From Candidatus Omnitrophota bacterium (GTDB lineage: Bacteria > Omnitrophota > Gorgyraeia > Zapsychrales > Zapsychraceae), in assembly GCA_020429915.1 (NCBI GenBank), contig JAGQKV010000005.1:75404-132942 (forward strand): 57,539 bases of DNA, given 5' to 3'. The position numbers were made by a program, and so were the translations under genes. This document shows positions 1 through 57,539 of this stretch, piece after piece; the first letter of the stretch is position 1, and each line of letters opens with the position of its first letter. The notes below the pieces were generated by a model. The model ran no database searches. It was given only the letters and a program-made list of their open reading frames with translations, and was not told the origin of the DNA.

Positions 1-23
1 GATTTCGAAATTTATTTCATGCC

Positions 24-851
24 TCATCGCTTCAACCTTTTCTTGTTCGCCCGGTATCCCTGCTCGCCAAGGACGCGCCGCGCCAGGGCATCCGGGTCCA
101 CGCCGTTGCCGTAATCATACTCGATGATCGCCACGGTCTGCAGCACCTGGCTGAGCGGATTGTTGAGCATATCGGGATTATCGAACGACATCGCGTCGAT
201 CAGGTCCACGTAGTGCCGCGGTGTTTTTCTCATGATGATACCCTGCTGCCGGAAATCCTCCATAAACTTGGCCACAATCACTTCCTTTGCATCCAGATCA
301 ATGATCAGCGGCCACGCCTCGGCCGTGATCTCCAAGTCCTTCCAGATGGTCTTCATGTCGACGACCTCTTCCACATACGGTTCGAACACGGGTTCGGCGG
401 AGGGAACAAACTGCCCGGACTGATCGTACTGCTGGATCGGAACCGGTTGGAATTGCTGGTTTTGTTGGAGCTGCATCTGCTGCTGTTGCTGCGCGCCGCG
501 GGCCTGCTGCGTGAGCATGGCCTGCTGATAAGCAGCCTGTTGCTGTTGAACGGCCCGCTGCTGCATCTGCCCCTGGACCGCGGCTTGACGTTCGGCCACG
601 GCGCGCATCTGCAGGGCGCGTTGCTGGGCGATCACCTGCGCCTGCCGCTGGGCGACCTCCCGCTGCACCACGGCCTGTTGCTGCGCCCGGCGCTGCTGGA
701 TAAGGGCCTGCTGCTGACGCTGGGCCTCATAGGCGCGCTGTTGCTGCACGGCGCGCAGGCGCTGGTCGAGGCCGGCGCCGGCCAGGGCGTCGGCTGTGAA
801 GGCGCAAAGGAAGAGTCCGGTCAGAAAAATTCCGGCGGGGAATTTTGACAT
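24..851 (-). CDS. Gln-rich secreted protein of unknown function
   Basis: I do not recognise a family. The protein is 275 aa. Residues 1-24 are a signal peptide (MSKFPAG, hydrophobic core GIFLTGLFLCAF, likely cleavage near ADALA). Residues 25-140 are extremely rich in Gln, Arg and Ala with no Cys, and probably form a helical or coiled-coil rod. The C-terminal 120 residues are ordinary and acidic (FEPYVEEVVDMKTIWKDLEI), then end in a basic tail KKRLKR. I chose the ATG at 851 rather than an upstream in-frame ATG at 884 because the signal peptide starts there and a TATAAT box lies six bases before it. The gene is divergent from the AIM24 gene. The Gln run gives a long open frame on the other strand that is only a shadow. 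Function unknown; export is well supported. Confidence 0.75.
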   Translation of the reverse strand: MSKFPAGIFLTGLFLCAFTADALAGAGLDQRLRAVQQQRAYEAQRQQQALIQQRRAQQQAVVQREVAQRQAQVIAQQRALQMRAVAERQAAVQGQMQQRAVQQQQAAYQQAMLTQQARGAQQQQQMQLQQNQQFQPVPIQQYDQSGQFVPSAEPVFEPYVEEVVDMKTIWKDLEITAEAWPLIIDLDAKEVIVAKFMEDFRQQGIIMRKTPRHYVDLIDAMSFDNPDMLNNPLSQVLQTVAIIEYDYGNGVDPDALARRVLGEQGYRANKKRLKR

Positions 852-857
852 AACCTC

Positions 858-884
858 ATTATAGCAAAACCCGCCGAAAATCAA
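858..884 (-). promoter_or_regulatory. Promoter abutting the Gln-rich gene (leaderless geometry)
   Basis: On the minus strand TTGATT (879-884), 15 bases, then TATAAT (858-863). The A of the start codon at 851 is the seventh base after the -10 box, where transcription would start. A GAGG sits between box and ATG, but little or none of it would be in the mRNA. Confidence 0.5.
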
Positions 885-928
885 GCGACCACCCCTAAAA
901 AATCCAAATTTTCGCCAACTTTCGGATT

Positions 929-956
929 TTGTAATGGCCGCGTCCGGGGATATCTA
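929..956 (+). promoter_or_regulatory. Possible promoter for the AIM24-DUF3592 pair
   Basis: TTGTAA (929-934), 16 bases, TATCTA (951-956), about 50 bases before the AIM24 start. The match is weak and offered as the best candidate in the divergent gap. Confidence 0.3.
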
Positions 957-1007
957 GTAAGGTAAACGGGAACGTAATCACAACGAATATCAACAGAGGG
1001 AGTCACT

Positions 1008-1778
1008 ATGGGCGCAGACGTCATTGATTATCAAATCTTCGGGGATGATATGCAGATGGTCGAAATCGAACTCGACGGCGGCGAAGGCGTGCGGGCCGAG
1101 GCCGGAGCGATGATGTACATGGAAGACGGCATCGAAATGCAGACCGGCACCGACGGCGGGCTGTTCAAAGGCTTCAAACGGATGCTCACCGGGGAAAGCT
1201 TCTTTATCACGACCTTCCTGTTTAACGGCAAGGGCAAGGGCCATGTGGCGTTCGGCGCGCCCTATCCCGGAAAAGTGATTCCGCTGCCCCTGCATGAACT
1301 GGGCGGCGAGATGCTCTGCCAGAAGGACGCGTTTCTGTGCGCGGCGCGCGGGATCGAGATCGATATCGCCTTCACCAAGAAATTCGGCGCCGGGCTGTTC
1401 GGCGGGGAAGGGTTTATCCTGCAGCGGCTGTCCGGTGACGGCATGGGTTTTATCCACGCCGGCGGGGCAATCATCAAAAAGGTGCTGGAGACCGGCGAGC
1501 GGCTGCGCGTCGATACCGGTTGTCTGGTCGCCTTCCAGCCGACCGTCACCTACGACATCCAGTTCGTGGGCGGATTTAAAAACGCCTTGTTCGGCGGAGA
1601 AGGATTGTTCTTTGCCAACCTCACCGGACCGGGACTGGTCTATCTGCAAAGCCTGCCCTTTTCGCGGCTGGCCGACCGTATCCTGGCCGGGGCCACCTTC
1701 CAGAAGCGAGGTGAACAGCGCGGGATCGGGGGCATCGGTGGGGATCTCCTCGGGGGTCTGCTGCAGGGCGACAGCTAA
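1008..1778 (+). CDS. AIM24 / TIGR00266-family protein
   Basis: The 256-aa product matches the bacterial AIM24-like (TIGR00266) family in length and in its string of short Gly-rich beta elements: EAGAMMYMEDGIEMQT near 30-45, GGLFKGFKRMLTGESFF near 48-65, GEGFILQRLSGDG near 140, and a C-terminal Gly-rich tail (GIGGIGGDLLGG). The family forms a double-stranded beta-helix-like fold; a biochemical role is not established. There is no signal peptide or membrane segment. The start is supported by AGAGGGAG seven bases before the ATG. It is followed after 17 bases by a DUF3592 membrane protein with its own strong Shine-Dalgarno (AAAAGGAGG), so the two form an operon closed by the terminator at 2318-2373. 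Confidence 0.85.
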   Translation: MGADVIDYQIFGDDMQMVEIELDGGEGVRAEAGAMMYMEDGIEMQTGTDGGLFKGFKRMLTGESFFITTFLFNGKGKGHVAFGAPYPGKVIPLPLHELGGEMLCQKDAFLCAARGIEIDIAFTKKFGAGLFGGEGFILQRLSGDGMGFIHAGGAIIKKVLETGERLRVDTGCLVAFQPTVTYDIQFVGGFKNALFGGEGLFFANLTGPGLVYLQSLPFSRLADRILAGATFQKRGEQRGIGGIGGDLLGGLLQGDS

Positions 1779-1795
1779 ACAAAAGGAGGTCTGTT

Positions 1796-2314
1796 ATGGC
1801 AGTCAGACGCGCTAATCCGGTGGTCGCGGTCGTGTTGGGGGCCGTGCTTATCATCGGTGGTTACTTTGCGCTCAAATACGGTCAAAAATCAATCGACCTC
1901 GCCAAGGCCAGCGTCGAGTGGCCGAGCGTTCCGGGGAAGGTCGAGCGTTCCGAAGTGGTCCGTTCTCGAGATAGTGACGGCGACACGATGTACCGCGCCG
2001 AGATCATCTACCGCTATGCAGTCAACGGCGAGCCCCTCGAATCCGACCAGCGCCGCATCGGTGCGACCACCTCCAGCTCCAGTTCCAAGGGTGCCTACAA
2101 GGTGACCCGTGCCTATCCCGAAGGCAAAGACGTCACCGTCTACTACAACCCCGCAGCCCCCGAAGAGGCCGTGCTGGAACCGGGCGTGTTTCTGGAGTCG
2201 AAGATCCTGTGGTACGTCGGGATCATCTTTATGGTGCTGGGGCTCTTGTTAGCCGGCTGGCCGGTGGTGAAGTTGGTCCTGATCAGCGGGTTGCTCGCCG
2301 CGAAGCGGGCATAA
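1796..2314 (+). CDS. DUF3592-type membrane protein
   Basis: The protein is 172 aa with two membrane segments (about 8-28, PVVAVVLGAVLIIGGYF; about 136-165, WYVGIIFMVLGLLLAGWP) flanking a soluble domain. That domain carries the DUF3592 pattern: WPSVPGKVERSEV, then YRAEIIYRYAVNGE and a YPEGKDVTVYYNPAAPEEAVLEPG segment close to the second membrane helix. No enzymatic role is known for this family. The start is fixed by AAAAGGAGG before the ATG and the 17-base spacing to the AIM24 gene. Family assignment is fairly sure; function is unknown. Confidence 0.8.
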   Translation: MAVRRANPVVAVVLGAVLIIGGYFALKYGQKSIDLAKASVEWPSVPGKVERSEVVRSRDSDGDTMYRAEIIYRYAVNGEPLESDQRRIGATTSSSSSKGAYKVTRAYPEGKDVTVYYNPAAPEEAVLEPGVFLESKILWYVGIIFMVLGLLLAGWPVVKLVLISGLLAAKRA

Positions 2315-2317
2315 AAG

Positions 2318-2373
2318 AAAGGGACGGACTCCGATTGCCTTAGCTGAGCGATAATCGGGATCTGTCCTTTTTT
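2318..2373 (+). terminator. Bidirectional intrinsic terminator
   Basis: Stem arms 2318-2336 and 2353-2370 pair with few mismatches (AAAGGGACGGACTCCGATT against AATCGGGATCTGTCCTTT). A T-run follows at 2368-2373 on the plus strand, and TTTCTTTT lies on the minus side. It serves the DUF3592 gene and the convergent gene ending at 2376. Confidence 0.8.
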
Positions 2374-2375
2374 GT

Positions 2376-3077
2376 TTACTCAATGCTTTTGTGCGCTCCG
2401 TATTGGCGGATAACTTCTAGTTGATATTTATCGCTAATTTCTAGTTCGCCATCTACTAAATACTCCCACTTGGGATTATTATCGTCAGAAATCGTCCCCA
2501 TCCAGTATGAATGAATATATTGTCGATTCTTCTCCTTCGCATACTTATCAAACCATCCGACATCTACTTTGCTAACACCCAATGCCCTTGGGATACAAAC
2601 ATTTAATACGACCCTATCAGGAAACATTGATTCGACCAATTTTCTTCCTGCTACGGAGTCTTCAGCCACCCAAAGACATGATAATCGGCTTACCGCCTTC
2701 GGGGCAACCTTTCTTCTTTCGGCTTCAAAATCGAGTTCAATGTCGGCAATTCTTTTTATTTGATCGCTCTTCTCCCGCGTGAACCACTTAGTATTAATCG
2801 TACCTTCTCCTAACCGACCACCATTTCGAAGAATGGCAGCTTCGGTTAAACAGGCAGCCCTTGGTGAAAGTATTCCTTGCGGGACTCCAAATTTACTTAA
2901 TTTATCCATGGGGATTTCTTTTATATTGGGATGGAATTTTGCCAGGCTTTTATCGCAAGCGGCAAGGTAATCTGGAGACCAAATTTTGCCACATCGGGTA
3001 AAATTTAAACATGAATACAAGTCATCGAGGTCAATTGCATGTAAAAAGAAACCTTGATACTGTTGGCTATTCGTCAT
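2376..3077 (-). CDS. Orphan protein, AT-rich gene, unknown function
   Basis: I do not recognise this 233-aa protein. It is soluble, without signal peptide or membrane helices. It begins MTNSQQYQGFFLHAIDLDDL, has a central helical region with ILSPRAACLTEAAILRNGG, and a C-terminal beta-looking part (AVSRLSCLWVAEDSVAGRKL, then VVLNVCIPRALGVSKVDVGWFDKY, WEYLVDGELEIS). The pattern 'R/S-L-S-x-L-W-V-A-E-D...G-x-x-L' followed by beta strands recalls small toxin-like or ADP-ribosyltransferase-like folds, but that is only a resemblance. I chose the ATG at 3077; an in-frame TTG at 3116 would add 13 residues. Neither has a good ribosome-binding site. The gene is visibly more AT-rich than its neighbours, uses codons such as TTA and AAA freely, and stands alone, which suggests recent transfer. 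Confidence 0.65.
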   Translation of the reverse strand: MTNSQQYQGFFLHAIDLDDLYSCLNFTRCGKIWSPDYLAACDKSLAKFHPNIKEIPMDKLSKFGVPQGILSPRAACLTEAAILRNGGRLGEGTINTKWFTREKSDQIKRIADIELDFEAERRKVAPKAVSRLSCLWVAEDSVAGRKLVESMFPDRVVLNVCIPRALGVSKVDVGWFDKYAKEKNRQYIHSYWMGTISDDNNPKWEYLVDGELEISDKYQLEVIRQYGAHKSIE

Positions 3078-3209
3078 TGATTCTGCCACATTTAGACTTT
3101 GTAGAATATATTGCAATAGTCCGATTACACAGACCGCGCAACTTTACATAAGATGGGATTCAACATGAGGGGTTTGACGCAATACTTCCTAATTTGAATC
3201 ACAATAAAA

Positions 3210-3713
3210 CTACTGGCTAGTCTGAGAGGCGTTCTTTTGTTTGGCTTCGCCGATGGTCTTCAAGAGGGCGAGGGAGCGTTTGAACTTGTCTTCTTCCCGG
3301 TTGAGCATGAACAATTCCACACTGCGCTGGGCGGCTTCTTCCGCTTTTTCATAGCGGCCGTCCATCATTTTGCTTAAGGAAAGAAGATAGTACGCCTCGG
3401 CGTGGTTGGGATCGACGCGCGTCGCCGCCGAAAAGGTGTCGATGGCGCGTTCGTACTGCTTCAGACGCATGTAAACCTGTCCGAGTACGAGATAATTTTC
3501 AACGTTGGTGGGATCGGTCTTGATGGCCATGTCGAAGCTGTGAATGGCCCGGGCGACGTCTTGCTGGTTGAGGTATTGAATGCCGGCGGTGAGAAACTCC
3601 TGACTCTTGCCCTGTCCTCCGGACGGTTTGCTCGGTGATTGTTTGGCTTGTTGATCGCCTCCGCACCCTGCCAAAAATACGGCGCATACCATCAGGACTA
3701 GCAATTGTCTCAT
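3210..3713 (-). CDS. TPR-repeat lipoprotein
   Basis: The protein is 167 aa with a lipoprotein signal peptide and lipobox LAGC (Cys17), so the mature protein is membrane-anchored. Residues 40-150 hold three tetratricopeptide units: AIHSFDMAIKTDPTNVENYLVLGQVYMRL, AIDTFSAATRVDPNHAEAYYLLSLSKM, then a degenerate unit EKAEEAAQRSVELF. TPRs bind partner proteins; the partner is unknown. The start has AAGGAG six bases before the ATG and lies 10 bases after gltD, so it is the last gene of the fis-gltB-gltD operon. Why a lipoprotein is co-expressed with glutamate synthase is unclear. Confidence 0.85.
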   Translation of the reverse strand: MRQLLVLMVCAVFLAGCGGDQQAKQSPSKPSGGQGKSQEFLTAGIQYLNQQDVARAIHSFDMAIKTDPTNVENYLVLGQVYMRLKQYERAIDTFSAATRVDPNHAEAYYLLSLSKMMDGRYEKAEEAAQRSVELFMLNREEDKFKRSLALLKTIGEAKQKNASQTSQ

Positions 3714-3723
3714 TTGGGTCTCC

Positions 3724-5166
3724 TTACCGATTGACTTCCGCCATTAAATAGGAATGAACTCCCTCAGCAGCGGCGCGTCCTTCCTGGATCGCCCAGACGA
3801 CGAGGGATTGACCGCGGGTCATATCACCGGCCGTAAAGACGCCGGGGATACTGGTCATTTTGTTTTCATCTGCCTTCACGTTGCCGCGTTCGGTTAATTC
3901 TACACCCAATTCCTCGAGAAGTCCATTCTTAACGGGCCCCAGGAAGCCCATGGCGAGCAAAACGAGGTCCGCGTCGATCTCGAAATCGGAGCCAGCGACT
4001 TCCTTCATGGCGGAACGGCCCGTGGCCGGGTCCTTCGGGCCCCATTCGAGGCGGACGGCATGCAGTTTTTTGACATTGCCGTTCTCGTCCCCGGTAAATT
4101 TCTTTGTCATCACCGAAAAGTCGCGCCGGACGCCTTCTTCATGCGACGTGGATTTGCGCAGGATAAACGCCCAGTTCGGCCACGGATTGTCCGGCGCGCG
4201 CTCGTCCGGCGGCTGCGGCAGCAACTCCAGATTGAAGACCTGCGTAGCGCCCTGGCGGTTGGAGGTCCCGATGCAGTCGGAACCGGTGTCGCCCCCGCCG
4301 ATGACCACCACGTTCTTGCCTTCGGCGCTGATCGCCTTTTTGGCGTCGACCTTCTGTCCGAGGCAGCGGCGGTTTTGCTGTGTGAGAAAATCCATGGCAT
4401 AGTGAATGCCCTTCAGATCACGGCCTTCCACGGGCAAATCGCGCGGCTGCTCCGCGCCGCCGCAGAGGACCACCGCGTCATAATCGTCGACCAGCTTCTT
4501 GGCCGCAACATCGACCCCCACGTTCACTCCGGTCTTGAACTTGACGCCTTCTTTCTCCATCAGTTTCAACCGGCGCTCCACAACGGATTTCTCCATTTTG
4601 AATTCGGGAATCCCGAGTGTCAGTAGTCCGCCGAGGACTTCATTCTTTTCGTAGACCGTGACGGTGTAGCCCTTTTTATTGAGTTGATCCGCGCATGACA
4701 AACCCGCCGGACCCGAACCGACCACAGCCACGGACTTGTGGATCCGGTGCTTGGGCGGCTGCGGTTTGATCCAGCCTTCCTGATAGGCGCGTTCGATGAT
4801 GGACACTTCGATATTCTTGATGGTGACGGCCGGCTCATTGATACCGAGCACGCAGGCGTTTTCGCACGGGGCCGGACACACGCGGCCGGTGAATTCGGGG
4901 AAGTTGTTGGTCTTGTGCAGACGTTCGATGGCCTCTTTCCAGTGGTTGCGATAGACCAGATCATTCCAGTCCGGGATGATGTTGCCGATCGGACAACCGC
5001 TCTGGCAGAACGGAACCCCGCAGTCCATGCATCGCGCCCCTTGGGTCTTGATTTCTTCCTCGGGCATGGTCTCGATAAATTCTTTCCAGTGCTTGATACG
5101 CGCCTTGGGATCTTCCTTATCGAAGTCCTTGCGCTCATATTTCATGAATCCGTGTACATCACCCAT
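3724..5166 (-). CDS. gltD: Glutamate synthase (NADPH), small subunit
   Basis: GltD supplies electrons from NAD(P)H to the large subunit for reductive transfer of the glutamine amide to 2-oxoglutarate. At 480 aa it has the usual length. The N-terminal iron-sulfur region is intact (CMDCGVPFCQSGCPIGN near 40-57, CPAPCENAC near 97-105). The FAD-binding GSGPAGLSCA lies near 150 and the NAD(P)H-binding GGGDTGSDCIG near 290, with the C-terminal FAD contact PGVFTAGDM. An AAGGAA Shine-Dalgarno precedes the start. It follows gltB after a 172-base gap filled with TTCGAA-type repeats and is followed by a TPR lipoprotein. Confidence 0.97.
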   Translation of the reverse strand: MGDVHGFMKYERKDFDKEDPKARIKHWKEFIETMPEEEIKTQGARCMDCGVPFCQSGCPIGNIIPDWNDLVYRNHWKEAIERLHKTNNFPEFTGRVCPAPCENACVLGINEPAVTIKNIEVSIIERAYQEGWIKPQPPKHRIHKSVAVVGSGPAGLSCADQLNKKGYTVTVYEKNEVLGGLLTLGIPEFKMEKSVVERRLKLMEKEGVKFKTGVNVGVDVAAKKLVDDYDAVVLCGGAEQPRDLPVEGRDLKGIHYAMDFLTQQNRRCLGQKVDAKKAISAEGKNVVVIGGGDTGSDCIGTSNRQGATQVFNLELLPQPPDERAPDNPWPNWAFILRKSTSHEEGVRRDFSVMTKKFTGDENGNVKKLHAVRLEWGPKDPATGRSAMKEVAGSDFEIDADLVLLAMGFLGPVKNGLLEELGVELTERGNVKADENKMTSIPGVFTAGDMTRGQSLVVWAIQEGRAAAEGVHSYLMAEVNR

Positions 5167-5338
5167 CGTGCTTCCTTATCAAAAGACAATTATTAAACTC
5201 GAAATCGGAATTTCGAATCTCGAAGGAAATTCGAATGTTTCAATGGCCGAATGATGCAAACCGGTTTCGATCAATTGAACATTGGAATTTGATACTTCCT
5301 TCGGATTTCGATATTCGAATTTCGAAATTGCTTACGCT
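5167..5338. repeat. TTCGAA-rich imperfect inverted repeat between gltB and gltD
   Basis: The gap consists of many overlapping copies of words built on TTCGAA and ATTCGAAT. The left half (about 5198-5243, with CGAAGGAAATTCGAATGTTTCAA cut across 5219-5241) and the right half (about 5277-5330), read in reverse complement, contain similar CGAAGGAA then CAATGTTCAA strings, so the region can fold into a long imperfect hairpin. Composition differs sharply from the flanking genes. It may be a copy of a dispersed intergenic repeat; a genome-wide count is needed to tell. Confidence 0.55.
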
Positions 5339-9909
<4,571 letters not shown>

Positions 9910-9910
<1 letters not shown>

Positions 9911-10128
9911 TACTTAAACTTCTCCATAACTATATTAAGTTTCTTAATCTTGGCTCTGAGGGTATTCCGGTTGAGACCGAGGACCCGGGCGGCGAGGATC
10001 TGATTGCCGTGTGTCTTTTGCAAGGCCTTCTCAATCAGCAGCCGTTCGGTATCACCAATAATCTTCTTGTAGATTTGGCCGTCCTTGTGCGTGACAAAAG
10101 ACTGTTCGATCCGATGTTCAAGGTCCAT
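9910..10128 (-). CDS. Fis-type DNA-binding protein upstream of gltB
   Basis: This is a 72-aa protein that is essentially one Fis/NtrC-type C-terminal DNA-binding domain. Residues 25-70 carry TERLLIEKALQKTHGNQILAAR and VLGLNRNTLRAKIKKL, the HTH_8 helix-turn-helix, with no receiver or AAA+ domain. It is too divergent in its N-terminal 25 residues to call true Fis. The stop and the gltB start overlap as TAATG. This tight link suggests that it regulates nitrogen genes in step with glutamate synthase and may autoregulate through the palindrome at 10171-10182. Start supported by CGAGGA before the ATG. Confidence 0.85.
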
Positions 10129-10476
10129 GGCTTTATCCTCGTTTACAGGATTGATGGTTGTGGATTCAGTACCTGCGCAGGTTCACTTACGAGAAAAGCA
10201 GAAATCTATTTCCCCCGGGTGTGGAACATTATTCTACAGACATTTCCCTGGATTGCAACTAAAAAATCCCCACCACCTGGACTACAAGTCATTCAAAACA
10301 TTGACTTTAGGACTTCTTGGGCGCAATTGCTACGGCTTTCACGGTTTAAAGGCCAACGGCGACACCAATTGCCTTATTTTTATGCATTCGGCCGCGCCGA
10401 ACGGGTCGCCCCGGCTTGATCCTGAAACAAAAGCGTCTGTTTTTATTGGTGATAGCGCACCCGCCGGGCGTATCGC
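10129..10476 (-). promoter_or_regulatory. fis-gltBD leader and promoter region
   Basis: No gene is visible in this 348-base gap. On the minus strand TTGCAA (10253-10258), 16 bases, then TAGAAT (10231-10236) preceded by TG makes a plausible sigma-70 promoter with a leader of about 95 bases. The leader contains the perfect 12-base palindrome ACCTGCGCAGGT at 10171-10182 and no terminator-like hairpin, unlike the other two nitrogen leaders. The upstream half holds a GC-rich hairpin after nadE (GATA/TATC arms near 10451-10474) without a T-run. Confidence 0.5.
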
Positions 10477-12156
10477 TCAGGATTCGCGGTAGCGGTTGGT
10501 AATGGGGAGGCGCCAGTCCTTGCCGAAGGCGCGCGGGGTGATCTTGATCCCCGGCGGGGACTGTCGGCGTTTGTATTCGCTGAGATCGACCTTCCGGATG
10601 ATCTCCTTGACGATCTCCGGCGGCAGGCGGCGGCTGATCTGAGCCTGGGACCGGTGCTCCTCGACGTAGGCCTGCAGGATCGCGTCCAGCTGGTCGTACG
10701 GGGGAAGCGAGTCTTGGTCGCGCTGGTTGTGGCGCAGCTCGGCGCTGGGCGCCCGGGTCAGAATGGTCTTCGGAATGGCCGGCCCCTCGATGGAATTGAT
10801 CAGCTCACAGAGCTGATAGACCTGGGTCTTGGACAGGTCCTTGATCACGGCGAACCCGCCCGACATGTCTCCGTAAAGCGTGCAATACCCCACGGCCACC
10901 TCGCTCTTGTTGCCGGTGGTCAGGACCAGCCAGCCGAATTTGTTGGACAGGGCCATGAGGATATTCCCCCGGATACGGGCCTGGATGTTTTCCTCGGCGA
11001 TATTTTCCGACAATCCGGCGAAATGCGGCTCCAACGTGCGGCGATAGGCGTCGACCGCATCCCCGATGGGGATCTCGCGGCATTCGATGCCGAGCCGTTT
11101 GGCAAGTTTGTGGGCGTCGGTGAGGGTACCCCGCGAGGTGAATCCTGACGGCATGGTGACCCCGACGACATTCTCCTTATTCAGAGCCTTGACGGCAACG
11201 GCCGCCACCAGCGCTGAATCGATCCCGCCGCTGAGGCCGATCAGGACCTTTTCAAAGCCGTTTTTGCGCACGTAATCACGGGTGCCGAGGACCAGGGCGC
11301 GGTACACGCTCTCCAGGGCGGTCAGGCGCGGCGGACGGACACGCGGAAGTTTTCCCCGGCCCTTGTTCTCCTCCCGGCTCATCTTGATAATATCGAACGA
11401 CTTGTACCGGCGTTCCCGGGCACGCGACAAGGAAATGTCGACAGTGATCAGGTCCTCTTCAAACCGGTGCGCCTCGGCCAGCACCTTGCCGGCGGGGTCC
11501 ACGATCATCGAACCGCCGTCAAAGACCAGCTCATCCTGGCCGCCGATCAGATTGACATAGGCCATAAAGGTGCCTGTCTCCTTGGCGCGCCGCTTCAACA
11601 GCTTGCCACGCTGATTATGTTTGCGGATGTCATAAGGCGAGCTGGACACGTTGATGATCAAACCGGCCCCCTGCAGGGCCTGTTTTTGATAGATGCCGTT
11701 GTCGACCCAGATGTCCTCGCAAATATTCACCGCGAACTCATCATAACCGAGCGCAAAGATATGACGCGACTTTCCGGAGGAAAAATATCTCTTCTCGTCA
11801 AACACGCCGTAGTTCGGCAACTCTTCCTTATAGTAGGTCCCGGCAATCCGCCCGCCGTTGATGACAGCCGCCGCGTTAAACAGCCGGCCACCGCGGTCCC
11901 GATCGACAAAGCCGATCACCGCTGTAATCCCGCTGACCTGTTTGGCCACGGACTTGATCGCCCGGATGTTGCGGGCGATGAAATGCGGCTTCAGCAGCAG
12001 GTCCTCGGGAGGATATCCACAGAGACTCATCTCGGGAAAGGCCACGATATCAGAGCCCCGGTCCATGGCCAGACGGATAAAATCGAGGATCTTGCGGCTG
12101 TTCCCCGAAAGGTCCCCGACCACGGGATTGATTTGGGCGAGCGACAGACGAAGCAT
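10477..12156 (-). CDS. nadE: NAD+ synthetase, glutamine-hydrolysing
   Basis: It converts deamido-NAD to NAD+ using glutamine as the ammonia source. The 559-aa protein has an N-terminal nitrilase-type amidase domain (about 1-260) with the Glu-Lys-Cys triad visible in FPEMSLCGYPPEDLL, YYKEELPNYG and NICEDIW. The C-terminal synthetase domain begins near 285 with the ATP-pyrophosphatase loop GLSGGIDSAL, then TTGNKSEVAVGY and GDMSGGFAVIKD. It follows the amidotransferase gene after 16 bases. Its glutamine dependence fits the surrounding glutamine genes. Confidence 0.97.
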   Translation of the reverse strand: MLRLSLAQINPVVGDLSGNSRKILDFIRLAMDRGSDIVAFPEMSLCGYPPEDLLLKPHFIARNIRAIKSVAKQVSGITAVIGFVDRDRGGRLFNAAAVINGGRIAGTYYKEELPNYGVFDEKRYFSSGKSRHIFALGYDEFAVNICEDIWVDNGIYQKQALQGAGLIINVSSSPYDIRKHNQRGKLLKRRAKETGTFMAYVNLIGGQDELVFDGGSMIVDPAGKVLAEAHRFEEDLITVDISLSRARERRYKSFDIIKMSREENKGRGKLPRVRPPRLTALESVYRALVLGTRDYVRKNGFEKVLIGLSGGIDSALVAAVAVKALNKENVVGVTMPSGFTSRGTLTDAHKLAKRLGIECREIPIGDAVDAYRRTLEPHFAGLSENIAEENIQARIRGNILMALSNKFGWLVLTTGNKSEVAVGYCTLYGDMSGGFAVIKDLSKTQVYQLCELINSIEGPAIPKTILTRAPSAELRHNQRDQDSLPPYDQLDAILQAYVEEHRSQAQISRRLPPEIVKEIIRKVDLSEYKRRQSPPGIKITPRAFGKDWRLPITNRYRES

Positions 12157-12172
12157 GGGATTAGATTCTGTT

Positions 12173-12883
12173 CTAGACGCGGTTAACGGATTTGATCAAG
12201 GCCAGAAAATTATCATAAACCACGGCGGCCGTAAGATCAAATTCCGGTTTGATCCGCTGGTACTCGTCCAGCATCACCGGTTTTTCCGTATCCCGCTGCC
12301 GGGCATCGGGAAAATACCGGTCGGACCAGGTGTGAATACTGTCGGCGGTGATCTCGATATGAAATTGCAGGCCATAGGCGTTGGGCCCGATGCGCCAGGC
12401 CTGATGCGGGCAGGCCTGTGAGGTGGCCAGCAACACCGCCCCGGAAGGCAGCTCAGCCATATCTTCGTGCCATTGATAAACGCGCAGATCCGCGGGAACT
12501 CCCCGGAATAACGGATCCTCCTGCCCCGCCGCGGTCAGCCGGACGTCGCTGAAACCGACCTCCTTGGCCGGTGACTTCACGACCTTGGCGCCGCAGGCCT
12601 TGGCCAGCAACTGTGATCCCAGACACAAACCGAAAAAGGGAATTTGCCGCTGCAGGATGCGCCGCAGAAAATCGTCTTCAACGGCCAGGAAAGGATATTT
12701 CTGCTCTTCATACACGTTCATCGGGCCGCCCAGACAGATCACGGCCTCAATATTATCGAGATCCTCGGGAAAGGGATCATTGTTTTCCATCGCGACCGTT
12801 TTGAGTTCAAAACCTTTGTCGAGCAGAAAAGCGCCCAGCGTCTCCGGGCCCTCGATATCGATGTGTTTGATAACAATGATCAT
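12173..12883 (-). CDS. Class I glutamine amidotransferase (GMP-synthase-like)
   Basis: The 236-aa protein is a stand-alone type 1 amidotransferase. The nucleophile elbow GLCLGSQLLA carries Cys near residue 88, the His-Glu pair is in GLQFHIEIT near 178, and the oxyanion strand is LGGPMNVYEE near 51-60. This resembles the YfeJ/GuaA-like subfamily that hydrolyses glutamine or related gamma-glutamyl compounds; the acceptor is unknown. An AAAGGA Shine-Dalgarno lies six bases before the ATG. It sits between the glnN terminator and nadE, so read-through from glnN or an unseen promoter must drive it. Confidence 0.85.
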   Translation of the reverse strand: MIIVIKHIDIEGPETLGAFLLDKGFELKTVAMENNDPFPEDLDNIEAVICLGGPMNVYEEQKYPFLAVEDDFLRRILQRQIPFFGLCLGSQLLAKACGAKVVKSPAKEVGFSDVRLTAAGQEDPLFRGVPADLRVYQWHEDMAELPSGAVLLATSQACPHQAWRIGPNAYGLQFHIEITADSIHTWSDRYFPDARQRDTEKPVMLDEYQRIKPEFDLTAAVVYDNFLALIKSVNRV

Positions 12884-12901
12884 GGCGTGTCCTTTGAATA
12901 G

Positions 12902-12971
12902 AAAAAAAGCTATCAGGCCGGGGCGAACGGGTACCTTTCCCGGAACTCGCTCTCCCCTGCCTGATAGCTTT
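12902..12971 (-). terminator. Large intrinsic terminator after glnN
   Basis: A perfect 13-bp stem (12906-12918 with 12959-12971, AAAGCTATCAGGC) encloses nested GC-rich helices (GGGG/CCCC, CGGG/CCCG). On the minus strand it runs into seven T residues (12902-12908). It separates glnN from the amidotransferase gene. Confidence 0.85.
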
Positions 12972-12996
12972 GATTAGGGCTTACAAAAAACGCGGT

Positions 12997-15126
12997 TTAT
13001 GAGATAAACAGCATTTCGGCGTATGACGGCAACGGCCAGTTTTCCGCCGGAACCAGACCTTCGAGTTCATCGACCGGGGCGCGCAGCGCTTTCATGGCCG
13101 ACAATTGCTTGACCGTCGCTCCCGCCGAAACCTTTTCGAGGGCGTCCGCCGCGGCGAGGGCGTCTTCGGTCAGGGTTGTGACGCGTTTAAGCAGGTCACG
13201 GGTTGCCGTTGACTTGGTCTTGTTAATGCCTTCCACGTTCTTGATCGTCTCGGCAAGACCGTCGGCGTAATCCAACGCGGCCGGGATCAACAACGTGCGG
13301 GCCATATCGACCATCAGGTCAGCTTCATATTTCAGGATCGTCTCGTAAGTTTCCTGGTAAATCTCATTACGAGATTCGAACTCTTTCTTGGTCAGAACGC
13401 CCATCTTCTCGAACGCCTTTTCGATCTTCGGCGTCCTGATAGCCTTCAGGGCTTCCGGAGTCGTCTTCAGGTTCGGGAGGCCGCGCTTTTTGGCTTCCTT
13501 GACCCATTCGGCGGTATAGTTATCGCCGTTGAAGATGACCTTCTTATGCTTCTTGAGGATGTCCTGCAGGACCTTCTGGACGGCCTTATTGAGATTCTTC
13601 TTGCCGGCCTTTTCCAGTTCGTCGTTGATATCAGACAGGACCGTGGCCACCGCGGTATTGATGGCGATGTTGGGGCCTGAGAGGCTTTGTCCGGATCCGA
13701 CGGCGCGGAACTCAAACTTGGCTCCGGTAAAGGCAAACGGTGACGTGCGGTTGCGGTCGGACGCATGGCGCGGCAGCGTCGGTAAAGAGTCGACACCGAC
13801 TTCCAGTGTTCCGCCTTCCTTGGTAGCCTTGGCTTTTCCGCTCTTTTCGATTTGCTCGATGATATCGTTGAGCTGCTCACCTAGGTAGATCGAAATGATC
13901 GCCGGCGGCGCTTCGTGAGAACCGAGGCGGTGGTCGTTTCCGGCTGATCCGATCGCGGCACGCAACAATTCGGCGTACTCGTCGACGGCCTTGATAACGG
14001 CGCACAGCATAATCAGGAAGCGTTCGTTTTCATGCGGATTGCTTCCCGGCGACAGCCAGTTCTTTCCGTCGGGGCCGGTAACGGACCAGTTGTTGTGCTT
14101 TCCGGAACCGTTGACGCCCAAAAACGGCTTTTCGTGCAGCAGGCAGACCAATCCGTGCTTCAGGGCCACCTTTTGCATGACTTCCATGGTGAGCATGTTA
14201 TGGTCAACGGCCAGATTCTGGTTTTCGAAAATCGGAGCCAGTTCATACTGTCCCGGGGCGACTTCGTTGTGACGGGTCGTGACCGGAGCGCCGAGCTTCC
14301 ACAGTTCGCGGTCGATGTCTTCCATGAACGCGATCACGCGGTCTTTGATGGCGCCGAAATAATGGTCGGCCATCTGCTGGTGCTTGGCCGGCTCCTTGCC
14401 GAACAACGTACGGCCGGTTTGAACCAGGTCGATACGCTGGTAATAGAATTCGCGGTCGATCAGAAAATATTCCTGCTCGCCCCCCAGCGTCGCGTAAGAC
14501 GGCTGCTGGGCCTTGATGCCGAGGATCTTGGCCAGGCGGTCAATTTCTTTGGACAGCGCTTTCATGGATCGCAGCAGCGGCGTCTTCTTGTCCAAGGCTT
14601 CCCCGTGCCAGCCGACGAAATATGTCGGGATGCAGAGCGTGGCGCCTTGCGGGCCTTCCTTAATAAAGGCGGGTGACGTCGGATCCCAACCGGTGTAACC
14701 GCGGGCCTCGAATGTCGGTCTCAGGCCGCCTGAGGGAAAACTGGACGCGTCCGGTTCGCCCTGGATCAGTTCGTCGCCGGAGAATTCCAGAATACAGCTG
14801 CCTTCACCGTCCGGTTCGATGAATGAATCGTGTTTTTCCGCTGTTCCGCCGGTCAACGGCTGGAACCAGTGAGTAAAGTGGGTCGCGCCTTTGGACACGG
14901 CCCAAGTCTTCATTGCCTCCGCGATCTCGTCGGCGTAGTTCGGATCGAGCTTTCCGCCGCTCTTGATCGTCGCGCTAAGCGATTTGAAGGCTTTATCGGA
15001 GAGGTAGTTCTTCATCGTCTTAACGCTGAAAACCTTCTCGCCGTAGTAGTCCGGTATCGTCTGAAAACCGCTGAATTCTGCCATGGTTTCTCCTTCTAGT
15101 CCTTTGAATCTTGACGTGGTACTCAT
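12997..15126 (-). CDS. glnN: Glutamine synthetase type III
   Basis: It condenses glutamate and ammonia with ATP to form glutamine. At 709 aa it has the length of type III (GlnN) enzymes. Signature stretches: THFTHWFQPLTGGTAEKHDSF near 80-100, GGEQEYFLID near 212, VTTRHNEVAPGQYELAPIFE near 280, LLHEKPFLGVNGSGKHNNWS near 332, and NRTSPFAFTGAKFEFRAVGS near 455. Two in-frame starts each have a good Shine-Dalgarno: ATG at 15126 (TAGGAG) and ATG at 15084 (AAGGAG, six bases). I annotate the longer. Expression is gated by the leader terminator at 15232-15276, which overlaps an ANTAR-type hairpin. Confidence 0.97.
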   Translation of the reverse strand: MSTTSRFKGLEGETMAEFSGFQTIPDYYGEKVFSVKTMKNYLSDKAFKSLSATIKSGGKLDPNYADEIAEAMKTWAVSKGATHFTHWFQPLTGGTAEKHDSFIEPDGEGSCILEFSGDELIQGEPDASSFPSGGLRPTFEARGYTGWDPTSPAFIKEGPQGATLCIPTYFVGWHGEALDKKTPLLRSMKALSKEIDRLAKILGIKAQQPSYATLGGEQEYFLIDREFYYQRIDLVQTGRTLFGKEPAKHQQMADHYFGAIKDRVIAFMEDIDRELWKLGAPVTTRHNEVAPGQYELAPIFENQNLAVDHNMLTMEVMQKVALKHGLVCLLHEKPFLGVNGSGKHNNWSVTGPDGKNWLSPGSNPHENERFLIMLCAVIKAVDEYAELLRAAIGSAGNDHRLGSHEAPPAIISIYLGEQLNDIIEQIEKSGKAKATKEGGTLEVGVDSLPTLPRHASDRNRTSPFAFTGAKFEFRAVGSGQSLSGPNIAINTAVATVLSDINDELEKAGKKNLNKAVQKVLQDILKKHKKVIFNGDNYTAEWVKEAKKRGLPNLKTTPEALKAIRTPKIEKAFEKMGVLTKKEFESRNEIYQETYETILKYEADLMVDMARTLLIPAALDYADGLAETIKNVEGINKTKSTATRDLLKRVTTLTEDALAAADALEKVSAGATVKQLSAMKALRAPVDELEGLVPAENWPLPSYAEMLFIS

Positions 15127-15231
15127 GAGTTTATCTCCTAGTTAGGTGTTGCCCGATCTGTTATACGAAGCGGAGATTCGGGGCCGGGATAAAAGGTATA
15201 CGAAATGGTCCCCGCCCTCCGGAAGTATGCC

Positions 15232-15276
15232 AAAAAAAATCCTTCTTTAAGACGCGCAACCGGCGCTCAAGAAGGA
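15232..15276 (-). terminator. Attenuator terminator in the glnN leader
   Basis: Stem TCCTTCTT/AAGAAGGA (15269-15276 with 15240-15247) with an inner GCGC/GCGC helix, followed on the minus strand by eight T residues (15232-15239). It lies about 80 to 125 bases after the predicted transcription start and about 105 bases before the glnN ATG, so most transcripts would stop unless antiterminated. Confidence 0.85.
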
Positions 15277-15344
15277 CTTCAATGCCCTGGGATTTGAAAA
15301 TTGCTGCTGGAATTGCTGGGAATCACTGAGGACGCCTTTGCCCT
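15273..15344 (-). promoter_or_regulatory. ANTAR-type two-hairpin antitermination site, glnN leader
   Basis: Hairpin P1 (15329-15344) and hairpin P2 (15273-15288) have the same five-pair stem AGGGC/GUCCU, each containing one G-U pair. Their six-base loops are AAAGGC and AUUGAA, with A at loop position 1 and G at position 4, the conserved positions of ANTAR-protein targets. P2 shares its 3' arm with the 5' arm of the terminator (15273-15276), so stabilising P2 would prevent termination. The linker is 40 bases. P1 also competes with the hairpin at 15340-15360. Confidence 0.7.
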
Positions 15345-15360
15345 AGCGGTTAACTAGGGC
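15340..15360 (-). promoter_or_regulatory. 7-bp dyad at the glnN transcription start
   Basis: GCCCTAG and CTAGGGC (15340-15346, 15354-15360) flank seven bases at about +1 to +20. As RNA the downstream arm is shared with antitermination hairpin P1, so the two are mutually exclusive. As DNA it could be a repressor site. Confidence 0.5.
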
Positions 15361-15363
15361 TGT

Positions 15364-15392
15364 ATATTACAATTGCGGGCAATTTTTGTCAA
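15364..15392 (-). promoter_or_regulatory. glnN promoter with a palindromic spacer
   Basis: TTGACA (15387-15392), 17 bases, TAATAT (15364-15369): a near-consensus sigma-70 promoter. The spacer holds the dyad AATTGC-CC-GCAATT (15371-15384), a likely repressor operator positioned to block RNA polymerase. Confidence 0.85.
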
Positions 15393-15436
15393 GGCATTAC
15401 TTTGACGGGCGTACGGCGGGTCGGGTCTATGAAACT

Positions 15437-15507
15437 GCACGGAGCGCGGGCTGCGAACACTCGTAAAGCACCCCTGATTTACGTGATTCTCGCCACGCGC
15501 TCCGTGC
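15437..15507 (-). other. Long structured hairpin between glnB and glnN
   Basis: A perfect 12-bp stem (GCACGGAGCGCG at 15437-15448 with its complement at 15496-15507) encloses 47 bases with an inner helix CGTAAA/TTTACG. There is no T-run after it on the minus strand, so it is not a simple intrinsic terminator. It may be an mRNA 3'-end stabiliser for glnB or a structured RNA. No gene is visible. Confidence 0.6.
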
Positions 15508-15531
15508 TGTCTCCGTTATGAACTGCTTGGT

Positions 15532-15873
15532 TTAACCGATCGCCACGGTGCTTTCTTCTTCCGTACGGATACGGATGCAGCGCGGCAGGTCAAGGACGAA
15601 GATCTTTCCGTCCCCGATACGTCCGGTCTTGGCGCCCTTGATGATCGCCTTGATCGTGATGTCTTCGTACTCATCATTGACCGCGATCTCCAAACGGACT
15701 TTCTTTACCAAGTTGATTTCATGAACAACCCCGCGGTACGTTTCACTGTAACCGCCTTGCTGACCGCAACCAACCACGTTGGTTACAGTCATTTTTCTGA
15801 CTCCGGCATCGAACAGCGCCTGTTTCGTAGCAGGCAGTTGATGCGGTTTGATCATCGCAATAATCAATTTCAT
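15532..15873 (-). CDS. glnB: Nitrogen regulatory protein P-II
   Basis: PII proteins sense 2-oxoglutarate and ATP/ADP, and in Gram-negatives glutamine through uridylylation. They control AmtB, glutamine synthetase and regulators. The 113-aa product starts [13 protein letters not shown] and has a T-loop [20 protein letters not shown] whose Tyr in ETYRG is the usual modification site. It also has [10 protein letters not shown], then [14 protein letters not shown] for nucleotide binding. The position right after amtB suggests the GlnK role of plugging the channel. Strong Shine-Dalgarno CGGAGGAA. The leader contains a 12-bp long-range inverted repeat (15904-15980). Confidence 0.95.
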
Positions 15874-15903
15874 TGTGAATTTCCTCCGATTTATATCAGA
15901 GCC

Positions 15904-15980
15904 CTTGTGCAGGGCTTAAGGTTGACCTTAAAGTTCAAAGAAAGGAGGGATAGTCCATCTTTGAGGCTGCCCTGCACAAG
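15904..15980 (-). promoter_or_regulatory. Long-range 12-bp inverted repeat in the glnB leader
   Basis: CTTGTGCAGGGC at 15904-15915 is perfectly complementary to 15969-15980, with 53 bases enclosed. Inside, on the RNA strand, are CCTCCTTTC (15940-15948 region), which mimics the 3' end of 16S rRNA and could pair with the glnB GGAGG, and a small TTAAGG/CCTTAA hairpin with a TCAA loop. The base of the stem is about 20 bases before the glnB Shine-Dalgarno. A translational switch or an mRNA-processing element are both possible. Confidence 0.55.
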
Positions 15981-16024
15981 TGCCCGTTTATTCAATTTGT
16001 CAAAAAAACGCAACTGCCTGTTTT

Positions 16025-17380
16025 TTACGTCGTGGTGAAAATTTGGAACCCATCATAGGCTTCCATGGCATGTTCGCCGATGTCCAGCCCCATGTATTCT
16101 TCTTTTTCACTGACCCGCACACCCAGTGTGGCCTTGATGATCCCGAAGATGACTGCCGCGGAGACCAATGAAGCGGCCCCGTAAGCGAGAACACCCACGA
16201 ATTGAACCCACAGAGAGTGATCAGGGCTGAAGATACCGACAGCCAGCGTACCCCAGATACCGCACACCAAGTGAACGGAAACGGCACCGACCGGATCATC
16301 AATCTTCAGCACAGAGTCAACAAAGAGTACGGACGCCACAACCAAAACCCCGGCGACCACCCCGATGATGATTGCGGACACTACGGAAACCGAATCGGCA
16401 CCCGCAGTGATCCCGACCAAACCGGCCAATGATCCGTTCAGGACCATGGAAAGGTCCGGCTTCTTCAGCATAATTTCTGACATGATCATGGCGCCGACGA
16501 TACCGGCCGCAGCGGCCAAACACGTCGTAACCAGAGTGAACGATGTCGCAGCCGGATCAGCTGACAACACGGAACCCCCGTTGAATCCGAACCATCCCAA
16601 CCAGAGCAGGAATACCCCGATGGTGGCCAGCGGCATGCTGTGGCCCGGAATCGCCTTTACGGTTCCCTTAACATACTTACCCAAACGCGGGCCTAACATC
16701 CAAGCACAAACCAAAGCAGCCCATCCACCGACAGAGTGAACGAGAGTCGATCCGGCGAAGTCATAGAATCCCATTCCGTCTAACCAGCCGCCACCCCACT
16801 TCCAGCTACCAACAAGGGGATAGACAAGACCGACATAGAATACGGAAAAGAGTAAAAAGCTGTGCAGTTTAACCCGTTCGGCAACGGCTCCGGAAACGAT
16901 TGTCGCGGCAGTTGCAGCGAACATCCCCTGAAAGAGGAAGTCCGTCCAGTAGGTGTATCCGCCATCAGCGTATTCGATCAAACCAGCGGCGCCTTCCGGA
17001 GAAGAGATACCGAACCCGGCAAATCCGAAGAATGTTCCCATAATCCAGGAGTCGCCCGGATACATGAGGTTAAACCCGAGCAACGCGTACGTTAACAACC
17101 CGATCGCCACAATCATGACGTTCTTGAACAGGATGTTCACGGTGTTTTTCGATCGCGTTAGCCCCGATTCCAGTGTTGCGAAACCTAAATGCATGATGAA
17201 CACGAGGAAAGTCGAGACCATCATCCAGATGTTGTTTGCCGTAAACAGCGCGTTGTTGGCTGCTTCGAGACCTTCGGCTGCCGTGGGTTCGGCTCCGGCC
17301 ATCCCGACCAGTCCGGTCGCTGTCACGGCCAAAACGGCGAGTGTCACCGTCTTGGTTAATTTTTTGAAAAGTTTGAACAT
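16025..17380 (-). CDS. amtB: Ammonium transporter
   Basis: AmtB is a trimeric inner-membrane ammonium channel. The 451-aa protein has a cleavable N-terminal signal (ending VGMAGA) and eleven predicted helices, as usual for AmtB. The twin pore histidines are in STLVHSVGGWAAL and SVHLVCGIWG, and the binding vestibule stretch LESGLTRSKN is present. GGAGG lies nine bases before the ATG. Upstream are a TorF-type porin and a five-codon leader frame; downstream is glnB, which would regulate it. Confidence 0.97.
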   Translation of the reverse strand: MFKLFKKLTKTVTLAVLAVTATGLVGMAGAEPTAAEGLEAANNALFTANNIWMMVSTFLVFIMHLGFATLESGLTRSKNTVNILFKNVMIVAIGLLTYALLGFNLMYPGDSWIMGTFFGFAGFGISSPEGAAGLIEYADGGYTYWTDFLFQGMFAATAATIVSGAVAERVKLHSFLLFSVFYVGLVYPLVGSWKWGGGWLDGMGFYDFAGSTLVHSVGGWAALVCAWMLGPRLGKYVKGTVKAIPGHSMPLATIGVFLLWLGWFGFNGGSVLSADPAATSFTLVTTCLAAAAGIVGAMIMSEIMLKKPDLSMVLNGSLAGLVGITAGADSVSVVSAIIIGVVAGVLVVASVLFVDSVLKIDDPVGAVSVHLVCGIWGTLAVGIFSPDHSLWVQFVGVLAYGAASLVSAAVIFGIIKATLGVRVSEKEEYMGLDIGEHAMEAYDGFQIFTTT

Positions 17381-17444
17381 TGTATGTTCCCTCCGTTAAT
17401 AATTAGTTTTTCAAATGTTTTCTTTGAACCTCGGTCATCCTGAG

Positions 17445-17462
17445 CTACGGCTGTTGTTCCAT
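17445..17462 (-). CDS. Putative 5-codon leader peptide (MEQQP) before amtB
   Basis: ATG GAA CAA CAG CCG TAG is preceded by AAAAAAAGGAGG with seven bases to the ATG, the best Shine-Dalgarno in the nitrogen cluster. The same frame continues after the stop to a second ATG (17438) and an 11-codon reading frame ending at 17403, before the amtB Shine-Dalgarno. Two of five codons are for glutamine, the metabolite this operon handles, which makes a translation-dependent control plausible. It could also be a decayed gene start. Confidence 0.4.
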   Translation of the reverse strand: MEQQP

Positions 17463-17506
17463 CGGTATCCCTCCTTTTTTTGATTTTAACTGGCTATTTT
17501 AAGCAG

Positions 17507-17530
17507 GGGGGAAGCCGGCTGGCTTCCCCC
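17507..17530 (-). other. 10-bp GC-rich hairpin between porin and amtB
   Basis: GGGGGAAGCC (17507-17516) pairs with GGCTTCCCCC (17521-17530), closing a four-base loop. There is no T-run on the minus strand. It probably acts as a partial terminator or 3'-end stabiliser that lets the porin be made in excess of AmtB. Confidence 0.6.
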
Positions 17531-17544
17531 TTACGAAAAACTCA

Positions 17545-18354
17545 TTAGTTGGCAAAAGACATGGCCACGCCGCCCCAGAATTCGTCATCCTGGTTCCCGT
17601 CGTTGGCATCTTCCAGATCCCCGAACGGTACGGTGACAGCCACCATGGGCGAAACACTGACGGTATCCGTCAGCGGGATCGTCAGACCGAGGGTGGTGGT
17701 CGACCATCCGCCGTCTCCCATAATAAAGGCCTCATCATTGAACCCGAGCTCTTCGCCGATATCGAGCGAGATCCCGGTTTCTTCGTCCAGTGTGAAGCTG
17801 TGGCCGATGCTGAAGACGAAGTAATTCCCGTCCGCACCACCGCTGGCTTCATCGCTGTAATCGTGATACCACGTGAACGAGGGGGACAAGAAAGTGTCCA
17901 CGGAGATGCCCAGATAAAGTTCCTCCGCGTGGGACCCTTCAGCCAATCCCGTGTCCCCGTCCGGAAAGTTGTACCAAGTGTTACCGAACGACACGCCGAC
18001 GATCTCCAGGCTTTCGTCGATGATCCCCAGATCAAAGGCGATCCCGAACCAGCCGTCGACTTCCGCGGCGTCCAGGGTGTCATTGCTTTGCATGTCAAAA
18101 TTTCCCCAAAAACCCCCTTCGAACGGTCCGACCGAAAGATTGATGGCCGGTTGGATAGACTTGTCGCCGTCCAGTCTGAACCCGCGCCAGATGTACTTGT
18201 CGTAGATTCCGACATCTGCGGACACTTCCACCGGAAATTCCTCTGAAGAGAAGTACTCATCGAGGACCCCCGCGGCCGATGCCGTGCGGACTTGGGCCAG
18301 AATGGCCAGAGCGAAAAGAGTTGTTACGAACATTTGGGTTGTCTTTCTCATCAT
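17545..18354 (-). CDS. TorF-type putative outer-membrane porin
   Basis: The 269-aa protein has a signal peptide (cleavage near ASAAG, residue 28) and then alternating amphipathic beta strands. It has the TorF/TIGR02001 opening VSADVGIYDKYIWRGFRLDGDKS cut into VGIYDKYIWRGF, SIQPAINLSVGP and GFWGNFDMQS, and an aromatic-type C-terminus (WGGVAMSFAN). TorF-like porins are often found beside glnK-amtB in proteobacteria, where a role in ammonium or amine entry is suspected. Strong Shine-Dalgarno ACGGAGGAA; a second ATG follows directly. First gene of the porin-amtB-glnB operon, behind three leader terminators. Confidence 0.85.
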   Translation of the reverse strand: MMRKTTQMFVTTLFALAILAQVRTASAAGVLDEYFSSEEFPVEVSADVGIYDKYIWRGFRLDGDKSIQPAINLSVGPFEGGFWGNFDMQSNDTLDAAEVDGWFGIAFDLGIIDESLEIVGVSFGNTWYNFPDGDTGLAEGSHAEELYLGISVDTFLSPSFTWYHDYSDEASGGADGNYFVFSIGHSFTLDEETGISLDIGEELGFNDEAFIMGDGGWSTTTLGLTIPLTDTVSVSPMVAVTVPFGDLEDANDGNQDDEFWGGVAMSFAN

Positions 18355-18415
18355 GTGAATTCCTCCGTTCTTTCCCCCCTAGTTATTGGACTGTTTGACT
18401 GTGTTTTCATCCAAT

Positions 18416-18468
18416 AAAAAAGGCCTTCCCCCCAGCGCCCCTGCGCTGACGAAAAGACCTCATCGTCC
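18416..18468 (-). terminator. Leader terminator T3 with overlapping hexaloop hairpin
   Basis: GGTCTT (18454-18459) pairs with AAGGCC (18422-18427) around a CAGCGC/GCGCTG helix, with six T residues following (18416-18421). A competing hairpin GGAC-GAUGAG-GUC (18456-18468) overlaps its 5' arm; the loop has G at position 4 but G rather than A at position 1. Confidence 0.65.
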
Positions 18469-18520
18469 TCAACCCTACCCGGGTTTTCAGCCCCTCACCT
18501 ATCCCTGCAAGAGACTGAAC

Positions 18521-18567
18521 AAAAAATCCCCAGTGGAGACCGTGTCTCGCTGGGGACGTCATTGTCC
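18521..18567 (-). terminator. Leader terminator T2 with overlapping hexaloop hairpin
   Basis: CCCCAG/CTGGGG (18550-18555 with 18528-18533) with an inner GAGAC/GTCTC helix and six T residues (18521-18526). A competing hairpin GGAC-AAUGAC-GUCC (18554-18567), loop A1 and G4, overlaps the outer base pairs. Confidence 0.75.
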
Positions 18568-18569
18568 AC

Positions 18570-18600
18570 AAAAAATCCGGCACCGCCTAAGTGGTGTCGG
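18570..18600 (-). terminator. Leader terminator T1
   Basis: CCGACACC/GGTGCCGG with one mismatch (18593-18600 with 18577-18584) and six T residues (18570-18575), about 45 to 75 bases after the predicted transcription start. Confidence 0.8.
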
Positions 18601-18637
18601 ACATCAGTGTCGGTATCTTGGCGAACCGTCAATGGCC
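18598..18637 (-). promoter_or_regulatory. ANTAR-type two-hairpin antitermination site, porin-amtB-glnB leader
   Basis: P1 GGCC-AUUGAC-GGUU (18624-18637) and P2 GAC-ACUGAU-GUC (18600-18611, extendable with one mismatch to 18598-18613) are separated by about 10 to 12 bases. Both six-base loops have A1 and G4. The 3' arm of extended P2 overlaps the 5' arm of T1 (18598-18600). P1 relies on two G-U pairs and P2 is short, so the structure is weaker than the glnN site. Confidence 0.6.
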
Positions 18638-18651
18638 CGTAAGATGTCAGG

Positions 18652-18680
18652 AGTATATCCAATTCCGGTTACAATGTCAA
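18652..18680 (-). promoter_or_regulatory. Porin-amtB-glnB promoter
   Basis: TTGACA (18675-18680), 17 bases, TATACT (18652-18657): near-consensus sigma-70. It leaves a leader of about 290 bases to the porin start, filled with three terminators and their competing hairpins. No coding sequence is visible in the 18355-18752 gap. Confidence 0.9.
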
Positions 18681-18712
18681 GAAAAAATTTATAGCCGGCG
18701 TTAATTCATTGA

Positions 18713-18744
18713 TACTCAACAACTTATACCTACAAAATTGAGTA
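18713..18744 (-). other. TACTCAA/TTGAGTA hairpin after the giant secreted-protein gene
   Basis: TACTCAA (18713-18719) pairs with TTGAGTA (18738-18744) across 18 bases. It has no T-run on the minus strand, so termination is uncertain. The word TTGAGTAC also occurs in the promoter region of the upstream HTH gene (about 25225-25232). Confidence 0.35.
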
Positions 18745-18752
18745 CCCCAATG

Positions 18753-21700
18753 CTAGTCCACGATGATAATCGCACCGCGCAACGGCCCCGTCCGGAACCA
18801 ATTCACGGTATTTCCGGCATCCACGGAGTTCGGCGGATTGATGATGGCCCCGTCCACATTCACGGAATCGCGTACATTCAGGTAGTTATTCGCCCGTGTC
18901 CCGCTGGGATCGATAGTCCACGGGTTGCCGGTATTGGTCGAACGCAGGAACAAACGGTTGGCGGCGTCAAACCCGCGCAGACGCATTTCCCCGGTTATCG
19001 CCATGGTGGTCCCTTCTTCCACATAGAGAGTGCCGGTCGCGGCCGTAGTCAGAGTCATATTGAAATTATAGAACGTCTCTGAAGACAGCAATGATTGTTC
19101 TTGGCCGTCAAAGATGACCGTTCCGGTCTGTTCGTCGAATGTTCCGCCGCTGTTGATCCAGTTGCCCGATATGGTGATATCATTGTCGCTGCCGACGTCC
19201 AATTCACCCGCGATGATATTCAGGGTTCCGTCGATGTCGATGGCATCCTGCAGAATCACCTCATTATTAGGCGCGGTCCCGGTATTGTTTATCTCCACGT
19301 TATAGAACGTAACGGTTCCGCTGGTAATGTCCTGATCGGCCCCTCCGTTGAAGGCCACCGTTCCGCTGGTGGTGACCAGAGTTCCCCCGGTCGAATCCCA
19401 ATCGCCGGCCACGTCCAGCGTCCCGCTCAAAGACAGCGTGCCGTCCAGGTCCATACCGGTCGTCCTCGCCCCTTCACCCGATCCGATAATAAGTGTATTC
19501 CCGCTCAAAATCCGCAACGTTTCGTCGGAATAACTGGCCCCGCCGTCGACGATCAACAGGGTTCCGGCATTAACCAGATACATAATATCTTCGTCATCGG
19601 CATTGTCAAAATGATTGGCCTCGGTCAGGCTGTAGCTCAGGTTGTCGTTGCTGCCCACGGTAAACACATGCCGGTTCAATACGACACCGGAGACGGTGCC
19701 GGAACCGTCGAAGCGGAAAAGGGCCGAGGATTCATCGGCCGTCGCAATATCTCCGTCGGCGTCCTCGGCCCAGACCGTGGCAATCTGTCCGGAGAGGATG
19801 GGAACATTGTCCAGGGTCCATACTCCGGAGGTAATCGTCCCGGTGACGTCCATACACAGTGTTCCGTTGACCGCCAGCTTCACGTTGGTGTTGTCGGCCA
19901 GATCCGATATCCCGGAGATATCCACGGCCGCCGCAACATAGGTAATCACGATCCGCCCGGTGTTGCCGTCGGTCCCGGAGGTTGTGGTTGCCCCGCCGCT
20001 ACCGCCCATCCCCGCACTGCCGGCGTAGGCGCTGTCGGTATTGTTCCCCGCATTCCGGCCCGAACCGTCGGTCGTACTTGTGGAGGTTCCGGATACCAGT
20101 GAGGATCCGCCGCCACCACCACCACCGCCGGCGTCTCCTGCTGTGGAGTTTCCGCCGCCACCGCCGCCGTAGTATCCGGCCCCGCCGCCGCCACCGCCCG
20201 AACATCCGGCCTGCACATTCCCTTCCCCACCGTCTCCGCCGTTGGTTACCCCGCCGGCCGGCCCCTGACCCAGCTCCCCGCCGCCGCAACTGGTGGGGGA
20301 CGCCGCCTGCGACCCGCGTGAGCCCTGCCCGCCGTAAGTGAGCCCGCCGGATTCCCCGGTTGAGCCGCCGCTCCCGCCGGATCCGCCCATGGCCTGCGTC
20401 CCGCCGGTCCCCCCGGTACTCAGGCTGGAGGTGCCGCCGGATCCGCCGGTCGCGCCCCCGCCGACCCCACCGGTCCCGCCCGCGGTTGACGAGGAATTGT
20501 CGCCCCCGCCGCCGCCCCCGCCGCCGGCCGCGACGACAAGATGCGTGGTCCCGCGCAGGATGGCGGACCGCCCGCCCCCGCTGCCCCCGTCTCCGGAGTT
20601 GCGACCGCCCGCGCCGACACCGCCGGTTCCGCCGCCGCCGACATGCACCGTTAATATTTCCCCGGGCGTGACACTGAGCGTCCCCCGGGCGAAAGCCGCG
20701 CCCCCGCCATCCCCACCGACACCGGAGGTCCCGCCGCCGCCGCCGGCACCGCCGCCACCCCACGCCTTGACGGTAATGGCCGTCACCCCTTTCGGAACCA
20801 TAAACGTGGTGGTGCCTTCGATGGTAAAGACATCGGCTCCTGCGCCAACAAAGATCCAGTGCGGTGACGCCGCCGCGTCGTCGTTGCCGCCGTCATTAAC
20901 GGAATTATCAGCCTCGATATCACTGGTCGCCGCATTGGAATTGGCGACTTTGACGAAGCTGACGTTCTGGCCGGTGGACACATCCAGGGTGAATTGCGTG
21001 CTGCCGTCAACGGAATCGAGCTCAATTTCCTGATTGAGACCGCCTTCCAGTTGCAGCGTTCCGGTCACCGTAAACGTGGTCGATTGCTGAAAGGACAGCT
21101 TCGCCCCCAAGGTCGTGGCGACCAGTTCGGCCGTCGTAAAGGCCTCGCTGAAGGTAACCCGCTGGTCGGAGGTATTCGTGACCTTGATGCTATTGTAGGT
21201 TTGTGAGTCGCTGGCGATGATTTGGGCGCCCGTCCCGTCGAAAGTGACCCGGGAGGAGGCCACCGTGAACGTATCCAGGTTCGCCCAGTCCAAATCGGCG
21301 CTGACAAACAAGGTATCATTGCTGATATCCAGCGTCGTCGCCCCGCCGTTGTTGACCGTGATCGCGCCGTCGACATACATATTGTCCGCCGTGGATACCT
21401 CCGCCCCTGCCGTTACCGAACCGATGCGAACGATATTAAACGCCTTGCCGTTACTCGTTATCTGTACTGTGCCGTCGAAAATGACCGTGGATGAGGTGTT
21501 GGTAAAGACACCGGCGGTCATATCCCAATTCCCGGCGACATTCAGTACGGCATTGCCGTCGGTGCCGCTGCCCGCGTCCAGCGTGCCGTTGATGGTGATC
21601 GCGCCGTTAATGTCGATATCATATCCGTCAAGGATGAATCGGTTTCCGGCGACCACGGTGAGTTGGGATGCCAGAAAATCGGACGCCAATGTGATGTCGT

Positions 21701-24488
21701 GGCCCAGTGTCCCCGTATAGACATGCCCGAAATCCGTACTGCTCGTATCGGTGTAAATTAAATCTCCGTCGAGGGTGAGCGATCCGGTGCCGGCGATAAC
21801 GTTGCCGCCGGTGACGGTGACATTGTCGGAGATATACATGTCGGTGTTGTTAACGCTGAAATCGATGGTCCCGGCCGCCATGCTGAACAAACCGTCGACG
21901 TCGATCACGGCGTTCGGAGTGATCGTTCCGGCGTAACCGGTATTAATCTGCAGACCGCCGATATTGAACGTTGCATCTACCACAGCGCTATTGTCACAAC
22001 TGTTGGTGAAGACGGCATTCTCATCCCCTGTCGGTACACCGGCTCCGCCGCCGACGCCGCACGCGTTTTCCGAGTTCGCCCAGTTTGCGGCATCAGAGGT
22101 ATTTCCGCCTGCCGGACCGACCCAGTAACGGTCGGGCACAAATATCCACTGCGGCGAGGCCGCCGCCTCATCATTACCGCCGCCGTTGACCGAGGACACA
22201 GCCAAAATGTCGTTCCCGGGGGAACCGGTCACCTCCGAATCCTCGACGTTGACAAAGGCGACGGTCATCGGCTTATCGACGCGAATATTCCAATCCGTCC
22301 CCGGCATACTCGAGACCAGCCCCAGCAATTGACTCAATGCCCCGCTTAAATTCAGCGACTCTTGTACGCGCACGGTCTCTCCGGCCTCAAAAGTAAGTGT
22401 CCCGGCCACCGTAACACTCTTCGCCAAGATATAGAATGTTTCCGTCCCCATGATCGACTGGTCCGCGCCATCCAGCGTCACGGTGGAAGAACGGGCGGTG
22501 AAGGTCCCGCCGTTATTGATCCAGTTCCCCGCCAGATGAATGGCGTTGTTCTCTCCCGACTTGGTATCGAGTGTCCCCGCGGCCAGTTCCAATGTTCCAT
22601 TAACGTCGAGCACGTCTTCCAGAACGAATGTGCCGGAGGCATTGTCGAACTGCACATGCATGTATTGAATGCCGTCAGAGGTAATGGGAACCGATGTCGA
22701 CGCGGCAAACCGGACGGTCCCGGTGGTGGTCAGGTCCCCGCCCGTGGCGTCGAACGTTCCGTTGACCGTCAGGAGATTGGCCGCCATGACCATAGTCCCG
22801 TTGATATCCAGGGCGCCCGTCGTCACCGCCCCGCCCGGAGCGAAGGTACCCGTCGCGTCAACATACAGCTCAATGGTCCCGGCGGTGGTCAGCGCGCCGC
22901 CAGAGATGCTGTAGAAGGACGTGATATCCGGGTCCCCGCTGTTGTCCGCCGTGGCCAAATCGGTGATGGTGAGATTACCGTTGTTGTCGTGACGCACAAT
23001 CAACCGGTCCTCGATGAGATCCATCCCGGTGATCGTCAATGTCCCGGTCTTGGTCACAGTCACGGCGCGCGCGGTTTCATCATCGATGTAGGCGGTGATA
23101 ATATCATCGGTGGTAAAGGTCCCGGTCCAGGCGAACTCCCCGCCCTGTCCGGTGAGCAGGGTCTCCTGGTACGCGCCGTTCTTGGCGATGGATACCGTCA
23201 CGTCCGCACCGATATTGGTCGTGCCTTCGTCGATGTATACGGTCCCGGTGATCGCCTGCGGCGCTTCGATGGCGAAGTAACCGATAATGTAGGCGCTGCT
23301 GTTATTGGATGTCCAGCGGATATCGGGCGAACTATCACTGAACGGCTGCATCACCCCTTCGGCGACAAAAGCGGCATCGATTTGCGAAAGTCCGAGGATC
23401 TTGCCGCTGTTGCTGCGCTGGTCGGCGTTGGCGGCACCGGCCTCATCGGTACGGGTTACCGAGCTTTGCGTGACCCCGTCGTAGGCGCCGAAGGTCATGC
23501 GCATATTGTTATTAGTGTTGGGCACTTCATCTACTTCTGTCCCGGACCCCATAAAGATCAGCTGCGGCCGGAAACCGAGGTTACCGATGGACTGATTCAC
23601 CGGTGCGGTATCCGTGGATTTGGTAAATGTCCCGACGGCCGTCTGCAGACCGCCGACGTCCAGCGCCAGCCAGTAAAAATTGTCGCCGTTACTCCCCGTC
23701 CAGCTGAAACCGTTGGCTTGAATAGCCGAAATGCTCGATGACCAGTTCAATCCCGTTTCCCAGTATTGACCGCTAAAGGCCGAGGTGAAGGTTAAGCTGT
23801 CGCGATTGGTTACCGCATTCTGGTCATGAAATCCGCCGACAAACCATTCATCCAGATTGTCGTTAAACACACCGAAGGATGTCAGCGTACTGGTATCGGT
23901 ACCCGAGCCGGCCCCCAACCCCGCCGTGGTCACAAAAACCAGCTCCGGCTGGAACGCCACTCCGGTCTCAGGAGAGGCATTGGCCGCCTGCTGTCCCACA
24001 TCGGCCTGCAGATCGGCCCCGCCGAAGGCGATGTAGTGCACGATATATCCGGATGCGGCCGTGGAATAGTTCAATGTGAACCCGTCGGCGTCGAAGGAGG
24101 CGATTGTCGCCTGATTGACCGGGGTATCGCTGGGACCGTTGATCATCTGGATTACGCTGGACTCATTGCGGTAGCGGATCGTGTCGGCCGCCCCGTTGTC
24201 ACTGACCGCCCCGACCACCCGTTGGTCTGTCCCGTCGGTAAAACCGATCCATTGGGCCGAATGCACGGCCACCGCTTCGCTGGTGACCGGCACGCCGTAA
24301 AGGATCAATGCCTTAGGACGGAACCCGACACCGGTCACGCTGTCATTACCGGTCGCGCCGGGCGTTGAGAATGTGCCGGTCGCGGTCACGACGTCGACCT
24401 GCGCGAAGGCAGGCACACTCCCGGCGACGGCCATAACGAACATGGCCATCACAAACAGCGCGAGTTGTCGAAAAAGTTTATGTATCAT
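18753..24488 (-). CDS. Giant secreted beta-rich protein with Gly-rich domain
   Basis: The product is 1911 aa. A signal peptide ends near residue 27 (VPAFA). Residues 30-430 hold two copies of a domain marked by GVGFRPKALILYG and LGFRPQLIFMG. From about 440 come repeated Ser/Thr/Gly beta units with the recurring phrases 'AGNWxNxGGTFT', 'TVxFDGxxQ', 'TFYN' and 'GGNDxAAASPxWIFV'. Residues about 1236-1515 are a glycine-rich domain (GGGGG runs, then GRIVITYV), like the Gly-rich module of ALK/LTK and phage tail proteins. No LPXTG, PEP-CTERM or autotransporter barrel is visible; it ends GPLRGAIIIVD. Likely a cell-surface or matrix protein. The ATG lies inside the end of the HTH gene (11-base overlap), so the two are coupled; I rejected an upstream start at 24686, which would lack a signal peptide. 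Confidence 0.85.
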   Translation of the reverse strand: MIHKLFRQLALFVMAMFVMAVAGSVPAFAQVDVVTATGTFSTPGATGNDSVTGVGFRPKALILYGVPVTSEAVAVHSAQWIGFTDGTDQRVVGAVSDNGAADTIRYRNESSVIQMINGPSDTPVNQATIASFDADGFTLNYSTAASGYIVHYIAFGGADLQADVGQQAANASPETGVAFQPELVFVTTAGLGAGSGTDTSTLTSFGVFNDNLDEWFVGGFHDQNAVTNRDSLTFTSAFSGQYWETGLNWSSSISAIQANGFSWTGSNGDNFYWLALDVGGLQTAVGTFTKSTDTAPVNQSIGNLGFRPQLIFMGSGTEVDEVPNTNNNMRMTFGAYDGVTQSSVTRTDEAGAANADQRSNSGKILGLSQIDAAFVAEGVMQPFSDSSPDIRWTSNNSSAYIIGYFAIEAPQAITGTVYIDEGTTNIGADVTVSIAKNGAYQETLLTGQGGEFAWTGTFTTDDIITAYIDDETARAVTVTKTGTLTITGMDLIEDRLIVRHDNNGNLTITDLATADNSGDPDITSFYSISGGALTTAGTIELYVDATGTFAPGGAVTTGALDINGTMVMAANLLTVNGTFDATGGDLTTTGTVRFAASTSVPITSDGIQYMHVQFDNASGTFVLEDVLDVNGTLELAAGTLDTKSGENNAIHLAGNWINNGGTFTARSSTVTLDGADQSIMGTETFYILAKSVTVAGTLTFEAGETVRVQESLNLSGALSQLLGLVSSMPGTDWNIRVDKPMTVAFVNVEDSEVTGSPGNDILAVSSVNGGGNDEAAASPQWIFVPDRYWVGPAGGNTSDAANWANSENACGVGGGAGVPTGDENAVFTNSCDNSAVVDATFNIGGLQINTGYAGTITPNAVIDVDGLFSMAAGTIDFSVNNTDMYISDNVTVTGGNVIAGTGSLTLDGDLIYTDTSSTDFGHVYTGTLGHDITLASDFLASQLTVVAGNRFILDGYDIDINGAITINGTLDAGSGTDGNAVLNVAGNWDMTAGVFTNTSSTVIFDGTVQITSNGKAFNIVRIGSVTAGAEVSTADNMYVDGAITVNNGGATTLDISNDTLFVSADLDWANLDTFTVASSRVTFDGTGAQIIASDSQTYNSIKVTNTSDQRVTFSEAFTTAELVATTLGAKLSFQQSTTFTVTGTLQLEGGLNQEIELDSVDGSTQFTLDVSTGQNVSFVKVANSNAATSDIEADNSVNDGGNDDAAASPHWIFVGAGADVFTIEGTTTFMVPKGVTAITVKAWGGGGAGGGGGTSGVGGDGGGAAFARGTLSVTPGEILTVHVGGGGTGGVGAGGRNSGDGGSGGGRSAILRGTTHLVVAAGGGGGGGGDNSSSTAGGTGGVGGGATGGSGGTSSLSTGGTGGTQAMGGSGGSGGSTGESGGLTYGGQGSRGSQAASPTSCGGGELGQGPAGGVTNGGDGGEGNVQAGCSGGGGGGAGYYGGGGGGNSTAGDAGGGGGGGGSSLVSGTSTSTTDGSGRNAGNNTDSAYAGSAGMGGSGGATTTSGTDGNTGRIVITYVAAAVDISGISDLADNTNVKLAVNGTLCMDVTGTITSGVWTLDNVPILSGQIATVWAEDADGDIATADESSALFRFDGSGTVSGVVLNRHVFTVGSNDNLSYSLTEANHFDNADDEDIMYLVNAGTLLIVDGGASYSDETLRILSGNTLIIGSGEGARTTGMDLDGTLSLSGTLDVAGDWDSTGGTLVTTSGTVAFNGGADQDITSGTVTFYNVEINNTGTAPNNEVILQDAIDIDGTLNIIAGELDVGSDNDITISGNWINSGGTFDEQTGTVIFDGQEQSLLSSETFYNFNMTLTTAATGTLYVEEGTTMAITGEMRLRGFDAANRLFLRSTNTGNPWTIDPSGTRANNYLNVRDSVNVDGAIINPPNSVDAGNTVNWFRTGPLRGAIIIVD

Positions 24489-25179
24489 TTTCAGCGTAAA
24501 CGGCGCTGGCCGGGATCGCGTAACTGCGTCCCATACGATGCGCCGGTAATTGTCCTTTTTTGACCTTCTTGAAGACCGCGACCCGGCTGATGCCCAGCCG
24601 TTGCGCGGCCTCGGCCACCGAGAGATAGTCATCGGCCCGGTTTGCGGCCGGAGACACAAAAAGGCCCGCCAGGGGGACGTCCTCACGCGCGATGACGTAA
24701 TGACGTCCCACCTTGCGGGCCTTGATGCGGCCTTGATTGATGTGATTCAAGACCGTCTTGCGGTTGCTGCCGATGATCTCGGCATATTCCATAACCGACA
24801 CGTAATCGTGCAGCAGTGCCGGATGGTCCGGCTGCTGTGGCGCCGCGGCCGGTAAATCTTTTTTAGCGATCACATAACGCCGGCCTATGCGCCGGGCACG
24901 GATAAGGCCGTTGCGGACACGGTTGTAAACCGTCATCCGTGTCACACCCAGCAATTGCGCGGCCTCGTTAAGCGACAGCTCCTCTTCGCCCAGTCCGCGC
25001 GGTCCGGCATAATCCGGCAGCACCTCCGCCAGGTCCTTGCGGTCGATCGCGTATCCGCGGCCGATCTTACGCGCCTTCAGACGTCCGGATTTGATCCGTT
25101 TGAAGACGGCGACCGTACTGATACTGAGCAGTTCGGCGACTTGGGCTGTGGATAGATATCGGAGGTCTTGAGCGGGCAT
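24478..25179 (-). CDS. Four-fold excisionase-type HTH DNA-binding protein
   Basis: The 233-aa protein is four tandem HTH_17/excisionase-like domains and almost nothing else: residues about 8-54, 68-111, 126-170 and 185-227. Each has the pattern 'hydrophobic-S-x-x-x-A-A-x-x-L-G-h-S/T-R-x-T/A-V-x-x-x-h-x-x-G-x-h-x-A-R-x-h-G-R-x-Y-x-I-x-x-x-D'. Families with this domain usually have one copy. Four copies suggest recognition of a long or repeated operator. Three copies of ATTG(T/C)TAACC in its own promoter region (25184-25252) are the obvious candidates. The stop codon overlaps the start of the giant secreted protein, which is therefore its probable target and partner. Confidence 0.85.
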   Translation of the reverse strand: MPAQDLRYLSTAQVAELLSISTVAVFKRIKSGRLKARKIGRGYAIDRKDLAEVLPDYAGPRGLGEEELSLNEAAQLLGVTRMTVYNRVRNGLIRARRIGRRYVIAKKDLPAAAPQQPDHPALLHDYVSVMEYAEIIGSNRKTVLNHINQGRIKARKVGRHYVIAREDVPLAGLFVSPAANRADDYLSVAEAAQRLGISRVAVFKKVKKGQLPAHRMGRSYAIPASAVYAENDT

Positions 25180-25183
25180 GCCG

Positions 25184-25252
25184 GATTGTTAACCTGAGGG
25201 CCTAATTTATACAATTGCTAACCTATTGAGTACTTCTTTTGGTTAACAATTG
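25184..25252 (-). promoter_or_regulatory. Three operator-like repeats around the HTH-gene promoter
   Basis: GATTGTTAACCT (25184-25195), CAATTGCTAACCT (25212-25224) and, inverted, GGTTAACAATTG (25241-25252). A -10-like TATAAA on the minus strand (25206-25211) lies between the first two. The first repeat is 5 bases from the HTH start codon. Occupancy would block the promoter, which points to autoregulation. Confidence 0.6.
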
Positions 25253-25322
25253 CCCCATGTTAATCTAGCATACAAATCCGGCGGGCTGAAGTGCGATTCG
25301 GTTTTTTAGGAAAAATGCCTGG

Positions 25323-26555
25323 CTAGGCGCTGAATTCTTCCATCAGGATGATGGATTCGGCGATGTCCTTCATGGTCTTGCAGGAATCCATCGCCTTTTT
25401 GTGAATGAGCCGGTGGGCGGCTTCTTCGGAGAGATTGTTCATGCGCATCAGGATGCCTTTGGCCCGTTCAACCAGTTTGCGGGTTTCCAGGGCTTCCTTG
25501 GCGCGGACCATTTCATCGACCAGCTTGGTATTCTCAACAGCGACCGCGGCTTGATTCGCGATAATCTGCAACACAGCGACCTCCTCATCGGAGAAAGAGT
25601 GCGGCTCTTTGGTGTATACCGAAATGACGCCGATGGCCTGATCCTTGACGACCATCGGGACAATACAGACAGACGACAAATTTTCCTTCAAGGCCAGATC
25701 CCGGTGCTGAAATTTACTATTAGCCTGCACGTCTTCCGCCACGATGGGAGTTTTCTTTTGAACGGCCTCCCCGCTCAAACTGCTGTTGATCCGGACACTC
25801 GGCCGTTTGCGGAAACTGTCGGTCAGGGCGTGGGTTGCCTTGACACTTAATTCCTTCCCTTTGTTGTCCACGAGCATGATCGAACAAATCTTGGAGTTCA
25901 ACATTTCTCCCGTCACCACGACAATCAAATTAAGGATTTCATCGAGATAGTCCTGTGAAATGATGGATTGGCTGACCTTGTTCAGGCTGTCGAACTGGAT
26001 GGCCTTCTTGCGCGTCTCTTCATACAGCCGGGCGTGTTCGAGCGTCCCGCTGATCTGCTTGGCAATCAGCATAATCAAGTCGATGGTTGCCTCATCATAT
26101 TCGTGCGGATCTTTGTGCTGAACGTTGACAACGCCGATCGCATTGTTCTTATGCACGATCGGCACCGAGAGAAACGCCTCATACTGATCTTCCGGAAGCA
26201 CATCGAATTTCTTAAACCGTTTGTCTTGGGAGGCGTCTTTGCTGATGGCGACCGGCTGATTTTCCTTGGCGACCCATCCCGTGATCCCTTCTCCCGCCTT
26301 GAGGGTGACCTGCCCCAATTCTTTTTTATGCGGTGTTTTGGAGGCCATCAGAACAAGGTGTTTGCGCTTGTCGTTGAACAGATAGATAAACACGGAGTCC
26401 GCCTTGGTCATGTCATTGACGACCTTCACGACCTCTTTGAGCGCTTTATCGAGATTAAGATCGGAGTTGGTGATCTCCACGATAGTGCGCAGGATCTCCA
26501 GTTCTTCGACGGGACTTACCTTAAGTTTTCGGCTGGTCTTTTTCTTGGTGGGCAT
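25323..26555 (-). CDS. GAF-GAF-ANTAR antiterminator protein
   Basis: The 410-aa soluble regulator has a GAF domain at about 20-180 (VKVVNDMTKADSVFIYLF; GEGITGWVAKENQPVAI; VPIVHKNNAIGVVNVQHKDP) and a second at about 195-350 (LNLIVVVTGEMLNSKICSIM; VPMVVKDQAIGVISVYTKEP). The C-terminal ANTAR domain is at about 352-408 (RKLVERAKGILMRMNNLSEEAAHRLI). ANTAR domains bind paired hexaloop hairpins in leader RNA and prevent termination. GAF domains would sense a small ligand that cannot be named from sequence. Paired hexaloop hairpins over terminators occur in the glnN and porin-amtB-glnB leaders nearby, its likely targets. No good Shine-Dalgarno precedes the ATG. Confidence 0.92.
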   Translation of the reverse strand: MPTKKKTSRKLKVSPVEELEILRTIVEITNSDLNLDKALKEVVKVVNDMTKADSVFIYLFNDKRKHLVLMASKTPHKKELGQVTLKAGEGITGWVAKENQPVAISKDASQDKRFKKFDVLPEDQYEAFLSVPIVHKNNAIGVVNVQHKDPHEYDEATIDLIMLIAKQISGTLEHARLYEETRKKAIQFDSLNKVSQSIISQDYLDEILNLIVVVTGEMLNSKICSIMLVDNKGKELSVKATHALTDSFRKRPSVRINSSLSGEAVQKKTPIVAEDVQANSKFQHRDLALKENLSSVCIVPMVVKDQAIGVISVYTKEPHSFSDEEVAVLQIIANQAAVAVENTKLVDEMVRAKEALETRKLVERAKGILMRMNNLSEEAAHRLIHKKAMDSCKTMKDIAESIILMEEFSA

Positions 26556-26569
26556 AAGCGGTTCGGTAA

Positions 26570-26598
26570 TTGATTTTAGGTGTAATATCCCTTATACT
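26570..26598 (+). promoter_or_regulatory. nqrM promoter (leaderless geometry)
   Basis: TTGATT (26570-26575), 17 bases, TATACT (26593-26598). The A of the nqrM start codon (26605) is the seventh base after the -10 box, exactly at the expected transcription start. No Shine-Dalgarno is present. Confidence 0.75.
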
Positions 26599-26604
26599 AG
26601 CTGT

Positions 26605-26766
26605 ATGAAATTTCTGCTGACATTCCTCGTCTTCACCGGCTGCCTGGCAGCCATGGCCGTCGGCCTCATCTTTGCTAAAAAAAGTCTGCGCAAAGGCTGC
26701 AGCGACGATCCTGAGTCCTGCGCCTGCCGGGCCGAAGGCAAAGACCCTTCCCAATGCAATCAATAA
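26605..26766 (+). CDS. nqrM: NqrM-like Na+-NQR maturation factor
   Basis: This is a 53-aa protein with one membrane helix (residues 3-23) followed by KKSLRKGC, CAC and a last Cys (Cys32, Cys39, Cys41, Cys51). It fits the DUF539/NqrM family, small membrane proteins needed for assembly of Na+-NQR, probably for delivery of iron to the NqrD/NqrE site. The neighbouring nqrABCDEF operon ends 96 bases away on the opposite strand, which supports the call. It is convergent with nqrF and has its own promoter directly at the start codon. Similar short Cys-rich membrane proteins exist, so the name rests partly on context. Confidence 0.8.
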   Translation: MKFLLTFLVFTGCLAAMAVGLIFAKKSLRKGCSDDPESCACRAEGKDPSQCNQ

Positions 26767-26823
26767 TTGTTAGTGGAACGCATTAAATTCTAAAGTCATA
26801 CCGGAACGGATGCAAGGCCAAAG

Positions 26824-26858
26824 AAAAAAGGCTGCAAATCCCTGTTTGCAGCCTTTTT
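26824..26858. terminator. Bidirectional terminator between nqrM and nqrF
   Basis: GGCTGCAAA (26830-26838) pairs with TTTGCAGCC (26845-26853), flanked by six A and five T residues, giving a U-tract in both directions. Confidence 0.9.
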
Positions 26859-26861
26859 CCA

Positions 26862-28094
26862 TTACCCGAAGGAATCAAAGGCGATCATTTCTTCGGGGAC
26901 ACCGAGGCTGTCCAGCATATTCTGGACGGCATTGATCATCATCGGAGGCCCGCACAGGTAATACTCGATTTCCTCGGGTTCCGGATGGTTCTTTAGATAA
27001 TTCTCGAGCACAACCTGATGGATGAACCCGGTCGGCCCGGTCCAGTTATCCTCGGGAAGAGGCTCGGACAAGGCGACGTGATATGAAAAATTCTTATACT
27101 TTTCTTCAATACCGGTGAAGTCTTCCGTATAGAACATTTCCCGCTTGGAACGCGCTCCGTACCAAAAGCTGACTTTCCTGTCGGTGGTCTTCAGAGTGTG
27201 AAAGAGATGGAACAAATGGCTGCGCATCGGGGCCATCCCGGCGCCCCCGCCGATGTAGACCATTTCGCGTTTTGTCTCCTTGATGAAGAACTCACCGTAT
27301 GGACCGCTGATCGTCACCTTGTCGCCCGGTTTCAGATTAAAGATAAAGGACGAGGCCTTACCCGGCGGCAGGCTCATGTCGCGCGGCGGCGGCGTGGCGA
27401 TCCGCACGTTCAGCATGACTATCCCTTCCTCAGCCGGATGGCTGGCCATGGAATAGGCGCGAAAGATCTCTTCGTCGTTCTCAGCCTTCAGATCCCACAA
27501 CTTGAATTTATCCCAGTCGGGATGATATTCCTTTTGAATATCGAATTCCTTGTAGGTCAGTTTATACGGAGGGATGTCGATCTGAATATAACCGCCGGCC
27601 TCAAAATCGAGATGCGCCCCCTTGGGCAGCTCCAGGACCAGTTCCTTAATGAATGTCGCCACGTTGTCGTTGGAGCGGACAGTACAGTCGAACTTTTGGA
27701 TCTTGAAGATTTCTTCGGGGATCTTGATCTTCATGTCTTCCCGGACCTTGACCTGACAGGACAGACGGAAATGTTCTTTTTGTTCGCCGCGCGGAATCAA
27801 ACCGGTTTCGGTCGGCAGGATGTCCCCGCCGCCTTCGACAACCTGGCATTTGCACATCGCGCAGGTGCCCCCGCCGCCGCATGCCGACGGCAGATAGACC
27901 TTTTCCGCCGCCAAGGCGCTCAATAACGTTCCGCCGGAAGGAACCAAAATCGGGTCTTTCTCGTCGTTGACAAAAATCTTGCAGTCACCTTGCTTCATGA
28001 CCTTTTTCTTGACTATGGTCAGCAGGGTCACCAGAGCCAAGGTGATGAGCGTGAAGACCACCACACTGATAAAGACAAAGGACACCAAGGACAT
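26862..28094 (-). CDS. nqrF: Na+-translocating NADH:quinone reductase subunit F
   Basis: NqrF is the NADH-oxidising subunit. The 410-aa protein has an N-terminal membrane helix (about 3-25), a 2Fe-2S ferredoxin domain with [10 protein letters not shown] and the distant Cys in FRLSCQVKV, a flavodoxin-reductase FAD domain (RAYSMASHP) and an NADH domain ([23 protein letters not shown]; terminal AFDSFG). Last gene of the operon, nine bases after nqrE, ending at a bidirectional terminator. Confidence 0.97.
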
Positions 28095-28103
28095 AATCGC
28101 TCC

Positions 28104-28712
28104 TTATAGCTGGATACCGGCGAAGCACATAAAGCCCATCGCCATCAGACCGGTAATGATCATCGTGATCCCCAACCCCCGCAAAGAAGGCGGGATATTG
28201 GAGTATTGAAGCTTCTTACGGATCGCGGCCATGGCCACAATCGCCAGCGCCCAACCGACGCCGGAACCGAATCCGAAGACGACGGATTCCATAAAGTTGT
28301 ACTGACGTTCGGCCATGAACAACGAGCCGCCCAGGATCGCGCAGTTTACGGCGATCAGCGGCAGGAAGATGCCCAGCGCCGAATAAAGCTTGGGACTGAA
28401 CCGGTCGAGGATCATCTCGACGATCTGGACCATCGCGGCGATGACCGCGATAAACGCGATGAAACTCAGGAAGCTGAGGTCAATATTCGGCACCCCGGCC
28501 CAGGCTAACGCCCCCTTGGTCAGCAGAAAGTTATTGATCGCCCAGTTGGCCGGACACGTGACAGTCAAAACAAAAACAACGGCTATCCCCAGACCGATGG
28601 CCGTTTCGACCTTCTTGGAGCAGGCCAAAAACGAACACATCCCCAGGAAATAGGCCAACAGAATATTTTCAACGAAGATCGATTTGATAGCTAGGCTGAG
28701 ATAATGTTCCAT
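28104..28712 (-). CDS. nqrE: Na+-NQR subunit E
   Basis: This 202-aa membrane protein has six predicted helices. It pairs with NqrD to hold the membrane iron site; the characteristic Cys motif is in [15 protein letters not shown] chose the ATG at 28712 ([11 protein letters not shown]), two bases after the nqrD stop and with GGAGG upstream inside nqrD, over an upstream frame at 28811 that overlaps nqrD and is not family-like. Confidence 0.95.
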
Positions 28713-28714
28713 GA

Positions 28715-29347
<633 letters not shown>

Positions 29348-29379
29348 AATATGCTCCTCCTCGATTGAGGGTCAGTAGT

Positions 29380-30099
29380 CTATCTGCGGACTTTCGCAAG
29401 AAACGGTTCGTATTTGCGCACTTCGCGGGCGATCATTTCGGTAACCCCCTTGGAAGTCATGGTCGCCCCGCTGATCCCGTCGACATAATGCTTGGCTTTG
29501 TTCGGATCGCTGATCTGGTCGGCCACCTTTCCTTTAATGACGGCCACCGGCCACAATTCCTGGTCCTTCATGTCCCAGATTGATTTGCCTTTGAAATTGT
29601 TTTGGAACCAGTCTTTTTCGATCTCCGCGCCCAAACCCGGCGTCTCGCCGTGCTTGTAGTAGGTAATCCCGCGCACGGTCATCGCATTCGGTTCCAGGGC
29701 CAGGTAGCCGTACAGCGTCGACCACAACCCCTTGCCGATGATCGGAAACGCGTAGGAGATCACCTGCTGGCCTTCCTTGTAGACGTATAACGGATACAAT
29801 GCCTCGCCTTCCTTGATATCGGCGGGCGTTTTTCCTTCCACGACATTTCCCTTGGGATCGATGACCTTTTCCTCAATGACCCTGCTGTACGTCTCCTCAA
29901 TTTCCTTGGCCGATGTCTTTTTACCCAGCGGTTGCTTCAGGTTAACGGCCTTCAGGATATTCTTCTTAACATCCAGAGCGGCATTCTTTTCTTTTTGCGG
30001 ACGCAGGCCTTCGGAGACGAGCGCGAGGAAGAAACTGCAGACCACACAGATAATCAATGCGAACCGGTAGGTCGCAAATGTACTAGGCTTGCTGGACAC
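29380..30099 (-). CDS. nqrC: Na+-NQR subunit C
   Basis: The 239-aa protein is anchored by one N-terminal helix. The covalent FMN attachment motif SGAT is present in VDGISGATMTSKGV near residue 215; the FMN would be added by ApbE, which is not in this window. The start is a GTG preceded by AGGAGG, overlapping the end of nqrB by 17 bases, so translation is coupled. Confidence 0.95.
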   Translation of the reverse strand: MSSKPSTFATYRFALIICVVCSFFLALVSEGLRPQKEKNAALDVKKNILKAVNLKQPLGKKTSAKEIEETYSRVIEEKVIDPKGNVVEGKTPADIKEGEALYPLYVYKEGQQVISYAFPIIGKGLWSTLYGYLALEPNAMTVRGITYYKHGETPGLGAEIEKDWFQNNFKGKSIWDMKDQELWPVAVIKGKVADQISDPNKAKHYVDGISGATMTSKGVTEMIAREVRKYEPFLAKVRR

Positions 30100-31258
30100 G
30101 GGCCAACCTCCTTTTCACATTCGCCTCGACAACAAAGTGGTCGATCAACGGAGCAAATACATTCATAAACAAAATCGCCAGCATCACGCCTTCCGGATAC
30201 GCCGGATTGACCACACGGATAAGAACAACCAGCATACCGATCAACACCCCGTAAATCCACCGCCCCGTATTGGTCGCCGACGACGACACCGGATCCGTGG
30301 CCATAAAAATCGAACCGAAGGCAAATCCGCCCATAATTAAATGCCAGTGCGGCGGAAGATTCATGTAGGCCAGGGCCTCAGGGCCCTTGAACATATTCAG
30401 GACCAATCCCATCGCGACCACGCCGATCCAGCAACCGGCCACGATCCGCCAGCTGGCGACACGGGTCACCAGCAGAAATGCCAGCCCCAAAAGACACGCC
30501 ACGGTAGAGGTTTCCCCGATCGATCCGGGGATGAATCCCATGGCCACATCTTGAAAGGTATACCCTGCGGCGGCAAGAGCGTCGACCGCGGACGATCCGC
30601 GGTCCGCTTGCGACAGGACGGCCAGCGGTGTGGCCTGGGAAAAACCGTCGACGGCGGCCCAGACCGCGTCCCCGGACATCTGCGCCGGATAGGCGAAGAA
30701 GGCAAACGCGCGCGCGGTGAGCGCCGGGTTCAGGACGTTATACCCGGTCCCGCCGAAAATTTCCTTGCCGATGACGACCCCGAAAGATATGGATACCGCC
30801 ACGATCCACAACGGGATGCTCGGCGGCAGGGTCAGCGCGAACAGTATCCCGGTGACCAGGAACCCTTCGTTGACCTCGTGTTTGCGCACGACCGCGAACA
30901 AGACTTCCCACAGCCCGCCGACGGCATACGTGACAATGATGATCGGCAGGACCTTCCATAATCCGATGCCGACGGCCCCCAGGAGCGAAGGCTCCATGGC
31001 CTTGGCGGCCTGGACTTGGTGTCCGACATTGTAGATGCCCATCAAAATGCAAGGGATCAGGGCGATAACCACGAAAATCATCACCCGTTTGATATCGACC
31101 GAATCACGCACATGCGGCGCGGACTTGGTGGTCTTGCCCGGCGTCAGCAGAAAGGTGTCCATCGCGTCGAACAGCGGATAGAGCTTTTCCAGCGGTTTGC
31201 CCTTGGCAAAAAACTTTTCTTCGATCTTCTTGGATTGTTCCGCTAATAATTTATTCAT
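30083..31258 (-). CDS. nqrB: Na+-NQR subunit B
   Basis: The main membrane subunit, 391 aa with about ten helices, carries riboflavin and a covalent FMN. The FMN-acceptor threonine is in DGFSQATPLAVLS, where the family's SGAT/TGAT motif reads SQAT. MNKLLAEQSKKIEEKF is the usual cytosolic N-terminus. It follows nqrA by two bases and overlaps nqrC. Confidence 0.96.
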   Translation of the reverse strand: MNKLLAEQSKKIEEKFFAKGKPLEKLYPLFDAMDTFLLTPGKTTKSAPHVRDSVDIKRVMIFVVIALIPCILMGIYNVGHQVQAAKAMEPSLLGAVGIGLWKVLPIIIVTYAVGGLWEVLFAVVRKHEVNEGFLVTGILFALTLPPSIPLWIVAVSISFGVVIGKEIFGGTGYNVLNPALTARAFAFFAYPAQMSGDAVWAAVDGFSQATPLAVLSQADRGSSAVDALAAAGYTFQDVAMGFIPGSIGETSTVACLLGLAFLLVTRVASWRIVAGCWIGVVAMGLVLNMFKGPEALAYMNLPPHWHLIMGGFAFGSIFMATDPVSSSATNTGRWIYGVLIGMLVVLIRVVNPAYPEGVMLAILFMNVFAPLIDHFVVEANVKRRLARVQQA

Positions 31259-31260
31259 GG

Positions 31261-32610
31261 CTATCCTTCTTTTTCAATCACGTCGAGTCCGCGGCGAATG
31301 ATAGCGCCGACATTAACCTTTGAGGGGCAGGCAAACGAGCACAACGCAAAATCTTCGGCGTCGCATTCGAGAATCCCCAAGCGTTCGGCCTCATCAATGT
31401 CGCCCGCGATCACGGCCTTCAAAAGAAAATACGTCACGATGTCTAAAGTGGTGTACTTGTCGTAGGTATCGTTCAGGACGATGGCGCGGTGGCCGCCGTT
31501 CTCATCGGTATCCAGCGAGGCTTCCTGCTCGGGCAGGAAAGCCGATAGGTAGGTGTGCGACAGGGTATATTTCTTGGCGCCCGGCATCAACCATCCGAGC
31601 AGTTCCCGGTGTCCGCCTTCCGGGACCACGCTGATCTGCGTGTCATAGAATCCGATAAACCCGTCGGCCCCGATCTCGCGTCCGGCCAGCACACTTCCGG
31701 TAATACAGCGCTTCCCTTCAAATTGCGTGCCCGGCAGTAATTCCTTGATCGCCGCGCCCTGGACTGTCCTTGCGTAACCGGTCTTGGCGCAGCCTTCCCC
31801 GGTCAGTGCGACTACCACCTGTTGCGGATATGTGCCTTCCAGAAAAAACCGGCCGATGCGCGCAACCTCCTGGGCCTCGACATACCACACGATGTCGCCC
31901 TTGTTAATCGGATCAACCGCTTGGATAAGGGTGCTGACATTTCCGGCAGGATGAGGTCCTGAAAACGTATGGCATTCCACGCCTTTGGCGTTGGTGAGGA
32001 TCTCCGGTTTGGCTCCGGATTTGGCACAAACATGAACTTTACCGGCGGTCAGACCGGTCAGAACATCCAGGCCGGCTTGAAAAAATTTCTCTTTGCCGTC
32101 GAGTATCTTGGCCATATCGGCGGCGAGGGGCTCGGTGTTGACGGCGTGAACGAAAATGCTCTTGGGTTCGTCCTTCGGAGAGGCGATCTTGGAAAACGGC
32201 CGTTGGCGAAAGGCGGGCCACAGACCGGCCTTCAACAGGGCCTGGATCGTCTCCGCTTTTTTGAGCTTGGCCAATTTGTCCGGTGCATGGGACGGAAAAC
32301 TTTCAGCGGTATTTTTGCCGTCGTTTTCGATAACGACCGAAAGCAGGGCCCGCTTTAAGCCCCGGTTAATCGCCTTGACCTTGCCGCTGACCGGCGAGAC
32401 CAAGCACAATCCGTCGATTTCCTTGTCGGTAATCACCGGGGTCCCCATTTTGACCGAATCGCCTTCCGCCACGGCGAGGCGCGGCTTCAGTCCGCGAAAA
32501 TCGGGCGGTTGAATGGCGACGATCCGGGGCGAGAGAACATCGGATACCTCGTCGCCGGCTGCGCCTTTTAGCTTAATATCTTTGCCTTTTGTGAATGTGT
32601 ATGAGCCCAT
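31261..32610 (-). CDS. nqrA: Na+-NQR subunit A
   Basis: The 449-aa soluble subunit contributes to ubiquinone binding and lies on the cytosolic side. The RnfC-like barrel begins GDSVKMGTPVITDKEIDG near 60, and the C-terminal region has the conserved AERLGILECDAEDFALCSFACPS. First gene of nqrABCDEF. The Shine-Dalgarno is weak, and the promoter at 32686-32714 gives a leader of about 70 bases. Confidence 0.96.
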   Translation of the reverse strand: MGSYTFTKGKDIKLKGAAGDEVSDVLSPRIVAIQPPDFRGLKPRLAVAEGDSVKMGTPVITDKEIDGLCLVSPVSGKVKAINRGLKRALLSVVIENDGKNTAESFPSHAPDKLAKLKKAETIQALLKAGLWPAFRQRPFSKIASPKDEPKSIFVHAVNTEPLAADMAKILDGKEKFFQAGLDVLTGLTAGKVHVCAKSGAKPEILTNAKGVECHTFSGPHPAGNVSTLIQAVDPINKGDIVWYVEAQEVARIGRFFLEGTYPQQVVVALTGEGCAKTGYARTVQGAAIKELLPGTQFEGKRCITGSVLAGREIGADGFIGFYDTQISVVPEGGHRELLGWLMPGAKKYTLSHTYLSAFLPEQEASLDTDENGGHRAIVLNDTYDKYTTLDIVTYFLLKAVIAGDIDEAERLGILECDAEDFALCSFACPSKVNVGAIIRRGLDVIEKEG

Positions 32611-32685
32611 GCTTACCGTCTTATGTTGTTATTGTGATTATTTTCACGTTTACGCGTAAGGAATCTCAGGGGTGATTGAAAGGAA

Positions 32686-32714
32686 ATATTATCATCTCAG
32701 TCCCCATAAATCAA
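32686..32714 (-). promoter_or_regulatory. nqr operon promoter
   Basis: TTGATT (32709-32714), 17 bases, TAATAT (32686-32691) in the gap between the thiolase-like gene and nqrA. Confidence 0.8.
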
Positions 32715-32738
32715 CAATTATTATGTGGAAAACATCCT

Positions 32739-33929
32739 CTATAACTTACCCAGCCGCTCCACCACCAGGGCCGTGGCGCCGCCGCCGCCGTAGGCGATCG
32801 CGGCCACGCCCAGTGCGGCCTTTTCCTGCTCCAGCGCGGTCAACAGTGTTACCAGCGCGCGCATCCCGGCGGCCCCGAGGGGATGGCCGAAGGCCAGGTC
32901 ACCGCCGTAGATATTGAGCTTCCCGGCCGGGATCCGGAGTTTCTTCTGCGTAAAAAGTGCCTGCGCCGCAAAAGATTCGGCTATTTCAAACAAATCGATG
33001 GCCGACGCGGTCAATCCTGCGGCCTTGACCGCCCGGCGTACTGCCTCCGGACAGGCTTCAAAGGCCTTGGCCGGATCCGTGGCCACCGTGGCATAGGCCC
33101 GCAACCGGGCCCGCGGGGTGAGGCCGTGGGCCTTGACCGCCGTCTTATGCGCCAGAATACAGGCCGCCGCCCCATCTGCCGGGGCCGAGGCGTTTCCGGC
33201 CGTCACGGTGCCGCCGCGGACAAAAGCCGGCCTGAGGGATTCGAAATTTTCAAGAGATATCCGGCTGCGCGGCCGGTCATCCGTGCGAAAGGCCTTTTTA
33301 GGAGCGGTCTTGACCGGTACGATTTCCCGAATAAATATCTTCTTCTCTTGTGCCCGGCAGGCCTTCAGATGGCTTTCCAAGGCAAAGAGATCCTGATCAA
33401 CCCGGCCGATGTGATGCCGCCGGGCCATATCCTCGACTAATTCCCCCATATGTTTCTTGGTGATCGGGCACATCAGGCCGTCATTGATCAGACTGTCCTG
33501 AACGTCTCGGGGATTAAAGGATTCCTCGAAGTCTCCCTCGATAAAATACGGGTTGTGGGTCGCGCTCTCCGTCCCCCCGCAGATAACAATCTTGTCATCA
33601 CCCGCCAGCAATGCCTGCGCTCCGGTGACCACGGCCTGCAATCCGGCTCCGCACACATTATTCAATGTCACCGCCGGAACCGTGACCGGAAGGCCCCCCG
33701 CCAAACAGGCCTGACGCGCGACATTCTGTCCCAGGCCGGCGGAGACCACATTGCCGATGAAGACCTCATCAATATCTTTGCGTTTCAGTTTGGTCCGGCG
33801 GATCAGATCGCGGATGACGTGGCCGGAGAGCTCGGGAGGGGTAAATTTCTTGAGATTCTTGAAGGGGCTGCTTATAGCGGTGCGTAGGGCTTCGACAATA
33901 AAGACATTATTCCTTAGCTGTTGTTTCAT
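32739..33929 (-). CDS. Thiolase-superfamily protein lacking two catalytic motifs
   Basis: The protein has the length (396 aa) and fold signatures of acetyl-CoA acetyltransferases. The acyl-accepting Cys93 is in LNNVCGAGLQ and the His motif GHPLGAAGMR is present. However, the usual NEAFA (oxyanion-hole Asn) reads AESFA, and the usual C-x-G-G-G (second catalytic Cys) reads AYGGGG. Loss of both should abolish normal Claisen/retro-Claisen chemistry, so I call it thiolase-like rather than AtoB/FadA. The ATG at 33929 overlaps the end of the DRTGG gene by 23 bases; an upstream frame to 33962 overlaps further. It is last in the sucCD operon. Confidence 0.85.
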   Translation of the reverse strand: MKQQLRNNVFIVEALRTAISSPFKNLKKFTPPELSGHVIRDLIRRTKLKRKDIDEVFIGNVVSAGLGQNVARQACLAGGLPVTVPAVTLNNVCGAGLQAVVTGAQALLAGDDKIVICGGTESATHNPYFIEGDFEESFNPRDVQDSLINDGLMCPITKKHMGELVEDMARRHHIGRVDQDLFALESHLKACRAQEKKIFIREIVPVKTAPKKAFRTDDRPRSRISLENFESLRPAFVRGGTVTAGNASAPADGAAACILAHKTAVKAHGLTPRARLRAYATVATDPAKAFEACPEAVRRAVKAAGLTASAIDLFEIAESFAAQALFTQKKLRIPAGKLNIYGGDLAFGHPLGAAGMRALVTLLTALEQEKAALGVAAIAYGGGGATALVVERLGKL

Positions 33930-35037
33930 GGCCGTTGAATCCTTCGAGGATCGCGTCGACATCCACGTACTTCTTGACCAGTACTTCGGCTTCTTTAATT
34001 TTATCCTTATCGGTCTTTTGAATCTTGCAAATTAAATGCTCCACGCTCCCGGCGATCGTATAAGTATCCTCATTGGTGATCAGGACGGGGATCGAACTTT
34101 TTTTCAGCAGCTCCACGATCTTGGGGTTGGGCATCAGACCGCCGGTGAGAATGATCCCTGAAATCTGAAAACGGCGACCGTCATGGATAAGATGCGAGCT
34201 GACGGCCAGCAGGATATTGTCCACCCGGTCGCCGGAGGTGATGACCAGGGTGCCGTCCTGCAAATAATTAACCATGTTGTGCGGCTCCATCGCCGCCACA
34301 ATAACATTCTTTACCCGCCGGGTGGTGCCGGTGGTTCCGCACAGGAGCTCCAGGTTGAGCCGTTCCTGGATTTGTCCGATAGTGGGTGCCATCATCAACG
34401 GGTCCATCGGGATGACGCCGAGCAGTTTCATTCCTTTGTTGGCGAGCCCCCGGGTAAGCGTGCTTTTGATTTGATCGTATTTTTCCGGCAAGACCTTGTT
34501 GACGATGACGCCGAGAACCTCGACTTCCCGCAAATCGAAGAGCGCCTTGTTGAGTACGATCTCATCGATACTCCGGCCCACGCCGCCGCCGCTGATAATG
34601 ATGACTTTGGATTTCAACAAATTGGCGACATCGGCGTTGGAATGATCGATGACCGCCCCGACCCCGGCATGCCCTGTACCCTCGACGATGATCGCGTCCT
34701 TGCCCTTGGTGAGAGAATTGAACGCCTTGACGATCTTCTTGGTGTGATAATCTTTGTTCGGATTAAAAATATACTTCTTTGTATATCCGCGACCGATGGT
34801 GATCGGACTCATCTCCGACAAACGTCTTCCCAGTTTGAAGACCTCGCCGATCAGGTACGAGTCCTTGTCCACGCTGAGCGCGCCGACGTTGACGTACTGC
34901 TGTCCGATGGGTTTTAAGAAGGTGGTGCGGAGTTTGCGTGTGGTCAAGGCCTTGTAAAGACCGAGCGAAACCGTCGTTTTACCGGCGTTTTGGTGGATCG
35001 AGGAAATAAAAATGTTTTTAAGCGACTTTTTTTTCAT
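33907..35037 (-). CDS. P-loop (BioD/CobB-like) ATPase with DRTGG domain
   Basis: The 376-aa protein has an N-terminal AAA_26/dethiobiotin-synthetase-like domain with P-loop SSIHQNAGKTTVSLG (residues about 12-26) and VEGTGHAGVGAV near 118. A DRTGG domain follows (about 210-330: VITSGDRVDNILLAV, ISGIILTGGLMPNPKIVE). This is the regulatory half of long phosphotransacetylases without the catalytic half. Its role alone is unknown; sensing acyl-CoA or nucleotide levels next to sucCD and the thiolase-like gene is a guess. Confidence 0.8.
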   Translation of the reverse strand: MKKKSLKNIFISSIHQNAGKTTVSLGLYKALTTRKLRTTFLKPIGQQYVNVGALSVDKDSYLIGEVFKLGRRLSEMSPITIGRGYTKKYIFNPNKDYHTKKIVKAFNSLTKGKDAIIVEGTGHAGVGAVIDHSNADVANLLKSKVIIISGGGVGRSIDEIVLNKALFDLREVEVLGVIVNKVLPEKYDQIKSTLTRGLANKGMKLLGVIPMDPLMMAPTIGQIQERLNLELLCGTTGTTRRVKNVIVAAMEPHNMVNYLQDGTLVITSGDRVDNILLAVSSHLIHDGRRFQISGIILTGGLMPNPKIVELLKKSSIPVLITNEDTYTIAGSVEHLICKIQKTDKDKIKEAEVLVKKYVDVDAILEGFNGHETTAKE

Positions 35038-35063
35038 GTCGGCGCGGGAATTTGGTTAGGGAT

Positions 35064-35069
35064 ATTATA
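35064..35069 (-). promoter_or_regulatory. Possible internal -10 box before the DRTGG gene
   Basis: TATAAT preceded by AC in the 49-base gap after sucD. No clear -35. No Shine-Dalgarno before the following ATG. Confidence 0.35.
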
Positions 35070-35086
35070 GTACAGTTCGAGGAGGT

Positions 35087-35956
35087 TCAGCTGACTTTTT
35101 GCTGAAAAAAGGCGGGAATTTCATCCGGAAAGTCCACCACATGGACCCCGGCGTCTTGCAGGATGGCGCGTTTGGCCTCGGCGGTGCTGTCTCCGGAAGA
35201 GATGATCGCGCCGGCGTGACCCATCCGCTTCCCCTTGGGGGCGGTCCGGCCGGCAATAAAGCCGACCATCGGCTTACTGATCTCTTTTTTGATGTATTCG
35301 GCGGCGATTTGTTCATCCTGACCGCCGATTTCGCCAACCATAACGATACCCTGCGTGGCCTCATCCTTATTGAAGAGCTCCAGGACGTCAATAAAGCGCG
35401 TACCGATAATCGGGTCGCCGCCGATACCGACGCAGGTGGACTGGCCGATCCCCTCCCGGCTGAGGTTATAAACCACTTCGTAAGTCAGTGTCCCGCTGCG
35501 AGAGACGACCCCGATCGGACCAGGTTGGTGGATATGTCCGGGCATAATGCCGACCTTGCATTCACCGGGGGTGATCACTCCGGGACAGTTGGGACCGATC
35601 AGCCGGGACGACGAACCGCGCATGGCCGCGCGGACCTCGACCATATCCAGTAACGGCAGCCCCTCCGAAATGCAAATGATCAGTTCCATTTCCGCCTCGA
35701 GATCTTCGATAATAGCAGCCTTGGCAAATTTGGCGGGCACGTAGATGATCGCGCAGTTGGCGCCGGTGGCGTCTTTGGCCTCACGGACGGAATTAAACAC
35801 GGGTCTGCCGTGGACTTCCTGGCCGCCCTTGCCCGGCGTCACGCCGCCGACCACGTTGGTTCCGTATTCGATCATCTGTCCGGCATGGAATGACCCGTCC
35901 CGGCCCGTGATGCCTTGTACGATGACTTTGGTATCTTTGTTGACGAGAATGCTCAT
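35087..35956 (-). CDS. sucD: Succinyl-CoA ligase (ADP/GDP-forming) subunit alpha
   Basis: It binds CoA and carries the phosphohistidine that passes phosphate between nucleotide and succinyl-CoA. At 289 aa it has normal length. Visible motifs: [16 protein letters not shown] (CoA site), [21 protein letters not shown]-type SRSGTLTYE, and [10 protein letters not shown] with the active His near 247. Start three bases after sucC. Confidence 0.96.
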
Positions 35957-35959
35957 AAT

Positions 35960-37090
35960 TTAATTCGCCAGCGCGACGACCTTTTCCACGGCCTCGCGCA
36001 TCGTTGAAAACGTCTCCACACCTTCCTTGGTCAGCATCTCCTTGGCTTCCGCTTCATTGGTCCCGGTCAAACGGATGACCAGAGGTACCGGCAGGTCCAT
36101 CTGCCGGCGAGCCTCCAGGATTCCCGCCGCGATATCGTCGCAACGCGTGATACCGCCGAAAATATTGATGAGGATGGCCCGCACATCCGGGCTGCGCAGG
36201 ATAATTTTCAGCGCGTTGAGGACTTTCTCCGGATTGGAACTTCCGCCGACGTCCAGAAAATTGGCGGGATTGCCGCCGCAAAGCTTAACGATGTCCATCG
36301 TCGCCATAGCCAGTCCGGCGCCGTTGACGATACAACCGACGTTACCGTCGAGTTTCACGAAACTCAAATTCTTTTCCTTGGCCTCTATCTCATCCGGCTC
36401 TTCATAATCCATATCGCGCAGGGCCGCCAGATCTTCATGCCGGTCGAGCGCGTTATCATCGAGATTGATCTTGGCGTCGGCCGCATAAATCGTCCCGCTG
36501 CCATCGATGACCAGGGGATTGATCTCGGCCAGTGAGCAGTCATTATCAAAAAATGTCTTCAATAGTCCGGCGAATACCGTTTGGCCTTGCTCCTGTAATT
36601 CCGGGGTATCGAAAACCGAGCGGATAAACGGCGCGAAGCGCTGCGCATCGATTTCGCGGTCGCCCTGCAAGTAGTACTTCTTGATGGCGTCCGGATTCGT
36701 CTTGGCCGTTTCCTCGATTTCCACCCCGCCCTCGGAGCTGGCGATCAGCACGATATCGTCATTGGCGGAATCGACGATCGCCGCCAGGTAAAATTCCTTG
36801 CGGATATCGATCGCGCGGACAACATAAATTTTTTTGACTTGATAGCCCTTAATGGAGAGTTGGGACAGTTGGGCGTACTTTTCGTGCAGTTCTTCTTCGG
36901 ATTTCACGACCTTGATCCCGCCGGCCTTGCCGCGGCCGCCGACCAAAACCTGGGACTTCAGCACCACCGGATAGCCCAGCCCGGACGCCGCCTGTACGGC
37001 CTCGTCGACAGTCGTTGTTATCGTGCCTTCGACGATGGGGATTCCCGCCTTTTGAAATAATTGTGCCGCCTGATATTCGTGAATTTTCAT
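35960..37090 (-). CDS. sucC: Succinyl-CoA ligase subunit beta
   Basis: The 376-aa nucleotide-binding subunit has an ATP-grasp domain at about 1-230 ([39 protein letters not shown]) and a CoA-ligase domain ([34 protein letters not shown]). With sucD it makes ATP or GTP in the TCA cycle. First gene of the sucC-sucD-DRTGG-thiolase-like operon. Confidence 0.96.
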
Positions 37091-37126
37091 CCGTCATTCC
37101 ATGGTTTCGTGCTGAATGGAATTTTC

Positions 37127-37154
37127 ATCATATCCTTTTTGAGGGAAAAATCAA
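37127..37154 (-). promoter_or_regulatory. sucCD operon promoter
   Basis: TTGATT (37149-37154), 16 bases, TATGAT (37127-37132), about 35 bases before the sucC ATG. Confidence 0.6.
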
Positions 37155-37177
37155 GAATTTCCGTGGATTGTGCGCGG

Positions 37178-39613
37178 TCAGATAACTACCGCCGAACTGA
37201 GCCTGACCGTATGGGGTTTACCGGCCTCCAGCTCATATGCCCGCCCGCCGATATCGATCGGGATCTTGGTCATGGACTGCAGGACCAGACCGCGCAGCGG
37301 CTTGGCCGTCACCGTCAGCCCATCCTGTGAAATGTGGAGATGAAACCACATGTTTTTGAACCGGACACTGAATTTAATGCTGCGCCAGTGATCGGGAAGC
37401 CTAGGGTCCAGCGACAGGCGGTCCTCCGCCAGATTCAGTCCCGCAAACTGTTTCAAAAACAAATCGATCGAGCTGCCCATCACCCCGCTGTGAATCCCTT
37501 CCTGTGTTGTCCCGCCCTGGGTATCGTACATGTCGCTTTTTAGTGCGTCCAGAAAGGCCGACATCGAGATGTCATTATTCCCCAGCATGCCGGCCACATG
37601 CGCGTGGACCACCATGCTCAGCGTCGATCCGTGCGAACACCGGGCAAAATAGTACTCGAAATTCTTCTTAACCATGGCCCTGGTCAATTTGTAGCCCAGT
37701 TGCTGAAAGATCGTCTTGACTTCGTTGAAATTGAGTACAAAAAACAGCATCAGGGTGTCGGCCTGTTTGGAGACTTTGTAACTGTCCGGAGACAGGCCTT
37801 CGGCCTTGAGAACCCGGTCGATACGATGGATGTTGTCGTAGCGCGAACGGTAATCGTCCCAGTCCAGCTCCTTTAGGTCGATATACCCTTCGAATTGGTG
37901 AATAATTCCTTCTTTATCGAGGGGAATCATCATCTTACGGGTAATCTCGCGCCAGCGATTGATATCATCTTCCGTTATTTCCGCCTTGAGCAACAAGGCG
38001 CTGCGGTCTTCATCCTCCAGCAAATCGTCGAGAATCTTCAGGGCCTTTTCAATGACCCATACCGCCATGACATTGGTGTATGCGTTGTTCTTAACGCCGC
38101 CTTCATTGGCGCCCGGATATTTTTCGTGAAATTCATCCGGCCCCATAACGCCTTTGATTTCATAGCGGTTGATCGTATTGTTGAATTTGGAGATGCTTCC
38201 CCAAAAGTGGGCGATTTCGACGATCATTTCGGCGCCGTAGCGGTCGAGAAAATCGCGGTCGCCCGTTGTGAAATAATAATTCCAAACATTGTAGGCGATG
38301 GCGATCGAAACATGCCGCTGTAGCGAACTGTAATCCGGCCCCCATTGATTCGACATCGGATTGAGATGGATAATCTGCGTAACCTCTTCCCCGGTTGAAG
38401 CGGATTGCCACGGGTACATTGCGCCCTTGAATCCGTGCTGGCGGGCGTAATCCTTGGCCGTGTTGAGCCGGCGGTAGCGGTACATCAGCAGGGCCCGGGT
38501 GATCTCCGGGGCCCGCAGATTGTAAAACGGATAGGCATACAATTCATCCCAGAAAATGTGACCGCGATAGGCCTCACCATGCAGGCCCCGCACCGGCATG
38601 CCGGCGTCGATGTCTTCATTATACGTCGAGGCTGATTGCAACAAATGGAACGCGTGCAGGCGCAACGCCAACTGGACAAAGTCATCGCCTTCCACTTGTA
38701 TATCGAACTTCGACCACAAGGCCCGCCACTTGGCCTGATGCGCCTTGAAAAGCGTTTCGAAATCCTCGATCGCCGCGACCTTTTCCTGGGCGATCACACA
38801 GTTATCGGTCACGCCGTGATCCCGCGAGGTGTAGACAGCCACCAATTTTTCCAATGTCACCCGCTGGTTTTGTTTCACACGCACGCGGCATTCATGCATA
38901 ATCCGTTGCCGGCCGTGAGAAATCACCTTAAGTTCCGGTCGAATCAAATGATTTCCTTCATACATCAGTGTGCGCATCGCCTCGGTAATCTGAATCTTGG
39001 ATTGGTTGGTTTGCATCTGCAGATACACACCATCTTTGCCGAACTTCCCGTGCGCGCACGGCTCGAGGTGATTCGATTTCAATTGTTTGTACCGGTCTAC
39101 CCCCGCGTTGATGATATTCCCGTCGAGGCCGCTGCGGATGGTGATGTCTCCGTCATAATTCTGCGGCGTGATGCTGAAGCGTAAGGCGCCGCAATGCGGG
39201 TCGGCCATACTGACGATCTGATGATTTTCGACCAGCGTGATCCGGCCCTGGTCATCCTTCCACTTGATGCGTCGCGACAGGATCCCTTTTTGCATATTGA
39301 GTTCCTGCTTCCAGTTGAGGATCTTGACGGTCTGCCGGTTGAACCACGGCCCGTCATCGATACGGAAGTTAATCATCAGCCAATTCGGACAGTTGACAAA
39401 ATCCTCGTTATAAATCGTCCGGTTGGCGATTTCCGTTCCCAGCGTATTGTACACCCCGGCGATGTATGTGCCCGGATAGTGTACCTTCGAGGCGTTCGCC
39501 CCGGGCAGCGCTCCGCGTGTACCGAAGTAACCGTTGCCCAACGTGCACAAGGCTTCACGCAAGCTTTCCTTCTCCGGATCAAAATTGCTGTAAATCAGCT
39601 TCCACGGGGTCAT
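37178..39613 (-). CDS. GH65 disaccharide phosphorylase (trehalose-type)
   Basis: The 811-aa protein is a full-length GH65 enzyme: an N-terminal beta-sandwich (LGNGYFGTRGALPGANAS), a catalytic (alpha/alpha)6 barrel with the general acid Glu in GVMGPDEFHEKYPGANEG (near residue 495), the phosphate-binding HGSTLSMVVHAHVAG, and C-terminal jelly-rolls. GH65 phosphorylases split trehalose, trehalose-6-P, kojibiose or maltose, releasing beta-glucose-1-phosphate. The neighbours, a trehalose-6-phosphate phosphatase and a beta-phosphoglucomutase, favour trehalose. Start overlaps the phosphatase stop (ATGA). Confidence 0.92.
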   Translation of the reverse strand: MTPWKLIYSNFDPEKESLREALCTLGNGYFGTRGALPGANASKVHYPGTYIAGVYNTLGTEIANRTIYNEDFVNCPNWLMINFRIDDGPWFNRQTVKILNWKQELNMQKGILSRRIKWKDDQGRITLVENHQIVSMADPHCGALRFSITPQNYDGDITIRSGLDGNIINAGVDRYKQLKSNHLEPCAHGKFGKDGVYLQMQTNQSKIQITEAMRTLMYEGNHLIRPELKVISHGRQRIMHECRVRVKQNQRVTLEKLVAVYTSRDHGVTDNCVIAQEKVAAIEDFETLFKAHQAKWRALWSKFDIQVEGDDFVQLALRLHAFHLLQSASTYNEDIDAGMPVRGLHGEAYRGHIFWDELYAYPFYNLRAPEITRALLMYRYRRLNTAKDYARQHGFKGAMYPWQSASTGEEVTQIIHLNPMSNQWGPDYSSLQRHVSIAIAYNVWNYYFTTGDRDFLDRYGAEMIVEIAHFWGSISKFNNTINRYEIKGVMGPDEFHEKYPGANEGGVKNNAYTNVMAVWVIEKALKILDDLLEDEDRSALLLKAEITEDDINRWREITRKMMIPLDKEGIIHQFEGYIDLKELDWDDYRSRYDNIHRIDRVLKAEGLSPDSYKVSKQADTLMLFFVLNFNEVKTIFQQLGYKLTRAMVKKNFEYYFARCSHGSTLSMVVHAHVAGMLGNNDISMSAFLDALKSDMYDTQGGTTQEGIHSGVMGSSIDLFLKQFAGLNLAEDRLSLDPRLPDHWRSIKFSVRFKNMWFHLHISQDGLTVTAKPLRGLVLQSMTKIPIDIGGRAYELEAGKPHTVRLSSAVVI

Positions 39614-40392
39614 GTCGCTAAAAACTCCAATACTTTTTTAACCTCGGGGGTATCGCAAACCTGGTATTCGGCCAGCGACTCCTTGGTATCATCGGCCACC
39701 AAGATACCGAAACCCTTTCCCCTCAGCACGGCAAAGGCGTCTTCATCAGTGGTGTCGTCGCCGATATAGACCGCAATATGCTTGGCGGGATCAAAGTGCA
39801 GTTCGTCGAAAATCCACTCCACGGCCTTACCCTTGTCCCAGTCGATTTTCGGCCGCACCTCAAAGACCTTTTTGCCGGACGTACGGCGAAAGTCGGGATG
39901 CCGCGCTAAAGCATCCGTCACAGCTTCTTCGATTTTGGAAAAATCTGTATCCGCCACCAGCCGGTAATGTACTGATATCGTGTATTTGACATCCTCCACC
40001 AGGGCCCCTTTGACGCCGGCCAGACGATCGGACAGCTCGGTGTGAATCGTCTTGACTGATTCCCGGATTTGCGCCGCCTGCGGATTTTGGTGGACGTTTC
40101 CGTCGGGACCGACGATCTCAAACCCGTGACTGCCCGCGTAATAAATGCCGTCAACCTTGACCTTGGACCGGACATCATCCGTTGCCCGGCCGCTGACGAT
40201 GGCCGTCATATGGGCGGCGGCGGAACGGATCACCATCTCGCGCATCTCGTCGCTGATAACCGCCAGATCCGGAGTATCCACGATCGGAGTCAGCGTTCCG
40301 TCATAATCCAAAAACAGAAAGAGTTCTTTATCCTTTAGGCGGGCGGTGATTTCTTCGAGACTGGAAAAAAAAGCGGGGATGGACTGTGACAT
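39610..40392 (-). CDS. otsB: Trehalose-6-phosphate phosphatase
   Basis: A 260-aa HAD hydrolase. Motif I FLFLDYDGTLTPI near 24-36, TAIVSGRATDDV (motif II), FEVRPKIDWDKGKAVEWI (motif III Lys) and VYIGDDTTDEDAFAVL (motif IV) are the standard OtsB set. It converts trehalose-6-phosphate to trehalose. No OtsA is in the window. I chose the ATG at 40392, 25 bases after the beta-phosphoglucomutase stop; the open frame upstream overlaps that gene. No obvious Shine-Dalgarno; overlaps the GH65 gene by four bases. Confidence 0.92.
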   Translation of the reverse strand: MSQSIPAFFSSLEEITARLKDKELFLFLDYDGTLTPIVDTPDLAVISDEMREMVIRSAAAHMTAIVSGRATDDVRSKVKVDGIYYAGSHGFEIVGPDGNVHQNPQAAQIRESVKTIHTELSDRLAGVKGALVEDVKYTISVHYRLVADTDFSKIEEAVTDALARHPDFRRTSGKKVFEVRPKIDWDKGKAVEWIFDELHFDPAKHIAVYIGDDTTDEDAFAVLRGKGFGILVADDTKESLAEYQVCDTPEVKKVLEFLAT

Positions 40393-40417
40393 AACGGCAA
40401 ATACTTCGTTGGATTGT

Positions 40418-41170
40418 TTACTTCTGTTGGGCAAACCATTGTTTGACGGTGTCAGCGGTGACGCCTTCGAAATCCTCGATGACCACATGCGCACCGTTTT
40501 CCTGCAGCTCTTTGATGTTGTCTTCCCGGGCCACGCCGATGACCAACCGGAATTCGCCGTTGCGTCCGGCCTGGACTCCCGACACGGCGTCTTCTACGAC
40601 CACGCTTTCGGCAGGGACACAGCCGAGGTTTTCGGCCGCCTTAACGAAAATGTCCCCCTCGGGTTTACCGCTCAGTCCCAACTCGTAGGAAACCACGCCG
40701 TCCACCCGAGTTTCAAAATACTGTTCCAGGCCCGCCTTCTGCAGGACCAGCTGGCAATTTTTACTTGAGGAAGCGACGCCGACCTTGATGCCGGCGGTCA
40801 ACAAATCTTTGATGAGGGCCACGGTGCTCCCGTATTCTTCCACGCCTTTGGTGTTGAGGACCTCGACAAATTTGGTGTTCTTGCGGTTGCCGAGGCCGCA
40901 TACGGTCTCGGCGTCCTCAGGATCGGCGGGATCGCCAAACGGCAGTTCGATGCCGCGGGATTCCAAAAAGCTGGCCACTCCCTTGTAACGGGGTTTGCCG
41001 TCAACATACTTCAAATAATCCGCGGTGGTAAACTCACGGAAAGGATCGCCCCCGCGTTCTTCATGGAGACGCAGGTATTCATCAAACATGGCCTTCCACG
41101 CGGCGGCATGAACTTTGGCGGTCTTGGTGATCACCCCGTCCAAATCAAATATGACGGCCTTTAACTCCAT
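40418..41170 (-). CDS. Beta-phosphoglucomutase family HAD protein
   Basis: A 250-aa HAD protein with FDLDGVITKTAKVHAAAW at residues 8-25, an alpha-helical cap, GVASSSKNC (motif II), LSGKPEGDIFVKAA (Lys) and VVVEDAVSGVQAGRNG (metal ligands). It would isomerise beta-glucose-1-phosphate from the GH65 enzyme to glucose-6-phosphate. First gene of the trehalose operon. The promoter places transcription start only about three bases before the ATG and there is no Shine-Dalgarno. Confidence 0.88.
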   Translation of the reverse strand: MELKAVIFDLDGVITKTAKVHAAAWKAMFDEYLRLHEERGGDPFREFTTADYLKYVDGKPRYKGVASFLESRGIELPFGDPADPEDAETVCGLGNRKNTKFVEVLNTKGVEEYGSTVALIKDLLTAGIKVGVASSSKNCQLVLQKAGLEQYFETRVDGVVSYELGLSGKPEGDIFVKAAENLGCVPAESVVVEDAVSGVQAGRNGEFRLVIGVAREDNIKELQENGAHVVIEDFEGVTADTVKQWFAQQK

Positions 41171-41179
41171 AGGCTGTGT

Positions 41180-41208
41180 ATTATACGGTAAACGGTTGAA
41201 TTTAGCAA
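41180..41208 (-). promoter_or_regulatory. Trehalose operon promoter (nearly leaderless)
   Basis: TTGCTA (41203-41208), 17 bases, TATAAT (41180-41185). The start codon at 41170 is the tenth base after the box. Confidence 0.8.
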
Positions 41209-41227
41209 GTTGCAGCCCGGTTGCGGG

Positions 41228-41767
41228 CTATTCGGGGGAGGCAAAATAGCCCGAGAGTGCCTGCATGGTCTTGAAACCCACTTTACCGTCCACGGTCAAT
41301 CCATGGGCCCGCTGGAACTCCTTGACCGCCGCCTCCGTCTGGGGTCCGAATTTGCCGTCCACGCCGCCGACCGAAAACCCGGCGGCCTCCAAAAGCTGCT
41401 GCATCAGGGATATATTCAGCTGGCCGTCATAGATCAGTCCGGTATTCTGATGGCTGTTCAACACGGCCCATGTCTGTTCGTCAACAAAGCGGGAGGGTTC
41501 CAGGCCGTTATCCTGTTGAAACTTTTCGATCATTTCGCGGGTCCGCAGGCCCATCACCCCGTCGGGCTGGCCCGGATTGTAGCCGTACAGCTTCAGCAGG
41601 GTCTGGATCTCCACCACCTTCGGATTGCTTTGAAGTGGTGAGCTTTCTCCGATCAACGCCTTCTCTTGGGCCCCTTCCTTGTCCAGAAGCCGGTAGACGA
41701 AGTCGCACCCTCCCAGCCAGGGGATTATCGTTAACATTAATATCAGCAATAATTTGTATGATTTCAT
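41228..41767 (-). CDS. Lipoprotein with two peptidoglycan-binding domains
   Basis: The 179-aa protein has a lipoprotein signal MKSYKLLLILMLTIIPWLGGC (lipobox LGGC, Cys21 written with its last residue) and two PG_binding_1 units: one near 55-105 (VVEIQTLLKLYGYNPGQPDGVMG, ending in TREMIEKFQ) and one near 120-175 (MQQLLEAAGFSVGGVDGKFG, ending AVKEFQRAHG). It likely tethers a membrane to the cell wall. I chose the ATG at 41767 because the lipoprotein signal begins there; the open frame continues upstream to 41854. Divergent from the membrane-protein gene at 41936. Confidence 0.85.
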   Translation of the reverse strand: MKSYKLLLILMLTIIPWLGGCDFVYRLLDKEGAQEKALIGESSPLQSNPKVVEIQTLLKLYGYNPGQPDGVMGLRTREMIEKFQQDNGLEPSRFVDEQTWAVLNSHQNTGLIYDGQLNISLMQQLLEAAGFSVGGVDGKFGPQTEAAVKEFQRAHGLTVDGKVGFKTMQALSGYFASPE

Positions 41768-41881
41768 CGGAGAAACAGGCGGGCGTTTTCCGTCACCGGA
41801 CGGAAATGGCGCCGTAAACGGGATGGGGACGCCGCTCCCGGACGCCCTGTCCATGAACGGCTAAATATATTGCCAGTTTGC

Positions 41882-41887
41882 TATAAT
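41882..41887 (+). promoter_or_regulatory. Extended -10 promoter for the gene at 41936
   Basis: TGCTATAAT with no recognisable -35, giving a leader of about 42 bases. Confidence 0.55.
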
Positions 41888-41935
41888 TATGCTACTTTTA
41901 GACAATTACGAATTTTTACCCGTTTTGCTAATTTC

Positions 41936-42562
41936 ATGAAAGACCGCACCTCATTATACATCGCCCTGATCATTAGCGGGCTGGCTTTCCTGCAGTTTGT
42001 GGTTCTGCCGACGATCCGGACCAGGACCTCAATGACGGTGATCAATTCCATCATGGCCGATTGGCAGTCAGCCAATCATATCACCCCGATGAATTACTGG
42101 ATCAACCGGAATAAGTATCCCACTCTCCCCCGGTTGGTCACATACAAGATGCGCAATCGCCAAGTGCTTAAGAAGGACGATGAGCTGTCCGCCCGTTTTA
42201 TCCTCACCCTGAATTTCGAGCCGAATCCGTCCGTACCGCAAAACAGTGACTGGCTGTTTGTCCTGAAGAAGTCAGGCGGAAATTGGAAGGTGGCGGACTT
42301 CCGCTTGTCCAAATTACATCCGTCCGACATCAAGCAACAGGCGGCCCGTTATGACGCCGCCGCGGACCGGGCAGCGTTGCAGCAAATGGAGAACGCCCGC
42401 ACTGCCAATGCACCCGAACGTCAAGAGCAACAAAATCAACCAAAACAACAGGCGAGTGAAGTCAAACCGTTGCGTCCCATCCCCATGAAGCCGGTCGAGA
42501 CGCCCCCCCAAGACCAAACAAAAAGGCCGGGATATCGAGCTATCCCGGCCTATGTCGATTAA
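41936..42562 (+). CDS. Single-pass membrane protein, Gln-rich C-terminal tail
   Basis: I do not recognise a family. The 208-aa protein has a membrane helix at about 7-26 (YIALIISGLAFLQFVVLPTI), a folded domain at about 35-135 (MADWQSANHITPMNYW; ARFILTLNFEPNPS; DWLFVLKKSGGNWKVADFRL), then a low-complexity tail rich in Gln, Pro and Lys. The domain's beta-rich 'WKVADFRL' end resembles small periplasmic NTF2-like folds, a weak guess. The ATG at 41936 precedes the helix directly; an upstream ATG at 41870 would precede the promoter. Its last 14 codons overlap the terminator used by the convergent gltX operon. Confidence 0.7.
   Translation: MKDRTSLYIALIISGLAFLQFVVLPTIRTRTSMTVINSIMADWQSANHITPMNYWINRNKYPTLPRLVTYKMRNRQVLKKDDELSARFILTLNFEPNPSVPQNSDWLFVLKKSGGNWKVADFRLSKLHPSDIKQQAARYDAAADRAALQQMENARTANAPERQEQQNQPKQQASEVKPLRPIPMKPVETPPQDQTKRPGYRAIPAYVD
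42520..42550 (-). terminator. Terminator of the gltX-lipoprotein operon
   Basis: GGCCGGGATA (42525-42534) pairs with TATCCCGGCC (42541-42550), then TTTTTG on the minus strand. It lies inside the 3' end of the plus-strand coding sequence. Confidence 0.85.
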
Positions 42563-42576
42563 AGCAAATCTTTAAA

Positions 42577-42729
42577 TTACCACAAATATTCTTTCAACAC
42601 CCCGTCGACGCGATTAGCTTTGTGCCACGTGGTGCGAATCCCCGAACGGGCTTCGTGTTCCATCGTTTGACAACCTTGCAGCATAAGTGACGTTGCCAAC
42701 AGAGTAATTAACAGTGCAAATCTCGCCAT
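42577..42729 (-). CDS. Small lipoprotein, 50 aa
   Basis: A short gene with AAGGAGGAAGTA before the ATG, 18 bases after the gltX stop. The product has a signal MARFALLITLLATSLMLQG followed by Cys20 (lipobox LQGC), then QTMEHEARSG, IRTTWHKANRVD and a terminal EYLW. The mature lipopeptide is about 30 aa. It resembles entericidin-like small lipoproteins in size only. The gltX operon terminator follows it directly. Confidence 0.8.
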   Translation of the reverse strand: MARFALLITLLATSLMLQGCQTMEHEARSGIRTTWHKANRVDGVLKEYLW

Positions 42730-42747
42730 TACTTCCTCCTTGTCCGG

Positions 42748-44025
42748 TTAAGCGCTGATGGTGCTAAGCCGCTTCGCTGTGCGCTCCTTACCCAGGATCG
42801 CCATAATTTCAAACAGGCTCGGGCCCACATCCTTGGCCGTCAAGGCCACGCGTGCGGGCAGGACTAGTTGGGACGCCTTGAACCCGCGGGCCTCGGCAAT
42901 TCCCTTGAAGATTTTCTCGGCCTCCAGGGCGGAAAAATCCCCGGCGGCTTCGACCTTGCGGGCCATCTCGTGTAACACTTCAACGGCCTCCGGAGTTATG
43001 TGTTTATGCTTCATTTCCCCGGAAATCTCGATATCCCGGAGAAACGCATAATCGACCCATTCGGCAAAAATGTTGAGAGTGGTCAATCGACCCTTGTACA
43101 ATTGTACAATATTTGCCATTTCCTGACCACTCAATTCCGAAGCGTCCAGACCGTGCTCCTCCAGGACCGGCTGCAGCATTTCCACCAATTGAGGAGTCTC
43201 TAACTCTTTTAAATACAAGTTGTTAAGCCACTGCAGCTTCTCCAGTGAAAAGACCGCCCCCGCCTTGTTGATCTTCTTGAGGGAAAACTTCTTAATGGCC
43301 GCCTCCGGCGAGATCTTCTCCTGGTTATTCCCGGGCGACCACCCCAGCAGCATCAAATAATTGACGAGGGCTTCGGCGACATATCCCTGCTTCTGATAAT
43401 CGCTCACGGCGACCGCTCCGTAACGCTTGGAAAGCCGCGACCCGTCTTCCCCCATGATCAACGGAAGATGCGCATATTTGGGCACCTTCCAGTCCAGCGC
43501 GCGGTAAATCATGATTTGCTTGGGAGTATTTGAAATGTGGTCCTCGCCGCGCACGACATGGCTGATTTCCATCAGGGCATCGTCCACCACGCAGCAAAAA
43601 CTGTATGCCGGAGACCCGTCCGATTTCATCAGGACCTGGTCTTTCAGCTCGGAACTGTCAAAGGTGATTTCCCCGCGGATCAAATCGAAAATCTTGATTT
43701 CCTGGTCCGGGATCATCTTCAGGATGATCGCCTCGCCTTCCTTGTACGCCTTGCCTTCGTCCAAAAGCCGCTGCGCATGCTCACGATAAATGTCGAAACG
43801 CCGGCTTTGATAATAAAGCTCGTCCCATTCGAATCCGAGCCATTTCAGACTGCGTAATATTTCCTCTTCATATTCTTTCTTGGAGCGCTGCTGGTCGGTG
43901 TCTTCGATGCGCAGGACAAACTTGCCGTCTTGGGCGCGGGCATACATCCAATTGAACAAAGCGGTTCGAGCTCCGCCGATATGGAGATATCCGGTAGGGG
44001 AAGGGGCAAACCTGACTTTGATCAT
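42748..44025 (-). CDS. gltX: Glutamyl-tRNA synthetase
   Basis: A class I synthetase charging tRNA-Glu (and possibly tRNA-Gln, if this organism uses the transamidation route). The 425-aa protein is shorter than the typical 460-490 aa enzyme, with the C-terminal anticodon domain compact but present. HIGH-type motif APSPTGYLHIGGARTAL at 7-23, KMSKS-type RLSKRYGAVAV near 230, and VRGEDHISNTPKQI near 170. Overlapping-free operon downstream of a PilZ gene, with a small lipoprotein after it. Confidence 0.95.
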   Translation of the reverse strand: MIKVRFAPSPTGYLHIGGARTALFNWMYARAQDGKFVLRIEDTDQQRSKKEYEEEILRSLKWLGFEWDELYYQSRRFDIYREHAQRLLDEGKAYKEGEAIILKMIPDQEIKIFDLIRGEITFDSSELKDQVLMKSDGSPAYSFCCVVDDALMEISHVVRGEDHISNTPKQIMIYRALDWKVPKYAHLPLIMGEDGSRLSKRYGAVAVSDYQKQGYVAEALVNYLMLLGWSPGNNQEKISPEAAIKKFSLKKINKAGAVFSLEKLQWLNNLYLKELETPQLVEMLQPVLEEHGLDASELSGQEMANIVQLYKGRLTTLNIFAEWVDYAFLRDIEISGEMKHKHITPEAVEVLHEMARKVEAAGDFSALEAEKIFKGIAEARGFKASQLVLPARVALTAKDVGPSLFEIMAILGKERTAKRLSTISA

Positions 44026-44064
44026 GATGATCCTTCGAATTCAGCGGGGAGAGTTTTGGAAAAC

Positions 44065-44457
44065 TTAGGTGTAGGGGACTTCGCGGTCATGGCGGACAAG
44101 ACGGCTGACCACGTCTTCAATGCGTTTTTTGTCATCATCCGGAAGCGATTCGAATTCGACCCCCACGTCGTAAAACAACGGTTTCTTTTTGGCGTCGCTT
44201 TTGCGTTGAACATTCCAGACGATCTTGCCATTGCATTTGATGTGGTCACCCATATCCAGCAGGTCCAATTCGATCTCGACCTGGGTGAACATCTTGATAT
44301 TCTTTTTGAGGATCACGCAGACACCGCCGATGCCGATATTCTCAGTGTGGCTGAGAATGACCTCTTTGTCGTCACCTTCGCCGTTTTTGATAATAACAAG
44401 ACATGGATACTTGACTCGAGGAAATTTTCTTCGATCTAATCCATCCCAGTTACCCAT
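44065..44457 (-). CDS. PilZ-domain protein
   Basis: The 130-aa protein is a single PilZ domain. The RxxxR part is in DRRKFPRVKY (residues 8-17). The second signature, usually [D/N]-x-S-x-x-G, reads ENIGIGG (near 40-46), with Gly instead of Ser. Whether cyclic-di-GMP is bound is therefore open. Strand pairs EVEIELDLLD and YDVGVEFESL complete the barrel. AAAGGGGGA before the ATG. First gene ahead of gltX, with a promoter at 44507-44535. Confidence 0.85.
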   Translation of the reverse strand: MGNWDGLDRRKFPRVKYPCLVIIKNGEGDDKEVILSHTENIGIGGVCVILKKNIKMFTQVEIELDLLDMGDHIKCNGKIVWNVQRKSDAKKKPLFYDVGVEFESLPDDDKKRIEDVVSRLVRHDREVPYT

Positions 44458-44506
44458 AAATCCCCCTTTATGTATCTGCGTTGCTTCGCGTGGTACCTTT
44501 GCCTAG

Positions 44507-44535
44507 ATTATAATATAAGCATGGGTGGGCCACAA
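44507..44535 (-). promoter_or_regulatory. pilZ-gltX promoter
   Basis: TTGTGG (44530-44535), 17 bases, TATAAT (44507-44512). Confidence 0.75.
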
Positions 44536-44536
44536 G

Positions 44537-45352
44537 TTAAATTGCGATTTCATCCCGTCCATCGGGCGCCTGATAAGCGTATTGAAGCCGTTCGATGCTT
44601 CGGGCCCGGCCGGTCTCCTCATCGACATCGACGATGATGCCGCACAGCTTTGTCCGCTGCTGGGCGACCTGAAAACGCGACGGACGGCTGGTCAAAAAGC
44701 GCTGAATGATCGGCTCTTTCTCCTGACCGATCACCGAATCGTAGGGGCCGCTCATTCCCAAATCCGTGATATAAGCGGTGCCTCCGTCCAGGATGGCTTC
44801 ATCGGCCGTCTGGATATGCGTGTGCGTGCCAAAGACGATGGAAACGAGGCCGTCCAAAAAATGTCCTATGGCCACCTTTTCGCTGGTGGTCTCGGCATGC
44901 ATGTCGACGATAACGACCGGGGTTTGCCGCCTTAATTCGTCGGCCAGCGCCCGTCCTGTCTTGAACGGACATTCGACCAAATACCGCATGAAGGTCCGTC
45001 CCAACAGGTTGATTACGCCGACCTTAATTCCACCGGCGGACTCGCGGAGACAAGCCCCCGATCCGGGAGCTCCCTCCGGAAAATTTGCCGGACGGACGAT
45101 TTGCGGCGATTCGTCCAGAAATGGCTCCAGATCCTTCTGGTCCCAGACATGATCCCCGAGGGTCAGGACATCGCACCCCAAATTCAGAAACTGCTGCGCG
45201 ATTTTGGTGGTGATTCCGGCCCCGCCGGCGGCGTTTTCAGCGTTGACCACCACAAAGTCGATGACATGCTGCTGTTTGATCTCATTCAAAGAATGCGTGA
45301 GCGCCTCACGGCCAGGTCGTCCGACCACATCCCCCAGGCACAAAATCTTCAT
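44537..45352 (-). CDS. ymdB: YmdB-family metallophosphoesterase
   Basis: The 271-aa protein belongs to the TIGR00282/YmdB family of di-metal phosphodiesterases that hydrolyse 2',3'-cyclic nucleotides and cyclic nucleotides and affect biofilm and RNase Y activity in Bacillus. Metal ligands: Asp in CLGDVVGRPGREAL, VVNAENAAGGAGIT, LGDHVWDQKDL, VDMHAETTSEK and GTHTHIQTADE. It follows rny by 27 bases, the usual order. Confidence 0.94.
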   Translation of the reverse strand: MKILCLGDVVGRPGREALTHSLNEIKQQHVIDFVVVNAENAAGGAGITTKIAQQFLNLGCDVLTLGDHVWDQKDLEPFLDESPQIVRPANFPEGAPGSGACLRESAGGIKVGVINLLGRTFMRYLVECPFKTGRALADELRRQTPVVIVDMHAETTSEKVAIGHFLDGLVSIVFGTHTHIQTADEAILDGGTAYITDLGMSGPYDSVIGQEKEPIIQRFLTSRPSRFQVAQQRTKLCGIIVDVDEETGRARSIERLQYAYQAPDGRDEIAI

Positions 45353-45379
45353 GGCAGGGACCTCCGCCGCGACCGGGTC

Positions 45380-46957
45380 TTACTTGGCAAACTCGACCGC
45401 CCGTGTCTCGCGCAGGACAATCACCTTGATCTGTCCCGGGTATTCCATTTCCTCTTCGATCTTCTTGCGCAGATCACGCGCGAGGACAATCGCCTCGTCA
45501 TCGTTGATCTTATCGGGATCGACCATCAGACGGACTTCCCGGCCGGCCTGCAGGGCATACGCCTTGCTGACCCCTTTAAAAGAATTGGAGATCTTTTCGA
45601 GGTTTTCCAACCGCTTGACGTACGTTTCCAGGGTCTCGGCCCGCGCTCCCGGGCGGGAGGCGCTGATGGCATCGGCCGCGCAGACCAGCGATCCGTATAT
45701 GGTGTGGCACTCGACCTCATCATGATGCGATTCAACGGCGTTGGCCACCTCTTCGCGCTCCCCGTACTTGCGCGCGAGATTGCCGCCGATGATCGCGTGC
45801 GTGCCCTCTTCCACATCCTGTCCGACGACCTTGCCGATATCGTGCAACAATCCGGCCCGCATGGCCAGCTTGGCGTCCAGACCCAACTGGGAAGCCATCG
45901 ATCCCATTAGCATCGCCACCTCTTTGGTGTGCTGCAGACCGTTTTGACCGTAACTGGTCCGGAATTTGAGCTTTCCCACCAGCTTGAGCAATTCCGGGTG
46001 CATGCCGTGAACACCGAGGTCGAAAGCGGTCTTCTCACCTTCTTCCTTGATGATATTTTCCATCTCTTTCTTCGCCTTCTCGACTACTTCTTCGATGCGG
46101 CCCGGATGGATGCGCCCGTCGGCAATGAGATTTTCGAGCGCGATTCGTGCGATTTCGCGGCGGTACATATCAAAACCCGAAATGGTGACCGCTTCGGGGG
46201 TATCGTCAATGATGATATCGACGCCGGCAGCCGCCTCCAAGGCGCGGATGTTCCGGCCCTCGCGGCCGATGATTCGTCCCTTCATCTCGTCGCTCGGCAG
46301 CAGGACCACCGTGACCGTGGACGCGGCGGTGTGTTCGGAACTGCAGCGTTGAATGGCTGTGCTGAGAATTTCACGGGCTTTTTTGTCCACGTTATCCTTG
46401 ATCTGTTCTTCCATAGAGCGGATCCGTTGGGCTTTTTCTCCGAGGATTTCTTCGTCGATACGCGAAAGCAGGAGCTTCTTGGCCTCCTCTTCGGTCATTG
46501 AGGATATTTTTTGCAGCCGCTGTTTCTCCTGCTCGATCAGCCCGTCCAGTTCGCTCACCTTTGCGGACACCCGGTCTTCATCCGTTTTCAGCTTCCCGGC
46601 CCGGTCTTCGATATCCTTTTCCTTGCGTTCTAACAAATCCACGCGCTTATCGAGATTCTCTTCTTTTTGCAGGAGCCGTTTTTCCAGCGCCGTGGCTTCA
46701 TCCCGGCGTTCGCGCGTCTCGTCTTCAAACTCCTGGCGCAACTTGATCATCATGTCCTTACCATGGAGTTCGATTTCTTTTTTGCGGTTATCGGATTCCC
46801 GTTTGGCCTGATCTACAATATCTTTGGCCATGGCCTGCGCGTCGCGCAGCTTTTTGTTGGAGAAATACCAACGCAGCAGGTAACCGGCCAAAACAGAGAT
46901 AATCACAATGACGGACAAGGTGACACTCTGTGATAAAATGTTGGCTTCTTCTGACAT
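45380..46957 (-). CDS. rny: Ribonuclease Y
   Basis: Membrane-anchored endoribonuclease that initiates mRNA decay. The 525-aa protein has an N-terminal helix (about 8-28, SVTLSVIVIISVLAGYLL), a long coiled coil (about 30-210), a KH domain with KGRIIGREGRNIRALE near 230 and an HD domain with LLHDIGKVVGQ and ESHHDEVE. I chose the ATG at 46957 (GAGGAG six bases upstream); a GTG two codons earlier is also in frame. Confidence 0.96.
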   Translation of the reverse strand: MSEEANILSQSVTLSVIVIISVLAGYLLRWYFSNKKLRDAQAMAKDIVDQAKRESDNRKKEIELHGKDMMIKLRQEFEDETRERRDEATALEKRLLQKEENLDKRVDLLERKEKDIEDRAGKLKTDEDRVSAKVSELDGLIEQEKQRLQKISSMTEEEAKKLLLSRIDEEILGEKAQRIRSMEEQIKDNVDKKAREILSTAIQRCSSEHTAASTVTVVLLPSDEMKGRIIGREGRNIRALEAAAGVDIIIDDTPEAVTISGFDMYRREIARIALENLIADGRIHPGRIEEVVEKAKKEMENIIKEEGEKTAFDLGVHGMHPELLKLVGKLKFRTSYGQNGLQHTKEVAMLMGSMASQLGLDAKLAMRAGLLHDIGKVVGQDVEEGTHAIIGGNLARKYGEREEVANAVESHHDEVECHTIYGSLVCAADAISASRPGARAETLETYVKRLENLEKISNSFKGVSKAYALQAGREVRLMVDPDKINDDEAIVLARDLRKKIEEEMEYPGQIKVIVLRETRAVEFAK

Positions 46958-47021
46958 ACACACTCCTCTCGCTATATGAAAGCGGTACGAGATCCGCCGT
47001 CAGGCTTTGGCGCAGGCAGGG

Positions 47022-47573
47022 TTAATGGCTAAGGACGCAGTCCAGAGAAACATCGTGCGGGTCTAGGCGGGGAATTTTATCTACGATCTGAAAGTCGAAG
47101 GCGAGACCTATCGTCTTGGTCGTCGACGGTAAATTACCTAAAAAACGGTCATAGTATCCGGCACCCCATCCGATGCGATGGTTGTCTTGATCGAACACAA
47201 TGCCCGGCACGATGACCATATCGATTTGATACATTTCATTATGCGGTAATTTCCTCGGCTGCTTGATCCCGTAGGGACCGGCAACGACATCTCTTTCAAA
47301 ATCTTCAATAATTCTAGGTGATAAATGATAACCTTCCGTTTCGGTGATCGGAAGCCCGATCGTTTTCCCCAACTGCAGGGCCTCGGTTATCATGTTATGC
47401 GTAACGACTTCCCCGTCAAACGAAGCATAAAACATTATGCTGGATGCTTCCCGGAAATCATCCCTGTCAAAAAGCCTGTCTTTGATCAACAGGCTTTTAG
47501 CGATCCGCTCTTTCCCATCCTGGTTTCGCAAAAGCCGTAAGACTTTTTCTCGTAGTTCCTTTTTGGTGCTCAA
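47022..47573 (-). CDS. 5-formyltetrahydrofolate cyclo-ligase
   Basis: It converts 5-formyl-THF to 5,10-methenyl-THF using ATP. The 183-aa protein has the basic N-terminus (KKELREKVLRLLRNQDGKER), FYASFDGEVVTHNM, AGPYGIKQP near 98 and the signature GWGAGYYDRFLG near 133. The start is a TTG at 47573 with a weak ribosome site. The position directly downstream of a 6S-like RNA repeats the ssrS-fau (ygfA) arrangement of proteobacteria. Confidence 0.93.
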   Translation of the reverse strand: MSTKKELREKVLRLLRNQDGKERIAKSLLIKDRLFDRDDFREASSIMFYASFDGEVVTHNMITEALQLGKTIGLPITETEGYHLSPRIIEDFERDVVAGPYGIKQPRKLPHNEMYQIDMVIVPGIVFDQDNHRIGWGAGYYDRFLGNLPSTTKTIGLAFDFQIVDKIPRLDPHDVSLDCVLSH

Positions 47574-47624
47574 CGGATTTGGATGTGTTTCCCTAATATA
47601 TGTTAACTGTTGATATGATGGAGT

Positions 47625-47653
47625 ATGATAGCACTATTTATTTGAATATACAA
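47625..47653 (-). promoter_or_regulatory. Promoter for the cyclo-ligase gene
   Basis: TTGTAT (47648-47653), 17 bases ending in TGC, TATCAT (47625-47630), immediately after the terminator at 47657. Confidence 0.65.
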
Positions 47654-47656
47654 ACC

Positions 47657-47679
47657 AAAAAAGCGCCCCCCGGGCCGCC
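47657..47679 (-). terminator. Terminator after the 6S-like RNA
   Basis: GC-rich hairpin GCGGCCC-GGG-GGGCGC with one bulge, followed on the minus strand by six T residues (47657-47662). Confidence 0.7.
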
Positions 47680-47757
47680 GAAGTGCGGATGGCCGCCGAT
47701 TTATGGATTCTTATAAAATTATGCCGGATAGGTAATTAGAAGATTTTGGGAAGGAAA

Positions 47758-47919
47758 TGACAATCCCCGCTTATGCCGTCGAAAGATTTTAATGGTGACC
47801 CAAATCACCAGGTGGGTACCCTCCCCAGAAGGCCCACGGGCCAGCTGAACTCAGGCATCCCGATTGAATAGTTAGGTTACTTTATATATCTTCCTAACGA
47901 ACACAGCAGGGATTATCAA
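47758..47919 (-). ncRNA. ssrS: Probable 6S RNA
   Basis: 6S RNA mimics an open promoter and sequesters housekeeping RNA polymerase. The minus-strand transcript closes with AATCCCTGC (from 47914) pairing GCGGGGATT (to 47762). In between it has the 6S-like conserved block GAGGGTACCCACCTGG, then hairpin GGTGA-TTTGGG-TCACC, and a 3' CGACGGCATAAGCGGGG. A TATAAT (47926-47931) lies seven bases before the 5' end, and a terminator follows near 47660. The neighbour 5-formyl-THF cyclo-ligase is the classic partner. Identified by eye; ends are approximate. Confidence 0.75.
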
Positions 47920-47925
47920 TAACAG

Positions 47926-47956
47926 ATTATATCATAATGAGCGCGGATAGCGACAA
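47926..47956 (-). promoter_or_regulatory. 6S RNA promoter
   Basis: TATAAT (47926-47931); the best -35 is TTGTCG (47951-47956), 19 bases away and touching the pheT stop codon. Confidence 0.5.
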
Positions 47957-49984
47957 CTATCGGATGGTCGCTGAAAAAAAGTCGGTTATTTTGCCCAGCA
48001 GCGTCTGATGGACGGCGTTGACTTCATCCTCGGTCAAAGTCCGGTCGGTCGACTGATAAAGCAGGGAAAAAACCAAACCGCGCTGGCCGGCCGGGATTTT
48101 GTCGCCGAGATATTCCTCGCTGAACGAGACATGACGCAAAAGGTCCCCGCCTTCACGACGGATCATGTCAGCGATATCCTGATACGGGACTTCCTGCGGC
48201 ACCGCCAGACTGACGTCGCGCGTGACACCCGGAAACTGTGAAAGCGCGCTGAACCGCCGGCGCGCCGACTTGACGAAGTCCTTGTAAGGAATCTCAACTT
48301 CCGCGTAATAGACGGCCGTGTTCTTGATCCCGAAATTCTGCAGGATATCCGGATGGATCGATCCGAAACTTCCCAAGGATCGCCCGTTGACGGCGACCGT
48401 CACTCCGGATTTTGCCTGATATATGTTCGCGTCGACCAGGGCATACCGTAATTCCGTCAGTCCGCAGCGTTCCAAAGTTTGGGCGAGAGCGCCTTTCAAA
48501 TCATAAACATCGACGGGTCGCTTCTTCAACTCCCGCCAATCCTGCCGCGCGAGCCCGCACATCACCACGCTCAGAACCTCTTTTTCCTGACCGCGCACGT
48601 CGTAAATTTTGCTGAGCTCAAACAGACTCAGATCACGTTGTCCGCGGTTAATGTTGGTGCGGACGATGGGCAACAGGCTCGGCAACGTCGACGGTTGCAA
48701 GACCTCCTGGTCCAGTGATAGCGGATTGATGATCGCGGCCACGTCTTTGGAGTTCAGCCGGGCCCGCTCCAGATCTTCGCGATTGATCAGAGAAAAGCTG
48801 ACCATTTCGTCGAATCCCTGGGCCAGCATCAGCTCGCGTATCCGGTTGCGCAGAGCGCGCTGCGTGTTGGAGGGAATGGAATTTTCGCCGATCACCGGCA
48901 TCGCCTCGGGAATATTATCGTAACCGATAACCCGCGCCACTTCCTCGACTAAATCCACCGGGTCCTTGATATCCCGGCGCGCCGAGGGCGGGCAGACTTT
49001 TATACCCCGCGCGGATTCTTCGACAGTAAAATTTAATTTTTTAAAAATTTTTTTGATCCGGGCCGGTGCTACGTCCATCCCGATCGCGCTGCCGACCTGC
49101 TCGTGCGTGACCGTAACGGCCTTCGCTTTCTTAACCGCAGTCGATCCAGCCTTGCCGTGTCCGGCGGCCTTTCCGCCGGCGGACTCCAGAATCAGCTGCA
49201 ACGCCCGATCGGAGGTTCGCGCCACGCCGGCCGGGTCGATGCCGCGCTCAAAACGGTAGGACGAATCGCTGCTCAATCCGAGTTTTCGCGCCGCCCGGCG
49301 GATCAATATCGGATCGAAGTGAGCGCTCTCCAACAAAACGTTTTTCGTCTGCGGACCGACTTCGGTATTCTTACCGCCCATAATCCCGGCAATGGCCACC
49401 GGACGGACGGCGTCGGCAATCACCAGCACCGACGGATCCAATTCCCGCTCGACACCGTCAAGCGTTAAAATCTTCTCCCCCTTACGGGCGCGGCGGACTT
49501 CAATGCGCCCGCCTTCGAGTTTGTCGAAATCAAAGACATGCAGCGGCTGACCGTATTCCATCAGGCAAAAGTTGGTGATGTCCACCAAATTACTGATCGG
49601 CCGGATCCCGACGGCCTTCAATCTGGATCCCATAAACTCCGGAGCCGCGCCCACGGTGACGCCTTCGATGAGAGTGCCCAAATACAGAGAACAATCTTCG
49701 GTATCCGCGATGCTGATGGAAACTTTCCGCGCTGGGATTTTGGGCACCGATATCTTGGGCTCCTTCAGCGGTTTGTCAAAGATCGCCGACACCTCGCGGG
49801 CCAATCCGATGGTGCTCAAACAGTCCGCCCGGTTGGGCGTGATTTCCAATTCAAACACCGTGTCCCCGTCGACGTTCTCGACGCCCTCTATTTCCATGCC
49901 GGCCATCGTTAATTTGTGCGCCAGCAGTTCATTATCCGCACCGTGCGCCACATAATCGCGTAACCAATTTAAACTCAGCTTCAT
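47957..49984 (-). CDS. pheT: Phenylalanyl-tRNA synthetase beta subunit, no OB domain
   Basis: At 675 aa it is about 120 residues shorter than a standard bacterial PheT. The N-terminal WLRDYVAHGADNELLAHKL and MAGMEIEGVENV (to residue 38) run straight into VFELEITPNRADCLSTIGLA. This means that the B2 tRNA-binding OB-fold normally inserted there is absent. The B3/B4 editing domain, B5 and the C-terminal anticodon-binding FDX-ACB domain (SQFPGVTRDVSLAVP to the end) are present. Starts three bases after the pheS stop. Confidence 0.94.
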   Translation of the reverse strand: MKLSLNWLRDYVAHGADNELLAHKLTMAGMEIEGVENVDGDTVFELEITPNRADCLSTIGLAREVSAIFDKPLKEPKISVPKIPARKVSISIADTEDCSLYLGTLIEGVTVGAAPEFMGSRLKAVGIRPISNLVDITNFCLMEYGQPLHVFDFDKLEGGRIEVRRARKGEKILTLDGVERELDPSVLVIADAVRPVAIAGIMGGKNTEVGPQTKNVLLESAHFDPILIRRAARKLGLSSDSSYRFERGIDPAGVARTSDRALQLILESAGGKAAGHGKAGSTAVKKAKAVTVTHEQVGSAIGMDVAPARIKKIFKKLNFTVEESARGIKVCPPSARRDIKDPVDLVEEVARVIGYDNIPEAMPVIGENSIPSNTQRALRNRIRELMLAQGFDEMVSFSLINREDLERARLNSKDVAAIINPLSLDQEVLQPSTLPSLLPIVRTNINRGQRDLSLFELSKIYDVRGQEKEVLSVVMCGLARQDWRELKKRPVDVYDLKGALAQTLERCGLTELRYALVDANIYQAKSGVTVAVNGRSLGSFGSIHPDILQNFGIKNTAVYYAEVEIPYKDFVKSARRRFSALSQFPGVTRDVSLAVPQEVPYQDIADMIRREGGDLLRHVSFSEEYLGDKIPAGQRGLVFSLLYQSTDRTLTEDEVNAVHQTLLGKITDFFSATIR

Positions 49985-49987
49985 CGC

Positions 49988-50995
49988 TTAAAATTGCTCC
50001 AGGAAACGTAGATCGTTTTCATAAAACAACCGGATATCCGGAATACCGTATTTCAGCATGGTCATCCGTTCCACCCCCAAGCCGAAAGCCAACCCGGTGT
50101 ACTTTCCCTTCGGGTATCCCGCGTATTCAAACACCTTCGGATGCACCATGCCGCACCCCATGATTTCCAGCCACTCCTTTTTTCCCCCCTTCCAGGAGAT
50201 ATCGACTTCTGCCGACGGTTCGGTAAAGGGAAAGAAATGCGGCCGGAAACGCATTTTGATATCCGGCCCGAACAGCTTTTTGCAAAACGCATGCAGCAAG
50301 CCTTTCAAATGCGAAAACTTGACGTCCTTGTCGACGAGCAAACCTTCGATCTGATGAAACATGAATGAGTGGCTGGCATCCACGGCATCCGGCCGGTAGA
50401 CCTTGCCGGGAATAACGACCGCCAGCGGAGGCGTGTGCTCCTGCATGATGCGGATCTGTCCCGGGGAGGTATGACTGCGCAGCAGGAGATTGGCGTCCTT
50501 ACTGGTGCGGTCTTTCACATTCGTATAAAAGGTGTCAAACCCGTCGCGGGAAGGGTGGTCTTCAGGAATGTTCAGCGCGGTGAAATTATTGAATTCGGTT
50601 TCGACTTCGGGGCCTTCCTGAATGGAAAAACCCAGGCCTTCGAAGATATCACAAATTTCTTCGATCGTTTGCGTAAGCAAATGTTTGTGTCCGACGCGAG
50701 GAGCGACGCCCGGCAAGGTCGGATCCAACTGGCGCTGGGCCTTGCCCGGCTGTGAACCTATCCCCTGCTTACGCTCCTCGACCAGCGCCGTTGCCATTTT
50801 CTTCAGGTCGTTGGCTTCCTTACCGATGATCGGTTTTTGATCCTTGGGCGCGTCTGCCAGCGAGGCGTATATTTCCTGAATCAATCCCTTGCGACCGAGA
50901 TATTTGATGCGGAAATCTTCCAGCTCGCGCGGGCTGGCCACGGCGGCGGCGTCTTCACGAAGCGTCTGTTTTATTTGTTGGAAATCCCAGCTCAT
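49988..50995 (-). CDS. pheS: Phenylalanyl-tRNA synthetase alpha subunit
   Basis: Catalytic subunit, 335 aa, normal length. An N-terminal coiled coil (about 1-90), then the class II core: GHKHLLTQTIEEICDIFEGLGF near 105, LLRSHTSPGQIRIM near 172, DASHSFMFHQIEGLLVD near 208, FFPFTEPSAEVDISW near 258 and the motif 3 GLAFGLGVERMTMLKYGI. With pheT it charges tRNA-Phe. Weak ribosome site (GGATAAG). Confidence 0.96.
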   Translation of the reverse strand: MSWDFQQIKQTLREDAAAVASPRELEDFRIKYLGRKGLIQEIYASLADAPKDQKPIIGKEANDLKKMATALVEERKQGIGSQPGKAQRQLDPTLPGVAPRVGHKHLLTQTIEEICDIFEGLGFSIQEGPEVETEFNNFTALNIPEDHPSRDGFDTFYTNVKDRTSKDANLLLRSHTSPGQIRIMQEHTPPLAVVIPGKVYRPDAVDASHSFMFHQIEGLLVDKDVKFSHLKGLLHAFCKKLFGPDIKMRFRPHFFPFTEPSAEVDISWKGGKKEWLEIMGCGMVHPKVFEYAGYPKGKYTGLAFGLGVERMTMLKYGIPDIRLFYENDLRFLEQF

Positions 50996-51021
50996 ATTGC
51001 TTATCCAAAAATTGTGGCGCC

Positions 51022-51050
51022 ATTATAGCATTAATATTTTTGCCCGGAAA
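51022..51050 (-). promoter_or_regulatory. pheST promoter
   Basis: TTTCCG (51045-51050), 17 bases ending in TGC, TATAAT (51022-51027); an extended -10 promoter in the short gap after trkH. Confidence 0.65.
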
Positions 51051-51052
51051 CG

Positions 51053-52507
51053 CTATTTTTTCCAGGTGGTCGGCATAAACAGGATCAGAATGGAGTACAG
51101 CTCCAGACGTCCGGCGAGCATCAGGAACGTCAGGATCCATTTCCCCGGATTGCTCATCCACGCGTAATTTTCCGTTGGCCCGATCTTCGCCAATCCCGGT
51201 CCGATATTGCTCAACGCGGACACCGATGCCGTAAACGAGGTAACCAAATCGCATTCTTCGGTTATGGTCAACAACATGGCCCCCGACAGGAACAACAGCG
51301 TAAATATCGTAAAATAGGACAATACGCCGGCGACCACACTGTCGCTTAAGGACTTGTTGTTGAACCGGATCGACATAACCGCGTTCGGAATCACGGTCTG
51401 ATGGATCGAGCGCAGAGCGATCTTGACGGACAACACAAAACGCACGATCTTGATCCCTCCGCCCGTGGACCCGCCGCAACCGCCGACGAACATCAACATC
51501 ACCAGGATGAACTGTAATCCGGTCGGCCACAAATTGAAATCGGCCGTCCCGAATCCCGTTGTTGTAATGATAGCCACGACCTGGAAGGCCGCGTCGCGGA
51601 CCGGTGCGTCGGACAGCTCCATCATCCCCAGGACAAGCGCAAAAACAGTAATCAAAAAGACGATCAGCCCTGTATATATACGCAGCTCCTCGTTCTTAAA
51701 GACCGACTCGAATTTACCGCGGATCATCTGAAAATGGAGGATGAAGTTGACGCCCGCCAGGTACATAAAAATGATCACCACCCACTGAAGATAGGCGTTG
51801 TAATGTCCGAGGCTGGCGTTCTTGGTCGAAAATCCTCCGGTGGCTATTGTCCCAAAGGTGTGGCATAACGCGTCGAACAAGTCCATCCCGCCGGCCATCA
51901 TCAACAACGTCTGCAGAATCGTAAAACCGAAGTAGATCGTCCACAGCTTCTTGGCCGTCTCACGGATACGCGGGTCGATTCGTTCCACATCGAGACCGGG
52001 TGCCTCGGCTTTATAGAGTTGAAACGTATTGGCACCCAACGCCGGCAACAGCGCGATGTACAGGACGATGATCCCCATGCCGCCCAACCAATGCGTCAGG
52101 CTGCGCCAAAACAGAATCCCCCGCGGTAAGGCCTCGATATCGGTAAAGATCGTCGCCCCGGTGGTGGTGAACCCGCTGGCCACTTCAAAGAACGCATCGG
52201 TAAAGGTCGCGACCACCCCGCTGAAGTATAAAGGTAACGCTCCCAGGGCGGAGAGCAGGACCCACGACAATCCGACAATCGCCAGACCGTCCTTGGCCGT
52301 AATTTTGTCGAAATCCGCCTTGCACAATCGTACGCGAGCCAAAATCACGCCGGAAGTGAACAATCCGAAGACGATCGTTCCGGCAAACGCGCGAACCTCA
52401 CGGCTGTGAGCGTTGTCCAAAACCGCCCACAGCAGAGGAAACAGCATCAAAACACAAACAACCAGAACAATCCGGGCAACTATGTTGGTAACAAATCTCT
52501 TATGCAT
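51053..52507 (-). CDS. trkH: Trk-type K+ transporter, membrane subunit
   Basis: The 484-aa protein has four helix-pore-helix units; pore loops show SGFTTTGATIF, FGTIATGGFSTKN, TTTGFGTADFN and VSALSNIGPGL, with a Gly at each selectivity position. FVGGCGGSTGGGIKIVR is the conserved linker. It imports K+ with gating by the TrkA protein encoded 22 bases upstream. Confidence 0.96.
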   Translation of the reverse strand: MHKRFVTNIVARIVLVVCVLMLFPLLWAVLDNAHSREVRAFAGTIVFGLFTSGVILARVRLCKADFDKITAKDGLAIVGLSWVLLSALGALPLYFSGVVATFTDAFFEVASGFTTTGATIFTDIEALPRGILFWRSLTHWLGGMGIIVLYIALLPALGANTFQLYKAEAPGLDVERIDPRIRETAKKLWTIYFGFTILQTLLMMAGGMDLFDALCHTFGTIATGGFSTKNASLGHYNAYLQWVVIIFMYLAGVNFILHFQMIRGKFESVFKNEELRIYTGLIVFLITVFALVLGMMELSDAPVRDAAFQVVAIITTTGFGTADFNLWPTGLQFILVMLMFVGGCGGSTGGGIKIVRFVLSVKIALRSIHQTVIPNAVMSIRFNNKSLSDSVVAGVLSYFTIFTLLFLSGAMLLTITEECDLVTSFTASVSALSNIGPGLAKIGPTENYAWMSNPGKWILTFLMLAGRLELYSILILFMPTTWKK

Positions 52508-52529
52508 GACTATCGCCGGTGATCAAATG

Positions 52530-53879
52530 TCACTTGCCGGTAAACAGCGCCTGTACCTTTTTGATCGCCGTGTCCTGACAAAACACAATGACCTTGTCGC
52601 CTTCGTTAATTTTGGTGTCCCCCTTGGCCAGCGCGACATTGCCGCCTTGCAGGACCGCTCCGACGATCGAGTTTTTGGGCAGCTTGATGTCCTTCAGTGC
52701 GTCACGGGTGATCGGTGATCCTTTTTCCGGGACGAGTTCAATCGCCTCAGAGTCGCATTCCAACAACTTGGTCACCGCTGAGATACTTCGTCCCCGGGCC
52801 ATCTGCAAAATCTGTTCGACCGCAAGGTAGTGGGGATTGATGATGGCATCGATGGCCAACGCATCAATAATCGACATATATTCCGGCTGCTGAGTGGTGA
52901 TGATCGTGGTCTTCGCGCCCATTTTCTTGGCCAGAACGGAACTGATGAGGTTCGAGTGATCGTTTTTGGAAGTGGCAATAAACACGTCGGTCGCCTCGAT
53001 GCCGCATTCATTGAGTATCTCGGCATCGGACGCGGATCCGTTGATGACGGTCACCTGTTCCAAGGCATCGGAAACATCCCGGGCTACCGCCGGATCCTCT
53101 TCAATGATGGTCGTGTTTTTAATCTTTTGAGAAAGGGTTTGGGCGAGATGTTTTCCGGTAATCGTTGCGCCGTAAATGATCACCTTCTTCGGCGGCGTCA
53201 GCTCCGGATTAACGAAGTTTACGAACTCGGCCAGGGAATGCCGGGGCAGCAGGACATAAATATGGTCCCCCTTCTGGACCACGGCGTCGCCTTTGGGAAA
53301 TATGACTTCCTGGTTACGGACAATGGAGATGATAAGAAACGGCCAGGGGAAATCTTCGTCGGCGAGTTCCACCAGGCGTGAACCGCATAGCGGGGAGGTT
53401 TCCGGAACGTCGAACCCGCGCAGCAGGATCTGCCCGGAAGCGAAATCACCGACCTCACTGGCGCCGGGGGTCTCAATGGTCTTGACAATCGCCTCGGCGG
53501 CGACCAGTTCCGGATTGATCAACTCATTGACGCTGAAAAGATCCAAGCCGAACTCGCGTACGATATCGCGCAACGCAGTATTGCGCACGCGGGCGATCTT
53601 CCGTTTTACGCCGTAAGCCGCCGCCAGGCTGCACACCACCAGGTTGACCTCATCGGTAGTCGTGACTGCCAGCACCAGGTCCGCGGAACGGATATTGGCC
53701 TTCTGCAGGGCCTCCGGGTCGGAACCGCTGCCGACGATTACCTTAACATCAAGTTTGTCCGCAACTTTGGTGGCGACACTCTTCTGCGGTTCAATCAGAT
53801 AAACTTCGTTATTTTCTTCCGAAAGCGTCTTGGCCAAATTCCGACCGATGCGCCCGGCACCGACGATAATGATGTTCAT
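52530..53879 (-). CDS. trkA: Trk system NAD-binding regulatory protein
   Basis: The 449-aa protein has two RCK repeats: first Rossmann domain MNIIIVGAGRIGRNLAKTL with VIVGSGSDPEALQKA, then a TrkA-C domain. The second copy starts VIIYGATITGKHLAQTL, with a degenerate nucleotide loop (GATITG) and VINGSASDAEIL. It binds the cytosolic face of TrkH and gates it by NAD(H)/ATP. GGGAG lies eight bases before the ATG. Confidence 0.96.
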   Translation of the reverse strand: MNIIIVGAGRIGRNLAKTLSEENNEVYLIEPQKSVATKVADKLDVKVIVGSGSDPEALQKANIRSADLVLAVTTTDEVNLVVCSLAAAYGVKRKIARVRNTALRDIVREFGLDLFSVNELINPELVAAEAIVKTIETPGASEVGDFASGQILLRGFDVPETSPLCGSRLVELADEDFPWPFLIISIVRNQEVIFPKGDAVVQKGDHIYVLLPRHSLAEFVNFVNPELTPPKKVIIYGATITGKHLAQTLSQKIKNTTIIEEDPAVARDVSDALEQVTVINGSASDAEILNECGIEATDVFIATSKNDHSNLISSVLAKKMGAKTTIITTQQPEYMSIIDALAIDAIINPHYLAVEQILQMARGRSISAVTKLLECDSEAIELVPEKGSPITRDALKDIKLPKNSIVGAVLQGGNVALAKGDTKINEGDKVIVFCQDTAIKKVQALFTGK

Positions 53880-53950
53880 ATTTCACTCCCGGACCGACTG
53901 TCGCAACAGCGGCCGGCCCCGCGCGGATTCCCGACCGGGGCCATAAATGA

Positions 53951-53976
53951 ATTGGGCCCTTGAGAAAGGGCCCAAT
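53951..53976 (-). terminator. Hairpin closing the thrS-infC-rpmI-rplT operon
   Basis: A perfect 11-bp stem ATTGGGCCCTT with a four-base loop, extendable by GAATT/AATTC with one bulge. The following minus-strand sequence TCATTTATGG is only moderately U-rich. A second GGCCCCG/CGGGGCC stem lies nearby at 53914-53941. Confidence 0.6.
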
Positions 53977-54000
53977 GAATTCACATAGATGGTGTCGCGC

Positions 54001-54387
54001 TTATTTGGCTGCCGGTGCGGGGGCGGCCGCTTGCGGTTTGGCTCCCTGGGCAATATTGACCAACTCCTTGAATACGTCCGGAGCCGTCACCGCCAATTCC
54101 GCCATGACCTTGCGGTTCAGTTCGATGTTGGCGTCTTTCAATCCCTTTATGAAGCGGCTGTACTTGATACCCGCTTCGTGGCAGGCGGCATTGATGCGAA
54201 TGATCCACAGCGCGCGGAACTCACGCTTCTTGGCCTTGCGGTCACGGTATTGATAAATCAATCCCTTGATGACCGAACGCTTGGCCTGTATATAGTTCCG
54301 GCTGCGCTGACCGAACTGCCCCTTCGCTTTTTTCAGGACTCTCTTTTTCCGACGATGCGACGCGACCGATGTCTTGATCCTAACCAT
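54001..54387 (-). CDS. rplT: 50S ribosomal protein L20
   Basis: Binds 23S rRNA early in large-subunit assembly. The 128-aa protein has the usual L20 sequence (VASHRRKKRVLKKAKGQFGQRS; WIIRINAACHEAGIKYSRFI; NRKVMAELAV) plus a short Ala/Pro-rich tail (KPQAAAPAPAAK) beyond the common end. Overlaps rpmI by eight bases. Confidence 0.97.
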   Translation of the reverse strand: MVRIKTSVASHRRKKRVLKKAKGQFGQRSRNYIQAKRSVIKGLIYQYRDRKAKKREFRALWIIRINAACHEAGIKYSRFIKGLKDANIELNRKVMAELAVTAPDVFKELVNIAQGAKPQAAAPAPAAK

Positions 54388-54577
54388 AAGGCAACAGCCT
54401 CCTTATCTTTTTTGCGTCCGCGTCCGAGACGTAAGAACTTTGACGCAATTTACGTTTTGCTTTCCGGCTCATTTTCCCGAGAATGTGTCCGCGGCGTGCG
54501 CTGCGTTTTTTAAGTTTGCCGGATTTGGTCACCTTAAACCGCTTGGCCGCAGATTTGTTTGTCTTCAGTTTCGGCAT
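54380..54577 (-). CDS. rpmI: 50S ribosomal protein L35
   Basis: A 65-aa basic protein, MPKLKTNKSAAKRFKVTKSG then RGHILGKMSRKAKRKLR, typical L35. AAAGGAACGAG precedes the ATG. Its stop lies inside the start of rplT (ATGGTTAG), so the pair is coupled. Confidence 0.97.
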   Translation of the reverse strand: MPKLKTNKSAAKRFKVTKSGKLKKRSARRGHILGKMSRKAKRKLRQSSYVSDADAKKIRRLLPYG

Positions 54578-54642
54578 CTCAACTCGTTCCTTTCTCAGCT
54601 TTGTCTCAAACGAACAAATCCGCTGAATTTACTTCGTTGCGT

Positions 54643-55161
54643 TTACTTCTTTTCTGAAATCGGATTGAACATCACCGACATGACCCGACCTTCCATGGAA
54701 GGCGGTCGTTCGGGGGTTCCGAATTCTTTAATATCTTCAATGAGGCGGTCCAGTATTTCGCGTCCCAACTCTTTGTGCATCATTTCGCGTCCGCGGAAAA
54801 ACATATTCGCCTTCACTTTATCTTTTTTCTTTAGAAAGCCGACGGCCTGGCGAAGCTTCATCTGATAATCCGCGTCACCGATATGGGGCTTCAGCCGGAT
54901 TTGTTTCAAATGCGTGACGTGCTGCTTTTTCTTAATCCGCCGCTCTTTCTTCTCCTGATCATACTTGAACTTGCTGTAATCCATAATACGGCAAACCGGC
55001 GGATTTGCCGTGGGCGCTATTTCCACCAAATCCAGATCGTGCTCTTGGGCCAGATCCAATGCCCGGCTCAGAACAACCACACCGAGCTGTTCCGAATCCG
55101 GTCCGATAACCCTCACTTCCGTTGCCTTTATCCGCTCGTTGACCCTCGTGAACTTTCTGAT
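54643..55161 (-). CDS. infC: Translation initiation factor IF-3, apparent AUC start
   Basis: IF-3 checks start-codon choice on the 30S subunit. The conserved N-terminal stretch TRVNERIKATEVRVIGPDSE extends upstream of the first ordinary start (GTG at 55116) in the same frame. It begins at ATC 55159-55161, which has GGAGG seven bases before it. AUU/AUC starts are typical of infC and allow IF-3 to repress its own translation. The 172-aa protein then has the linker rich in Lys (KKERRIKKKQH) and the C-domain (IRLKPHIGDADYQMKL; FFRGREMMHKELG). It follows thrS by 16 bases. Confidence 0.92.
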   Translation of the reverse strand: MRKFTRVNERIKATEVRVIGPDSEQLGVVVLSRALDLAQEHDLDLVEIAPTANPPVCRIMDYSKFKYDQEKKERRIKKKQHVTHLKQIRLKPHIGDADYQMKLRQAVGFLKKKDKVKANMFFRGREMMHKELGREILDRLIEDIKEFGTPERPPSMEGRVMSVMFNPISEKK

Positions 55162-55177
55162 AGTACCACCTCCGTAA

Positions 55178-56908
55178 TTAGCGTTTGTCCTTCACTTCCT
55201 GCAGGAATCTTTCCAGCAGTTGATCCTGGGACATGGCGCCGATGTCTCCTTCGCCGTACTTGCGCAACGCTACTTTTTTCTCAGACACCTCTTTGTCGCC
55301 CACAATCAATAAGTAAGGAATTTTCTTAACCGTTCCCTCGCGGATCCTTTTGTTCAAACTCTCGTTGCGTTGGTCGATCTGAACTCTGAAGCCCTGATCT
55401 TTTAAATCCTTTTTTAGCTGGGATGCGAACGGCACATGATCATCCTTGATAGGGATGATCTGCAGTTGCACCGGCGCCAGCCACATCGGAAACGCTCCGG
55501 CGTAATGTTCGATCAACGTTCCCATAAAGCGTTCCACACTACCCAAAATCGCGCGGTGAATCATAATCGGCCGGACCAGCTCTCCTGCTTCGTTGGTATA
55601 AGTCAGATCGAACCGTTCCGGCAACGAAAAATCGCATTGAATCGTGGCGCACTGCCATTCCCGATTCAACGCATCGCGCAACTTGAAGTCGATCTTCGGT
55701 CCGTAAAAAGCGCCGTCGCCTTCGTTGATCTTGAACGCGATCTCTTTTTCCACCAGGGACTGTTTCAACGTTTCGGTGGCGTGATCCCAATTTTTCTGCT
55801 CCCCGATAAACTTCTCGGGCTGGGTACTGAGTTCGACCTCGATATCTTTGAACCCAAAATCGTGGGAGATGCTGTAGACAAAATCGATAACGCTTTTGAT
55901 CTCATCCTTAAGCTGTTCTTCGCGGCAATAAATATGCGCGTCGTCCTGGGTGAATCCCCTGACCCGCAACAACCCGTGGAGCACGCCCGCCTTTTCCTGA
56001 CGGTACACCGTGCCCAGCTCGAAAAAACGGATCGGCAGTTCCCGGTAAGAACGCCGCTTCGAATTGTACAGCAAATTATGCCCGGGGCAGTTCATCGGTT
56101 TCACCGCGTATTCCTCGTCATCAATATCGAGGTAGTACATGTTTTCGCGGTAATGTCCCGAGTGGCCGCTTTGATCCCAGAGCTTGCCGCGCAACAAATG
56201 CGGCGTCATAACCAGATCATATCCGCGTTTGATGTTTTCTTCGCGAACATAGGTTTCGATAATATTGCGCAATGTCGCGCCAGCCGGAGGATAAAAGATC
56301 AGTCCGGCTCCCGCCGATTCCTGATAAATGTTGTACAAATCCAGCTGCGGTCCGAGCTTACGATGATCACGTTTGGCGGCCTCTTCGAGCATTTTCAAAT
56401 ACTCTTCGAGTTCCTCCTGGGAAAAAAACGCCGTCCCGTAAATGCGCTGCAACTGAGGCTTTGTCTCGTCCCCGCGCCAATACGCCCCGGCTACGGAAAG
56501 AAGTTTGAAGGCCTTGATGTTTCCCGCGTTATCGATATGGGGACCTTTACATAGGTCCAGCCATTCGTCTCCGGTATGGAATATGGAGACTTCCTCATCC
56601 GGTAAGTTTTCAATGAGCTCGACTTTATAAGACTCGCCTTTTCCGCGAAAAAAATCGGCCGCCTCTTCCTTCTTCATGAAGGTCTGGCGAAACTCGGGTT
56701 TGCGCTGGATGATGTTCTTCATCCGTTTTTCGATCTTGCGCAAATCCTGATCGGAGAAAGGCTCCGGCTTATCGAAGTCGTAATAAAAACCGTTGTCGAT
56801 CGCCGGCCCGATGGTGACCTTTGTTTCGGGCCAGAGCTCCTGGACGGCCTGAGCCATCACATGCGAACAACTATGTCTAAGCTTGTCTAAATCAGTTTTG
56901 TATTCCAT
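55178..56908 (-). CDS. thrS: Threonyl-tRNA synthetase lacking the TGS domain
   Basis: At 576 aa it lacks the N-terminal TGS domain (about 60 residues) but keeps the editing domain (HSCSHVMAQAV near 13-23, CKGPHIDNAG near 119). The catalytic core retains zinc-site MNCPGHNLL, the Asp-rich TQDDAHIYC, IMIHRAILGSVERFMG and a C-terminal anticodon domain. The ATG overlaps the end of the preceding gene by 17 bases, and no TGS coding sequence lies upstream in this frame. First of the thrS-infC-rpmI-rplT set. Confidence 0.95.
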   Translation of the reverse strand: MEYKTDLDKLRHSCSHVMAQAVQELWPETKVTIGPAIDNGFYYDFDKPEPFSDQDLRKIEKRMKNIIQRKPEFRQTFMKKEEAADFFRGKGESYKVELIENLPDEEVSIFHTGDEWLDLCKGPHIDNAGNIKAFKLLSVAGAYWRGDETKPQLQRIYGTAFFSQEELEEYLKMLEEAAKRDHRKLGPQLDLYNIYQESAGAGLIFYPPAGATLRNIIETYVREENIKRGYDLVMTPHLLRGKLWDQSGHSGHYRENMYYLDIDDEEYAVKPMNCPGHNLLYNSKRRSYRELPIRFFELGTVYRQEKAGVLHGLLRVRGFTQDDAHIYCREEQLKDEIKSVIDFVYSISHDFGFKDIEVELSTQPEKFIGEQKNWDHATETLKQSLVEKEIAFKINEGDGAFYGPKIDFKLRDALNREWQCATIQCDFSLPERFDLTYTNEAGELVRPIMIHRAILGSVERFMGTLIEHYAGAFPMWLAPVQLQIIPIKDDHVPFASQLKKDLKDQGFRVQIDQRNESLNKRIREGTVKKIPYLLIVGDKEVSEKKVALRKYGEGDIGAMSQDQLLERFLQEVKDKR

Positions 56909-57446
56909 TACCCGGTGGTTGGATCGATTCGAGGGCTGCGCGCTCTTCGTCGGTCAGATCCGCTTCAAACTTGACCCATTCTTCCATCATCGTCTTTTCG
57001 ATTTCCTGCTGATTTTCCATAAGGCGTTTTTGCGCGATTTCCATGCCCTGCCGGAACAGTTCAGGCAGCTTATCGATCATTTTTTGGCCCAAGTCGCTCG
57101 AATAAAATTCGACGAGTTTGGCGATTTCTTCTTCAGTAAACGTTGTCGTGTAGACCGCGATCACTTCGTTCTTCATGCTGTCCCAGTTTGTGGCACTGGA
57201 GACCAGATCAAACTGTTTGTCGAAAACCTTCTGCATTTTCGCCGCCAGATCCTTGGGAAGATTTTGAGAATCCACCATCCGCTGCGTTTGCATGCGCATA
57301 CGCTGATTCGTCACTTCCAGCTGCTGATCGACTTTGAGCAGCGATAACAATTTTTCGGCCTGGGCGTTCTTTGTCGCCTCATCCGCCTGAACCAACGTCG
57401 TCCCCGCCAAAAAAGTCAGGGTTAAAACCAGGGCCTTGAATTTCAT
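56892..57446 (-). CDS. DUF2059 periplasmic protein
   Basis: The 184-aa protein has a signal peptide (MKFKALVLTLTFLAGTTLVQA, written in full only to its cleavage region) and a helical DUF2059-type domain: EKLLSLLKVDQQL near 30, then MKNEVIAVYTTTFTEEEIAKL and FYSSDLGQKMIDKLPEL near 100-130. The family is found in the periplasm; function unknown. GGAGG six bases before the ATG. Downstream of the tRNA-Val and overlapping thrS, so it may be co-transcribed with the translation genes. Confidence 0.85.
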   Translation of the reverse strand: MKFKALVLTLTFLAGTTLVQADEATKNAQAEKLLSLLKVDQQLEVTNQRMRMQTQRMVDSQNLPKDLAAKMQKVFDKQFDLVSSATNWDSMKNEVIAVYTTTFTEEEIAKLVEFYSSDLGQKMIDKLPELFRQGMEIAQKRLMENQQEIEKTMMEEWVKFEADLTDEERAALESIQPPGNGIQN

Positions 57447-57464
57447 ACGGCACCTCCGAATAAA

Positions 57465-57539
57465 TGGTGGACCCGAGAGGACTCGAACCTCTGACCTTTA
57501 CCATGTCAAGGTAACACTCTAACCAGCTGAGCTACGGGT
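57465..57539 (-). tRNA. tRNA-Val (GAC), truncated by the window edge
   Basis: The minus strand reads ACCCG-TA-GCTC...TTACC-TTGACAT-GGTAA...AGAGG-TTCGAGT-CCTCT-CGGGTCC-A-CCA. Anticodon GAC gives valine. The first two bases of the acceptor stem (expected GG) lie beyond the end of the window. The 3' CCA is encoded. Confidence 0.93.

Follow-up and report, generated by a model that had tools for sequence, protein, structure and literature searches.

A nitrogen-scavenging operon in an Omnitrophota genome preceded by three serial, probably ANTAR-controlled attenuators

Why should a single leader carry three intrinsic terminators, one after another, between a promoter and genes for ammonium uptake? 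This question is raised by the region upstream of a porin-amt-glnB operon in a Candidatus Omnitrophota genome, which we analysed within a stretch of 57,539 nucleotides (hereafter the window; contig JAGQKV010000005.1). An initial annotation of this DNA had described a near-consensus promoter followed by three terminators, each overlapped by a small hexaloop hairpin, and had assigned the arrangement to ANTAR-based regulation. In known ANTAR attenuators, two successive hairpins, P1 and then P2, of at least three base pairs each and separated by a short linker, are capped by six-nucleotide loops whose first base is A and whose fourth is G (A1/G4); P2 and an intrinsic terminator are mutually exclusive, and an ANTAR protein is encoded in the genome (PMC3369931). 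Our analysis indicates that the leader very probably works as a series of ANTAR-controlled attenuators ahead of a nitrogen-scavenging operon, with a further gate of this kind before the glutamine synthetase gene.

The leader and the genes around it

All features of the leader lie on the minus strand of the window. The sigma-70-type promoter (TTGACA-17-TATACT, 18652-18680) matches the consensus at 11 of 12 positions, and transcription would be expected to start near 18645. A first hairpin, with the stem CGGGCC/GGUUCG and the hexaloop AUUGAC (P1, 18622-18639, -6.3 kcal/mol), is followed by three terminators in a row, as the initial annotation had claimed. Gate 1 consists of the P2 hairpin GAC-ACUGAU-GUC (18600-18611), the proposed antitermination hairpin, and of terminator 1 (18570-18602, U-tract 18575-18570, -12.1 kcal/mol); its P2 loop lies 25 nt from the loop of P1. 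Gate 2 combines the P2 hairpin GGAC-AAUGAC-GUCC (18554-18567) with terminator 2 (18521-18557, U-tract 18526-18521, -18.8 kcal/mol), and gate 3 combines AGGAC-GAUGAG-GUCUU (18454-18469) with terminator 3 (18416-18461, U-tract 18421-18416, -28.6 kcal/mol). A covariance model for such gates matches them at 18569-18613, 18520-18568 and 18416-18469 with 27.8, 36.1 and 30.0 bits, respectively. At all three gates the 3′ arm of P2 is also the 5′ arm of the terminator, which is then followed by six U residues, so that the two structures exclude each other. The loops of P1 and of the P2 hairpins of gates 1 and 2 conform to the A1/G4 rule, and gate 3, with G at loop position 1, strictly misses that position.

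When the stem G[GA]C-N6-G[TC][CT] running into a terminator was searched for with the loop left free, the leader yielded exactly these three gates; among 5000 shuffled leaders, 4847 contained none, 153 contained one and none contained two or more. The claim that the 5′ arm of each terminator overlaps a small hexaloop hairpin was confirmed. Over the whole window and both strands the same search returned 20 sites, and purine-1/G4 loops beyond the leader were restricted to the glutamine synthetase gate described below and to sites at 30683 and 38611, both inside long open frames. The leader fold beats 200 of 200 dinucleotide shuffles (z -5.4). With -2.3 to -5.2 kcal/mol the P2 hairpins are small, and forcing P2 at one gate costs 6.0-7.0 kcal/mol of the whole-leader fold, the cost being 7.0 at gate 2. 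Terminators were defined by folding, since a simple consensus terminator scan, whose rules are stricter, caught terminator 2 only in part. At gathering score, Rfam matched only tRNA and 6S RNA in the window and nothing in the leader, where a relaxed threshold gave four matches, each far below its gathering score; the 6S RNA (RF00013, 54.7 bits, above gathering score) is located at 47760-47915 on the minus strand.

The genes behind the leader, likewise on the minus strand, encode a porin-like outer-membrane protein of the Gcw_chp family (269 aa, 17545-18354; PF09694, E 7e-6), an ammonium transporter (451 aa, 16025-17380; PF00909, 1e-116) and the PII nitrogen regulatory protein GlnB (113 aa, 15532-15873; PF00543, 6.8e-25). 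A further gate of the same kind lies between glnB and the gene for a type III glutamine synthetase (709 aa, 12997-15126; PF12437, 5e-76). It comprises the P2 hairpin AGGGC-AUUGAA-GUCCU and a terminator with U-tract (15288-15233, 44.1 bits), and by eye has its own promoter-like stretch upstream, containing TTGACA. A P2-like hairpin without its own U-tract, AGGGC-AAAGGC-GUCCU, is found on the same strand at 15328-15344, 56 nt loop-to-loop before the glutamine synthetase gate, and several relatives have hairpins at a similar distance ahead of theirs.

A weak gate-model match at 10318-10260, upstream of gltB (13.2 bits), was rejected: no P2 stem was seen and its fold resembles that of shuffles (z -0.6). 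It is possibly a decayed gate. The minus-strand stretch 9910-10480, from the NAD synthase gene to gltB, holds by eye a small open frame with a Fis-like HTH. On the other side of the gated promoter, the minus-strand frame 18753-24686 encodes a repetitive, partly glycine-rich and, by eye, probably surface-located protein of 1977 residues, and ends about 70 nt before the promoter. Its start is overlapped by the frame of a 233-residue protein with four HTH_17 (excisionase-type) repeats (24478-25179, minus strand).

Gates and ANTAR proteins across the phylum

To what extent is this loop and terminator architecture kept in relatives? For a count free of loop bias, loci were fetched by the Amt protein, the ANTAR family and the ANTAR protein, and gates were searched for with the loop unspecified. 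This gave 119 Omnitrophota matches, of which 40 in long open frames were set aside; the latter include coding noise together with some real gates, and 24 of the 40 have G at position 4. The remaining 79 show that the loops are conserved in relatives that have the terminators, position 4 being G in 77 and position 1 being A in 61 and G in 17, with two matches breaking the purine-1/G4 pattern. The initial annotation had described the loops as containing UGA at positions 3-5. As a rule this did not hold: what relatives conserve is the purine at position 1 and the G at position 4, while U and A are about equally frequent at position 3 and A is merely the commonest base at position 5. Across 61 aligned gates the terminator stem covaries, with 93.4% of cells paired and 90 both-side changes against 24.2 in shuffles. 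The P2 stem is near-invariant (one pair with both-side changes, some bases being fixed or limited by the search pattern) and, with conservation in place of covariation, the case for its pairing is one of sequence. CsrA was set aside as the RNA binder, the third base being G in at least 39 of the 61 aligned P2 stems, and hence no GGA.

The gate covariance model had matches in 76 of 82 genomes of the order (E<=0.05) and, at E<=0.001 with stricter filters, in 110 of 385 genomes of the phylum. It had none in nine acidobacterial genomes (E<=0.05), an empty result that alone shows nothing; all nine have a gene for a relative of the ANTAR protein, with about 700 bases at 40-42% identity in eight and a partial match at a contig end in one. 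We fetched 100 regions around matches listed for gate model R1. The model was trained on purine-1/G4 gates, so loop counts at loci found with it are biased, and the statistics independent of it are the 79-gate count above and the protein-found apical count given below. The window and these regions contained 210 loop-free gates, of which, with this bias towards the loop, 196 were purine-1/G4 gates in noncoding sequence, noncoding meaning only outside matches to six reference proteins. The next recognised gene within 900 nt was amt for 71 of the 196, the type III glutamine synthetase gene for 41, the porin gene for 26 and an ANTAR gene for four; for 54 it was none of the six references. Eight further downstream proteins were scanned and seven had a Pfam match: a glutamine synthetase of another type, NifH, the carbamoyl-phosphate synthase small chain, a Pyr_redox_2 protein read as nitrite-reductase-like, a BBP2 porin, a PAS-LuxR regulator, and a protein like the glutamate synthase small subunit, encoded by the second open frame after its gate. 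The eighth, from the window's own genome, had no Pfam match. The PAS-LuxR regulator gene lies just 3′ of gates or a gate-model match at three loci of three genera, including the window's genome (L083, by Pfam match; L136 and L162, by eye).

Gate number could be compared over 134 leaders, counting non-overlapping gates at -11 kcal/mol or better (190 of the 196). Ninety-one leaders have one gate, 30 have two and 13 have three. A multi-gate leader that is conserved among relatives is supported. The three-gate leaders belong to 13 genomes of nine genera and stand ahead of amt (six), the porin gene (six) and the glutamine synthetase gene (one). Among 20 regions from outside the order, three gates occur before porin-amt in one genome (G151) and before amt in another (G244); in a third from outside the order (G294), three gates lie 0.9 kb before amt. 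Near a contig end, a fourth of these genomes, G306, has four near-identical gates at 62-63 nt spacing (L183, G306:C228), with the apex loop AUUGAA in three and GUUGAA in one; the gene downstream lies beyond the piece read. Closest to the window, a second genome of the same genus (G002) keeps the promoter hexamers TTGACA and TATACT, a P1 counterpart (CUUAAGGCC-AAUGGC-GGUCUUAAG, at -27) and all three gates, and its last gate shares the flanking letters AGGAC...GAGGUC with gate 3 of the window. Multi-gate leaders thus recur in the order and occur elsewhere in the phylum, and are therefore not a one-locus curiosity.

The proposed antiterminator is encoded in the window itself, at 25323-26555 on the minus strand, as a GAF-GAF-ANTAR protein of 410 aa (ANTAR E 1.7e-20) that is the single ANTAR match in its genome. 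Its closest named relatives are six records at 62-79% identity, four titled Candidatus Omnitrophota and the other two Zapsychrus and Aceula, which we take to be members of the same phylum. ANTAR matches were found in 47 of 56 relatives and in 285 of 385 phylum genomes; the domain is present in 102 of 110 gate-positive and 183 of 275 gate-negative phylum genomes (Fisher 1.7e-8, with the overlap tallied by eye and kinship left in, related genomes not being independent). It was absent from the matches of eight gate-positive genomes, one of which (G004) has an ANTAR-protein fragment at a contig end. In the 95%-complete assembly of G002, which has gates, no ANTAR match was found, and the full ANTAR protein gave only weak GAF-type matches there. 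Gates preceded on their own strand by an ANTAR gene, with less than 600 nt between the end of that gene and the gate, occur in 28 genomes. The assignment of the gates to ANTAR has held up on several counts, namely the hexaloop rule, the terminator overlap, the ANTAR protein of the window, the 28 relatives with an ANTAR gene upstream and the nitrogen genes downstream, and the ANTAR reading is well supported.

Aligned with EutV, the RNA-contacting residues R142, K143, K149, E160, Y164 and M172 correspond to R, K, K, E, H and M in the window protein, and further changes include Lys147 to Arg, Arg168 to His, Asn173 to Asp and Arg175 to Cys. Among 49 distinct ANTAR domains, 34 have Tyr, 14 His and one Phe at position 164, and all 49 have K and E at the positions of K143 and E160; only pattern-fitting domains entered this count, R142 and M172 being fixed and K149 limited to K or R by the pattern. 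In the EutV-RNA structure, Tyr164 stacks on G4 and A1 has no specific contact (PMC8934654), with which the relaxed loop position 1 of the Omnitrophota gates is in accord.

Upstream P1 and a hexaloop at the terminator apex

The initial annotation had assigned the hairpin with the AUUGAC loop as P1. This stands for gate 1, which has the published dual-hairpin geometry (P1 at -25), and does not extend to gates 2 and 3, which no P1 serves in the known geometry: the P2 of the preceding gate lies 45 and 99 nt upstream, respectively. For the eut system the optimal linker is 5-12 nt and linkers of 3 or 14 nt impair induction (PMC3369931), and adding 20 nt between the hairpins impairs antitermination (PMC8934654). 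A search for a P1 of its own upstream of gate 2 returned only P1 (-70) and the P2 of gate 1 (-45), and no A1/G4 hexaloop hairpin was present within 75 nt of gate 3. By the definitions used here, neither gate has an upstream P1 or a purine-1/G4 apical hexaloop. Terminator 2 was not scored as carrying an apical hexaloop, and opening one pair at the apex of terminator 3 gives a hexaloop CAGGGG, with G at position 4 but C at position 1.

Among the 196 gates, 44 have an upstream P1-like hairpin (a stem of at least five pairs, loop-to-loop 18-36 nt), compared with 1.4% in shuffles. A hexaloop can also occur at the apex of the terminator. Of 276 gate terminators, only 65 fold at minimum energy with six bases in the apical loop, which is purine-1/G4 in 42 of the 65, versus 20 of 140 in other terminators from the same loci (Fisher 1.1e-12), a control that may include gates missed by the stem pattern. 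In the protein-found set alone, 16 of 23 apical hexaloops are purine-1/G4 (Fisher 1.2e-7 versus the same control). Examples are GACC-AUAGAA-GGUU and AAGACC-AAUGAC-GGUUUU. Under a looser definition, in which a weak closing pair may open, 70 of the 196 gates have an apical hexaloop; it lies 17-24 nt after the P2 loop (19-22 nt in 58 of 70) and is closed by a C-G pair in 57 of 70, closing pairs having been counted in gates only.

The first gates of the 134 leaders have only an upstream P1 in 24 cases, only an apical hexaloop in 46, both in one and neither in 63 (Fisher 1.3e-4). Because 63 lack either form, the gates may work without a second hairpin, or they may have one in forms that were not scored. 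In two leaders (G010 and G051) P2 begins, by eye, about 15 nt after the promoter -10 element and therefore an upstream P1 has no room; their apex loops read AGUGAU and AAUGAU when one A-U pair is opened. The apex hairpin of the previous gate is the upstream P1 of nine later gates. Over 24 consecutive gate pairs, the distance from the nested loop to the next P2 is 32-36 nt in 10, longer in 12 and zero in two, where overlapping gates were counted, and the idea that the apex always recruits for the next gate was thus only partly borne out.

The enrichment of the apical loop suggests, as a possible if somewhat doubtful reading, that in many gates the ANTAR target is folded into the terminator, the apex hexaloop replacing the upstream P1. 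A P2-apex distance of about 20 nt would, with four pairs per hairpin, leave by arithmetic a linker of about 6 nt, within the eut range. If ANTAR were to bind P2 and the apex together, it would open the base of the terminator, with the top staying in place. Such a target could make a gate workable from the first nucleotides of the transcript, and in gate arrays the apex of one terminator might also recruit for the gate that follows, the protein being passed along the leader.

A probable serial attenuator, its alternatives and known systems

How might the leader of the window work? Without the protein, each nascent terminator would form and RNA polymerase would stop at one or other of the three; since the terminators are far more stable than the P2 hairpins, we take the leader to be closed by default. 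In its RNA-binding state, the GAF-GAF-ANTAR protein would hold the small hexaloop hairpin P2, which sits at the base of each terminator; with the 3′ arm of P2 then unavailable, the terminator could not close. For this antitermination step we draw on the observed overlap of P2 and terminator and on the EutV and NasR systems. P1 would recruit the protein to the transcript before gate 1, and gates 2 and 3 would perhaps be served by protein recruited at P1 or at the P2 of gate 1. Alternatively, a single hexaloop might suffice at these gates as the minimal site, as proposed in a 2022 structure paper (PMC8934654). Three gates in series would multiply their leaks, so that expression would stay low when nitrogen is plentiful and climb more sharply when it runs short, and one ANTAR protein would act on every gate of the nitrogen regulon.

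The best solved-structure matches of the first GAF domain are two phosphoenolpyruvate-protein phosphotransferases, here called PtsP. Of the known GAF domains, those of PtsP-type and NifA-type proteins are nearest to it, which makes glutamine/2-oxoglutarate the likeliest signal, and the gates would open under nitrogen shortage. The GAF domain of NifA binds 2-oxoglutarate (PMC8219145), and that of EINtr senses Gln/alpha-KG (PMC5024086).

Other explanations of the leader differ greatly in probability. The terminators might be the ordinary ends of the upstream gene on the same strand (18753-24686), with coincidental hexaloops, and the terminator scan indeed lists none between the stop of that gene and the promoter about 70 nt further on; however, a near-consensus promoter intervenes, two gates never arose in the 5000 shuffled leaders and the arrangement recurs before nitrogen genes across the order, which leaves this account next to no probability. 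Hardly more credible is an RNA-only switch (a riboswitch, a T-box or another) in place of protein control. T-boxes do have serial terminators in one leader, but the leader of the window belongs to no Rfam family at the gathering threshold, its relaxed matches fall far short of the gathering scores, its P2 hairpins are small and gates are linked to ANTAR.

Two further accounts accept ANTAR control in whole or in part. We give a little less than an even chance to the view that the gates are ANTAR gates whose serial copies are redundant, tandem duplication merely completing termination with no special dose response. The spread of gate numbers over the 134 leaders is what this would lead one to expect, and the evenly spaced, near-identical gates of G306 resemble recent tandem copies; against it, the three terminators of the window differ widely in sequence and strength (-12, -19 and -29 kcal/mol), and three-gate leaders recur across nine genera. 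It is unlikely that only gate 1, with its canonical P1, responds to ANTAR, terminators 2 and 3 being partial, constitutive terminators or degenerate gates. Although the lack of an upstream P1 or purine-1/G4 apical hexaloop at gates 2 and 3 and the sensitivity of eut to linkers of 3 or 14 nt, or to 20 added nt, speak for such a limitation, the operon would be silenced by a terminator as strong as the third (-28.6 kcal/mol) if it stayed closed permanently. Moreover, the P2 hairpins of gates 2 and 3 fit the consensus, G002 likewise has three gates with the last flanked by AGGAC...GAGGUC, and a single hexaloop has been redefined as the minimal site (PMC8934654).

Under the serial ANTAR attenuator that we prefer, members of an uncultured phylum would control much of their nitrogen regulon downstream of transcription initiation, through one RNA-binding protein that opens many gates, often arranged serially; serial gates are a simple means of sharpening a switch. 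The leaders also offer natural variants, with P1 upstream, with a P1-like hairpin at the apex or with neither, and with one to four gates. These bear on whether ANTAR needs both hexaloops, in which order, and whether one dimer touches both.

Serial terminators in one leader have a precedent in the thrZ leader of Bacillus subtilis, which carries triple serial T-box terminators. Like the leader of the window, such tandem T-box leaders have serial terminators with their own antiterminators; they answer uncharged tRNA, whereas the gates of the window are proposed to be protein-controlled. Together with the ANTAR sites discussed in the next paragraph, thrZ makes the statement of the initial annotation that no three-gate example was described too strong. 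In the open-access literature a paper on the triple T-box terminators of thrZ was not found. The term "tandem ANTAR" had 0 occurrences among the matches listed, and "Omnitrophota" appeared with "ANTAR domain" in none among the matches listed. Combining ANTAR, ammonium transporter and terminator returned none, with whole-word matching so weak that it missed PMC3369931, which has "ammonium transporters".

The ANTAR attenuator family is already known, and Ramesh et al. (2012; PMC3369931) reported predicted sites ahead of genes for ammonium transporters, PII and glutamine synthase. The EutV/eut system of Enterococcus faecalis, NasR/nasF of Klebsiella oxytoca and AmiR/amiE of Pseudomonas share with the window A1/G4 hexaloops and the overlap of P2 with a terminator, and the known attenuators also share nitrogen-related genes, an ANTAR protein in the genome and, with gate 1, the order of P1 and P2. 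Unlike the known dual-hairpin attenuators, the window has three gates per leader, with gates 2 and 3 lacking a canonical P1; Omnitrophota gates tolerate G at loop position 1, and many relatives have a second hexaloop in the terminator apex. The proteins differ too, that of the window being GAF-GAF-ANTAR, whereas EutV has a phospho-receiver domain and NasR is nitrate-sensing. In Desulfotomaculum acetoxidans, 13 predicted ANTAR attenuators are spread over six transcription units (PMC3369931), likewise several per unit on average and at nitrogen genes; the running text of that paper does not state placement within one leader and does not mention an apical hexaloop. The eut operon of E. faecalis, finally, has several ANTAR gates in one cluster, as does the window, but its sites precede different genes (eutP, eutG, eutS and eutA), whereas the gates of the window are serial in one leader.
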